In this document: one piece after another, positions 1-64,000 of the stretch
How positions within the stretch are numbered: the first letter of the stretch is position 1
How the letters are laid out: each line of letters starts with the position of its first letter
DNA from: Apostichopus japonicus
Lineage: Eukaryota; Echinodermata; Holothuroidea; Aspidochirotida; Stichopodidae
Reading direction: 5' to 3'
Assembly: GCF_037975245.1 (NCBI RefSeq)
Contig: NC_092575.1
Span: forward strand, 18,559,841-18,623,840
Length of the DNA stretch: 64,000 nt
Notes under the pieces: generated by a model
Databases searched by the model: none
What the model was told of the DNA's origin: nothing
The model's input: the letters and a program-made list of their open reading frames with translations, nothing else
Position numbers and translations under genes: made by a program

Positions 1-44
1 CCCTACCAAAAGTCTCAAAAGTAAGGCATAGGTCTTGAATTTTT

Positions 45-50
45 TTTAAT
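45..50 (-). terminator. ELOB: Candidate ELOB polyadenylation signal (ATTAAA)
   Basis: The minus strand reads ATTAAA here, about 400 nt after the ELOB stop. No canonical AATAAA is seen on this strand between it and the stop. The window edge prevents checking the cleavage site. Confidence 0.3.
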
Positions 51-448
51 AATATTGAGAGACTTTTCACAGCACAAACTTTCTTCTTCAAGGTTGAAAG
101 CAAATTACAGATATTAAATACTATGAAGATAGGATCTGTCAACAGTCTTGATATGGTGGCAGCAGATAACCTTACATGTATGTTAGTTTTGTACAATGAC
201 AACAGCTACTGATACGTCCTCGTGAGGAAAAGTTGTCTATCTCTTGGGAAGGTTAAATACCACTTATTCAGGATGCAATAATAAGTCTAGTTTTTTTTAA
301 ATACACTCAAGAATAAATTTTTATACTAGTGATAGTAGTAGCTAGGAACTTTTTTAAGTCTAGACAACATGGAGTACAGTCGGTTTATGCATCACGGAGA
401 AGATGAAAAGAGCAATACTGTTGACACTTTGAAAACAGTCTCAGCACA

Positions 449-567
449 CTAGGGGACTGGCTGCTCTGCAGGGTTTGCCACACTGGTATCTGACTGTTTC
501 ATTACATCTGGTAGCTCGGGAGGGTTCGAGTAAGGAACAACGTTCAGTTCTTCAAAATCGTCTGTGT
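449..567 (-). CDS. ELOB: ELOB coding exon 3 (C-terminal tail and stop)
   Basis: 119 nt after a ctctgcacag acceptor. Encodes [20 protein letters not shown] then [18 protein letters not shown] and TAG at 451-449. The PPELPDVMK block matches the vertebrate tail. Confidence 0.95.
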
Positions 568-3500
568 CTGTGCAGAGATAAAGAGAGACAAAAACATACA
601 TAATTTACTGAGAAGTGGCACATTACATCAAACTATGCCAGGGTACTACTCAATAGGTGGTCGCATAAATTAGGTCGGCCACAAGATTTCACCAGAAGTC
701 AGAAACGTTAACTACTGTACTTCACCAACAGAGATAGGTCAAGATATTTTCTAAACATAGCTTTCATGCTTTTCATCGATGCAGAGTGGTGGGTTGTACA
801 GTAGCTCTAGCTTATATGGAAGATCCTGGGTCAGGGGACTAAAATTTTGTGGACCGCTGTTTTACCTGATGTAAATATTTTGCCAGTTTAGTCTACAGTA
901 TCTTCATTAAACTCATTCATGTTTGTTAAATTACAAAGTCCAGGCCCTCTTCTACTCAAGAGTTGTTTCCTTACTTATCTCAGTAATTAATGTTTCCTAT
1001 TTTCATTGCAATTTCCATTGCCTTACAGTTTCCTTGACAGAACCAATTGGCTAATTTGTCTGTTAAATGTGAAACATGAATCGCATATTTTTGTTGAAAG
1101 TATCGCAAAATACTATGAAAGTCCAAGCTTCATGAAAAAAGGAAAACATGCTTTGTGAGATATGACCATCCTCTTGGAAATAAGTGTGATCTGCACATTG
1201 TCAAAATATCTCTTCTCATCTCATCTATAGTATGGTGATGTTACTCTTTCTACTCATAAAGGTACTGTACAGCAAACTTTCAAATTTATATCTTTTCGCA
1301 GAAACAGGAATATACAGTATGTATGGTTGTGGCTTTTTGTTGCTGATTCAGAAAATCTCCAGCAAGTTAAAAAATAATTTAATACATACAAATATACTGG
1401 CACACAAATCTCCACATACATACAGTACAAGTTCTTGTGAATTTGAACATGTGAGACGTAACAGCAGCTGTTTCAACAGCGCGCACACACATACACCATT
1501 TATTTACACAACAAACTTACACCACTGAGCTGACACCATCAAATCAAGTGGTCATGTGGATTGGTTTTTGTTTTCATCATTGTACAGATCTGTCAAACAA
1601 AGCATTTATGCAGAAACCTTCCACGTTTTGGGTGAAAATACTTTTGCCATTTAACTGACACTGTTCCCTTCTCATACAGGAATCACTTATCAGCAAGCAA
1701 TTACAATATATGTTATGTATGACCTCTACACTATTAATAACAGTATCAAAATCATTGTAGAAACCATCATTAATTGGATCATGACCTACAGTACAGTATG
1801 AACAACCTTCTTAAGTTTGAAGACTCTACTGTACCATGGTCTGTGGATCTCTTTGTTTTATGAAGGAGAGTCAACATAGGACTAGTTCCTGTAATGGGAC
1901 TACTTACTGATTTCAAAAATATGGTAACATGGCTATGGCTGCAATGTTTTGACATTTTAAACACAATCTTTTGCAGACTTTTCAAAGTTGGTCAATTATT
2001 TTATAATATTCCTCACATATCTGAAAGTCACTTGTCTGCAAAAAGTTATTGCAGTGGTTCATGTTTTATAATATTTTTTTATCTCCCTGGGGGGGGGGGG
2101 GGAAATTTACTGTTTAAATTTTGTGCAGCATTCTTAAAGGCCCTGCATTTGGTCTATAATTGTACTACGTACTGTACATGTACAGTATGTGTTTTTTGGT
2201 TTTATAAACAAATCATTTCATTTGTATGCCAACTTTGTGATGCCATAGTACTTGCTGTTGTATCGTTAGAATTAGCAATCTAATGAAAGGAAATCAACAG
2301 TAATGCTATTAACCAAGACTACTATTGAGTTAAATCTAGTACAAATTGAAAGCAGGAAACACTGTTCACTTTATGTGACCAATAACTTCCTATATTGGAA
2401 TTCTTAGAAATAAGTATTGTTAGGAAAATTGCTGGATTATTTGCACTGACAAATCATAGTCAGAGGGACTTGTAATGTCATGTATCACCTTCTATGTAGA
2501 ATATGTTGCCCCACTGAACATGAAATACTAACAAATGTAATGTACTGTCACAACTTATAGCATATCCTTAACATGACAATTCACCTGAAGGTGAAATATA
2601 GGTCTATCTATCTGAAGACCTTTAGAGCAGCTTTTGGAGTTTGGCCAAAAAATTTTTTAAAAAGAAAAACATATCAGTAGTTTGTAAGATAAGATTGCAA
2701 TTGACCAAACTAGGTTATCTTCCAAGAATTGTTTGCACCAAATAAAATGTGACTGTGTAACTGAAGTGTTGCTGGACACTTTTCATAGTCGAATAAATAC
2801 ATCTAAATAGGAGAAAATGAGAAAAAATTTTGTACTTTTGCTCCACTACTTGAAATAAACTTGACGTAACAAGTTACTAACAAGTTACTAAGTAAAATCA
2901 AAATCCAATTAAACTGTTAGCAAACTGCTTTTCCACTAGACAGCCTGTATAAACGAATGTGTAAAATTAGGTTGCATGCTATGCAGGTCTTCAGCAGGGC
3001 TTTAGGCAGCCGGGCATCACGCCGTCCTTTTGCACGTCCGGTTTTGCAAAATGACAGCCTATTTTTCCATGCACGACTTGTTTTGGTTTTACTTTTTTTG
3101 TTTCTGACTTTCCCTAATTTAACCAATCAAACCTCTTATTGACTAACTAAACAGCTTGTATTTTAAGTTTTTTTAAAAGTTTCTAAGGGGGCGTTGCCGC
3201 CTTGACTCCCCACAAGGGCCTCCAAGACAGGCCCCTTGACCCCGCCATGAGGGGCAAAGCTTCCCGATCTCAATGATGCCTTCGGCATTATGTTGCCCCA
3301 AAAAGGTAGGACACGCACTTTACAATTTTGGACACCTACTGTACATCTACCATATGACTCAATCCCTGGTTTTCAGTCACGTGCTGCACATGGTAAGACT
3401 GTAAACAACTTTTAGATTATCCGGTGAACTGATCCATACAGCAAGGCTGCATATTTATATTTACTACTTATATATAACCTAACATAACTAAAGGCTCCCC

Positions 3501-6103
3501 TCCCCCCCCCCCCCCCTCAGTGAAGTTTTTAGTGATCTATGAAAAAATTACATAACTTGCAAAGGGTGCAAGTCTACGGCCTTTCAAGCCTACAGCGCAA
3601 TATCATATTGAACAAAGTACTTGTGCAAATGCGGTATGCGTGATTGAAGAATGTTTCAAAGCATTTGTTGGGGTGTATTCGCACAAAATTGCAAAAAAAG
3701 TAAGCAATGGGAGATGGATTAAAGTATATTTTGCGAACCAAACAATCTTACAAGAAAGTAATGGCACCTATACTGCAAAGCAATAATAGACTTACTAAGG
3801 CTATACGATACAGCGTGCCATGTGAAAGTAGTGTAAAATAGTTGATCAAAACTTTCTTGGATGGGAAAAGCAACAAACTTTCACCAAGTTTACACTTGAA
3901 CAAATTGAGATAGAAGGGAATAGCACCAAATTATTTCATTATGGCACTTTACACATGAAGTTTTTCCTCACCTTCACTGACTTGAATAAAAGTGTAACTG
4001 AAAATGGAGAACCATATTAGTGATTTTTACGAATTTCCAGACCGGGTAGTAACAGCTTGAACCAGGTAGTAATTGTTTTGGGTCGATCCCTGGATTTCCA
4101 GGTACACATTCCCATCACTAGCTAAGTTGTCATCATATTAATGAAAATCTTTATCCTGTTTCTGTGATGTCAAAAATCAAGTTAGGGCTATCATAACAAA
4201 ATTTGTTGTTCAAAATCCCACCTAGCTGTGTCCCATGATGTAGTGTCTATGCACTTTTGTCATTGCAACAAGCAAACTGTCAGTACTTTTTTATGAAATA
4301 CTCCACATTTGAAGAAGAAAGCCTTCCATTCAAAGCTAATAGTGAAGACAAACAAGTACAGTGATTAAATCACTTGCAATTAATGACACAGTTATGAACT
4401 TACCAAGAGTCTGATTGTCTGTCAGCTTACACTTAGCTGAAATTATTACACAAACTGGAAAAACAACTGCATAGTACAACTTGCAAATTTTGATATATGA
4501 TTTAACCATGGTACTATGATGGACTAGAATCTTTTTATGAGTAAAAAATAACTGAGAAACTGAAATAGTTGAAATTGTTAACAGAATCAATATGAGGTGG
4601 GTATGCAATACTACAAACCATTACCGAGCATCAGTACACTTTTGTTTTTCACACGATTGAGTAACTTGGCTTATATTCACCTGATCAATCAATTTTCAAG
4701 AGATATTCAGCTTTTTGTGCATTAATGTGAATTGGCGAATCCATAATGCAAAACTAACTGGGAAATGATGAACAAATTGATTTGCATCTCATTCTAGCCA
4801 AAATTGTCTTTGCTCTTTTCAACAGTAAATCTTAGTAGGTATGATTAAAAGTTACATAACAAAGTCTAACATAGCAATGCTGAAGATGTAATTTTACCTT
4901 CTACTCTGAAGGAAAGACCAAGTGTTGCTGGGTCTTGTGCCTTGGCTTTGTTACTAGTGAGACCAGAATCAGCCAGGGTCTTGGTATCTTCTAGCACCTC
5001 TCCATCTTTGAACAGCTTTTGATCCTCAGGAGCCTTCTTTGTAATTCCTTCAATGATCTTCTTCAGGTCATAAACTGTGTTGGATTCTTTAGCATCCGTA
5101 AAGATGGTTGTTTTCTCTCTTTGTATCATCAAAAACACATCCTGTTTGGAAAACAATATTTTTCCCTATTTATATACAGACTAAATAGCTTCCAACTTTG
5201 GGTTCCTTGTTCTAAATTAACACATGCTATTTCATCATGGAGTTTAAAGAAGTTATGTTCAATGAACTTGACACAATGAAAACAATTTCCAAAGATAACT
5301 TCGATTATAATGCCATCTAATGATTTCTATAATCAGAATCAAAATGTTTGGTTCTAAGTATTAAAAATTACACTTAACCTCTACAAATTGCCATCAAAAT
5401 CTACACCTGTAACACAGATAGTAAGTCTTGTCCCTAATTCAGTGATCATACATTTGTAGACACCTTCATGTAAGGTCTGCACTATGAAGTTGCTGAAAAG
5501 AGTTAGCCATACAAGAATGATCATTGGATTGTAAAAGCCAAGACTCAATACCATTGGGTTACTTAAAATTCGACAAAAGTTCATATTTCATTTTAAGTAT
5601 TTATCTTGTTTGTCAGAAATGAATGAGGGCTATGTAGATTGAATTTTGATGGTCTAAAACTAGTACAAGTTATGCTCCATAAATTAGCAAAACTAGGCAT
5701 AATAGCATAGGTTTATGCAAGGCTAAGCAATATAAAAAGTTGAAAATAAGGAAATGAGCTAGCCTAGCATAAGAATCTTTAGTTAGAAATGGTAATGAAT
5801 GGCAATGAATCATGAAGAGCTTTTGACGATGATTATCTTCGGTTAAAATTAATACGACTACTGCAAACTGTAGCCCTAACTTCCCTTTGTATTTTGAAAA
5901 GTTACGTGTTGGCCCTATGTTAATCGATCGGTTTTTTTTTATATATATATGCGCTGTACTTGGGCCTAGCCTAGCCTAGTATTAATGATTTAGACTAACA
6001 ACGGATGTGTTTCTAGTGTTAGGTTAACGTTAGCGACCGTAACAAAAGGGTTTGGAAAATCCAAATTGAGTTAACAACAACATTGATTGAGAAAAGTTAC
6101 CAT
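449..6103 (-). CDS. ELOB: Elongin B, complete gene in three coding exons
   Basis: Joins 6103-6101, 5141-4898 and 567-449 (minus strand), 366 nt, 121 aa; the human protein is about 118 aa. Elongin B is a ubiquitin-fold adaptor that pairs with Elongin C in CUL2/CUL5 ubiquitin ligases (VHL-box and SOCS-box receptors) and in the Elongin A transcription complex. Seen: the protein begins [20 protein letters not shown], which is nearly the vertebrate N-terminus, carries the ubiquitin-like domain to about residue 82 ([21 protein letters not shown]), and ends in a tail with PPELPDVMK, the conserved C-terminal signature. Junctions are ATG|gtaact, cag|GATGTG, GAAG|gtaaaa and cag|ACACAG, all in phase. 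Divergent from ABCB9, with which it may share a promoter region. No truncation or missing motif. The assignment is very secure. Confidence 0.96.
2898..2972. repeat. Dispersed short repeat, copy 1
   Basis: About 75 bp (core AACTGTTAGCAAACTGCTT, then CCACTAGA.AGCCTGT) recurs with roughly 85% identity at 15880-15951 in ABCB9 intron 3. A weaker match to GCAAACTGGTTATCCAC occurs near 53950. Family unknown; probably a fragment of a mobile element. Confidence 0.6.
3183..3300. repeat. GC-rich CCCC/GGGG hairpin-like block, copy 1
   Basis: An island of GC-rich short inverted runs (GGGGGCGTTGCCGCC, CACAAGGGCC, CCCCTTGACCCC) in AT-rich DNA. A similar block lies at 48411-48510 inside a hAT element (CCTTCGCCCC, CACAAGGGG, CCCCTTGACCCC). 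This suggests a transposon remnant here. Confidence 0.45.
4898..5141 (-). CDS. ELOB: ELOB coding exon 2 (ubiquitin-like domain)
   Basis: 244 nt, starts in phase 0 after aaacag and ends with one base of a split codon before gtaaaa. Encodes residues 2-82, the whole ubiquitin-like fold (DVFLM to SFRVE). Confidence 0.96.
5142..6100 (-). other. ELOB intron 1
   Basis: 958-bp intron with a T-run plus (AT)8 near 5930-5950 and CTAGC tandem bits near 5965. No coding or RNA feature seen. Confidence 0.8.
6101..6103 (-). CDS. ELOB: ELOB coding exon 1 (start codon only)
   Basis: The ATG is followed at once by a gtaact donor, so only the initiator methionine is coded here. Context gaaggATGg is a strong Kozak match. 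The 5' leader extends to higher coordinates; its start is not resolved. An out-of-frame upstream ATG (6116-6114) lies 13 nt earlier in a weak context. Confidence 0.88.
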
Positions 6104-7020
6104 CCTTCGGGAACATCAACGACCAGTTGAGTGGAAATTGTAAACAAGGGTAATGTTTTACCCCGAACTGGATAAGAGACAAACAGATTCTCTAACAATT
6201 TAGTGAGGCGCCTTGCTGTTAGAAGCACGAACGGGAAAACAAATCTGTAATGGACTATTCATCACGCAGAACCGGTGTAGGATTGCCAGATATATGAAAT
6301 TGTTGAAACGAGGTCGAAAATTGTAATTATTTTTTCAGTTCTGCGATTGCCTTGTTTATACTTTCGTAGTTTAACAGTTTAAAAATATAAAATCTATATA
6401 ATAAAATGTAATTCATTGACTGAAATATGTTTTTTCTAAATAAAGATTTTCTCTAATTCTGACTGTTAATTTCTCGGAAGGGTACCATGAACCATTAGAC
6501 AACAGGCATATGTGTATATATCACACTATTTTACACTGAAGAGAATGCGAACTGTGTATGGCATGTGACACGGTAGATCATACAATCAATATCTTTATCG
6601 TCTGCTAACACTTATTCAGGACAGGAGATCGTAATTATGCTTTCGTGTTACTTCAATGCAAGCTGGTTACACATTTACGATGTTGTAAGTAAAAATTTTA
6701 ATCAGGATGATCAAAGTGTGAAAAAATATGATAAATTAATGTTCAATTATATTGACAATCAATTCCCAGTGAGATAGGCCTAAGTTAGAAGAATTTGTTC
6801 ATAAACTAGGCCCATGCTAGGACTAGTGTAGCACTAGCAGTGTTGGTGTACTACACAGTAGGACTGAGCCAAGTTCAACTTCAAAGGAATGTTGATTAGC
6901 CTAGGCCCTAACTGTAGTGTTAGTGTAAGGCCTAAGAAACAAAGACTAACAGGCCTAACTTAGTATAACTATTACTTAGAAAGAAGTTAACTTTAAGAAG
7001 AGTATCTTTTGGTGGATCAA
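6104..7020. promoter_or_regulatory. Divergent ELOB / ABCB9 upstream region
   Basis: Lies immediately 5' of ELOB exon 1. It is also the nearest non-repetitive sequence upstream of ABCB9, because most of 7021-9961 is mobile DNA. A plus-strand donor-like site (TGTT|gtaagt) ends at 6684 and could close an untranslated first exon of ABCB9. No TATA box or transcription start can be fixed from sequence; the bidirectional role is inference. Confidence 0.3.
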
Positions 7021-7964
7021 GTGCCATTCCGCCATAGGTACATACCATCATTCCTTTCCGCCATAGGTTTCAATCCTTTCCCCATGCATGGCGGAAACGC
7101 TGGAAACCTATGGTGGAAAGGTACATATTTTACGTAGGAATGTATTTTACCATGGTGTACAGGAATGTATCGGTGAAACTTTCTTTGAATCGCTTGGGAG
7201 TCAAGGTACACCATCTTCCAAATGTGACGGTTAGCTGGATAGACTGAATTGTAATTAAGACAAGATTGAGGATATGATACACAGTCTTTAATGTACAGGT
7301 TGATGGAATAAATTTAATTGTTAGTTTGTAAGAGTCGATACACTGCCTTCAAGTATATAATAGTTGGTTGAATAAATGGAATTAAACTTAGGCTGATAGT
7401 ATATTAAAAAGTCGGATTCTGATTGGCGATTTAAAGGGTGTGAAGACTCAAGCACAAAGAAACGTCTCACGTCTGTCGGTAATCTGACCTAGTTTCGAAT
7501 GAGATTGTAACAGAAGTGTTAGACACCACCATCGATCCCAGAAAATACACACACAGCTTGCTACCCATTGGTAATTAGACACTAGTGTACAGTCAATACA
7601 TACAGCTACGGTCAATACCCACAACACAGTGTACATAGCAGCGTGGACATCTCAGGTCTAGAGAAAAGATAACAAGGTATCACATACTATCTGCATTTTG
7701 TAGCAACAAGAAGAAAATGTCATTTGAAAGCAATGGAAAGGTATCTTTTTTAGAGTTCGGCACACGGTTTGGGGCGAGTGTTCACTTCCTTTAAGTGTCC
7801 GATTTTGTGGGCCTACGTAGAGTGATGTGAAGCAATATACAGTGCATATACAATGCATCCACAGTAATGTGCTCTTTCAGCCATAGAAAAAGTGCTTTAC
7901 CGCCATGGCGGAATGGCACTTTTTCCATTGCTGAAAGAGTACCTTTTCTATGGTGGAATGGCAC
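7021..7964. mobile_element. Inverted-repeat element with internal hairpins, interrupted by a TTAA element
   Basis: Ends are GTGCCATTCCGCCATAG at 7021 and CTATGGTGGAATGGCAC at 7964, near-perfect inverted repeats. Subterminal palindromes repeat the same theme (CCGCCATAGG / CCTATGGTGG), and a long hairpin lies at 7871-7939 (CTCTTTCAG ... CTGAAAGAG). Contains the 364-bp TTAA element at 7431-7794, so its own length is about 580 bp. No clear target duplication and no transposase frame. Confidence 0.65.
7431..7794 (+). mobile_element. TTAA-flanked MITE, copy 1
   Basis: TTAA at both ends, with imperfect inverted termini (AGGGTGTGAAGACTC and GAGTGTTCACTTCCT). Shares its whole interior with copies at 29345, 33514 and 43931. 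The TTAA target with AGG termini fits Kolobok-type better than piggyBac, whose ends usually begin CCY. Non-coding. This copy is the most diverged at its ends. Confidence 0.8.
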
Positions 7965-8782
7965 AGCCCCCTATATTGGTCACCTCAAGCAATCACCAAC
8001 AGAGCTTGTTCATGCAATTAATACTAGCCATAACATTTTGGCTACAGTCAACGTCGCGACAGTAGCTAAAAAATACCAAGACTTATAACTCCAAAGATTT
8101 TTACCGGGAGTCGCTACACCAGCTCCATCGCATACATCAATTTAAGTACCATGTTGATGATGATTATCTTTGATTTTCCATATTCACCCATTCATACAGT
8201 ACCCTCCGAATCCAAAACATTTTTTGCCGTGTTAATGACATGTCAGTTGTCTCCGTGTGTGTTGTTAGCATTAAAATTATGGCTTATGACAATGATGTGA
8301 GGTATATTACCCTGTTTATAGCATTGTTCCTGAGGCCACAGCCTTTGGATAATAATGAGCCAATGCCATAATTGATGTACCTGAATGAGATGTGTGTGTT
8401 GTATTGCATGATAACCATTAATCTTTGTTGTACTGTGTGGGCATTGTGTGTATATGTGACAATGTAACCAGCTACACCATGGACTTGCATGTTGGCAGGG
8501 TATTCTATAGTTGTACCTTTTTTAACAACTAACACATGATCCTCAATTTCATATTGCAAACAAACACATAGCTCACATTTGTTTTGATGTTGTTATCCTA
8601 TTGTTTTTTGTCATCAATTACAGGAATATTATGTCCAATACCCTCTAGAGGCCAACTACTTTGCATCACTGTGGCCTTACAACTTAAAAGTCTTTCAATG
8701 CAAAGCCTGAGTGAAACTGAAAGAACTGCCCATCAGAATAGTCATGGATCAAGTGGTTGACAAATTTTTGAAGCATGTTTAC

Positions 8783-9961
8783 TAGTGTTTGCACGGGTTA
8801 TCCGGGTACCCGCCCGACGTGATACTACCCGGTTCCTAATTTATTACCCGAATCCTAAGCAAAGTGTGATTTAAAAAAAAAAAATTGGGCAAACCGACGG
8901 TTTGGCAGATTTCCCATTGACTTAGTGTGGTGTTAGGCAACAATGTGGTCGAAGATAACAGCAATAACGAAGAGGTCCGCTCGACGCGACTACCCGGTTC
9001 CTAATTTATTACCCGAATCATACGCAGAGTGTGATTGTTTAAAAAAAAATTGCAAAACGATGGTTAGGCTGATTTCCCGTTGACTTAGTGTGTTGTTAGG
9101 CTACCATGTGTTCGAAGATAACAGCAATAACGAAAGCTTTCCATAAATATCTTATAACTGCGTCACAATTTCAGCTAATAAACAGATGGCTACGCTAGAC
9201 TACCCCCATTGACTTAGTGTGGTGTTAGGCAACCATGTGGTCGAACGTAACAGCAATAACGAAAGTATTCCATGGATGTCTTATAACTGCGTCAGAACTC
9301 CAGCAAATAAGCAGATGGTTAGGCTCAGCTAGAATTTCTCATTGACTAAGTGTGGTGTTAGGCTACCATGTGGAAGAAATTATTATTTATTCATTCGTTT
9401 ATTTCAAAGAAGGAAAGGCTGACAAGGAATTTTACGCGATGTTTATGGATTATAGACGGGATAACTAAAAAATAGTTATCGCAAGTGGCTTTTTACTAAT
9501 CGTTATTCCAAATGCGATCAAATTGCGCGAATCGCGCAATCTCGCGGCCAATGCGAACCCTGGGCCTGCATAATAGATAGTAGTAAACTGTTTAAGAGCT
9601 AAATTGGATATTTATATGGTTTGATCCAATAGACGTGCACGAGCTAGCATAAGCAGCGGCGGCAGTGCGATGTTAGTAGTAATGCTAATTATAATTAAAT
9701 AATTAATTTATTAACAAGTAGTGAAAGAAACAAGCAAATAAAAATTATTGAGGGAGGTTTTATGCCTCTTCTTACACCTACGTATTTGAACATGAAAACA
9801 TTGTCAGTAGAGAATATAATGCATTTATTACAGCATCCAATATGTAATTTCTTGAAAATCGTGATACACGAGGGTAAACATTTTTCCCGGGTACCCGGAT
9901 ACCCGACGGGTAACGTCCCTCGGGTACCCGGTTCCCGATCTTTGGACCCGTGTAAACACTA
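8783..9961. mobile_element. Non-autonomous hAT-type element, 1179 bp
   Basis: Perfect 8-bp target duplication atgtttac (8775-8782 and 9962-9969). Terminal inverted repeats are TAGTGTTTGCACGGGT / ACCCGTGTAAACACTA. Subterminal GGGTACCCG motifs occur near both ends. The interior has about four diverged tandem units (8886-9373) but no transposase frame. An 8-bp duplication with TA/CA-G-G-type ends is the hAT hallmark. Confidence 0.88.
8886..9373. repeat. Diverged internal tandem repeat of the hAT element
   Basis: Four imperfect units sharing CATTGACTTAGTGTGGTGTT, then AGGC.ACCATGTGG, then CGAA..TAACAGCAATAACG. Spacing ranges from about 115 to 160 bp. The later units add a CTTATAACTGCGTCA segment. 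Confidence 0.7.
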
Positions 9962-10329
9962 ATGTTTACATCCTTTACGTGCTCTGTGCATTAGTGCTAG
10001 ATACTATCAACTATGACTAGATTTAGATATACCCCATAAAGTATTGTGTTCCTATTGAAACTACACATCACCCCTCCCCAATCCTTCTTTGCCATCCCTG
10101 TGTGGTCACATCAATAATGAAATGGACAAAAAAACATGCAATATTGAAACAGGATTTACTGTAAGTTGAAGATTCTCTCTAGTCTCTATCCATTTAAGAT
10201 TTATGTTTTAAATCTAATTTTCAGTAAAAATCTAAACCTGTTTTGAAGTCAGTTATTTGAAAATCTAATGCGTGAGTTGTATTCATGTTAGGTTTTCTCA
10301 CTTGTGTCCTCTTTTTTTATCTTCAACAG

Positions 10330-10442
10330 GTTTACAAAAAAGATGAAGGATGCTGAAACACAAAATTATTAGTAAATTCTGCCATCAGTAAAACTTACTT
10401 TCATATGCCCTTGTTGTCATGGTGAACTAATATAAAAAATTC
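10330..10442 (+). other. ABCB9: Probable 5' UTR part of the first coding exon of ABCB9
   Basis: A good acceptor (tttttttatcttcaacag|GTTT) precedes the start codon by 113 nt, so the leader is probably spliced from an upstream non-coding exon. The leader contains an upstream ATG at 10342 (ATGAAGGAT) that runs into a stop. Confidence 0.45.
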
Positions 10443-11112
10443 ATGATGAAGACCAGGCTATCATTAGGTTTATTTAGCTTTGTCTTCCTCGATATTGGTT
10501 TATCATTTTTATTTTGGATTCATGGAAAGAATCTGAATATGTTACGAGAAGTGTCAAATTTCGATATATTGACCAGTATGGTCGATCTATTTCTGGCGTC
10601 CATCCTTCGAGGATCTGTCTTAATCGGTGCTATTCTAGGTTTTTTGCATAATCCCCATCAGGCTTCCAAGAGACTTACAAAAGGGAAGTTGTTTGTAAAT
10701 TTGGTCTGTATGTTTATAATCCTCTACGCCATCGCCAAACTTCTCATGTACTGGGAGAGTGTCAGGGACATGCGCAAACCGTGGTTCTGGTGCCTTTTCG
10801 TGTGGACATTCATAGCTTCCCTGTTGATGGTTGTTCTGTGGCGTTATCTGGGATCGTTGACGCTTTCGAGCGGTTCGCAGAGTACACTGTATGTGAACCA
10901 CACAGGAGAGGATGGAGAGACTAGACCATTGCTAGGGAACAACTCTGAAGAAGAAACCACGATTGGGAAGAACAAAAAAGGAAATGAAAAAGAAGAAGAA
11001 GAAGAAGCCAATGGCTCGTCAACTTCAGCCATCTGGCAATTAATAAGATATTCCAAGCCAGATATTCCGTACATGTTGATCGCTTTTGTAGCATTGTTGA
11101 TTGCTGCCAGCT
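10443..11112 (+). CDS. ABCB9: ABCB9 exon 1: TMD0 and linker
   Basis: 670 nt, residues 1-223 plus one base. The second codon is also ATG. Four hydrophobic helices of the lysosome-targeting TMD0, then a polar linker with an [12 protein letters not shown] acidic stretch, then TM1 of the core. The donor is CCAGCT|gtaagt. Confidence 0.94.
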
Positions 11113-14100
11113 GTAAGTACACTTCTTTTTTTTCTGTGTTTGTAAACTTTTGTTTAATCTTAAACCAACATTTTATGAACTTCTGAGACATGTTTCAAGA
11201 AAATTGATGTAAGTTAAAAAATGACGTGCTTTAATTACGTACCTCATGGATTTCATCATTTCAAATTACTTAAAGAAGCTTTCAAAGTTTTATTTTAGCT
11301 TCAAGAACTGGACTAAGAGGATATATATGACATGATACCATTTTTAACAAGAACTGATAGTACTGTAATAACTAAATTACAAAGACAGAAATCTTTCAAA
11401 ATAAACACATGGAACATGAGTTACAGTATATGTACTAAAAGACTTTGGCCACCAGTATCAGTTCTGGAAATGTTGCATGTTTGCATCTTGTTTTCTTCAT
11501 CAAGAATTTTCCAGGGCAATGAGAGGAAAAGACTTTGCTTGTGGAAAGTTACTTGAATACAACTATTTAGTATATATACTAACAGGGGGCTTTAGGCTTA
11601 TTGTTATCAGTCAGGGGAGTTCCTTGGATTTTTTCCCCTCACCCCTCCCCTCCTCACATGGCCACCCATTTTAACACCTTACCATTCCATTGTAAGCCTC
11701 AATGTGTGACTTCAGCTTCAAAAAAAAGAGAGAAACAGGTATTCTTGTACCCTACCCTGCATTTCAAATTATGTCTTGCTATTTTGATTAGTTGTCATGA
11801 ATGGATTGTGTTGTTCTCTTTCTGTCTTCAGCTGACATCTTTCTTCCCCTTTTAACTGGACAAGTGATCGATGGAATTGTGGTAGAGAAGGATTTTAGCA
11901 AATATTCAAGACCTATTATCATCTTAGCTGTCATCTCTACTGTAAGGTATTCAGCAGTTTCCTTTGTTTTCTTTGTTTTTATGTAAACATTCTTGGAAAA
12001 GTTATACAGGCTCCAAATATGCTAGAAAGTCAAATTATAATCACATATATTCATTCACAAATTATAATCACATAAATATGAATGTGAGAGACTGACTTCG
12101 GTCAGCTTGCGGCTTTGATAAGCCAATTAGGCTTCTTCGCGAGTTCCTGCTTGCAGGAGGATCTAATATACATACATACATACATACATACATACATACA
12201 TACATACATACATACATACATACATACATACATACATACATACATACATACATACATACATACATACATACATACATACATACATACATACATACACTCC
12301 AACCATCCCAACATGATTCAACAAGCATTCTGCTTCAAACTACTTCTGGAAACGTTTAGCAATTTGAGCATGCTAATTTTAGGGGCCAATTCTGGTAACC
12401 TTTCAAGGAACCACAAACCCAACCGTCATTATTGATCTATGAGTCTTGAAAAACTTCTCACATAACTTGAGAGATATCATGAATTTAGTGCTCATTCACA
12501 CACAAGGCTAAAGACTTGATCAAGTCTCTAAGTATGACATCATCACTCCACATGTCCTTTTTTATTTAGGTTTTTCTTCATTTATTGCAAATATGTTAAT
12601 TTTCTGTTCCAGAGATGTCTTTTGCAAATGTTGTCTCTAAAATATTGAAGCTGTCTACATGACCTAATGATGGCATTGGTTTTAGTGTCAACACTGTTAT
12701 CATTCTACCTTGAATATATATGGAAAAAAATATAGAAAACCAAACTGATATAAAGGTATCAGATCCTAGTGGCTCTATGACATCACAGACTTACAAAATG
12801 ACTGCACCCAGACATGACTTCTTAAGTACAGTAGGATATCTCCCAAACGGACAAGCTTTTTTTGTCCTTTTCTTGGGGCATTTGCTCAAGATTAACAAAG
12901 ATCTCATATAATCTAAAGATAATGGTTGACTTTGTGTCTTCTTTAAAGTCTGCCCATGTCATCATGTATGGTAACATCAGAAAATATGTGCAAATTCAAT
13001 GCAAAATGGAGCTTTCCAAAAAAAATGGATTGAAATAAAATAATAGTTAACTTTAGATTTGGCATGATCATGGAGGGTAAAACAGTATATTTGTTTGGCT
13101 GCGGCTACAGAAAGATTTTTCACTGCCAAGGTGAAATTTTGCTCAAGATCAAATTGTTCCACTGTAAGTAACCAAAGAAAAATCACCATTGGACTAGAGG
13201 GAAAACGAGCACTCTTGAACGCTTTAATTTAAGCCTTGGTATCTTGTGAGCAACAGAAGAAGTTTCGTTATTTATTTTCATGAAGAATCAATGTTGAGCA
13301 TCTTAATCAAAACATAACATTTGATTTTAATTTCTACTTTATTGAAAACCCCAAAACGCTGCAATTCTTTTTAGGAGAGGTTGGTTGGTAAGCTTTCACC
13401 TTATTTCCTCCTATTTCTCATTATTTTACCTTCATGGTTTTAGTTCTGTAGCCACAGGGGTTCGTGGTGGAACTTTCTCTCTGACAATGGCCCGTCTGAA
13501 TTTACGCATCAGGAAAAAATTGTTCAAGACGATACTGAGTCAAGAGATTGGATTTTTCGATACTACCCGAACTGGTAAATATTGTAAACCAGCTTTCAAA
13601 TGTTGTTTAGAGAACTAAGGCACTTGGTATTTTATGACGTTCAGTTCTCAAGCCACGAAGATGAAGTAGGTTCGTAGTAAAGACTTTGCCAGCCTCAACG
13701 GTACTGTTGCCAGATATTAGTATGGCAAGCCATATTAGCATTTATATCTTTCTTTATCCTATAAGACAAGCAGTACTGTACCAAGTATTGAACATAAATT
13801 CAGTGGAAGAAGACTGTATTCTACATGAAACATAAGTATAATTTTACTTTTAAATCAAAGTGCAAATGTCAAAACCATTTTAGAAGAAACAAATTTTCTA
13901 AAGAGAGAAGAAGGGTCAACTAGTTTATTCATAATGAAAACACTCGTTAACAACTTCCATTAGATATTAATCATGTAAGACAACTTATCGTGTTGACAAC
14001 CTTAAAGAGAACTCCAGGTGTTTTTCTATTTCTCTTGTAGTGTATTCATACCTTCATTTGTGACATAGAAATTCCCCTTTATCACTGCTCTGCAGGCGCG

Positions 14101-17100
14101 GCGGAACGGAAAAATTATTGGGGGGGGGGTAATGTGTGGAGACTATCTAAGCGAAGCGCCACCATCGGTTGGGGCGGAGCGAACAAGAAAATTTGGGTTT
14201 TTTTCAAACCCCCAGATGGCCGGAAACGGCACTTCCCGAGTGTTTTATGCTGCGAATACCTGGCCCTAAAATATGTGTCTCAAGCCTGCAATTTCTCAGA
14301 TTGCACGTAAAGTCTGTAAAAACATTGTAATTTGTATATTCGATGGTGTTTTAAGAGAGAAGCTATTACTCTTAGTGTACTCGCAAAGACGTTTTTGAGT
14401 TTAGTAAGGGCAGTGGCGGAGCTAGGGGTATTGGTCGGGGGGGGGGGCAAGAATGGTCTGTAGGGGCGCTTTCGACACTATCTAAGCGGAGCGCCACCAC
14501 AGGTTGGCGCGGAGCGTACAGAAAATTTTTGAGTAAGGATACTCCCTAGATTGCAGGAAATGACCCTTTCCGGGGCCTTGCTAATTTGCAGATAAACGGA
14601 GAATAAATAGGTGTCGTCGCCATTTTGTCGGAAAATAACACCGACAGAATATGACAAATGTCAATAGGTATATGAGAGCGCAATAAAATAGTCAAAAATC
14701 GTGAATAAGTAAAAAGTAGTGAAAAGCTGAAAAGGGCGCCAGCAGTCCATTTGAGTCCGTCGGGGGAGGGGGGGGGGCATCGGCCCCTGACTGTATATAT
14801 GGACGCTCGATCCGCCACTAAGTAAGGGGATGTTGGAGAACTGGCTGAAATGAGGCAAGTCATTGACCTAAGACAAAGTTGTGTTACCCTTACCGGTACT
14901 CACACTCACTGCTTCCACTTTTCACGGGGCGTGAAGACGCGGTTGGGGTGATAATGTGGTCTATAGCCAGGTGACGGGCCGAGGGTCCCCCAGCATTTAC
15001 TAAAATTATTACACTTATATAGTATACGTGTGCATCAGACAGATCGACAAGTATGCATTGAAAAATGGGCAGATGTACGTTTCGGAGCCTTGGTAAATAT
15101 TGGGGGGGGGGGGGCTTATCATGCATTTGCCCACTCAACTTTTTTATTGGGGGGCTGAGCCCCCCTAAGCCCCCCCCCCGGTTCCGCCGCCACTGCTGCT
15201 CTGGTTCAACAAGCAAAACCATTTAATTACAATGTCATTAGAAGTTTGCAAGCAGGCTTAAAGGGGAAAAGGGACTGCTTTATATTATAAAGTGAAACTT
15301 TACATATTTTATTATGATGTGAAATTTTATTGTAAAGTGAAATAAAGTGAGATTGTAAAGTGAAACTTTATTTCATACAGACTTAAAAATTGTGTTTCCC
15401 AAATAAATAAATCCTTTGCTTGTCGTACACACACACATACAGCCTTGAGTTGGATTTCTCCATCTATTGGTTCCAAAGGTTGTCTCATACCTTAGGAAGG
15501 TAGTGTTAAATAAGCTCCCACTAACTTCCATTAAACGCTGTAAATGGCACATGTCTCACATTACCTCTAACAACCAAGTCCAGCTCCTGGCCTTCTCTGA
15601 AATTCCATTTGTTGTAGACCTACATCATCTTTTTCTAGATTCCAAATTGTTTTAAAAAAATCCAAAATGATCTGAAACTGTATATATATGGGATTGTCAT
15701 ACAGCCAACTATCACTCTGTGTAAAAAAACTGAAGACCATTTCAGATGGGAAAACTGTGTATTTATAGTGCCTGGATGAGAAACCCATCTTGTTTTTACC
15801 CGGCCATTGCTAGAACCCACAACCTCCCGGATAATCATAGTTTCTACAGAATCCGTCTTAAAATCTGGTAATCAAAATAAAATAAAACTGTTAGCAAACT
15901 GCTTATCCACTAGAGAGCCTGTGTAATAGAATGTGTAAAAGTATGATATCTTCATAGCTTTTACCTTTTAGATCTCCTACTGCTTCGATAGAAAGAGGCA
16001 GAGATTCATATTCTCGTTGAACATTGCGACGACATTTGAACGTTGAATGCTGGATCGAAATTTTTGTCAGAAATATCAAGACTGAGATGAGTTATTGATA
16101 TTTTGCTTGTTTGGACAGGTGACATTACTTCGAGGCTGACGTCAGATACCACAACCATGAGTGATACTCTCAACCTAAATATTAATATCTTCTTGAGAAG
16201 TACTGTTAAAATCATTGGGTTTGTGGTTATTATGGTAAAGTTGTCATGGCAACTGACAATAGTTACCTTCGTGGGGATACCGCTGATCATCATTGTCTCT
16301 GAGTATTACGGCCAGTTCTACGAGGTGAGCTAGCTCTAAAATAATATGTTTGTAAAGAAAAGGAAATTACCAATCATATAAAAGAATCTCAAGTCATGTT
16401 TTCATATAATTCTATTAAAGTCAGCCAGGTTCAATAAAGTAGTATCTTTGTAACTATTTTGTTCAGAAGGTGGTTACATGAAACTGGAAGGAGAAACAAA
16501 CCCAACCATAAACCGAACAGCTTATATATTGATAAACATTCATGTGATCCAAATAGCTAATGGAAAAGCTTGCTCTATTTGATATCAAGGTTAAATGTAT
16601 CAGGAGCTGATATTTTGTTGATATATGATGTCATAGTGCCACATTGAGGTGAAATCATTTACCTGGCACTGTATTGTGTGGAGACATTTACTATCAAGTG
16701 TCCTTTGACATCATTCTAATTTCTTGATATGGGTATCATAAAAATCTGCTTGGAGTTCTCAAGTTTCTAAAAGTATGCCAGCAACGAATTTTTCTGGCAA
16801 GCACTTTTTTGAAATTATCAAATCTCCATTACCTACCTACCCACCCACCTACACCTTTTGAAATAAGTTAAGATAAAACCTTTACCTTGCGAAAGGTTTT
16901 ACTATTTATTGATTTTATTGATTTATTGAATTAATCATTAGAAACTTTCCAAGAGGTTGCAAGACTCCCTGGCAGAAGCAAACAATGTTGCAGAAGAAAC
17001 AATTTCCACCATCAAGACAGTTCGTAGCTTTGCCAACGAGGACCAGGAGGTTCTGCAATATGTAGACAAGATGAAAGTCACCTACAAACTGTGGAAATTA

Positions 17101-20100
17101 GAAGCTATCGTGTACGGAATGTACGCTGCTGGCAATGCTGTAAGTCACAGTTAAATTTTGGTCGTAAGGCAGCCATCTTTGTAGATTAATTAGAGCTGTG
17201 TCTAATTGTCAGCTATAAAGGTTTTATTTGTTTTCCACAAAAGTACAAAGTGGAGGTAAGTCTTCCATAAAGCTTAAAATGCTTAACAAAGTGGAAGACT
17301 CCCTAAAGAAAAAAGTAATTAATAAATACAAGGTGAAAGTTTGTTACATAATATACACAAATTGTTGAAAAGTAAATAACTCATTTACATAATTTAATAT
17401 AATAATATCAATTCTTTTATTAAACATTTCTTAAATGAATTGTTTGTAGCCTTAGATTTAACGATGTTGCTTAATGAGTTCCATAACTTAGTTGCACGTT
17501 TGCGAAAGCTGCGTGTACCTAATTTGGTATGATAAAAGTTGCAATGAGCATTTTGTCTATTTCGGGTATTATAATTGTATAATTGCACATTAATTGTAAA
17601 GAAATTATGAAAGGAACCCGGCAGTAGCTCATGCCATGCTTTATACGTAAATACAGCAAGTTGTTTATGACTTCAAGAGTCTTGCAGTAACCAACCCTTA
17701 CATGCATGCTGACCATCTAACATGCCTCAAGCAAAGCTAGTGATGGAAATAAACAAAGAATGCTTTATCATCCCAAGTAGTTTCTAGTACCAAGGTCAGC
17801 ACTGATCAAGGAGCTACAGACTATTCTAATGTGACCGCGATAGGTGGAACTGGAAAGTTAAAAGCTGCTCATAGAAGAGAGAGAAAGGTCATAAACATTT
17901 AAACATTGGCATTCTTTGATCCTGATGAGGACATCAGAAGCAGATTAAACAAACTTAATAAAGTTGCTCCAACAAAAGTAGGAATGGGTTCATTGGTAAA
18001 ATGTAATTAACAATTGTGAATGTTAACATTGGTGAATGTTAAGGGTAGATTTAGTAGAGGAAAATGTGACACAGAGATGAACGATACTAGCCAGACAGCA
18101 GAAGATAATTGATAAAGAAAGATAACATTAATAGTAGAGTCTGATGATATGAAGAGAGGAAAATATTTCCAAGACACTTCTGTTGGATTTGTCAGTCTTG
18201 ATATTTTTAAGACAAGGAGAAAAAGATCTGTTAACAAAATGTTTATCTACTGGAATAAGCCTGTTTAGGTACATATATGCAGGGATGTGCCCACGCTGGG
18301 CGGCCCCACCCAGCACTAAAAATTACCATCCAGCACTGTCTTAAAAATCGTGAATCCCGCCCAGCACTATTTTCATCTAAAATCCCGACATTCCTAACAA
18401 TATACTCAACATAAATTGAGCCTAGCCTATGCCAAAATCATACAGACTAATAATGCAACAGTTACGCATGCGAGAAACATTACACGGCTCTCAATCTGTC
18501 CCTTGTCAAATCTTTTTGACACAAGCTAATAACTTTTACCAGATATATAATATATTTCACTAAAAAAAAGTAAAAAAATGTAAATGTTCGCAAAACTAGT
18601 ACTTGTGTATGTGCTTAAAAAGCTACACAAGTGCCAGCATTTGGCATCAGAGCACCTTCAAAAGTGGAAGGGGACACCCCCTTCCCCTCAATAGACCCCT
18701 CCCCCATGATGGCGATCAGTATACCCTGCACTCAGGAAATCCTAGGCACATCCCTGTATATACTGTATGTTGTTCTCCCCCTCTTTCCTTTCATCTTTCT
18801 GCCTGTTGTTCCATCCAATGTTGCATAGTTCAATGGTCCAATTTAGTTTGTTTGTCTACAGTTTCTGTCTACTTTAAAGGTGTGTCCTTTAAAATGTTTA
18901 TTTTATGCTTTAGACAGATGGTTATAGTTCAGAGTTTGATCGATGTCTGAGAATCTTAAGTGAAAGTTTTGAGAAATTGTTAGGACCTCCATTGCAGTAT
19001 ATACATTGTAGGGAATGAAATATATCATTCACATATTATAAAATATCCTTCACATAGATTTGTGTGTTCCATTGAAGTTGAATACTTGAGTAATTAAAGA
19101 CTCGTGTGTTAGATATTCATTAGAATACCTTCCTCTTTCACTTCTTTCAGTTCTTAGAGACGGCGATGATGATTCTGACCCTCTATTACGGAGGTCATCT
19201 GGTCATCATCAATGTCATGAGCAGCGGTCAGTTGATCTCCTTCCTCCTCTATCAGATGGAACTCGGGTCAGCTTTAGATGTAAGAAATTTTGAATTTGCA
19301 CGTTTGCTCTGCACAAAGTTATGTTTTATTTCAAATATCTGAACATAGTTTAAAAGAATTGCAGAATTTGTTGGTCATGGTATTCAAGTAGGTTGGTAGT
19401 CAAAATGTAAGTTTTAAAAGATTGGACTTTTTTTATTTTGATACTCATTTCCATAAAGAAAAAAAATAATTGAAAAAGAAATATTGCTAACTTGTACAAG
19501 TGTTAAAAGATTTAATTCCTGCTGAAATATGGTATAGTTTACAGTTGGAATCTGGTATTATTACCAGGTATGTTCTGGTCATCAGGTTTAGTTTACCTGA
19601 GGAAATCTAGCTGTCACATATCGCTTAATATTTTAGAATCCGTAATGCAGACATTCATCACTGCTTTCAGAAGTTTTCATTGTAGTTTTGCACTTCATTC
19701 AATGACAGCTTACAGTTAAAAAAATGTAATGCTGAGGTATTACTTAGGTTATATACAGAAAACCTGTGCCCAATGACTTTTGTTTTGAGAGAAATCAAAG
19801 GGAAATTTGTCAAAATGAGCAAAACTTATAAATTGGGATAATTCTGTTTTCCATTATTTCTGAAGATTAGTGAGCAGGTACAGGAGGAGGTGCATTCCAT
19901 ACTTAGTCCTTTTTGGAAAATTTGTGTATACGAGATTTCTTCCTTCATTTCCCACAAACCTCTCAACACATACACACACACATGTTTGTTTTACATTCAG
20001 ACCGAGGACCCCATTGTTTTTTCTATTGTTCAAATCCACATACTCTAACCTTAGCAATACCCCATAACAATAGAATTCTTTCGAGGACGTGGTGATTCTT

Positions 20101-23100
20101 TAGAAATCACATCAGAGGACCTGGATTTCTTTTGTTCAAGTCCTCGGTCAGAATACAAAACAAGTGCATAAATTCGTGGAATTGTAAAACAAATAATACA
20201 TACAAAAGAAGCAGACTAGTACAAAGTTATAAGCTGGTGATTCTCTGAACAAAGATTTTTGATGGAGCAGAACTAAAATTATCGTAATTTTATGAAATAA
20301 TTCAATGAACCACTATTTTGTTTTGCCCTTAAGGACATTAGCACTGTTTACACTGGATTAATGCAAGCTGCAGGGGCCTCAGCAAAAGTCTTCCAGCTGA
20401 TCAATAGAGAACCCAAGCTGAAAAATGATGGCCAAAAATCTCCAGAGCACCTCAAAGGGAAGGTGGAATTCAAAAATGTCTCATTTGCATATCCATCCCG
20501 ACCAGATTCATCAGTTTTAAAGGTAGGTTAAAAATGTTCTAATGGAATACAGTTCCAAGAAAACATTTCAGATTTATTGAACCTTTGTCATGTCCAGTCT
20601 TCCTTCTTGAAGAATAGGAATCATACTCAAATTATGTACTTTACTTTGAAGTTTGATAATATCATCATTTTCAACAGAATTAGACCTATTTTTCACTTGT
20701 GTTAGCCCAAGTCATCTTTCCAGCCCTGATATATTCATTAACTTTATACTATCAGCTCCTCTTGCCAACACTAAGCAATTAATAATGCAATATTGAGCTC
20801 TAGACTTCCCCCTACAAACTGCTACCATTATCCCATCTTTCTTTTTAAGAATGTCAGTTTTACAGCATCACCAGGCGAGATAGTAACTTTAGTCGGGCCC
20901 AGCGGAGGTGGCAAGAGTTCCTGTGTGGGCCTCCTGGAGCGGTTTTATGACCCGTCAGAGGGTCAGGTGCTGGTGGATGGTATCCCAATACAGGATTATG
21001 ATCATCATTACATCCATGAAAAGGTACAAACTTTGATTCAAATAAATAAGGTGGTTGCATATTCTTACACATGTGTTTGTAAGTATTTTAAGGATTTATG
21101 AAATGAATTTGGGACTTCAACAGGTACATAAACTGAGCGTTATAATAATAATAATATATTCATTTATAGAGTGCCACAATATGCAAATGCATTTCTATGC
21201 GCTTTACAAAAAGTGTCGTCAGAAGCGCCTAACAATCACAATATTACCCCGGTCAACGATAACCTGTCAAACACATGGCAGCAGCTAAACAGCACCCAGC
21301 TGGCAGTTTTATCTCACAGGTCCCCATTTATACACCTGGGTGAAGAGAGGCAATGGAGGAAAAGTGCCTTGCCCAAGGAAACAACGCAGTGATCTGTCTG
21401 GCCAGGACTCGAACCTGGAATCCTTAGATCACAAGTCCACTGCCTTAACCACTTGACCACACGCTCTCACCTTCTCAAGTTTTGTATATGTTTTATAATA
21501 TTGCAAATGGGAATTTCCAATGTTTGCATTACCATCTCAGGTCACAACCAAATGAATATTTCCACTGAGGTGATATCAGCATCTTTCCCAATGTTTGTAT
21601 TATAAAGTACCAATGTACCCTTGGTCTCTCTCATTTCAAGCTGATCTGATAATAAGAAAAGAAATTGACAGTCTTCTATTTGGTTAGAATTAATGATCTT
21701 TTGTCTTATTTCCAAGGCCCTGGCATTCTAACTCAACTAACACAACTTATGTTGCCAAAAATATGAAAGTTATAAAACCAGTTTATGGTCTTCCAACCTT
21801 TCTTTTTAATATATTAGCTTTTTGTCCTCTTTGTGTCAATCAATACATATTATTAAACGATAGCAAGATGTGTTCATTCAATTGGCTCTGATTAGCCAGT
21901 GAGGACATACAGTTGCCTGTAACTAGAATGCTTGCTTGTCATTTAGTAAGCATCATCTTGCACTTGGCCAGAGTACTAGTTTCAGAGTTAATTGTGATTC
22001 AATTAAATGTTTATGGAATGAATGCTCAATACTTCTTTATCAACCAAAAGTGTGTACTTTCTTTTCCAGATGGCCCTGGTCGGCCAGGAGCCGGTCTTGT
22101 ACGCACGCTCCATCCAGGATAACGTATCATACGGCCTCTCCGAGTGCCCTTTCGATGAAGTGAAACATGCTTGTGAACTCTCAAACGCTCACAAATTTGT
22201 GATTGAATTAGAAAGCGGATATGAAACACAGGCGGGGGAGAAAGGAACACAGTTATCAGGTCAGTCCAAGAACACATTAAGTTGTACTGAAGATAATAAT
22301 AAGCAGAATTGTATAGAGTCTCTTCATTGTTTAGTGATTTTCCTGACTCAAGCTGAGTCGCTCATTTTAGTCATAATATATTGGCTCCATGGGAACTAAA
22401 GTTGGCAAACTTGTTTGAGTCACTTCAGTGTTTCAATTTTCTGAGCAAATCATGATTTGTTATAATAATGGTAATCAGTTTCCTAATTTCCACTTGGTTG
22501 CTAGGAATGAATGTTAAAGCAGCTGATTGCATGTGCTGCTTAGACTAATCAGCTCACCATCAAATATACTTCTATCATGTACATTTTGTTGCTATTTTGT
22601 TGGATTAATGTCACAAAATATGTTAAAATTCTTTGAGAACGTCTGTTACTTTTTAAGAAAAAAACAATAATATTCAGTACTTAATGTATCTAACTAACTC
22701 TTGCGTAGTTCATGTAGCCAACCTTTTCTACTTTGCATGTAAGAATTGGGGCTGAAGCTGTTATTTAAGCATCTGTCAAGGATACTTATCAGCCAGTATC
22801 GTCTGATATTTGTTGCTCATCTAACATTTATATTTATATTATATCCATTAGCATTGTAAATTTTTAATGTCCATGTACAGAACAGGTAGGCCCAGTCTGG
22901 AGCAAGTGTTAAAACGTGAGACAATGTTATTTCATATATTCTCCAATGAAATATTAGCCTTATACTGCTCACTACTTGTGAGTTGTAAAAACTTGCTGCC
23001 TCATTTAATTTCCTATTAAGAACAGAAAAGACCCCCCCCCCAAAATACCAACAATTCACAAAGATACCATTTAACACTTTCTCTCTTATCTGAAGGCGGA

Positions 23101-25664
23101 CAGAAGCAGCGAATTGCTATAGCGAGGGCTCTTGTGAGGAAACCGAAAGTTCTCATATTAGATGAAGCAACAAGTGCCCTAGATGCAGAGAGCGAATATG
23201 CAGTAAGTTATACACCACATCATAGGTTGCCCTTCATAATAGCACATATAATAGACACAATATGTTGTTTAAGGGGACTGCTCTCCATTTAGTAGAGGGC
23301 AATTCCATGGTAACGGAAGGACATTGGGACTAATTTTCTGACATTTGAACAAGCATATCATGAATATCCCCATTAATTACAACAAATTATTGTCATCATT
23401 GACTAGCTATAACTACGTACTTCAATTTTCACATATTTTTTTTACACAAACCCTTCCCATTTTTGAAATATGAATATTAATGAGGTCGGTAACGGAAGGA
23501 CAGCAAACGGACAAGGGTTTTCACACGTCTTGAGTTTATTGTAAAACTCTGAATTCTATGGAGTTATTTTATTTTAGAGGGGAGAAATGTTATCCCAATA
23601 CTGTTCCCAATACTGTACCACTTTCCATTCTGAAATTATTGCTTTGGTTTTCTAGAAATATTGTGCTAATTTAAGTTAAATTTGGTAACGGAAGGACGGT
23701 AACGGAAGGAATTGCCCCTTAGTAGATATAAACATCACTCTCAGAATCAACAACTCCCACAGGATGCTGTATACAATATATGTGTATGCATGCAATGATA
23801 TTTACTTTAAATCATAGGCAAATGACTGACTGGAAAAACAAACTTGTCCTTCCGTTACTGTCCTTCCGTTACCAAAATGGTAACGGAAAGACAGGTTTTA
23901 ATCAATCATAATGAACAAAAGAAGAGGACCAGGGTGAAACTAATTATTTCATTTTGTTGGCCAATCTAAACTTGCTTTGAAGATGAACTCTCATTTTAAT
24001 CATGCTGCAACTTTTCCTGAGAAACTAAAAAAACTTGTATTTTCGGTAACGGAAGGACATTTCAAGTGGCAAAAATACCGAAGGCCATTGAAGCGGAACC
24101 AATGAGGAAAAGGGGCGAAAATATTATCCATTCAGTTTTCCATGATCTATACTCTCACATGGTAGTGGCTGATATCATTTATATACTGGCTATCAATTAG
24201 CAGTGACGAATAGTTTTTATTACCAATCATCCAATTTTCTGTAGCAACTCCTGAATTTTCATCACCCATATATTTTCATTCCAAAATGCATGAAAATTGC
24301 ATTTCTGAACCTGATTCTGGAAAATATGGACTCTTAGCTTTCATTTGACACCAAATTTACTATTGTCACACACTTTTAATTTTTTGGGTATTATGTCCAC
24401 TTTCTCATGGAATTGCCCTAGAGTACTCCATTTAGTGAACTGATTTAAGTCAGGTGTTTGAAAGGTTTGTAAGATTTACTTCTTGTGACTACTCAGACAT
24501 AGTGTAGCTTCATCTATGTTAAGTCTGTTAAATCCCAAATTCAGAGCTATACTGGTTGTAAAAGAATTAAAGCCACTTCCTTGTTATGTTTAATGATGAA
24601 TTAACATAGAATTATGGAAGAATTAGAGAGGGATCTCAATGGTCACAATATAATAACTGAAACCTACGAACGGTCTTTGCCTGATCGGTTGTCCAACTGC
24701 TTCAATAGTTAAAAGAATCTTTTGTGAATATCAGGAGTTTTTTTTATAACAAAGGGGGTTATTCCCAGTAGCCTACTTTGTTTGATATGTTGCAATGCTT
24801 CATCTGTCCACACACAAATAAATATGAGCATTTAATAAATTGGCAATTTCTTCGCAAGATATATTTAAAGTTGTGATTAAGTTTGTTAAATTTTGTTAAT
24901 TTTCAAAAACCAAACACATAGTTACTATAAGCTAACAACTCTAGCATAACATATGTAGTTAGCCTAGTTAAGACTTCTTAACAATTGAGGTTGCAATTGA
25001 TTTTATCAAAAACAGCTAGATCTTAAGGTCGGCCATTACACTGTAAAATATAATGTTGTTCATTTCTTTATTAAAAGTGAAATCAAGAGGGAAAACAGCT
25101 ATTGAATAAATCAAATGCAATCAACTGCTTTAAATTTGATGCAAGATTTTATTTTGCAGTGATGTTTGAACTTGTGCATTTGTGGTATCAGACTCTACAC
25201 TGAGTGTGAATGCTGATATCAAGGTGTCTTTCCATAGATTTTTTTTATTTTCAAGTGTTTCATTTTCTTTCCACATTTTTCTTTTTCAGGTCCAAGAGGC
25301 CATATCGGAGCAATCCAAAGACAGAACGGTGATAATCATTGCTCACCGTCTAAGCACGATCAAGAAAGCAAGTAAAATTATCGTAATCGACCACGGCCAA
25401 GTGGTCGAGAGTGGAACCCACAACGAACTCATTTCCAATGATGGAATGTATGCAAAGTTAGTGCATCGACAGTTGCTAAGCAACGAAAATGAGGACCAAA
25501 GCGACAACGTCTTTAGAACTAACCGTAGTCCGATCCAGTGCACGCCAAGAACTCGACATAGAGGCTCCTACCATTCCTTGATCACAGAGGGATTCTTCAG
25601 TGTCCGAAGTAGAAGCACGTCATACGGATCCATTAATGGTGGAACACCGTCCTGTTCTATATAA
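10443..25664 (+). CDS. ABCB9: ABCB9/TAPL-like half ABC transporter, complete, 11 coding exons
   Basis: Joins 10443-11112, 11832-11946, 13444-13574, 16119-16324, 16942-17139, 19151-19279, 20334-20522, 20850-21023, 22070-22259, 23096-23202 and 25290-25664: 2484 nt, 827 aa, every junction in phase. Known family role: a homodimeric lysosomal pump moving cytosolic peptides into the lysosome with ATP. Seen: an N-terminal four-helix TMD0 (residues 1 to about 150) resembling human ABCB9 ([25 protein letters not shown]), an E-rich linker, six core helices, and a nucleotide-binding domain with Walker [10 protein letters not shown] (562-570), Q-loop Q610, signature LSGGQ (666-670), Walker B VLILDE (686-691), D-loop SALD and switch H722. 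No catalytic residue is missing. It is longer than the human protein (about 766 aa), mainly in the E-rich linker and a serine/arginine-rich C-terminal tail. TAP1/TAP2 are less likely because of the TMD0 match. Convergent with ADAD1. Confidence 0.95.
11832..11946 (+). CDS. ABCB9: ABCB9 exon 2
   Basis: 115 nt after cttcag. Encodes [20 protein letters not shown], the TM1-TM2 loop typical of TAP-family exporters. Ends GTAAG|gtattc; the split serine joins exon 3. Confidence 0.92.
12169..12296. repeat. (CATA)n microsatellite, about 32 units
   Basis: Uninterrupted CATA repeats in ABCB9 intron 2. They produce apparent open frames on both strands (repeating YIHT and MYVC) that are artefacts. Confidence 0.98.
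13444..13574 (+). CDS. ABCB9: ABCB9 exon 3
   Basis: 131 nt. Encodes [20 protein letters not shown] and the following [12 protein letters not shown], the conserved intracellular coupling region. The donor is ACTG|gtaaat. Confidence 0.94.
14093..15195. mobile_element. hAT-type MITE, outer of a nested pair
   Basis: 8-bp target duplication ctgctctg at 14085-14092 and 15196-15203. Ends are CAGGCGCGGCGGAACGG and, reverse-complemented, CAGTGGCGGCGGAACCGG. G-runs sit just inside both ends. Lies in ABCB9 intron 3 and contains the younger element 14411-14820. No transposase frame. Confidence 0.85.
14411..14820. mobile_element. hAT-type MITE inserted inside the previous element, 410 bp
   Basis: Perfect 8-bp target duplication agtaaggg (14403-14410 and 14821-14828). 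Inverted ends are CAGTGGCGGAGC and, reverse-complemented, TAGTGGCGGATC. Shares the CTATCTAAGCG.AGCGCCACCA segment with its host element (about 14139 and 14479), so the two are related families. Confidence 0.9.
15880..15951. repeat. Dispersed short repeat, copy 2
   Basis: Matches 2898-2972 (AACTGTTAGCAAACTGCTT, CCACTAGAGAGCCTGTG). In ABCB9 intron 3, just upstream of exon 4. Confidence 0.6.
16119..16324 (+). CDS. ABCB9: ABCB9 exon 4
   Basis: 206 nt. Encodes [19 protein letters not shown] and two further membrane helices. Acceptor ggacag|GTGACA, donor GAG|gtgagc. Confidence 0.95.
16942..17139 (+). CDS. ABCB9: ABCB9 exon 5
   Basis: 198 nt, 66 codons, phase 0 at both ends. Encodes [20 protein letters not shown] and FANEDQE, the second coupling-helix region of the transmembrane domain. 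Confidence 0.95.
17211..17750 (-). mobile_element. 5'-truncated non-LTR retrotransposon (LINE) 3' end
   Basis: The minus strand encodes a reverse-transcriptase C-terminal remnant at 17588-17394: [20 protein letters not shown] then [27 protein letters not shown], the conserved end of CR1/L2/Jockey-like polymerases. It ends in a stop and a short 3' UTR (TTGTGGAAAAC.AATAAA). The upstream frame is broken. Related to 48922-49400. Confidence 0.75.
18280..18756. mobile_element. MITE with perfect 12-bp inverted ends, 477 bp
   Basis: CAGGGATGTGCC at 18280 and GGCACATCCCTG ending at 18756. The interior has repeated CCCAGCACTA motifs. Flanks are AT-rich (atatatg / tatatact) without an exact 8-bp duplication. 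In ABCB9 intron 5. hAT-like termini; superfamily uncertain. Confidence 0.75.
19151..19279 (+). CDS. ABCB9: ABCB9 exon 6
   Basis: 129 nt, 43 codons, phase 0. Encodes [18 protein letters not shown], the TM5-TM6 segment, matching the [12 protein letters not shown]-type sequence of the family. Confidence 0.94.
19987..20162. mobile_element. Small inverted-repeat element beside a CA repeat, copy 1
   Basis: Ends are TGTTTTACATTCAGACCGAG and CTCGGTCAGAATACAAAACA, inverted with a one-base shift, and an internal palindrome (TTCTTT / AAAGAA). It follows a short (CA)n tract. Two further copies sit in tandem at 36132-36492. Confidence 0.75.
20334..20522 (+). CDS. ABCB9: ABCB9 exon 7
   Basis: 189 nt, 63 codons, phase 0. 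Covers [20 protein letters not shown] at the end of the membrane domain and the start of the nucleotide-binding domain ([15 protein letters not shown]-loop tyrosine). Confidence 0.95.
20850..21023 (+). CDS. ABCB9: ABCB9 exon 8: Walker A
   Basis: 174 nt, 58 codons, phase 0. Carries Walker [10 protein letters not shown], with the middle residue G instead of the commoner S, followed by [17 protein letters not shown]. Confidence 0.95.
21142..21473 (-). mobile_element. tRNA-derived SINE
   Basis: The minus strand starts with a tRNA-like head: box A TGGTTAAGGCAGTGG (21451-21437) and box B GGTTCGAGTCC (21415-21405). It continues through a body and ends in an (ATT/AAT)n tail at 21156-21142. In ABCB9 intron 8. 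Not a functional tRNA gene: there is no terminator at tRNA length and the sequence continues as SINE body. Confidence 0.82.
22070..22259 (+). CDS. ABCB9: ABCB9 exon 9: Q-loop
   Basis: 190 nt. Encodes [20 protein letters not shown] through GEKGTQLSG. The ABC signature is split across the intron (LSG | GQ). Confidence 0.95.
23096..23202 (+). CDS. ABCB9: ABCB9 exon 10: signature and Walker B
   Basis: 107 nt. Completes LSGGQKQR and encodes [18 protein letters not shown]. Acceptor ctgaag|GCGGAC, donor GCA|gtaagt. Confidence 0.95.
23294..24425. mobile_element. Inverted-repeat transposon-like element with repeated GGTAACGGAAGGAC
   Basis: Inverted ends AGGGCAATTCCATG / CATGGAATTGCCCT lie within an 11-bp flanking duplication ctccatttagt (23283-23293 and 24426-24436). 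The motif GTAACGGAAGGAC or its complement occurs at about 23310, 23487, 23684, 23696, 23850, 23862, 23880 and 24045. No transposase frame. Fills half of ABCB9 intron 10. Superfamily unknown; an 11-bp duplication would suit a Mutator-like element. Confidence 0.78.
25290..25664 (+). CDS. ABCB9: ABCB9 exon 11: switch histidine and C-terminus
   Basis: 375 nt including TAA. Encodes [20 protein letters not shown] with the H-loop histidine, the end of the domain, and a tail of about 60 residues rich in S/R/T that is longer than in the human protein. Confidence 0.95.
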
Positions 25665-27190
25665 TCAATCTGTTTTGAGAGGCATTGCTGTAATATGGAG
25701 TATAGGGAAAAGGTAAATGGAACTATCAACATATCAGTGTGTTGGAGTGGTATTTAACCCTGAGAGAACAGCAAACTTTTGTGTCAACGAAAAATCTCCA
25801 TTGCAGCAAATTTGCTGAAGGGTGGACCTTGGAGTATTAACATAAATATTAGATTATGTTTTTATTCATCCATAGACTTATGTAGATTCAATACAAGACT
25901 ACATAATGGTGGAAGTTTGATATGAATGTTACAGTAGGTAAATCAGAAACATCTAACATCTTGCCACAGGTCTGTTAGATGGTAGTAGTTTGATATTAAA
26001 CTTTAAAGGGTATTATTGTCATAAATAATAGATCATTATTTAACAAACTCACCTTTAGATACTGCAATGCAGCACAGTAACATACTGGTATAAACTTGAT
26101 ATAAACTTTTCCTTGCCAGAATAGAATTTATTAAAAAGTCTGCCAATATTGGTTTGCAAAAATTATTGGTCTGCAAAAAATGTTGGTCTGCTAATATGGT
26201 GGTCTGCAATTAGTTAATTAACAGCTATAATTGGTATGTTTAACAACATTTTCAATTAATAACATTGAATCTGCTATTTGGTGCTGTAGACTCATAGTGA
26301 ATCTGCCTTCAGGTTAAATGTAGAGTTTTACTTGTATTATTCAACTCTGGGTATACTTTGGCAGCAATTTTTTTTTTTTTTTTAACGTTTTGTCTATTTG
26401 TAATTAAAACTGACTTACAGACATACACAAGAGGCTGATATATTGTGTACTATTAATTTTTATCATAAGTTGTTACAGATCCACAGTAGATGTATGATTA
26501 GCAAAACAATCTGTGCTAAACTTTTATTATTTGTATAGTTCAACTCTGGGTAAGCTTTGGCAGCTTTTATTTTTTTTAGAGTTTGTGTAAGTGGTCATGC
26601 TGTAACCAGCATAAGGCTGCAACAAGATTCTTTAGAATGGTGGAAGCTGAAAATGTGAGGCAAGAGAAATATTTGCAAATTTTATGAGTAGATGGAATTT
26701 CACAATGGAAGCATTGTCTTTTTATAACAATCATTGTAGAGTCATTGTACTATTCCAGGTACTAGTGTACACTAGATGGGCTCTTGATGCTAGAAGTGAA
26801 ACATTCAAGCAGTCCTATGAACAAAACAAGAAATCTAAACACATTTTTCGGTGTTTATGTCTGCCGATCAGTAAAACTGCCACGATGAAAGTTATGGGTA
26901 TAAATTATTCTGTCGTATTTAAAAAGGGTTTTTGTGCAACGTATTTATGACAACATTGTATTTTTAAGAGACTATTTTGTACTAAGGCAATTAAGATATA
27001 AACTAAAATGTGGAGATGGATATATATTCTACAAGTCTACTTCTGTTTAAGTCTCTGTTCAAGTTTGCAAATTTGTGACAAAAATAATTATCTAATCTAT
27101 AACAGTGCAATATAAAGTTGTAACATACTCAGGTCTGAAGCTTACACACAGTACTGCAATGTTAGTTAGAGTTATAATAAAAGATTATTC
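25665..27190 (+). other. ABCB9: Probable ABCB9 3' UTR
   Basis: AT-rich sequence from the stop to the first convincing poly(A) signal. Contains short repeats of TTGGTCTGCAAAAA (26150-26210) and two related GGGTA.ACTTTGGCAGC segments (26348 and 26548). The small open frame at 26684-26950 has no recognisable similarity. Confidence 0.5.
27176..27181 (+). terminator. ABCB9: Candidate ABCB9 polyadenylation signal (AATAAA)
   Basis: AATAAA followed within 30 nt by a T/G-rich stretch (ctctttggttttttag). It lies 1.5 kb after the stop; other sites cannot be excluded. Confidence 0.45.
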
Positions 27191-29344
27191 TCTTTGGTTT
27201 TTTAGTAATAATATTTTATGCTTTTATTATGCTGCTTACATGCTGGGGGAGGAGAGAGGGAGGGGGGGCAAGCAAGCCTGACAAAAAGAGGTCAGCGGGA
27301 TATTTTCCCAGGCCCCGGGTAAATTAGGGGGCCAGTAAGATATGGAGGGGCCTGAGAAACTATGGGTTAAAGAACTGTGTATTCTTATGTTTTGAGATGA
27401 GTGCAAACAGGACCTGGTGACATTGTGCAGGAGCCCAACCTGGCTCTCGATAACTTGGGTTGAAGGTGGGGAAGGAGGTGGGGTGGAGGTGGGGGTGGCA
27501 GGTTGGGAATATGATCATTCTTCACATAAGTTCTATACAAATATAAAGGTTGTAGTGTAAATGTTGTCTTCCAAGGTATGAAATATCCCACCGAAACTGA
27601 TATTTATATGTTATATCAAAATAGAAGAAAATTTGGAAGATTTTCCAAGCAACAAAGGTTGGCGTTGAAGCAAGATCATCGTAAGATAGAAGGCGCCACT
27701 GAGCATTTACTGTTCAATCATAAATCATATGTTCTTTGCACAACCCTCTAAATTATATATTTACTTCCCCCAACAAACTATGAAATTTTAAAATTATCCA
27801 TAATAGTGTAACAGCTTTTTATCTAAAAATTGTGGTTCACAGTTGCTTTGTACTTAAGCAATAAATTAGAAATACTTTTTATGCTTTGGATGTTAAAAGA
27901 GGTAAATATTTAACAGATAAAATTTTGCATCCACAAGACACATATTTCTCACTTTTGCCTCCCAAAAGTTTAATTTTTAACCCTCCCCAGAAAAGCTGGA
28001 AATTTGATGGAAAACACATAATAACAGATATGACATGGATCTTTGTCTTGTGTTTGTGTAGAAGAGAAAAAGTCAAGTGTCTGAAAACTGATAGTCTTGC
28101 AAAGACAGATTGGCAAGTCTGGAACTTGTATGGTGGCCGTTGGTACTTTTCCCGTCCGATATAATTATTTTAGTATCGATTTCGCTATAGAAAACTTGCC
28201 TGAATTTTAATCTGTTAATATCCATAAAACTAAGTCATTGTCTTCCTACATGGTGTCATTGTGGCAGGTTACACAATTTTGTGAAGTAGTGATGTTTCCT
28301 CAATATATTGGAATCTTTATTATATGTACGTCAGTAAACACTTGGATGGAATTGGGGGGGGGGGGGGGGCGAGGGGTGTGAGGTGGGGTAGGTGAAGTGA
28401 GGTTTGGAGAGGGTAGAGGAGGGAAACGGGATGGAGGTTGGGAAAGGACAGGGGAATAAAATCTACATACATCCAAGGCGATCGTCAAGAGTACTTTTGA
28501 AAATGATTGTAACTCTCTGGTAAGACCATTTACTGTGCTAGCAGTCTTGTTTACTTTGTTCAAGCAGCAGGGTGTAATATACTTGATTAATAATGTTACA
28601 CAAAATATCCAATAGAGGCTTATCAAATTTCCATTTCAAAGACAGAAATACATCATTCTCAGCCTAGTTTAAATGTATTAGAGTTTTTCATAATAGTAAA
28701 TCTCTTAACACAATATATATCTACACCAACGTCACATCTGTTGTATTATGGCTGTTTGTGGGCTTCAGACACATTAAGGGAAGGGTTGGGAGTGGGAGGC
28801 GAGTGAGGTATTTTTACAGTATATTTTGCCAGTATTTTGTAATATTTAAAGAATTGTTTTTCACCTGTTATTTTAGACCTGTGAGTCTGTTTAATGTACA
28901 TACTTTCTTGACACAAGGTTAGATACTTGTAGAGCACAAATGCCATCAAGCACCACATTTATTCTTTTGTAGATTTTCAAACTTTTGTGCTTAGTATGAA
29001 GAAACACCAGTATTTACGTTTTATAATTTGTTTTAAGTTGATCAAAGTTACTTTGAAAGTTACATATGATTTTGATGAAGTCCTATTATAGTCTTATATT
29101 CAGATTCATCCATTGTTGAAGAAAATAGTTGTTTTATACCCCTGGATGAATGATTATGCCTTTTCTTACTGATTGTTCTTTGTTTCAAGTTCTTTGTTTG
29201 TTTCATTGGGGAGGAGGAAGGGGAAGTGGGAAGGGGAACGGATCAAGGGACTGAGACAGATGTGTGAGACACAGTGGGGAATTCTTAAAATGCCACCCGC
29301 AAATAATTCTTATTGCGTAGTTTGACAGATCGGGCACGTTGTGG
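27191..29344. other. Intergenic region between convergent ABCB9 and ADAD1, left part
   Basis: No gene seen. G-rich/purine-rich patches at 27240-27310, 27465-27510 and 28350-28450 (a run of about 17 G near 28354-28370). The open frames here are short and compositional. Confidence 0.7.
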
Positions 29345-29715
29345 TTAAAGGCATTGAAGACTCGCCCTGAACCGCGTGCGGCCATCTGAAACAGTTAGCT
29401 TTCCGTTGCTTGCAAGTGACGTTTTGTTCGGGTCGCTACAAAATGCAGACAGTACAGTAATGAAACGTGATACCTTGTTATCTTTAGCTGGACATGAGAT
29501 GTCCATCACTGTATTGTTTTTACACTGTGCTGTGGGTATTGACCACAGCTATATGTACTGACTGTACACTAGTGTCTAATTACCGACGGTAGCAAGCTGT
29601 GTGTATTTTCTGGGATCGATGGTGGTGTTTAACACTTCTGTTACACCTCATTCGAAACTAGGTCAGATTACAGGCATTAGGCGTTTCTTTTTGCGCGAGT
29701 CTTCACACCCTTTAA
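29345..29715 (-). mobile_element. TTAA-flanked MITE, copy 2 (inverted)
   Basis: Same family as 7431, 33514 and 43931 but in opposite orientation. Ends are TTAAAGGCATTGAAGACTCG and CGAGTCTTCACACCCTTTAA. TTAA at both borders. Confidence 0.88.
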
Positions 29716-32257
29716 AGCTGCACACCATCCACTTGAACAGTTCATGCAAATTGTCTTGAAATAGAACGGGAGGCATAACTTTTCATTTATTTTGTAAAAA
29801 TCATGAAAATTTTCCTTTTTCTTTAGATCTGCACAGTGTGGACAAAACATTTCGCAAATAGTTACAGCCTTTTACAACTTTGATTTAAAACTGTCTTTGC
29901 AAATATTTCATACCTTATTCTGTTTCAACAGTTACCTTCTAGTGTTTCAGGATACTACAGATTGCACATAGCACGAACTGGATGAATGAAACACAACTTT
30001 GGCATTAAATTTGAAGAATAGATACTAAACATTCACAATAGTAAATGCAATTCATTTACCTTGACTACTCATGCTTTATTTCATATAAAGGGGAATGAGA
30101 CCACAGTGTTGGAGAGGTATCTGTGTGGGAAAATGGTTAAAATCAAAAGTATTTGTTACTTTCTAACGAACGTACTCAACGAAAATGTCAACAATGCAGC
30201 CTTCATTCGACCAGTAAAATTTCAGGTTTGAATATAACTCCAGCTTTAGTAAGATTCCCAGAAATTGACAAAATCAAAACAAAAATACAATTCAATGTCC
30301 ATGTTACTCTTTCTTGTGGTGTTGCTTTCAAACGTTTTATACTTTGCCACCTACTTACTTCGAAGGACCTCTGATTCCACCAAATACAATTTGCATCTCG
30401 TACACACACGTTATAGGGATGTCAGGTCAAATATGAAATCTAACCCCATTTCCACATTTTGAGATGACATGTTTACAAGCTAGGATTTTCACATGCACAC
30501 ACACACGCCTAACTTGACTGCATAGGAAAATTGCATGCCTAACGAAACTAAATGAAAACTAAACAGCAATATTGGATACAAAAGACCAAATTTATTACAA
30601 AGAGGCAAGGAAAACAGCACTTAAACTGGTACTTTTAAGCAAAAGCAAAGTTTGAGGCATATAAACAAAAACAAAAAATATTTAGTTTACTTTACAACAC
30701 GTTTGCCTTAAAGGTCTCTAAATTACTTCTAAATATATTATAATGTGATACTTGTCAACAGCCTTCGAACCTTCAAGATAAATCTAAAAACTTACCTGTT
30801 CCAAATTTAATTTATGTAACCTTTTTTCTGCAAAGTGCCATGAGCACCTTCGGGCAGATACCGGAGCTATACAAAGTGTCTGTCCATTATTATTATTATA
30901 ACATATGCTCAAATAATTATGAACTTGGTTTACACAATTTGTAGCAGCAAATCCCTGAGCTACTCTCTCTTGCAGACCTATTCCACTGACCTTTCAAGAC
31001 ATATCTATAACATGGCTTAAAACCTGAAATAAAGTAGCTGTGGCATGCTGAAATTAGCAGAGAATACATATGACCTTTCAGAGCTAATATTTAGCAATAC
31101 TGATCTGATTTTCCTTTTCACAACCTCAACTTCCCCACCCTACTTCCCCTCTCTTCCCCATCCCATCTCATCTTCGCCACCTCCAATCCCCCACTCTGCC
31201 CTCCCCCCCCCCCACCATTCCACACCAAAAGTTGCAACACAGTTAAAAATGTTTTGCCTGTATCCTGTTTTCAAAAGCTATAACTAAATTTACTCCTCCA
31301 TCAGACCATTAAAGGAATGCTAAATCTGCAGAAACCACTCACCACTGAGAAGGAAAATTTGATGATAAATTCCAAGCAGTTTGAAAAGGTAAATAATAAA
31401 GCACACAATAAACTTGTAGTTCATACATTTTCTGAAAGGCAGCAGCATTCACTTGGTTGTAGCTGCAAAGATCTTCTTGATACAGTAATGTCCATCCAAT
31501 GAGACCTTCAAATAGCACACAAAATGAATATAAGGGCACTCGTCTATTAACATACTCTTGCTGTGAGTTTTAGTAGCAAGGTGGTAACATGAGCTGATGG
31601 CTGATCACTAGTAATATGTTCAAATATTAAAGAATGGCTCGTTTGCTAAATGATCTAAAGTTTCAAACCAAATTAAATAATTCTGACACACCTCAAATTG
31701 TGTTTTCTAAAACAAGTATTTCATTTGGTGAAAATGCCACAAGTGCAATAGCCTTGGAACTCTGTATGCAAGATTACCCGGTGTTTTCACCTGCTCGTGA
31801 GTGCAGATCAAAGTACCTGGTAATTGTCCCTTACAGAGGTAATGAACAAACAGCTTCAGGACGGATTCTTATATGTAAACTAGGCAAGGCTTAAATACAC
31901 CTATTTGGTTGGTTTTCTTGGTGAAATTAATACCCCAAGACTTAGTGACATTAATCTAAGAAACTAACATGATGACATACATTAAAGAATATTTAATATT
32001 GAGGGAAAACAGGCTGTAAAAACAAATGACCTTTCTCATGCCACACAGCAATATACTGAAAAAGTAGACTATGCTTTGTTGTAAAAGTTTACCATCAGCA
32101 GTCAACAATTTGACAAAACCTGTTAATTTACAAAACTTATATGGACACTTTGTATAGGCTTAAAACCATTTGCATATTAAACCAATGAACACAGTTGAGA
32201 TCAATTCTTTTTTGCACCTGCGGTACTTTAGTAAAATCTTTGAGCTTCCTGTTCCTC
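29716..32257. other. Intergenic region, right part
   Basis: No recognisable gene. Contains a LINE 3' scrap (30765-30905), C-rich sequence at 31125-31215, and at 32285-32345 just beyond a short tandem of ATTATAACAAGTGCATAACAT. An 86-codon plus-strand frame at 31634-31894 is unassigned. Confidence 0.65.
30765..30905 (+). mobile_element. LINE (CR1/L2-like) 3' terminal fragment
   Basis: Encodes a scrap reading like the end of a reverse transcriptase ORF (FKINLKTYLFQI), then the typical 3' UTR CAAAGTGCCATGAGCACCTT, a GAGCTATACAAAGTG block and a (ATT)n tail. Confidence 0.65.
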
Positions 32258-32263
32258 TTTATT
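32258..32263 (-). terminator. ADAD1: Candidate ADAD1 polyadenylation signal (AATAAA)
   Basis: The minus strand reads AATAAA, giving a 3' UTR of about 460 nt after the stop at 32720. It is the first such hexamer I see on that strand after the stop. Confidence 0.45.
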
Positions 32264-32719
32264 TTTTGAGAAAGGTTCAGAACTATCCATATTATAACAA
32301 GTGCATAACATATTATAACAAGTGCATAACATATGATATCATACTATAACAAGTGGTCTGAAGTACCGCATAGAGTTTTACTAAGCCTTTGATAATTGTA
32401 CCAATTGTTCTTTGCATGACCTATTTTGCATATAAGTTTCAGGTCTGAAGCAGTTTGTCCCTAGTTACCAACTAATTCATGTTTCTGATGTGATGAGAAA
32501 TATTTCATTTCATTTGTACAGAAGACTGCAGAAATATTCATTTGAAAGGAATCTCATATCATTAATGAATGTTAATAATTATTAATTAATTAACTATAAG
32601 TTAATTAATTATTAATTATTATAAATGAAACAGCATTAATGTAACACGATCAGCCAAGTTTCCTATGTCTCGCAGGATTTTTGCATGGTTCAGAAATCTA
32701 TTCCATTTCATGCCAGATA

Positions 32720-32833
32720 TTACTTGCTAAAACTGCCCATCTCGTTGGGCAATTTTGACCACTGGCCGTATCCTTTGATGTCCAGATGTCGTAGAAGCAT
32801 TCTCTTGGCACTGTTGTAGTTTCTGTTCTGCAA
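32720..32833 (-). CDS. ADAD1: ADAD1 exon 13: C-terminus and stop
   Basis: 114 nt. LQNRNYNSAKRMLLRHLDIK then GYGQWSKLPNEMGSFSK and TAA at 32722-32720. Matches the YxxAK..L..GxGxW..KP..xxF end of ADAR-family proteins. Confidence 0.95.
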   Translation of the reverse strand: MQNRNYNSAKRMLLRHLDIKGYGQWSKLPNEMGSFSK

Positions 32834-35800
32834 CTGTAAACAAGAACACAAACGAGGCATTATTCAAACTAGATAGCAGTTGTACACAGGTATGCCTATG
32901 GGTTAAGTTACTCGCTTTCCATTCACACTCCAAAAGGTTTCAAGCAATGTCCAGACACTAAAACGAGCATATTTCCTGACCACTGACAATCTCACCTCAT
33001 CATATCAAGTAGGACAAACTACTTACAGCTAGGTTATAGTAATTCTTTCAGGATTTTTATTTTATCTTTAACACCTCACCTTGGTACTGTGTCCACACAA
33101 CATATTCTCCCATCAACTACCCACCTCACTGTATGCCCTACCTCTATCCCACTCTTACCCATCGCTCATCCCCCACCCCCCAAAGTAAGAAAGGTCTGTT
33201 TGATCTGTCAGAGGTTATTAAGGAGACCCGTACAAACCTTCAAATCCATGTAAGTTTCATGTTCCAGTAGGTCTGGCCTATTGACTTTGTTGCACATACC
33301 ACGGAACCTACTAAAGAAAGCTGCTTTACAGATCCGGCTGGCCTTGGTGGCACCGCTCTTGAATGGTGAGCTGAAAAGATAAGCGTTTAAGAAATATTAT
33401 CCTGTTACTTTACTCTCTCGACACACTGGCACAGAACATAGTGACAGCGATACTTCCTAAACAATATCTTCACCTCTTCTCCTCTATTGTGCCTCTCTTC
33501 GGTACGTCCAGTGTTAAAGGGTGTGAAGACTCGCGCAAAAAGAAACGTCTAATGCCGGTAATCTGACCTAGTTTCGAATGAGGTGTAACAGAAGTGTTAG
33601 ACACCACCATCGATCCCAGAAAATACACATACAGCTTGCTACCCTCGGTAATTAGACACAAGTGTACAGTCAGTACATACAGCTGCTGTCAATACCCACA
33701 GCACTGTATAAACGAAACAGCGATGGACATCTCAGGTCCAGCTAAAGATAACAAGGTATTATGTTTCATTACTGTCTGCATTTTGTAGCGACACAAACAA
33801 AACGTCACTTGTAAGCAACAGGAAGTTTGTCTTTTTCGTATGGCCGCACGTGGTTGGGGCGAGTCTTATATGCCTTTAATGTTTTGAAACGAAGCTAACC
33901 GACAGCATTTATTATTAACTCAAGTGTTATAGGAGTAGCAGGTGGAATAAAATGCTCCAAACATTGGTCGGGGAAAATCTTACGCAGGGACTCTACAATC
34001 GAGGCTTGTGTTTTCTCTGTTCATATTCCTGCCGTGAAATTAACAAGTATTGCCGACGAGTAAACAATGCAATCATGAAACAAGACTCAAACACATCACT
34101 ATAAAACAGAAACCAAACTTGTAAAAACCCTGGCACTATCAAAGCTAATGAAATGGTCTTCTACAAACCTGTCCGTTATCCTGCCAGAGTCCGATTCGAC
34201 GACTTCATACGATTTGTCCCCTAGAGACCAGTTCAAGCTCAGCTTGGGTTGTTTACTTGGTTCTACGGGTACACGTCGGCTGGTTCTACCCATCTTTGGG
34301 AAATTCAAGTAGAAGTTGGCAATGTTCACAAAAATAGCCTTGTCGACTCGGGCTGCGATGGCTCTACTCAATTGTCCGTGATGGAATCCAGATCCTTGAG
34401 GAAGGAATCAAATATTAATAGTCACCCACTGTCTCACATTGTGGTTGCTTTCAAACACACAATATTTTGAAAACCTTTTGCTTTTTAAACTTAAATGAGG
34501 ATACCACACTTGAAAGGGAAGATGCTGATATGGGTGATTTCTCCTCTAAATGACACTACTCTAATTAACACTACTCTAATAAACACTACTCTGGTACATA
34601 CATTTATGCAGATTGGTAAATATTTCACAAATCTCTCTCACTTGTTGAACTTATGGGCCAGGCCAGTTTCAATTTTTCTATTTCAAATTTATTTCTTATA
34701 TGTTTGAACAGGGCTAATACAAAACATTTCAGTAGGAAGGTTAACATATGAACGACACTAGAGAAAAAGCAAGGCTGTTAGTAACCAACTCAAAATACTT
34801 GAAACATTTTCAAACAACAAACACTCCTAACGATATCACTTGCTTGAAATAAAACAAATGAGTTAATTTACTGGTGTATTTGGTAACCACAACAGAATAG
34901 CATGTGTCGTATTACAATAAACTCTGCATACCTAGCACCAAAGTTGATATATATAAGGGTTCTATTATGTGTCCGAGCAGCGCCCCCTGGATACCGATGC
35001 AGTTCCATCTCATCAGCTTATCACTCCCCGTCATCACCTTGGCAACTCCCTGGCAGAGGAAGAAAAGACAGAAATGTGCAAATATATTAAAAAAAAATAA
35101 TAATTAATTAAAAGCTGCTTTTAACCAACTGTTGAAAGAGACCATTTTTATGTTTTAATTTTTTTTTGTTATCTCTGCCATGCCTTAACTCCAATAAATC
35201 AATATTTCATGGATATCTGTTGGGAGTAAACGTAGCTCCGAACAGGTGTGGTAGGATATCAGCTTTCTGAATGGTTAATGACCTCTACCATAGTGTAAGC
35301 ATCTTTCATTATGTTTCATGAAAACACGACTTTTAGAAAAATGTGACTTCAAAGCAGGACATATGGATTGAATCCCCTATATACAATGATGATATGGCAA
35401 ATGTCTGAAAGTTATTGTTTATGATCAAACAGTACAGAAAACATTGGTGTCACTCATGTTACTTTGGAGGTCTTTTTATGATAACAATATCAGTCTTGCA
35501 AATATATGAACAATACAATATAAAGATGCTTGTATTCGTTTGCTAATACTTTCTATAATTCATCAATCATCTTGAAAAAATTCTGTCATAGGAGTAGAGC
35601 GTACGATTCTTATTCCAACACTGTCATCCTCGGGTATGGCTTCCTAAAGCAATGATTTCTTGAAGATTGATCAAATCATGACTGCTCCTTTAAACTTATT
35701 TTCTCTGTTTCACTGTTTGGACACATTCACAGTATCATTTTATATTAAAGCAGCACAAAAACAATATGCAAGTCCTATTAAACACAACTCAGATGTTATT

Positions 35801-38800
35801 AGAATGGTTCGATCACACTTTGCTTTACCTAGCAAGGCCTTATAAACACAAAAGGTTGCCTACAGGGACATTGCCATGGTTACACAGTGTTGCCATGACA
35901 ACATAGAACACTCACTTGTTGCCTGATCTCCTGAAATGTTGCAGCTGCTGGTTTAGCATAGACTTCCTGGATGTCACCTGTGAAAGCAAACACAAAAATC
36001 AGTTTGTCAATATGCAGCAGAGATCCAATAAAAACACAGAGAGATAGATACTTCATAGCAATGATGTCAAATACATAATACTGTAGTAGAAAACCTGGGT
36101 TATTGTAACATTACTCACACACACACAGGTGTATTTTACATTTAGACCCGGGACCCCATTGTTTTTTCGTTGTTCAAATCCATGTACCCTAACCTTAACA
36201 ATACCCCATACAATAGAATTCTTGCGAGGACGTGGTGATTCTTTAGAAATCACAACCAAGGACCTGGAAGTCTTTTGTTCAAGTCCTCGGTCAGAATAAA
36301 AAACAAATGCACACACGCACACACACAGGTGAGTTTTACATTCAGACCCAAGACCCCATTGTTTTTTGCATTGTTCAAATCCACATACCCTAACCTTAAC
36401 AATACCCATAACAATAGAATTCTTTTGAGGACATGGGATTCTTTAGGACCTGCAATTCTTTTGTTCAAGTCCTCGGTCAGAATTACAAAACAAGTGCACA
36501 GATAAATATCAGGCCAGGTGTATATTTGAAGGAAAGATCACAAAAGGGGAAGGGGTGGGTCATGGGTTGATATGCATGCTTACCTGTGTTACTGAGAGTT
36601 GTCAGACAGCCATTAGATGAATCTATTGCCATGTCTGGGTAATGATGACCTTCTGTTATAAACAACAGATCTCTCTCAGAAATCAGCTCGGTATCGTCAT
36701 CCCTTCAAAAGAAACAAAATGGACGACATCAAGAAGTAGAAAACAGACCATATAAACCTAACACGTCAAATACGTTACATACACCTGACGTATTCCTAAT
36801 TTGTAGAAGATTTGTAGCATTTGGATGAGATCAGGAAGGCAAGCCCTTCAAAAGGAAGAAGAAACAGATTTATGTTTTTCTAAAATACGATATATGTACC
36901 GGTACACTCTACAGGCATACAGGGGGTCCATCCCATAATATCACAGTACAACCTACTGGTACACTGTACAGGGGGTCCCTCCCATAATATCACAGTACAA
37001 TGTACTGGTACCCACTACAGGGGGTCCATCCCATAATATAACAGTACAACATACTGGTATCCACTACAGGGGGTCCATCCCATAATATCACAGTACAATG
37101 TACTGGTACCCACTACAGGGGGTCTATCCCATAATATCACAGTACAACATACTGGTACCCACTACAGGGGGTCCATCCCATAATATCACAGTACAACATA
37201 CCGGTACCCTCTACAGGTGTTACTGGGGTTCTATCCCATAATATCACATAAGGCATTTCGTTTCTGTCAAAGTGGTGCAAACAAGCTGGTGATCAGTATA
37301 ATCACTTTTAAAACACAATTTTGCATCCAGCCGTTATTAAATCAAATTAGGCAATGCCTACGAAACCTCAAATTTGCAAGTGTTGCTGGCCTAGTATTAG
37401 GCGATAAGCAAATTTAACATTTACTCTCTCAGATGAAGCATAATTGTCTGCCTCAAAGATTATCAGCTGTTGTATTTAAAAAGTAATTTTCTTTTTGTGA
37501 AAATATTTTGTGAACAACATTATGTGCAAAATGTTATGCTCAATTTAAAAGCATTTCCTATGAAAAACCTTGTAAACTTAGGCTAGGGCTAAGAATAGGT
37601 AGTCAGCTTGAACAGTGGAAAACTATCTAAGGTTTTCAAACATTTGCTGTGACATAGCATACTATTAAAAATTTTTGTTTGACATTCACGTTTAATATTC
37701 AAGTATATTGCGTGGCAAGATATTAGGTTGTGAAGGCTCAGGGAGGACAGAAGAGTTAACTTACGGCGAAAGAAATCGAGAAGCATCTCCTTTTGGGGCA
37801 GCATTCATATACAAGTGGAACTTGACGCCCTCCCTCAACGATATAATGAAAGACTGAGATTTTATAAATATGGACGGCTGGCCGTCCAAGAAATGCTTCA
37901 GTTCTCTGTACAGGTATCTGAAAAAGCAAATAATGAATGTATGATGGTGGGGAAGTCTTATAGTGAGTTGGTATAAAAAAAACACCACAACCACTATAAT
38001 TAGGCCTTCCCAGTAAATTTCTCTGATATAAAGGCTATATATTTTTTTCTGCTTAGACCTTAGTACAGCAGTCAAATACTGCCACTGTGATATATGCAAT
38101 TTTAAATTATGCCAACATTAAATAGACACATTGATCAGCATGGTTAGGGTACCTGCTCTAATATGAACAATACTCCAGTACAGCCCCTTTCCCCTTCCCA
38201 CAACACTCTTCCCCCCCACAACCCTCTCCCTCCCCACAACCCTCACTCCGCCCCCCCACGACCCTCTCCAGCCCATACACCCTGCTCCTTCTCACAACCC
38301 TCTTCCTCCCCCAACCCTCTCCCTCCCCCCATAACCCTCTCCCTCCCACACAACCCTCTCCCTCCCCACAACCATCTCCCTCTCCATTCCCTGCAACCCT
38401 CTCCTCCCCCACAACCCTCCCCAACCTCACAATCCTCTCCCTCCCACAAACCTCCCTCTCCCACAACACTCACCCTCCTCCACAACCCTCTCCCTCTCCC
38501 CAACCTGCTCCTTCTCCCCCAACCCGCTCCTTCTCCCTCGACCCGCTCCTTCTCCCCCAACCTGCTCCTTCTCCCTCAACACTCTCCCGCCCTAACATTC
38601 TTTACCTATTTTACCCACTTTTCTCTCAAACATACAACCTTACCTCTGGAAGCTCCTCCTTGCTACTGTCAGACCTGATGAGTCCACCAGGCACCGCCCA
38701 TCGGTAGTGATTCTTGACGGACTGATCACACCTCCTCCCGTCCCCACACTTACTAATTGGTACTCTCCATCTAACAAAGTAAACACAAACTTACTGTCAT

Positions 38801-41800
38801 ATTATCAAAATCATCACTGAAGTGTCCGTAACATTTCATATAAACATCTTTCTACCATCCTTGTCACAACTTTTACAAAAACCTAACACTACTCACTCAC
38901 CTGTTTTGCTTTAGACATCACCTGTAATGTCATACAGTCTACAGACCCTCGCTAAATTTGCTACAAAATATATTACCCACGAGAAGTTTTCAGCCAAAAA
39001 ACAAAGCAGGCCTGATGGAGTAGATTTTGTGTGTTTCTTATTTTAAACCTATTCATAAAGAGTATATAACCTCTGTACAATAGATACAAATATTTTTGTG
39101 CGATAAATTTCAAAATTATGTTCCCTGTTAAACAAAGACTTACTCTGAGATACCAGGAAGGCGGCAAAGCTTTCATTTTTCAGTATATCTTCTGAACCCG
39201 GGAAAGCTGTCTGGATGGCCGGTATACTGTGGGCCACTTCTTGAATCCTGTTAGCCCAATCGGCATTCAGTGTGGCCTCTGCCCCAGACTGTTCATAGCG
39301 AGGACTCTGCTGGCCTCCCTGAGCGGCCCGAGACGGCAGGGCCTGAGAGGGCCCTCTTGGTGGGCTCTGAGTTGGGCTTCTCGTCTGGCCATAGTACGTT
39401 CCATCACCCTGTGGTCCATACTGTGGGGGAAAGGGTTGACGTGGGACGGCCCCGTAGGTGTGACGCTGAGTCTGGGCCCTGTGCTGCAGAAATTCAGTAG
39501 GCGTTTGGTGATTTGGTGGGTACTGCTGTTGTTGGTAGTTACTAGGCTGTGAGGGTTTGCTACTGATTATTTTAGGGGGTCCCTTGCCCCAGGCACTTTT
39601 GATAGCAGGGGCAGGGTTTGTCTTTAAGGAGGGAAACTCTTCTTCAGAGGCTGGTCGTATAAGAGGTTGAGGCTGTGGTACCTTGTGTATGTATTCTTCA
39701 TCTTCGGTTCTACTGGTAGCCCACGCAGCTAAATCAGAAAGCAAGGAATGTGAAGGGGGAAGAAAAAATTTACCTACCACGATATTATATCACAAGAATA
39801 ACTTCAGTAAATAACATGGACAGTAACTCTTGAAGGAGTCAATATTCAGAGTCATGTGGGGCTTACAGAGCTGCAATCAATGAGATTCATGTTATTAAGG
39901 TCTGTCCTAAGAAATTACCACTCAAGTGATATGTACATTTGCAGTCTGTTAATGAATAATATCTAGTCAATTCATGAATTCAATCACAGTTTCTTGTTTT
40001 ATTTGGACACCATGACACAACGTGAAAATGACCCAAATAACTTCTAATTGAAATAAAACAGCTGATGTGTATTCTGATCTACACTATCGAGAAAAACAAA
40101 TGCAACCTCTGATCAACACCATCAAGAAACATAAATGCACCTTCTGATCAACACCATCAAGACTTTCAAATGCACCCTGTGACAGCAACATCAGGGGCCA
40201 GTGTGGGGCCCAGGAAGTATCAAAATTAGCCAATTAGAAGGAAAATTATTCATCTCATATTAACCAGGCCCCCTTATTATCCCCATGCCCGGGGGGAGTA
40301 TGGGGTCTGATACGGAGCATTGGGTCTGATACTGAGCATGGGGTCTGATATTGAGCATGGGGTGTGATACTGAGCATGGAGTGTGATACGAAACATGGGG
40401 TCTGATACTGAGCATGGGGTCTGATACTGAGCATGGGGTCTGATACTGACCATGGGGCCTGATACGGAGCATGGAGTCTGATACGGAGCATGAGGTCTGA
40501 TACTGAAAATGGGTCTGATTTTGGATCGTGGGGCTGTTGCATGCATGCGGAGGTTCAAAATCAACTGAGCAGGATTTTAACACCGAGCATGGGGCCTGAT
40601 ACAGAGCTGGGGCCTGATCTGTAATTGAAAGGCAGCCTTGGAAAGCCAAAGTATCTAGGAAAGAATATTAGTCAAACATAAGAATATCTAGACAACAAAA
40701 TTTGGGGCCAACAATGCCAACTTTCAAAGTTCAGTCTGTCTTCCGTTACCTGGCGGTTGTCGTTGTTGCTGCTGTTGGTATTGCTGTTGTGGGTGATGTC
40801 GATATTGCTGTTGTGGTTGATGTTGTTGTTGTGGTTGATGTTGTTGTTGTGGTTGCTGTTGTTGCTCTTCTTGGTAAGCTGCATACGTTCCATGGTCAGG
40901 AATATTCCACACATCCTTAGATGTCAGTTTTGGGGCTGCAGTATCAAAGCCGAGCTGAAAGTGGCTGCCAGAGGTAAACCCAGCCTGAGGAGGAGGTTCC
41001 ATTTCCTGTGTAGGGGTGTAAGGATCATATTGCTGGTGGTAACTGTAGGTCTGTCCTGAAGTTTTCAGGTCACGTTGCTCTAACCCCAGGAGACTGGAGA
41101 AAGCAATCCTGGCTGCATCTGACTTGGCCTCTTTCTTGGTTTTTCCTTTTCCTGTGTTGTGAGACAAAGACAGATGGTTATATTTCATCAACATCATTTC
41201 ACAATATAGCTGTATTCCAAACTCCCCCCAAAAAAAAAAAATGAAAAATATGAAAAATTCCACAAAATTTTTAACCAGTTTAGTCCAGCCGTGAAAACTG
41301 CAGTTGACTAAAAAATCAGCCCAAAAAACTTAGTCATAAAATTTTCCAACATCTTGTTATTGCGGATCGTGTCGTTTAGAGTATTATAACTTGTTACAAA
41401 CAGCGGTCACGTTTTAATGGGATATTGCCAGTGGTACAGTAGGCAGTCTGCCACTAATATGGAAGAGAAAAGGACATTTTCCCTCTAAAGATGTAAAAAA
41501 GGGGTCAGTGGAGTGATAATTACCGGGCTGGTACTCGATGCCGTTCACGATAGCTTTGCAACCAAAGTCGCTTGTATAGTAGCCTCCCTGGGAGGCATTG
41601 CATTCCTTAAACTGAATTTTTAGTCTTTGAACTTGTGAAAATTCATGCAATGCCATTACTGGATTCTTGGCTCCTTTTATGAAATCTTCAATGAGCTTTG
41701 GATCCGCCTGAAGGGATAGAAAGGAGAGAAATTCAGAGTAATTCATTGAAAGTTCTGTAATCTCAATGTGATTCTCTAGTCAAAAAAAAAAAAAATGCCT

Positions 41801-43706
41801 CACTGTTTGCGCCAACTTTGCGGTACCTGGTTTTCAGGAAGTCTTTAATAACCATATTCAATGTTTGCAGTAAAATGCTCTTTCTTAATCACATTCAATT
41901 CCTCATGAGAGTAAATCAATTTACTTACATAATGCTTCATAAAGAGATAAGTTTTCAAAGACTCTGCTATCCCCCCCACCCCTAATTTTGTAGATAATAA
42001 CATATATGTTCTCTCCTCTCCACATAACATTATGTTTACCATGTTACTATAACTATCAGACCTACTTATATATATGCCTACCGACCTATGCCTATGCCTA
42101 CCAACATTGTAAGTGGTATCCACGCGTACCTAGGCCAAAGTTAACACCAAGAATGAGACAATATGTGTGGAGAAAATACTACGGAGGTGCCCAGTTTACC
42201 TTTGGTGATGTTTGGATGGCTTTAATATCAACACCTATGTAATATAGCTGTCTCTTGAAAGGCTAACACTACTGTATAACTCCTTAAAGGGAGAAAGACC
42301 ATGTTATAACAATACTGTGTAACATCAGTACAGACCACATTTCAGGAAAGGTGCTAAAGATCAAGACATTATTTGGCAAACACAGATAGGGTGTAGAATT
42401 TTTCTTGTGCCCATATTAACAAGAGTTCAACTTGTTTTAAGTTCTTACCCCTTGTAAAGGACGTAACCATAGAGATGCAACAGAACTCGGAAATTGGGAG
42501 AAAATGTTTTACTTAATTCTGTGATGTAATGGCCCACATGTTGGCATCTGTGCCACATACTTGTTATTATAGCAGCACATGACCCTGCTTGGTGTATTTA
42601 ATACTGGTTGTTACCCTGGTCACACTGTACCTTCTCTTGCACCCCTCTCTCCACCCCACATCAAAAGTCTAACCTACACAGCACCGTGATAGCAGCATGC
42701 ATGAAAAATTGGTGGAACTTTTAAAACTAGTTCAGAAAAGATTTGCCAACCCCAACAACTACTTACATCCTTTGCGAAACCTGATCTGCCTATCATTGGC
42801 GTCACTTCACCACCCGACGCTCCATCTTGACTGATGGCGACATTGTTGATTACCTTCACCTTCTGGTGAGGCTGGGAAGTTGACTCCCTGGTCTAAGAAA
42901 GATAAAGACAAAAAGGAAGTGTCATAGAGGGCAGTAGTTCACAATAGATGGATAAATGGGTAGGAGAGAACTAAATATATTTAAGCCAATTGAGTTTTGT
43001 TTTTAGTCTTGTGAGTCAAATTCCTCACAGTAGGCAATCAGAAGAAATATGCGAGCAAAATGGTTTGCAATTACCGATTCAGTTTAATACAAAGTTAAAT
43101 TACCTTTAGCTCTCTCTCTTTCTTGCCAGAAAAGGGGATGCACCTTTCCCACTTTTTTAATAAACGCCATCTTTAAATTTACAAGCAATTAATTAATGCA
43201 GTAATATTTACCGGCTTTTATCTTTCATAATTATTGCAGTAAAGACTGTCATACAACAAAGTTCTCAAAAAGCGCAGACATAAATAATCTCAAAAACTTT
43301 ACAGGTGCTGTTTGGTGCTCAAGTTTTGGCAAGTTTTACAAACCTGATAGCAAATTTACTCCACAAAATAAAATTAAAATAATGATTTTGGAGTAACTAA
43401 GTACTGAAAACCCTTCTTGCCCAGACACTTTATCCTATTTAGTACTAATGAGACAAGAAACCAAACAAGAATCAAGTAACATTCCTTCAGTTTTGTTCAC
43501 CGCTGAAAATTAGTCTTTGTCTAGCCACACTATTAGAAATTGGATTCTAGTACCATATCAAACTAAGACCCATAAAACATGCATAAAACAACCCCCTATC
43601 CTTCCTGAAAATGAAATACATATTTTGGCTGTTTTTGTCCTGCATTAATACAAACCAGCAACGAGCTGCTTACCTTAGCGTTTTGGCTATAGGTTGTATA
43701 ACTCAT
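32720..43706 (-). CDS. ADAD1: ADAD1/TENR-like adenosine-deaminase-domain protein, catalytically dead
   Basis: Joins 43706-43674, 42892-42767, 41707-41524, 41151-40750, 39728-39144, 38770-38644, 37917-37765, 36702-36584, 35977-35916, 35049-34932, 34394-34169, 33370-33238 and 32833-32720: 2382 nt, 793 aa, all junctions in phase. Domains: dsRNA-binding domain about 66-138 (NPVMALHEF, KKEAKSDAA), Q-rich tract 208-248, P/Q-rich linker to about 430, and an editase domain from about 440 to 793. Family diagnostics match ADAD1: SSPFKSG..KASRICKAA, HLYMNAAPKGDA, SDKLMRWN..GIQGALL. The ADAR HAE motif is S475-G476-L477, the first zinc cysteine is K528 and the second is G605, so deamination is not expected. 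Residues contacting inositol hexakisphosphate in ADAR2 are partly kept (R481, R482, K608, R611, W781). In mammals ADAD1 is a male-germ-cell RNA-binding protein needed for sperm formation. The linker makes it longer than human ADAD1 (about 576 aa). The N-terminus is the least certain part: the frame stays open upstream of this ATG in its exon. Confidence 0.92.
33238..33370 (-). CDS. ADAD1: ADAD1 exon 12
   Basis: 133 nt. SSPFKSGATKASRICKAAFF then SRFRGMCNKVNRPDLLEHET. Nearly identical in pattern to human ADAD1 SSPFKSGxxxASRLCKAA. Confidence 0.96.
33514..33879 (+). mobile_element. TTAA-flanked MITE, copy 3
   Basis: TTAAAGGGTGTGAAGACTCG at the left and GCGAGTCTTATATGCCTTTAA (last 20 nt inverted to the left end) at the right. 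In ADAD1 intron 11. Closest to copies 2 and 4. Confidence 0.88.
34169..34394 (-). CDS. ADAD1: ADAD1 exon 11
   Basis: 226 nt. FHHGQLSRAIAARVDKAIF, FPKMGRTSRRVP and KLSLNWSLGDKSYEVVESDS GRITD, the conserved central part of the editase fold. Confidence 0.95.
34932..35049 (-). CDS. ADAD1: ADAD1 exon 10: SDK motif with glycine for cysteine
   Basis: 118 nt. GVAKVMTGSDKLMRWNCIGI then QGALLGHIIEPLYISTLVL. The last zinc cysteine of ADARs (SCSDK) is glycine here. Confidence 0.95.
35916..35977 (-). CDS. ADAD1: ADAD1 exon 9
   Basis: 62 nt. GDIQEVYAKPAAATFQEIRQ Q. Short linking exon; acceptor tttcacag, donor CAACAA|gtgagt. Supported by phase with both neighbours. Confidence 0.85.
36132..36305. mobile_element. 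Small inverted-repeat element beside a CA repeat, copy 2
   Basis: Same sequence as 19987-20162 (ATTTAGACCCGGGACCCCAT ... CCTCGGTCAGAATAAAAAAC). Preceded by (AC)n. In ADAD1 intron 8. Confidence 0.75.
36333..36492. mobile_element. Small inverted-repeat element beside a CA repeat, copy 3
   Basis: Tandem neighbour of copy 2, separated by a CA-rich spacer (AAATGCACACACGCAC). Slightly shorter owing to a deletion where copies 1 and 2 read GGTGATTCTTTAGAAATC. Confidence 0.75.
36584..36702 (-). CDS. ADAD1: ADAD1 exon 8
   Basis: 119 nt. DDDTELISERDLLFITEGHH and YPDMAIDSSNGCLTTLSNT. Equivalent to the variable loop between the two cysteine motifs of the editase domain. Confidence 0.88.
36897..37250. 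repeat. 49-bp minisatellite, about seven units
   Basis: Unit ACTGGTACCCACTACAGGGG plus GTCCATCCCATAATATCACA plus GTACAACAT. CCCATAATAT recurs at roughly 49-bp spacing. In ADAD1 intron 7. Confidence 0.92.
37765..37917 (-). CDS. ADAD1: ADAD1 exon 7: PKG in place of PCG
   Basis: 153 nt. YLYRELKHFLDGQ..VKFHLYMNAAPKGDASRFLS. The zinc-binding cysteine of the PCG motif is lysine, as in ADAD1 proteins. Confidence 0.95.
38178..38590. repeat. Polypyrimidine (CCCTCTCC..CACAA)n tract
   Basis: Over 400 bp of C/T-rich degenerate repeats on the plus strand, hence a G/A-rich tract on the coding strand of ADAD1. It begins about 50 nt after the exon 6 donor. Many G-runs of 3-8. Creates spurious proline-rich and glycine/arginine-rich open frames. 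Confidence 0.92.
38644..38770 (-). CDS. ADAD1: ADAD1 exon 6: degenerate HAE motif
   Basis: 127 nt. Encodes EYQLVSVGTGGGVI..DGRCLVDSSGLTVARRSFQ. D-SSGL-TVARR aligns with the D-C-HAE-IIxRR zinc motif of ADARs, and both H and E are gone. Confidence 0.94.
39144..39728 (-). CDS. ADAD1: ADAD1 exon 5: P/Q-rich linker and start of the deaminase domain
   Basis: 585 nt, the largest exon. Carries an EEEFPSLKTNPAP..KSAWGKGPP motif, then disordered P/Q/G-rich sequence, then NRIQEVAHSIP..SEDILKNESFAAFLVSQ leading into the editase fold. Confidence 0.93.
40297..40621. repeat. 19-bp minisatellite, about a dozen units
   Basis: Unit GAGCATGGGGTCTGATACT in ADAD1 intron 4, with two decayed units at 40579-40621. 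No frame contains a stop on the minus strand, so three overlapping open frames appear; all translate to the same 19-residue period (SVSDPMLSIRPHAQYQTPC). Confidence 0.93.
40750..41151 (-). CDS. ADAD1: ADAD1 exon 4: end of dsRNA-binding domain and Q-rich tract
   Basis: 402 nt. GKGKTKKEAKSDAARIAFSS completes the RNA-binding fold (the KKxAK RNA-contact motif). A linker and a 41-residue glutamine-rich stretch (QQQHQPQQQ units, CAA/CAG codons) follow. Confidence 0.93.
41524..41707 (-). CDS. ADAD1: ADAD1 exon 3: first part of the dsRNA-binding domain
   Basis: 184 nt. Encodes KNPVMALHEFSQVQRLKIQF (alpha-1 and beta-1) through GCKAIVNGIEYQP. Closely resembles NPVSALHQFAQ of human ADAD1. Confidence 0.94.
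42767..42892 (-). CDS. ADAD1: ADAD1 exon 2
   Basis: 126 nt, 42 codons, phase 0. Encodes TRESTSQPHQKVKVINNVAI and on to GRSGFAKD. Low-complexity N-terminal region with no domain. Confidence 0.82.
43674..43706 (-). CDS. ADAD1: ADAD1 coding exon 1
   Basis: Encodes MSYTTYSQNAK before AAG|gtaagc. ATG context is gaaaATGa. Acceptors at about 43746 (cctcag) or 43719 (catccag) would put a leader in this exon. The frame is open upstream (PPLIQKILK), so an earlier start in another exon is possible. Confidence 0.65.
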
Positions 43707-43930
43707 TTTCAGTATTTTCTGGATGAGTGGAGGAGACAGATGATATCTGAGGAACCATAAAAGAGAAAACAAAATCATAATTTATCAATCATTAAGCAAT
43801 GCTTCTATTAACATGTAATTATAAAGGGATATCATTAATATTGAAAAAAATAATCCTTTGTAGCTGTTCATAGTCACATAAGATTATAAGAAAGATCCAC
43901 TGAATGTTATAGTCTTGCAAACTATATAAT

Positions 43931-44292
43931 TTAAAGGGTGTGAAGACTCGCGCAAAAAGAAACGTCTAATGCCGGTATTCTGACCTAGTTTCTAATGAGA
44001 TGTAACAGAAGTGTTAGACACCACCATCGATCCCAGAAAATAGACACACAGCTTACTACCGTCGGTAATTATTAGACACTAGTGTACAGTCAGTAACAGC
44101 TGTGGTCAATACCAACAGCACAGTGTACAAACCATACAGTGATGGACATCTCAGGTCCAGCTAAAGATAACAAGGTATCACGTTTCATTACTGTCTGCAT
44201 TTTGTAGCAACACAAACAAAACGTCACTTGCAAGCAACAGAAAGTTAACTTTTTCAGATGGCCGCACACGGTTTGGGTCTTCAATGCCTTTA
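43931..44292 (+). mobile_element. TTAA-flanked MITE, copy 4
   Basis: TTAAAGGGTGTGAAGACTCG ... GGGTCTTCAATGCCTTTAA, with TTAA at both borders. Lies about 225 bp upstream of the ADAD1 start codon used here, in a 5' intron or promoter. Confidence 0.88.
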
Positions 44293-45329
44293 AGATTCTC
44301 TTTTTTACAAATATTTTGTCATACTTTCCAGAGATCATTTAAATAGACTCACTCCAAAGTGATTTCCTCTGATCATGGTGCTATTACCGATAGCTCTGTT
44401 TTTACCTCCATGCCGATAGCTCCATGCTCTGATAAGGGTACAAAGCAGCTCAGTAACTTGATCCAACCCAGATCAAGTGACTATTTTTACAAACAAAGAT
44501 ATCCAATTTTAATGACCTTAATCACTAGGTCACAGACAGACTGACATATGATTATAACCCCATATACTCTCTCAATATATACATTGTCACTCTTTTTGAT
44601 CAATTTTATAGAGCTCTCTCTCTTTCTTTCTAATACCTGGATTCAGTAGCATTTCTAAGGTCAACTTATATAAAGTAAACTAGGGCACCACAGTCTGACC
44701 CCGACCTGTGGTCAACAAGAAAATGATTTATTTGAAAACTCCAGGAAAAGTAGCTTAAAAAGTGTTCTGAATTTGGTGTTGTTTCAACTCTCAGAGGAAT
44801 AACTGAAAATATCCTTTTAAAGGGCATGCCCTCATGAAGGAGACAGTAATTAATACACCTACTGAACAACAATCAACTGCTGATTTATATTTAGGTCACT
44901 TAAACTACTGTACGTAATGGACAGGAGATACTTTCAAAGCCCTTCCATTTGTACCTGTTTTCTACAGTCATCAAAACCAATTCCATTTTGAAAATTATAT
45001 TTTCTTTTCAACAACTACATATAAGATAAAATTCTGAGATTGGGTAGAAGTTAGTTAAACATATCAGATTGTTCTAGATTAAATAGCTGTTTACCTTTAA
45101 GGTTCATTTATCACTTGGCCTTTGTCTAAGGTCACTGTGTACAATACAGGAGCAATGTTTAAGCACAACTATAGATCAGCTTAGATAACTCCCTCCTGGT
45201 ACACTACCAAGGATGGTTCCAAACACTAAAACAAATTTCAAGGTGCGTGGGTGTACAGTATTTCAACATCTCTGGATGCAAAATAAATCAACTATCAAAA
45301 AAATAGTCTTCTATATATATACAATGATA

Positions 45330-45391
<62 letters not shown>

Positions 45392-47007
45392 TCTATTTAT
45401 GTCAGAGCATATACATACTTAATAAACAGAATGCTTCTTCATTTCTACCACATTTACAATCACATGTTGTTATTTGTAGAGACTGTAATGAGTCCTCCCT
45501 CATATGGTAAATCACACTTCCCAGAAAGATTACCAACATGGCAGTTCATAATCGTTCCATATGCTAGCCCCTACAGGGCCTACACCTGACATTATTATCC
45601 TCTTTACCCATCTTTTCAAGTCCCAGTACAAGTTCAACCATTATACAGTACAATGCAGTGTACATAACCTCCATAGTACTGTACATAACTCTCTACACAA
45701 CAGACGCCAAACATACATCTGCATGCACATTAATATGATCTGCACATCACATGATCCCCGGTACAAAAGAAAAGAAAACAACTATGTACAGTCCTATGTA
45801 CAGTCCTTCCCTAGATTATATCATCTGTGATATCTTAGTGTTATAATATCTAGATAGCAATACAGACATGCCTTTATCTAGAATGGTAACCTTGAGACAG
45901 AGCAAACTCCCTGTTCTATCCCACCCCCACCCCCCCCCCCCCGCACCCCCTTTTTTAATCCTCTGTCCATAGGTAGATCAGTTGTAGTGTAGTGTCACAG
46001 CATGTGTGAACATGAACTAAGGACACAAACAAATAGTTGAATTAAACAGGGTAGATTAGATCTTCATACAGTAAGATATGTACTACTGAATACAATGAGT
46101 GTGTCAGGGGAAGGGGAAGGGGAACAGGCCTGACGACCAGCAGCGTGAAGCATGGCTCCTGCAGGTTGTTGAATCAGTCAATACAATTGGTGAAAGTGAC
46201 ATCTTATACACTCTTAGACAATGGATTACATAGAATGGCACAGGAAGTTACTCTACCCACATATTTATCTTTTTCACTATACAGAGGTTTTACCTATAAA
46301 CTAAGAAATGACCACACTATGACATCATTGGGGAATGACATCACTGCAGGTTACTTTCTTGGAAGAGAAATAAATTGTTATTCTTGGTAGAGATCTGACA
46401 TTAGGTGCACAGACAGGTGTAGTGTTGTTTCTGTTGTAGAAAGTTACTGTGGAGGTCAAAGTGTACTTAAGTGATCTACTGGGACATAAGAAGTTGGAAA
46501 AGTAAATTATTATGTTGATGGTTTGTAAATTTATGGAAACTGTTAGTAATCTTTCTGGGAAGTGTGATGTAGGAGGACCTCCTGTCTGTGCTACTAGATA
46601 AGATATTGTAAAGGTGAACCAAGGGTAAGGGGAAGATGATGGGAAAATGCTCTTCTCTGTTATAGCAGTATTAAGTTTATCTCTTGAAAGTCATTGTATT
46701 TAACAAATGCAGTAGTTTATGGCACAGTGGTTACAAATTAACATGTAGTTACTGTGATGGATTATAAACTAGTAAACTTAGCAATGGTTTGTTAGTTTAG
46801 TAAAGATAATAAGAAAAGTTGCAGATTGGTCACAGTAAACCAACTTTCCACTCTAACCACAGAGTGGTTACACCTACAATACCTTCCGTTGTATTATACC
46901 CTTGGGTCTTTGTTCACAGGATTGAGGATTCTTTGTAAGGTCAATGCATGCCATGAAACTGTTCAAGGTAGTGTGCTTATCAGAAAGCAAGAGAATAGTT
47001 AGTTGGT
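44293..47007. other. Upstream flank of ADAD1, no gene seen
   Basis: Non-coding. Contains an (AT)n tract (45334-45389), a C-run (about 45930-45943) and several GTACAGTA-type short palindromes near 45640-45810. Confidence 0.7.
45334..45389. repeat. (AT)n microsatellite
   Basis: About 28 AT units, nearly pure; frames through it read alternating I/Y. Confidence 0.97.
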
Positions 47008-47015
47008 ATGATCAC

Positions 47016-48649
47016 TAGGGTTGGGCGATATATCGAAAATTATTATTATCGCGATAATTTTTTTTCAAGACGATATTTTTTGAGGATTGAACAAATGACG
47101 ATAATTTCTTGTGAAAGAAATTTGAAATAGATGTAGAAAAAAAATTCTCCGTTTTATGTGTAAATGTTATTCTAGCATTCCATGGTTAAGAAAGTTGAAA
47201 AGAAATATTTTATCAACTTCATTTACTGACTTTTGAACTTCGTAAAAACCCGTTCTTACAACATTGACTGAATAGAGAACAAAACTCTGAAAATCAGTAG
47301 AGAAATTACCAATTGTGTAAGAAAAGTAAGTTGGTAAACCTTTCTAATTTTACGAAAGATCGAGCAAAATACTTTCCAAAAAAATCATGCGAAACTGGCA
47401 TATCGTGCTAAACACAACAAGTGTCATGTAAACAAGGCTCTAGTACACCCATTTATGAATAAACCAGAAGACCACATCTGGTGTAAAGCGGGAGAAAGAA
47501 AGTATTTTCTAGAATTTCCACACAAAAAAAATAAATAATAATATCCTACCATAGTTAAGTGTATAGTAAATAGCCTAACCACTTCGTCGGTTACGGATCT
47601 CACGTAACAACAAAAACACAACTAATTGTATTTTGCGAAGTTGACGATTTCTACAAGGACATGGAAACAATATTTAGCATTAAGTTAATCACGCCTGGTG
47701 GCCTAAAACATGGAATTACAAGGTTTACTTTCATAAAGATGGCCATACTGTAGCTATTGGGGCCTTGATATCGTGCTTCAGTATGTCTGTATGGTATAGA
47801 CTGTGCCTCGTGTATCATGGGGAATAGATTGTTTTGTTCATGCGGAGGAGTCGGTTGGCTTGAGGTGTGTTTTACTTACCTTATTGTTACGGGGATATTG
47901 ACCTACTTTCCTTGAACGTCTAAGATAATATTTCGCATATAACTTTACGGATCCTTTACTGACTGACCTAATTAATTCTAGAGTGGAGCCAAAAAAGTTT
48001 ACTCCATGAAAAGTTTTTTGGAACCGTGCCAAAAATGTTAACAACCAGGTGTTAGACAGGGAGGTTGTTTTGCAAGGTACCTGAGAAAATTTGAAGCACA
48101 TTGTAGCCTACCGTGATATTTAAGTACGGTTAAACACTGCAGTTGTAAACTGATTGTTAGGCAGTCTAGAAACGGGGCTTTGCCGCACGTAGTTTGTTTC
48201 ATAATATCGACAGTTTTGTAAGTTAAACTTTATAAAGATTGTAAGACAGATTAATTCTCTTTTCATTTTATCACATAATATAGCTACTCTAACTTGTCAT
48301 TTTAAAACTTTCATCAGTTTCGTGACAATTTAAATTCATAAAGTTAGTCAGTATTTTGAATCCTCAATTGCGAATTTTTTATCGCCAGACACGAAAAAAT
48401 ACTTAACTTTTCCGGGGGCCTTCGCCCCTGGACCCCCACAAGGGGTTCCACCCCTTGACCCCAACGGGGCTCTAAGGCGGGCCCTGAACCCCACACCATT
48501 ATGCTCCGTGTGTTTGCTGCGCGAAAACACCGGTGGGAAATCGGCAGTTGTTTTTAGTGTGTAGAAAAAATTATCGTAATTATCGAAATATCGCGATAAT
48601 TTTTGAACTATTTATCGTGACATTAAAAAGCAAATATCGCCCAACCCTA
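47016..48649. mobile_element. hAT-type element, 1634 bp, non-autonomous
   Basis: Perfect 8-bp target duplication atgatcac (47008-47015 and 48650-48657). Ends are TAGGGTTGGGCGATAT / ATATCGCCCAACCCTA, perfect over 16 bp, with subterminal TTATCGCGATAA palindromes. A GC-rich hairpin block lies at 48411-48510. No transposase frame. Part of the interior is related to 62330-63010. Confidence 0.92.
48411..48510. repeat. GC-rich CCCC/GGGG hairpin-like block, copy 2
   Basis: Repeated short inverted runs (GGGGGCCTTCGCCCCTGG, CACAAGGGG, CCCCTTGACCCCAACGGGG) inside the hAT element. Resembles 3183-3300. Confidence 0.5.
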
Positions 48650-48921
48650 ATGATCACATCACAAAATGCTAACAAAATGGTCCCAAAATTATGCAAGTGC
48701 ACAGATACATGTACAGTACGTAATGTAGTACAGCATTATAGCAGTTAAAGTTTTGTACAAAGGAACCATATTATTAGACAAAATTCAGCACCTCCCAAAC
48801 TGATGTAGTAGTGTAAAAGATTTTTTTACTTTTACTATGCAAATAAAATGCAAGCTAAGTTTTCATTGGCATGTATAGCTGGTTATTATCGTTAATATAG
48901 TGTTATGCTTGACATTCTCTT

Positions 48922-49400
48922 TTTGATTTGATTTGATTTGATTTATTTGATTTTCCACAGATAATAAATATATACATGTGGAAGGAAGTCCTCTAAAAAG
49001 CCAATTCAGGCTTAACAAGGTAAAGGACTCCCAAGAAAGAAGGAAAAAAAATACATATACACATAAATGAAAATATAATTAATGTCTTCATAAGGAATAA
49101 CTAATAACATACAATATAAACAATGTATCAATACTGAGAAATTAATTCTTTTTTTAGTGTTTTGGTTTAGATTTTATAGCAGCAGTTACAGAATTCCATG
49201 TCCTCATAGCAGGATACTTTAAACTTAACGTACCGAATGTTGCATTACATAAGTTGTGGTGTGCTTGACCGGCACTTCTAGTGTGGTGACTATGTATGGC
49301 GCTGTCAATAGTAAAGAAGTCATGAAAGGTCTTATGAAAGGTCTTTTTGGTCTTATGAAAGCAGGGAGTCATTAGGTTCATAGAGTTGTTTTCCCACAGT
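48922..49400 (-). mobile_element. 5'-truncated LINE 3' end, second copy
   Basis: The minus strand encodes SHHTRSAGQAHHNLCNATFG T and LSLKYPAMRTWNSVTAAIKS, the reverse-transcriptase C-terminus. A 3' UTR follows (CTTGTTAAGCCTGAATTGGC, TCCACATG) and an (AAATC)n tail at 48922-48945. Same family as 17211-17750. Confidence 0.72.
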
Positions 49401-49639
49401 CTTGAGTTCTGCAGACCTCACATACCTCTGTTTTATTTTGTGGCCGGATCACGCTTTGCCTCTTACGCTGCATTTATATCACATAACTTTAACAAGATTA
49501 TAAAGAATTTATCCCTCTAAGTCTATGGAAACTATACATTGAGAGGTGTTCGTATATATTTCTATGTGTTCGTTCCGTAAATTGATGCCGTATTACAGTG
49601 GACACTGTACTCTACACTACAGGATATGAACGCTTTCAA

Positions 49640-49995
49640 ACCACACCATTCACGCCATCACAATGCTGCTATTACACCCAATCCCATAAAATCAATAACA
49701 ATGCTGCTATTTCTCCCACACCCCATTAATACATCACCATGCTGTTATTCTCCCACACCCCATTCACTCCATCACCATTCTGCTATTACACCCCACCCCA
49801 CCCTATCAATACATCACCATGCTGTTATTCTCCCACACCCCATTCACTCCATCACCATTCTGCTATTACACCCCACCCCATTCAAACCATTATCATGCTG
49901 TTATTCTCCCAATTCCTATTCACTCCATCACCATGTTGCTATTTCACCCCACTCCATTCATTCCATCACCATGCTGCTATTACACCCCAATTATT
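49640..49995. repeat. 38-40-bp minisatellite, about nine units
   Basis: Unit of the form CCATCACCATGCTGCTATTA CACCCCACCCCATTCACT, alternating between TGCTATTACACCCC and TGTTATTCTCCCACACC types. Yields artefactual open frames in all plus frames. Confidence 0.9.
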
Positions 49996-49999
49996 CCCT

Positions 50000-51768
50000 C
50001 ATAGTCTGACGAACCGTATTGCGAAATGATTCACGAAAAGGGAGATACCCTGAATGATGCAATTGCAATCACGCCACGCATAAATAAAACTGTAGACAGA
50101 AGGATGCCTAACCTAAGGAACTACAAGAAAAAACAGTACAGTATACATATCAAATGACTGAGAACAATGCTATTCTCCACGTGAATAATTTCCTTGAAGG
50201 TTGTAGGTATTGGGCAGCAAATAAACCCATATATAATGCGAACGTTTGCAAACAAAATGTTAAAGAGTTTAGGTGCAACTTCGCTGCAAACTATTGAAAT
50301 TATGATACTCTGATGGGAGCGTAATGAATCATTTTGTTGCCAAATGTTGTGGTTGATCAGATTAATTAAGTGTTCAATTTATCATATTTGTTGCAAATTT
50401 TTAAATGATGACTTGCTAATAAATGTCAATTGTAGTTCATCAGTTGTTGTAAATAATGATGGATTTATGAGATTTACATGATCAACTTTAATATACCAAA
50501 TGTTTTGTACAAATTGTTGAAATGGTTAAAATGATTTGATAAATAATCGTTTACCATTTTGTTGCAAAGTGTCACATTCCTCATCACTCATTACATTTTC
50601 GGGTATTTGTCATTTTGTTGAAAGTTATGAATGAATTAACTGCACAATTGATTACTTTGTGGATAATTGTTGCTATATTGAGTTATTAAAGTTCTTGAGG
50701 TTTCATCATATGTGACCATTAGCTGACTTTTCTAGCATATTTGGGAGCCATATCAAGGCGCCTTTAATAACCTTCACAGTAACGAAACTCTTAATAGATC
50801 ATCAAACTAACACTTTTCAGGGACCTTGTCATCAGCAAGTGTAAAACTTGATATTACTGCAACAGACTCTAGCATTAAAAGACACAAAGCTGTGACTCCA
50901 CAAAAATCATACCAATCTTGTACTCAAAAAGGTGGACTCACATATGTGCCCAGTATGAAGTTCAACCACTGCACGCTGTTTGAGTTATTATCTTTATACT
51001 TGAAAATGACCCTTGACCTCCACAAAATGATATATGATTCTTGTATTCACAAAGGTGGTTCACTTACCAAGTATGAAGTTCAACCAAGTGCTGTGCACAT
51101 GGAATGCTCATTGACTTATAGTTTTTTTGAGATATATACCTATCTACAAGCTTGATGTAAAACAATGTTAATTTAAATTTTTACAACATGGATGCAAGTT
51201 CCTCAGAACAACTGCCATTTATTTTACACCCTCATTTCCACATAAGCACAATTTGTTCATGACACCCAGGCCATGTCTAACAAACAGTCACACACATTCA
51301 TTCATAGTCGCACCCCAAATATTCCCCCTTTGACCTACTTGTAATGGTTAGACATCGGATGACTTGCTATATTCAAAGTCACATTACACCAATGATCACA
51401 TGCTGGTACTAGGCTAGACCTACTGTATATACGGTAACTTCATCTACAGTAGGCTTAGCCAATGCTCACTTGGACCAACACAAACACTGTATGTTTCTGT
51501 AACTTCACAAATCACATGGGCCCTACAGGTGTCAATATTGGAAATACTTACGCCAAAGTCGACATTATATGAGTATAAGGCTATAAATATCATTAATTTG
51601 TTAATTTGAAAGGAGTAGCCTTACTTAGTCCATCTGTTACTTACTATTAAGTCTAACTTTCAGTTCAAAAGAGACAGGATCCCTTATACTTTTTGAAGTT
51701 ACAAATACCGAACTGAAGCACGCTATATATGCAACTTAGACCTAGGCCCTAGGCCTAGGTTAACTTAC
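50000..51768. other. Unassigned sequence with a degenerate repeat
   Basis: No gene seen. 50900-51130 has two diverged units (CTTGTACTCAAAAAGGTGGA, AGTATGAAGTTCAACCA and TGACCTCCACAAAATGATAT) of a repeat common in invertebrate deuterostome non-coding DNA; that last remark is from general familiarity, not a search. Confidence 0.5.
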
Positions 51769-51860
51769 CTTGCTTATCGATCGGAGACATTCACCGTAAG
51801 ATAAACGGAATTATTGGTTGTCCGGTTAACAGTTCTGTGGCACGAAATGTTATCATGCCA
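51769..51860 (-). other. Candidate 5' non-coding exon (donor at 51769)
   Basis: The minus strand reads GATCGATAAGCAAG|gtaagtt, a strong donor. It could be the first exon of ADAD1, 8 kb upstream of its first coding exon. It contains a short upstream ATG frame (MSPIDKQ). Upper boundary arbitrary; no independent support. Confidence 0.25.
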
Positions 51861-52431
51861 GTTTAACCCTTACATTCACTGTGCACAATATTGTCACTAC
51901 GACGTTGTCACAGAGTGTTAGCACCAATCAAAATAGATCTCAGAAAAGATTTAGGGTTTCAGCCAATCGCAGGCATTTCCTGGATAAACAACATGTCTGC
52001 GCCCATGTGTAAACTTATGCCGATCCCGGTTTCAGTAGTGTACATGGAATTACGTACTAATAGCCAAGGCCTATACTAGTTACAGTCACTTTATTACGCT
52101 GAACAACCAAAGTGAAGGCTTCAGTTCCTATTTTTGATATGAACGCAATGCATGTGTGCCCGGTGACTGTGCTGAGGACTAGCAGGTAAAAGTGGTCGGA
52201 TTTTCACAAAATAACGTTATTGCGTTACTTGACAAATTGACAATTCGTCCATATGAGTCAGTTACACACTGAAACGTGAGACTGGAGTAGGCTAGGCCCT
52301 AATAATTAAATAGGCAAAGGCCTAACGTTTACAGCTCGTATGGCACCTGTACCTATTTATCTGAAAACCAAACTCATGATGAGGGACGTGTTGAAGATTC
52401 ATGTGGATCTTCCAGGCAGGTAGGTCTAGGC

Positions 52432-52921
52432 CAGGGTTGTCCAACCTTTTGCAGAGGAGGGCCACATGGAATGATTATGATGAAGGAGGGGGCCGCATGA
52501 ACCCTACAGTAGCCTACGCTCGATTTTTTGCCCGAAGCCCAAGGCAACAAAATGTGAGCACTGCGAGCAGAGCGCACTGATTATACAGTTGTTATTCTGC
52601 CGATTCGAAGTAAGCTTTCACATTCATATGGTACGGATTCTAAAGTCAGGCCCTAATGGTACTGATTTATTTTCCGTCCTGATAAAACGGATGAACGGAC
52701 CGCCCGCCCCTCCCCCCTCCTCCACTGAGAGAGTGTCACAAAAACTGACCTGTATGCAGTTTTTTGGACGCAGAAGGTTCGGATGATGATTATATAGCTT
52801 CAAATTGTTATCAATATATCTGCTCACTAAAATTTCGCACCGTAGATAATCTCTGGCGGGCCGGACGCAGCCTTGAGGCGGGTCGGACTGTGGCCCGCGG
52901 GCCGTAGGTTGGACAACCCTG
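52432..52921. mobile_element. hAT-type MITE, 490 bp
   Basis: Perfect 8-bp target duplication gtctaggc (52424-52431 and 52922-52929). Inverted ends CAGGGTTGTCCAACCT / AGGTTGGACAACCCTG are perfect over 16 bp. A GGCCCGCGGGCC palindrome lies near the right end. Confidence 0.92.
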
Positions 52922-52929
52922 GTCTAGGC

Positions 52930-55880
52930 TATATAATGTTTCTTCTCCAGTCCTACATTTGTTCAAACAAGAAGATATTATTCCTACTTCCCCATGATAT
53001 TTCAGAAATATGATAGATTTGAAGACAAACAAAGGTCTGATTGAGATATTGAAATGCAATGGTCTCCAACTGTGTAAACTCATTGAACTTCAATAGGCCT
53101 GTACATGTTATGATATTCGTTGTAAATTGATTGTGCCATTAATAACATTGTCTGCAAAAAAAAAACATTTTTACAGGTTGCACAAGATTATTCTTCCCCT
53201 GATGAAGTCTTCTCAAAATAGGTGGGCTGTGTGGAATGCAATGTATTTTCCATATAGTGGAGACTTACTCCACATCCATGACTTACTCCACATTCATCAT
53301 ATTCATACATTCATCTGCTGATGGTTCTCCAAAGTTTCATTCCCTACAGTATGTGTGGCAATTGTATTGAGATATGATTTGTTCTTTGACATTCAACTCC
53401 AAAATTGGACTTCAGTTTTAAAGTTCCAGGTGCTAGAAACATAGACCAAATTGATTTTTTTCTTTTTGGAACTTGTTAGGCCATTATATAATCTGTTCTG
53501 GTGATGCAGAATTCATTCAGCAGATGGTTCAATTCCATCAACAGATATCATACAGCCATACAGTTTCCAAAAAGAAGGTCAAGTATTCGGCACCATCATG
53601 AGACTTGTAACAAAAGGAATTACAGGATTTTTCAATCCCAAAGCTCTCGTTGAATTTCCTCACATTGTCTACATAGGAATTTTCTTTGTGATACAGTAAT
53701 CTAGCTTTCTAGTGTCAATCACTCTACATAGCAAATGCGAACAGTAGGGGTAATTTTAAAGTTATCATGACTTCATTATAGACCATCCACTGGTGTTCCA
53801 ATGAAAGGCTCAAAATGAGTTGTTAGCTTGGCAGCTAACTTCAGATTAAAGAACAACAAAAACTGTTTAAAGAAAATGTGTTTGGATGGTGCCATCTCAG
53901 ACTTTGGAACTACTGGAACAGATAACTATTATAGAGAAGAACAGCTTTCAGCAAACTGGTTATCCACCATAAGCCATGTGTATGGAAATGTCTGTAGTTA
54001 GTGGACCTGAAGTTTCCCACCGGGATGCTCTGTAGGCTAGTGTAGGCCCATATGTTTAAACAAAAGAAATTTTTATTACACACATAGGCATACATTTCTC
54101 ATCAGTGAAACAAATTGTTGAACTATGCAAATATTACAGCATGTTGGCATGGCTGAGCTAACATTGGATGATTTTGAGCACCTCTTGTAAAGCCAATGTG
54201 TTCATAAGCACCATTAGATGACTGGAAAAAAAACCGATATTTTCACTTGTATGTAATCCATTTGTGCTTAACTTTGCACCTAACCACCCCAGATAAAGTT
54301 ATCATGAACAATGTTCATCTTGTATAGTGTTCTCCATAAATTCTCCCTTCGTATTTGCTATTCTGTGTTCCCCAGTTTCCATTAAGGACATGCATTAGTC
54401 ACTGAATCACATATATTATCTGTCTAGTTTTTGTCCATTTTAGGGCACTGTACCACCCCAGAAGTGTTTAATACTGAAACTGGTAAATGGAAAGTGGTGG
54501 ACACAGCATACATAAGCCTATGGAGAATTGGGGACAGCATAATGAACACATAAATTGGTGTCACTGTTCGTGTGGCTATGTAAAGGTCTCTTGTAATTTC
54601 TTTATATTCTTGCAAGGAAAAAGTTAATGAGTAAAATGTTTTGTGCAGTATAGAGGCCCGGTAAAGAAAGTAGACATGCATTGAGAGTGTTTCAAGTAAA
54701 TCACTAATTCCAGGTGGGGTTCCTCTTAAAGGTGTACTTTATTGGCTAACTATGCTAGATATTCAAATATGGTCACCTTTGGTCAATATTCTTAAACTTT
54801 TTTTTTATTACAAACTTTGAGGAAAATTCCTAACTGGGACATTTAGTCATCTTGTGTGTTCCTTAAAATTTCTGAGAACAGTTTGTATAGTAAAGACCTC
54901 CAGGAAAGTACTTTTGAAAACTTCTAGCAGTTATAGCATGCTAGAATTTGGGGCCTATACTGACTACCTTTAAAGCCAAAAGTTCGACTAATCTCTGTTC
55001 CAAAATACCCCCAAAAGTATGAACAAGTATTGTTATTCTATAGTGGCTGACACTGGGAACCACCACCTGCCAGTAAGCACTTTGTAGTACTTTAGGGTGG
55101 AGGTTGAGGGGCTGGGGGTATCTGACTAAAACTGAAAGGTGTTGCCAATTAGAAGCATAAACACAGTATGTCTTCAGGGAAACAATATTCTTGATAGGAT
55201 TACAAGCAAATCACTTATAACAAAGAAGAAATGGAAAAATAGAGGCTTAACTTTAAACATGAAGGTAACCTATGGGTTTTCTCTCCTGACCAATGCAGTA
55301 AGTACAAGGCACCTTTCAGTATGTGAAATGATTGTGTTTATCCTATGGTTTTAATTTGTTCTATACTTCTAGAAATAATTAAAAATTCATTGAATTCAAT
55401 GCATCATACTCATGGTTTCGTGGGCAATGACTTTGTTTAATACCCTGTAATACCCAGGACACCTTGAAGCAGGAGCCACGACAAAGCAAAAGCATGAGAA
55501 ATGATCTGCAGAAAGTTATGAACAGTTGTTAATTTTGTTTTCTTAACTTCCTGAAATCTACGAAATATATTGTATTGCTTCCTAACTATTCGTTTATTTT
55601 ACTACATTTTATTCATGAAGGCACCAATTCAATGCAAAGTGTGTTACTTGAGATGCCTCGACGATGGAAACAGTTGCTGACAACATCTGAAGTACGGTGG
55701 TTTGGAGCACTCAATGTTTCTGTGGTCCAATTAAGCATGTTACAGCATTTGTTGAGTGAAATAGTGAACCATGATAACTTACACCCATCCATTAAGAAAA
55801 GCGGAGGGGTGTGGTGGGGGAGGGTGGGCGGGTCGAGAGTTTCAGGTACACCAATCCATGGGCAACTTAATGTATAAATG
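52930..55880. other. Non-coding, nothing recognised
   Basis: AT-rich sequence with no supported exon or mobile element end. A 100-codon plus-strand frame (55575-55877) was examined and not accepted. Confidence 0.6.
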
Positions 55881-55883
55881 CCT

Positions 55884-56128
55884 TTTACTATTATTATTCA
55901 TCGTCATTCTTATTGTTGTTATTATTATTATTGTTGTTGTTTTTACTATTATTACTTTTATTATGATTATCGTCATTGTCATCCTCATCATTCTTATTGC
56001 TATTATTATTTTTGTTGTTGTTGTTACTATGATTACTATTGTTATCTTTATCATCATCATTCTTATTATTATTTTGTTGTTACTATTATTATCGTCATTA
56101 TCATCATTATCATCATCATTTCTATTAT
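55884..56128. repeat. Degenerate ATT/GTT/ATC trinucleotide tract
   Basis: About 245 bp of mixed TTA, TTG and TCA triplets. Yields poly-I/V and poly-Y/C pseudo-proteins on the plus strand and N/T/K-rich ones on the minus strand. Confidence 0.93.
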
Positions 56129-56496
56129 AAGTCTTCGGAGGGGGTGGAGTGGTATAGGTAACTGGGATTGTGATGACTTTTACAGTACATTTCAATCAAG
56201 TTTATTTCAAGCTCCTTATCACATCTTTTCTCTTACCCTATATATTCATATTTTGTGTACCTCGTGTATTTTTACATTTATACTATATTTTTGGTTTGAA
56301 ATAAAAAGAATAAAATAGAAAAGTCTGAGTCATTGTATTTCAGTTGCTGTAGTTCTCTGGGGCATTATATCCAGAAAGAGGCCTCTTTTGATTCCTTGCC
56401 AAAGACTGAAGAAATCAATGCGATGGTGATTGTGTGGGTTAGTGCGTGTGCGCGCGTGCGTGTGTGTGTGTGTATGAGACACTTTCTTGTAAACAT

Positions 56497-57245
56497 GATA
56501 TCTCAACAATTGAAGCTTGTATGTAACTCATACTCTTCATATGGGTAACCCATATTAGGAAAAAGACTACTATTGTTTTTGGTGGAGGTCAAAGGTCATT
56601 TGAGGTCACCAGAGGTCAAACTAAAAACCTCTTAAACTGCTTGTTAACACAATATCTTGTAGGAAGGGGTAACTTGGAAGGATTGCATACTTAGTATGTA
56701 GATGGCCCATATTGTGTAGGAGATCCCTATTATATTGGACGCGGGTCAACAGTCATGTGAGGTCAGCAGATCTGAGGTGAAAGTCTGAAAATCTTGTGAG
56801 AAATTACTCTAAAAGTGAAATTGGGTTAATGTACAAACAAAGCATGTAGATTGCCTTTGGTGAGAACAAAATCGCTGTGGAATTTCATGCGTGTCAAATT
56901 TCCTTTGAGGTCAAGAGAAGCAGTTTTCAGAAAACCCAATCTACGGTACCCAACATCGACCATACTGTCATCACATACATGTTTCTGCATTACGATCATG
57001 ATGCACAAGCTTATATCATTTCGTCGTCCGGATCAGGCATCCGTACAAAACTGTCGCAACGAAACCGGTGTACGAGCTGCATTTCGCGTAAGTTGCTGAG
57101 TTCCTGTAGGTTCTCTCTGGCCAGTATCTTTGTAGTAAGCAATAAGATTTTGATATGTACTTGGTATGTCGATGATCCATATCAATTAAATAACCCTATT
57201 GTTTTGGTGAAGGTCAATACAGCCCAAACTGTGAATAACCTACAA
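56497..57245. repeat. Diverged direct repeats with GGTCAAAGGTCA-like cores
   Basis: Three imperfect units share a block like TATGTAGATG.CCCATAT, then CCTATT.T.TTGG, then GGTCAA: about 56518-56600, 56693-56770 and 57155-57225. Distinctive nuclear-receptor-like half-sites (AGGTCA) come with the repeat, not with any visible promoter. Confidence 0.5.
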
Positions 57246-58828
57246 ACATGGTATATCCAAATCTCTAGTTGAAATCAAAGCCCTAACAAAATTTCTCCTA
57301 TGGGCCCGGCAAGGAATCACTAAATCTTTGACTTTCTGGTTTCTTATTTGTTTATTACTAGGCTGCTCATTGCCCTTTTGTAAATGATGTTCTTATCCTT
57401 TAAGAAAAGTGAATAATAAAGAAAAATACCACAGCAGCACGGCTAATAAATGAGCAGTGATGTAAGATGTTTGAATAGCTAACCACCGGACCAAAGTTCA
57501 GCAGGCTGATTCGAAATATACCAATAACAGATGAGAACAATTTGCGGAAGGAAGGAGTGCTTCTAAATAAACCTTCACATGATCAGCTATACGTACACAA
57601 TAATGCACATGTTTTGTAGCATATATAGTCCAATACACCTGTTTTCTCAAAGGTATTCCGTAAGAGTGGGGGGGGGTCTTTAAAGGGGGTGGGGGTCCGA
57701 TCGATCTTCTAATTGTATGGCTTAGTGGGTCACTAGTTCCCAAACATATTCGAGACGGATGCTCATACCATTTTTGGTTTAGAAGGTTAAAGGTTAAAGT
57801 GCTAAACTGGCCATATTTTCAAACTGAGGCTAAAAATCGAAAGAAACTTGCAGAACTAATAGTTTCTATGGAAAACTTCCCCACCTTCCAAACGAGTGTG
57901 ATAACGTCACAGAATCACAGGAGAATGGCATGTCCAAAATATTAGTCTTAAGAAAGTCAAAATCTTGGTTGGAACTAAAATTTATATGTGCGGCATTCAG
58001 TGGAAAGGATTTCGACTTCGAAAAGAATTTTCGAAACAATTATGGCGTTAACCCACACCCTATAGGTTTACCATTAGGATGAGCCTGATTAATTATGGTG
58101 TCTAAATGAATTAGGTCTATAGGAAGCTGAACCTCCGAATGCATATTATGGCAGACCGATGCTTTCACGTGATATCCATGTATAAGCTCATTGGAAGTTG
58201 CTCTCCATGTGAGGGCGCTTCATAAGAATACTTTCTAAGGCAAACCCCACAGCACTGGAAAGATCTGTGAACTTGAAACTTATAATTACCTTGAAAGCTA
58301 ATTGGAAAGGTACGTTTTGTCAATTAAATCCCGATTTTCCCGTCTTTTAACTCCAAGCGGATGTGATGTAGTCGTGAACGTCACTAAGTCGGAAATGCAA
58401 CATGCAATGGCATAATAATTTGTGGCGTATATATACAGCATGACATTTTCTCTTACTTCTTAAGTTTCACATCTTTTCTTATACTTGAATAAAAGGCGGC
58501 ATGTTAAAAAAGACATACAAAAATTTAAAAAATATAATAAAAAAATTACCAGAGGTCGGAGGCAATCGATATGACATTGCAAAACTGAGCTTTGTCTTTA
58601 TTATTTAAATATAAAATTTCAAGCCAGTCGGGCAAAGTTTACATTGGCGCAAAATACCGCTCCACAATATAACGTCATAAAAATCGATAAAAATACTGTT
58701 TGTGATAGAATTGGACTCGCTGGGTCCACTGATGCAATGATCAGGACGATCAAATGCATTATTGTAGGGATTGAGAGGAGAATGAAAGGGTATATAATTA
58801 TGATATCATTCCGAGTCTATACAGCTAG
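57246..58828. other. Non-coding, nothing recognised
   Basis: Contains a G-run patch at 57668-57695 and an A/T-rich stretch at 58500-58560. No supported exon. Confidence 0.6.
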
Positions 58829-58836
58829 GGGAGGCC

Positions 58837-59505
58837 AGTGGCGTAGCCAGAGGGAGCCAGGTTTTTTTTCTTCTTCAAATTTGCTTTGTGCTACAGTCTT
58901 GCCCCCCCCCCCCCCCCCAAATGAGATCCAGTGATGTATTCAAAATTATACTTTTTTTAACATTTCTTCGAGTTCTGATCACAAGTATTCATACCTCAGG
59001 GCTCATGTTCATACTTCATGTAAGGTCAGAACTTGGTAATCAAACCGAAATATTATACATTTTGGGCCTTCATCATACCCACATACGGAGACCGTTGATC
59101 AATATCGTCCTACAGAATAAGCGCCAATAATTTGGCCAGTTGTATAACCGTTACAAACTAACGCTAGCAACCCATGTTTATTTTCAGCGACCAATGATGC
59201 CACTTGTGGAGAATAGGCCTAGTGAAACTTGTTTCTGTGGGAATCTGGGCATGTTGTGAATTAGAGTAGCAAATTTATTCACTGTATCCTTTTCATATTG
59301 TGCGGAATTATGCATAAACCAAGACGACTGTCTCCGCTATAGAGGTAAATTAAGTGAAAGTGTGTCATGTTCCACTGAACCATTAGATGTGTATTTGTGC
59401 AGACGAGGTGACCGTTAATACATATATTTCTTGGTAATTCCTACCATCAACCCCTCTTAAGAAAAATCTTGCCCCCTAACAATTGAATGTTGGCTACGCC
59501 ACAGT
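58837..59505. mobile_element. hAT-type MITE, 669 bp
   Basis: 8-bp target duplication gggaggcc (58829-58836 and 59506-59513). Ends carry inverted GTGGCGTAGCCA / TGGCTACGCCAC. An internal run of about 16 C at 58903-58918 and a second TCTTGCCCCC near the right end. No transposase frame. Confidence 0.82.
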
Positions 59506-59513
59506 GGGAGGCC

Positions 59514-62329
59514 ACGTTGACTTAGAACTTATGTTGTTGGTGCAAGACCACAGATGGGACTCACTATTGTTTATAGTCTTGCCCGATTTAAAATGTCCCG
59601 TGATTAAAATGGCATACAAATGTGGCCAAGGAACAAATAAATATTAGTAGAGGGCGCTCTTGTTAGCTTAAATTTAGAGCTAATTTATGTTCTACTTACA
59701 TTCAGAGCCATGTATACCTTTTTGTTTACATTAATGTAAGATACATAACCTGTCATATTTCAAAGCTATAAGCCTTAAAGTGTTGAGATTCTTCATCCTA
59801 TCAGACCAACCTATGAGAGGTTATTGATCCCCCCCCCCCACTCCCCTTGGCAGTAGTATACTGCATGATGTTGGTGCGAAGAAGAGTTTTGCCTGACCAT
59901 TGCCTTTTCCAAACTTAAATGATCGGGCTGTTGTTAGCATTATAGGAGTGCTGTTGTAGGTGCAACTTTCCGAGTTTTCCCTACGAAAACACTTGGGTAT
60001 GGGGGAGGGGGCAAAGTGGAAATGTTATAAATAAATCAGCCTCCCTAGAGAGTCATGTTTTTTGTGGTAACATTAAACATGGACCCTCACACTTGCAAAG
60101 TCATTCACATCCAGTGTGAGGGTATGACAGATAGGTGGGGGGGGGGGCAGGTGAGACACACCCAAAATGTTCTGCTCAGTGTCCCCAGGGGAGACGCACC
60201 CAAAATGTTCTGCTCAGTATGTGCTGTAGACATGCTGACGGAGTTAGTGTGAAGGCTCGTTGCATGTGAGATAGTTGTCACAACATCAAATGATGTAGCA
60301 TCACAGGCAATTGGGTTCATCTAATAATTTTAAATTATTTTATGCTAGAGAGCACCTTGACAAGATTTCAGTCCCTTCCGTAATAATAAAAATGTCAAGA
60401 ATGTGGATTTTTATCCATCTGTCAATAATAGTTAATGAAATAAACAACCAAATACCATTATCAATTGAGACTTGAGTTTATTGAAATCACCAAGTACAGT
60501 CCTCTTGTTGCAATGTCACCAGATTAAAGTATTGCCTTTATTCACCACAAATATGCTTTGATATCACTTGAATAACAAAACAAATCACTGCTTTTTTCCA
60601 GCAACTAGATCGTAAGTAGAAATAAGCAAGCACAAAGCACACATACTAATTTACATATGAAACACAACCAGCTATGGTATTTCCAAGATACATTTGGCAT
60701 AGCAAGGTACTGTCAACCAGAATGAAAACATTTCATGGTTCCTGCTGCTGCTCATTGATTAACAGGGAACACTCCAATTATGTAATTATGAAGAAAGATC
60801 AATAACTGCCTTACAAAGCCACACCTCCTCATAAATACACAAGTTATCAATTGTAACACACATCACCATGTGTAAGCTACCTATCAATAACACACTCACT
60901 TTTGATGGGACTGTGACTTATGGTTGTCTACTGTAGGTTTAACCCTGTGACCTCATTAATATTCATGATATGAGCACCAAAATCAATATTTTTATCAACA
61001 AATTATGGACCACCCACCCACCCACCAAATATAGCATTGATCAATCATAGCCCTTGTTGAGTTATCGTACATAAAAACTTAAGTGTCACACACATACATA
61101 CACACATACATACATACATACACACACCCACACCGACCTGATTACAAAGGTTCCTTTGCTTTCAGCAAGGAACCAAAACTACAAAATGCCGTACACAAAA
61201 TGCACATAAATTTAAGTTAACTGTTGTTTTTGATCCAGGCACAATGCAACATGATATGTCTTGTTAATTAAACAAAGAGGTAATTGCATACTACCTTGAC
61301 AGCAAGGAAATTTTAATTGACTGAAAAGACTGACTGAAACCACAGAATGCTTAACATACAATGGGTGGGTTCATTTACTGCAATGTTCAGAAAATAACAT
61401 AATATGAACCCTGCTGAAGGATAACTATTTCATGCCACAAAAAATACCTTTTCACAGTGAAAAGAACCTTTTTAGACTAAATAGATCTGTCAATAAAGGA
61501 ACAGAACATATATCACCTGTGATTTGCAAAGGGCATATTTCTATAGCGTTTTAATGTTGATAATTGTTATTTATTTTAACATTGCTTACTACTTATTAGT
61601 CACTAGTATAAAATTCTTCTTGATTAACTGTATGATTAGGTGGCAGAAATATGATAATTATGATAGTAACTTGAGAAAAAATTCCTACAAACCTTTTCTG
61701 CCACACCCCTTTTTTTTTATCATCACTGAACAACCATTCTAATTGTTATTCTGCTTGCATACAGTGCTTTCTCAATTGACTTGAATTGTGATCAATCATA
61801 GTTATTTGGATCATTTGCTTGATCCTATGAAGTTTTACAGTACCTAAATGAGTAAACATCTAAGAATGTCTGCAAAGGTAAAATACTAACTGTATCCAGG
61901 GACAGTATTTAACTTATCACAATATGAGGTTCAACTGCATTATACCATACTGCAGCTTTAAACAACTACATACACATAAACCTGCAAAACCAAGAAATAT
62001 GCCTCCTCCCAACCCATTGCCTTTTCAGGTATGCACAGTATGCCTTCATTATTAGCAATCATGGCTGGTGAAAGACATAAAAATTGATAAAACTAGTAGA
62101 ACATATAATTTTCAGTTATGTCCAGCCAAATCAGTCTCTATGTGATTACTGTCATTTCTTTCTGCTACTACTGCACTCATGAAACTTTCTCTATGAGGCT
62201 TCTTATGCCCTTCAGCATGTCTCTTGACATAAATAGAATGAAAAGATAAAAAGTTTCAACACAATATGCATGAAAATATGAGTGTGATGTCTTGTATTTT
62301 GTGTAGAGTATTTGCCAGTTTTGACCACT
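59514..62329. other. Non-coding with small repeats
   Basis: A short duplication around 60150-60220 (CACCCAAAATGTTCTGCTCA twice). C- and G-runs at 59829 and 60137. A (CACA/CATA) patch at 61085-61130. No gene seen. Confidence 0.6.
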
Positions 62330-63010
62330 TTTGGCAAAAGTTTTGCAAACTGCCATAGGTGAAATTATTGAATTTCTTCTCATTCAATGTCTGAAAATTT
62401 TGCCAACAGATGATTGAACGAACACCGGCTCAGTGACTAAACTGAGAGGATGAACATTTCTAGTTGCCAGAGGAATGCTTGTGGTTGCAATTGTGACATT
62501 GCAGAGGAAATTGCATCCAACTTTCACAAAAATCCATCACAAAAAGAGTTTCCAGAGCACTTAAACAACCATAGATAAATGTAATACCACACTCAAGTTG
62601 TGAAATTTTAACCCTAAATTTACATAGCTTTTTCAATACTACTGATAAGTTACCAAGTGCTGTAAACTGGTCATATATACCAAAAGATTGATTGATTTGC
62701 AAACCCTGAAACTGGCATGTTGTATGATATGCTGCAGATTTCCTGTAAACAAGGCTCTACTTGATTCATAAATAAGTACTCGACCACATCGTGTGTCAAC
62801 CTGAAAGAAATAGACATAATTTTTATAGAATTCCTAAATACAAACTGTAAATGATGACTCCTAGGCTGCTAGCACAGATACATGTATGGTGAACAAAATT
62901 ACCACCTTGATGGTTATCTATTACATGTTAACACAACTAGGAAGCTAATTGTATTTTGCCAATTTTGAGCTGTCTACATAAACTTAATAGTTCAATCTTT
63001 TGTCAAGCAA
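62330..63010. mobile_element. Diverged relative of the interior of the 47016-48649 hAT element
   Basis: Same order of blocks as 47290-47650: GAAACTGGCAT, TGTAAACAAGGCTCTA, GACCACATC, AGAAAG..ATA.TTT.TAGAATT and ACAACTA..AATTGTATTTTGC. Termini not found, so boundaries are approximate. Confidence 0.55.
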
Positions 63011-64000
63011 TCCCACTTGCTCAAACACAAGACTGCACGGTTTAAAGTTGGTAAAGGATGGCTAAGCCAAAGGCTGTCATACAGTCCCAGTGCTATGAGG
63101 GGCTTTCACACCACCCATTCGGTAGTTACTTCAAAAAGGTACTATAGAAAGATGAATAACAGATGGATAACAGCTAGATAGATTGACAGAGTGAAGATTC
63201 TGAGTCATAACAGTTCAAGTGGCATAGCTTGTTCGAGCTAAAAGTAACATTCCAATATGGGGGAGTCTTTCGAATATCCAGTTGCTCAGACTTACACCAG
63301 TATTTTACATACACTGTGCTTGATCTCCATTAACCAGGTGCCACTCCATTAAATATGGAATAACAACATTTTGCTCCAGAGTCTCCATTCATACAATACC
63401 ATGATGGCAACTTCCATAGACCAGTCATGGAACCATGCAAAATATTTTGTGTGTCTTTGAGTGCAGCTTAACTTTCCTTTCCAATGTTTTTTGGTTGTGC
63501 TTCTATACTGCTAGTACTATCTTTTTTATCAGCATGTTAACGATCATTGACATCTTCTGCCAGGGTGTGTTGTCAGTAAACCATCTTTTGAAATTAAGGC
63601 CAGACTGTATAGTCATGCTTTTGAATGACATACTGTATCAAGTTCTCTTGGATCTCATGCTGATCACCTGTCACAATTTTATTAAAATAGCTCAACACCT
63701 TGTCCAAACAAGGATCTCAATCACTGCAGTTTACAAAGTCATTACAAACTGAGGGCTTCCAATTTCATCCACAAAAGTCCACGAAATACGTACAGTATAG
63801 CCTAGTGCTGAAGAACATGTGGAGTGAGTACTTGGTAATAATAATATATTTTTCAAAATTGCAGACAATACGCTGCACATTGTTATACAGTGTACAAAGG
63901 ACAAACAATGGGGCATTAGACATATTGTGAATCGCCTTTGGGAAAGCACGACACCCCTCCCCTTGGATCCACCAGTACAAAGCTAAGTATTGATCCTAGG
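63011..64000. other. Non-coding right edge
   Basis: No supported gene. The last 50 bp (CCCCTCCCCTTGGATCCACC AG) resemble the inner edge of a CTGGTGGATCCAAGGGG-type transposon terminus, cut by nothing visible here. Confidence 0.4.

Follow-up and report, generated by a model that had tools for sequence, protein, structure and literature searches.

An ADAD gene of the sea cucumber Apostichopus japonicus whose predicted deaminase domain has lost all of its catalytic residues

Introduction

What can an adenosine-deaminase domain be good for once every residue of its catalytic centre has been replaced? The question is raised by a gene on the minus strand of the window, by which we mean the whole stretch of 64,000 nucleotides of Apostichopus japonicus DNA analysed here (NC_092575.1, positions 18,559,841 to 18,623,840). 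ADADs are known from some protostomes and deuterostomes, catalytically dead ones included (PMC9989829), and lophotrochozoan members have been reported (PMC6651903); a literature search for a sea cucumber ADAD or ADAD1 found no paper. Earlier work states that male fertility in the mouse requires both ADAD1 and ADAD2 (PMC7360552), that mouse ADAD2 forms germ-cell granules together with RNF17 (PMC10359003), and that zebrafish germ cells need Adad1, although what the protein does at the molecular level is described there as elusive (PMC10437952). In the same fish the missense substitution M392K, which falls in the deaminase domain of adad1, abolishes function though the domain is predicted to be inactive (PMC10437952).

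Results

Splice modelling in the window yielded an ADAD gene of 13 exons, with a coding span of 32720..43706 on the minus strand, which encodes 793 aa and ends in a single terminal stop. All 12 introns are bounded by GT-AG, the phases are consistent, and the 793 codons contain no internal stop. Exon 1 (43674..43706) carries the start ATG as modelled; the frame stays open upstream of it as far as 43784, and an acceptor-like site stands at 43746, so a further exon may precede it and extend the N-terminus. On the left-hand side of the gene, we recognised an ABC transporter and a ubiquitin-like exon as neighbours, and in the right-hand flank no family was matched in the three frames tried.

A profile search of the 793-aa protein placed a dsRBD (PF00035, dsrm E 2e-10) at aa 69-134 and an A_deamin domain (PF02137, E 4e-72) at aa 451-783, the latter spanning positions 1-327 of the 329 in the profile; no other family was found at E 0.001 in the protein as modelled, to which an upstream exon may add. 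A single dsRBD followed by a single adenosine-deaminase domain is the ADAD architecture, and it differs from that of ADAT1, in which a deaminase domain with intact H, E, C and C comes without a dsRBD. Downstream of exon 2 (42767..42892), the bulk of the dsRBD lies in exon 3 (41524..41707) and its end in exon 4 (40750..41151), which runs on into a Q/P-rich linker of about 290 aa (aa 141-430; Q, P, S, G and Y make up 51%). Exon 5 (39144..39728) is low-complexity linker and stops just short of the deaminase domain, whose first residue lies eight residues past the exon 5/6 junction. Within the dsRBD, the KKxAK motif is retained in the form KKEAK, in the part encoded by exon 4, and SQGGYYTSDF stands at the place of GPPH, GPVH or GQSH in the aligned ADAR dsRBDs; given this partial divergence, binding of RNA is not assured.

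In the deaminase domain, other residues occupy the positions of all three zinc ligands and of the catalytic glutamate. In a phmmer alignment to human ADAR2, with 110 of 324 aligned residues identical, H394, E396, C451 and C516 correspond to S475, L477, K528 and G605, so that none of the four is kept, and a separate MAFFT alignment gives the same mapping. The HAE motif reads S475-G476-L477 (38678-38670) in exon 6 (38644..38770), PCG reads P527-K528-G529 (37796-37788) in exon 7 (37765..37917), and SCSDK reads T604-G605-SDK (35031-35017) in exon 10 (34932..35049). These are exactly the readings of the preliminary description, which had called every zinc ligand and the catalytic glutamate replaced; its 8-9 deaminase exons in perfect phase likewise correspond to our exons 6-13. 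H, E, C and C are present in human ADAR1, in human ADAR2 and in the three paralogues encoded by the same genome, and the four residues that mark ADAR1 and ADAR2 as active enzymes read S, L, K and G here. The codons are 3, 2, 3 and 2 base changes away from those for H, E, C and C, at least 10 in all, which rules out base error as the source of the losses. A protein of this sequence would be expected neither to bind the catalytic zinc nor to deaminate adenosine.

The exon model is built on genomic DNA, and the apparent losses would be an artefact if HAE, PCG and SCSDK lay on alternative exons. However, a permissive tblastn of the window, queried with ADAR1 and ADAR2 of both human and sea cucumber and with ADAT1, returned among its best 45 hits no exon restoring H, E, C and C; the hits outside the modelled exons had an E of 0.31 or worse, and none was a second copy. 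Every splice phase fits the model as well, and we give this explanation next to no chance of being correct.

We compared the domain with 98 reference columns in which ADAR1 and ADAR2 of human and those of the sea cucumber all agree. It keeps 64 of them and has lost 34; for the catalytic columns, with 0 of 4 kept, the hypergeometric P is 0.013. The losses are concentrated around the active site and the base-flipping loop, the counterpart of which lies in exon 9 (35916..35977). Near either of these, only 7 of 29 columns are kept (the four catalytic ones are counted here), in sharp contrast to 57 of 69 elsewhere, a difference with a Fisher P of 6e-8 for segments that were picked after the losses had been seen. 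The fold had been described beforehand as otherwise whole; the domain is full-length and much of its core remains (exons 8, 36584..36702, and 11, 34169..34394, complete its gene model).

Such losses, together with a long branch of 2.8 changes per column in the tree described below, might reflect plain decay in a pseudogene in the making rather than a new use. Yet the 793 codons are free of stops and GT-AG is found at 12/12 introns, the losses are clustered instead of spread, and a simulation of neutral decay, run to 0.1 substitutions per site, gave a mean of 10.1 stops and left 0 of 2000 frames intact, which makes decay a highly improbable account. The unbroken frame, and the way in which the retained columns are distributed, suggest that selection has probably been acting on the fold.

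Among the 12 IP6 contacts of Table 1 in PMC10278661, 10 are identical to human ADAR2: R481 and R482 in exon 6, K608 and R611 in exon 10, K727, Y752 and K756 in exon 12 (33238..33370), and Y762, K766 and W781 in exon 13 (32720..32833), which also holds the stop codon. The two departures are S531A, as in human ADAR1, and K690L (L784, exon 13), unlike all four ADARs compared. Nine of the ten IP6 contacts that are invariant are kept, which is not significant alone (P 0.078). The relay that connects IP6 to the zinc is cut by K483L, T513V and C516G. In a list of residues that contact RNA or take part in flipping, 4 of the 19 that could be aligned are kept, so any contact of the deaminase domain with RNA may now differ from that made by ADARs, or be lost.

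In the pocket itself C451 has become K, E396 L and C516 G, whereas P450, G452 and D453 next to them are retained. The altered pocket could conceivably have acquired a new catalytic or ligand-binding activity; Lys528, placed in the zinc site, might for example hold a nucleotide or an anion. The excerpts of the ADAD literature available make no mention of one, and we hold such an activity to be very unlikely.

To place the gene, we turned to the four A_deamin loci of the genome, namely the ADAD and the ADAR1-, ADAR2- and ADAT1-type loci, the last three with intact catalytic motifs (ADAR1-type on contig C16, ADAT1-type on C3). Both the mitochondrial code and the mitochondrial gene order of this genome are those of an echinoderm. 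The sole z-alpha match in the genome, with two candidates scored, lies upstream at the ADAR1-type locus and not at the ADAD. Three introns are identical in position and phase between the ADAD and the ADAR1-type gene, in a comparison in which the ADAT1 model spans only part of the domain and the ADAR2-type gene has a single intron within its deaminase domain, so that the latter's sharing none with the ADAD says little. A six-sequence deaminase tree, which holds no further ADAD, leaves the gene unplaced, with no starred branch; the columns diagnostic between ADAR1 and ADAR2 are ADAR1-like in 4 cases, ADAR2-like in 8 and neither in 19, leaning, if at all, to ADAR2; and pairwise identity is equal (31.3-32.6%) to all five sequences compared. 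With these three measures undecided, it is the introns that carry the affinity to ADAR1. They constitute an independent line on the origin of the ADAD, in agreement with a published tree that has ADADs as sister to all ADAR1s (PMC9989829). Seven pattern matches in viral contigs were considered as relatives of the domain, and none of them is related.

Judged by its sequence, the gene is an ADAD of the sea cucumber, an ADAR-family paralogue with a deaminase domain predicted to be inactive. The preliminary name, invertebrate ADAD1, was apt as to the type and the host, but 'ADAD1' is too specific for a gene that the six-sequence tree leaves unplaced; the PDB matches of the protein include no vertebrate ADAD.

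Discussion

We consider it probable that the gene encodes a dsRNA-binding pseudo-deaminase scaffold, with its frame intact and its catalytic centre lost, and with the IP6 residues and much of the fold core retained. The dsRBD would bind structured RNA, the deaminase domain would still fold round IP6 without the catalytic zinc, and the pseudo-deaminase and the Q/P-rich linker could recruit partners, possibly in germ-cell granules by analogy with mouse ADAD2. The gene perhaps has a germ-cell role, if germ-line expression may be carried over from vertebrates. With the catalytic centre wholly gone and the fold and IP6 cradle largely left, it is a natural case in which scaffold and enzyme are cleanly separated. 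A more specific version, tentative and in our view doubtful, is that of a zinc-free, IP6-only pseudo-deaminase selected across echinoderms, in which Lys528 would replace the charge of the metal, Gly605 would give room, and the former flipping face would serve as a docking surface for protein or RNA in germ-cell granules.

Alternatively, the protein might regulate editing as a dead ADAR that competes with ADAR1 and ADAR2 or delivers RNA to them, as in C. elegans ADR-1, vertebrate ADAR3 and squid ADAR/D-like. The same genome does have an ADAR1-type and an ADAR2-type gene whose motifs are intact, ADR-1 and ADAR3 regulate editing (PMC7360552), and squid ADAR/D-like, with E396A, C451S, C516A and its RNA contacts lost, still acts in vitro as an inhibitor of squid ADAR2, though not of ADAR1 (PMC10278661). 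On the other hand, editing is reported unchanged in mouse Adad1 and Adad2 mutants (PMC7360552), and a lone dsRBD with a mostly lost flipping loop may disfavour competition at edited adenosines, though the squid case still allows it. We regard a regulator of this kind as unlikely and prefer the scaffold.

A scaffold outside vertebrates had been proposed beforehand; the host is indeed an invertebrate, but an ADAD outside vertebrates is not new, since ADADs have been reported in some protostomes and deuterostomes (PMC9989829). Invertebrate and catalytically dead ADADs, and the loss of all zinc ligands, are already published, and the sea cucumber gene is a further member. It shares with the ADAD family the one dsRBD, the C-terminal A_deamin domain with lost active-site residues and the presence of ADAR1 and ADAR2 beside it. 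The same-genome ADAR1-type gene has three introns in common with it but retains H, E, C and C and has z-alpha upstream. In mouse ADAD1 and ADAD2, three of the catalytic positions are reported to be mutated (PMC7360552) versus all four here, which fits the earlier suggestion that this protein is further from an enzyme than mammalian ADAD1. In C. elegans ADR-1, each zinc-coordinating residue is reported to be mutated, as here, and the protein regulates editing without catalysis (PMC7360552); it has two dsRBDs (PMC7762157) versus one here. According to PMC10278661, squid ADAR/D-like is likewise invertebrate and dead, having lost both cysteines and the glutamate, and matches human ADAR2 at 9 of the 12 IP6 residues of Table 1, versus 10 of 12 here; its histidine (H311) is still in place and it carries two dsRBDs, whereas the sea cucumber ADAD has lost the histidine and carries one dsRBD.

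The ADAD gene is an intact coding gene

The coding span of the ADAD gene (43706..32720, minus strand) comprises 13 exons and 793 codons, with all 12 introns GT-AG, consistent phases and no internal stop. Pfam finds one dsRNA-binding motif (dsRBD; residues 69-134, 2e-10) and one adenosine-deaminase (editase) domain (residues 451-783, 4e-72, profile positions 1-327 of 329), and no further family at E 0.001. The linker between them is about 290 residues long, and Q, P, S, G and Y together make up 51% of it. Since an acceptor-like site lies at 43746 and no in-frame stop occurs before 43784, the true start may be farther upstream, in an extra exon.

When neutral substitution was simulated on the coding sequence, 0.1 changes per site produced 10.1 stops on average and left 0 of 2000 frames intact. 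The real frame is open although the ADAD branch in our six-sequence tree measures 2.8 changes per column, which makes it very unlikely that the gene is an old pseudogene left undisturbed. What the intact frame shows is that the gene is coding, not that every part of the fold is under selection.

The introns carry tandem repeats at 36869-37260, 40277-40570 and 38151-38573 (unit lengths of 49 and 19 bases, and an array rich in C). A dispersed element lies in intron 11 (33514-33827) and again just upstream of the gene (43931-44246), with pieces 95% and 92% identical between the copies; by eye, the ADAT1-type gene on contig C3 has a similar translated stretch in one of its introns.

All four catalytic positions are replaced

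The preliminary description held that every zinc ligand and the catalytic glutamate had been replaced, and alignment to ADAR1 and ADAR2 bears this out. In phmmer, human ADAR2 (PDB 1zy7) and the ADAD protein are identical at 110 of 324 aligned residues, and H394, E396, C451 and C516 of ADAR2 face S475, L477, K528 and G605; the same four replacements appear when six family members are aligned with MAFFT. Base-calling error is ruled out as their source, because restoring H, E, C and C would take at least 3, 2, 3 and 2 base changes, respectively. In addition, we ran a permissive tblastn against the window with human and sea cucumber ADAR1 and ADAR2, plus ADAT1, as queries. Among the best 45 matches none revealed a second exon with the lost motifs, and those off the modelled exons had E 0.31 or worse.

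The loss is peculiar to the window locus

We scored all 15 first-look candidates from the whole genome (671,581,487 bases, 35 contigs) with the PF02137 profile, which yielded 13 matches at four loci: the window gene, an ADAR2-type gene (C4), an ADAR1-type gene (C16) and an ADAT1-type gene (C3). H, E, C and C are intact in the latter three, and the loss of catalytic residues is thus peculiar to the window locus. The ADAR2-type gene is 72% identical to human ADAR2 in the first half of the domain and 53% in the second, and has two dsRBD-like segments; its deaminase domain contains one intron, versus five in the ADAR1-type gene, whose locus holds the genome's sole z-alpha match. The available text of PMC4693238 gives the mammalian complement as three ADAR genes and two ADADs; the PF02137 search, with its four loci, returned no ADAR3 and no second ADAD here.

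Some features of these paralogues were noted in passing. A single open frame of 525 codons in the ADAR2-type gene holds both dsRBD-like segments and half of the deaminase domain; the ADAT1-type gene has eight tandem units like TIESNNADRQ in the exon between its PCG and SCSDK motifs; and reverse-transcriptase-like frames were seen by eye in the ADAR1-type gene, in the intron before the last modelled exon.

Losses cluster around the active site

As a reference we took the 98 columns at which all four ADARs compared, ADAR1 and ADAR2 of human and of sea cucumber, have the same residue. The ADAD protein keeps 64 of them, including none of the four catalytic ones (P 0.013). It keeps 7 of the 29 that lie close to the active site or within the stretch of the flipping loop (ADAR2 394-396, 446-453 and 481-516, catalytic columns included), versus 57 of 69 elsewhere (Fisher 6e-8, the segments having been picked after the losses were seen). 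Of the fold that the preliminary description called otherwise intact, much of the core is thus kept.

Of the 12 direct IP6 contacts in Table 1 of PMC10278661, as available, 10 are identical to human ADAR2. The departures are S531A, shared by human ADAR1, and K690L, which differs from all four ADARs; on invariant columns only, retention is 9 of 10, which is not significant (P 0.078). K483, T513 and C516, which we take to connect IP6 to zinc in ADAR2, are all altered, while D392 and K519 are unchanged. Among 22 ADAR2 positions that we assume to be RNA-contact or flipping residues, 19 align and four are kept (G374, R455, G487 and K594; R455 matches in phmmer, not in MAFFT), the altered ones including E488D, R510V, R474M, R477N and R590V. 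The dsRBD keeps the KKxAK stretch, presumably a dsRBD motif, as KKEAK, and its loop differs where aligned ADAR dsRBDs read GPPH, GPVH or GQSH.

Introns shared with ADAR1

Within the aligned region, ADAD has eight introns and ADAR1 has five; three match in both column and phase, whereas random placement gave at least three coincidences in 0 of 200,000 trials. A fourth pair, which lies in a gapped stretch and is equal in phase but offset by four columns, was left out of the count. One of the three is also common to ADAT1 (a partial model), which near the third has a donor of different phase. The shared introns agree with a published tree placing ADADs as sister to all ADAR1s (PMC9989829, available portion). 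Yet ancestral introns later lost from ADAR2 would explain the coincidences equally well. The residues themselves do not decide between ADAR1 and ADAR2 affinity: the six-sequence tree leaves ADAD unplaced, the diagnostic columns are 4 ADAR1-like, 8 ADAR2-like and 19 neither, and identity to every compared family member is about 32%.

Neighbouring genes and mitochondrial DNA

The window also holds plus-strand ABC transporter exons at 16948-23196 (ABC_membrane 16948-17139; ABC_tran 20871-21023 and 23092-23196), presumably ABCB9/TAPL-like; by eye, its ends seem to be the frames at 10431-11183 and 25287-25661, neither of which has a Pfam match. A minus-strand ubiquitin-like exon lies at 4926-5144 (PF00240, 2.8e-10), by eye presumably Elongin B-like. 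On the mitochondrial contig (16,099 bases, first 10,000 read), what we take to be nad4L lies between cox1 and a presumed cox2. In a gapless alignment of cox1 to PDB chain 8ugh_4A, AAA falls at Asn (9/9), TGA at Trp (11/11), AGA at Ser (4/5) and ATA at Ile (12/22), and the code is thus the echinoderm code, NCBI table 9. Five cox1-like pieces at C29:14745-31219, on another contig, are perhaps mis-assembled mitochondrial DNA or a nuclear transfer.

A probable scaffold, and its relation to known ADADs

The ADAD protein has lost the catalytic residues but retains a dsRBD, most of the IP6 contacts and much of the core of the fold, and is most likely a pseudo-deaminase scaffold. It would neither bind zinc nor deaminate; its domain, stabilised by IP6, would serve as the scaffold, and its dsRBD would hold RNA. 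Vertebrates offer precedents, as far as the available texts go: a point change in the deaminase domain of zebrafish adad1 destroys function even though this domain is predicted to be inactive (PMC10437952), loss of mouse Adad1 and Adad2 causes male sterility with editing unchanged (PMC7360552), and ADAD2 makes germ-cell granules with RNF17 (PMC10359003). The main rival takes its cue from squid, whose ADAR/D-like protein inhibits the squid's own ADAR2 in vitro (PMC10278661, in part): ADAD might likewise regulate ADAR1 or ADAR2.

No publication dealing with a sea cucumber ADAD or ADAD1 came up in our literature search. The preliminary description rightly saw an ADAD outside vertebrates, but this is not new. 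Although Adad1 is still called vertebrate specific in the available part of PMC10437952, those of other papers report ADADs, termed catalytically inactivated, in some protostomes and deuterostomes (PMC9989829), an ADAD clade among 14 surveyed genomes of lophotrochozoans (PMC6651903) and, for sponges and ctenophores, architectures resembling that of ADAD (PMC4323055). Because inactivated and invertebrate ADADs are thus already reported, it is well supported that ours is one more of a described type. What is added is a catalytic centre wholly replaced beside three intact paralogues in one genome, together with the clustered losses and the introns common to ADAD and ADAR1. In the portion of PMC7360552 available, mouse ADAD1 and ADAD2 have three of the four residues mutated, whereas the sea cucumber protein has all four replaced; ADR-1 of C. 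elegans is reported there to have every zinc-coordinating residue mutated.
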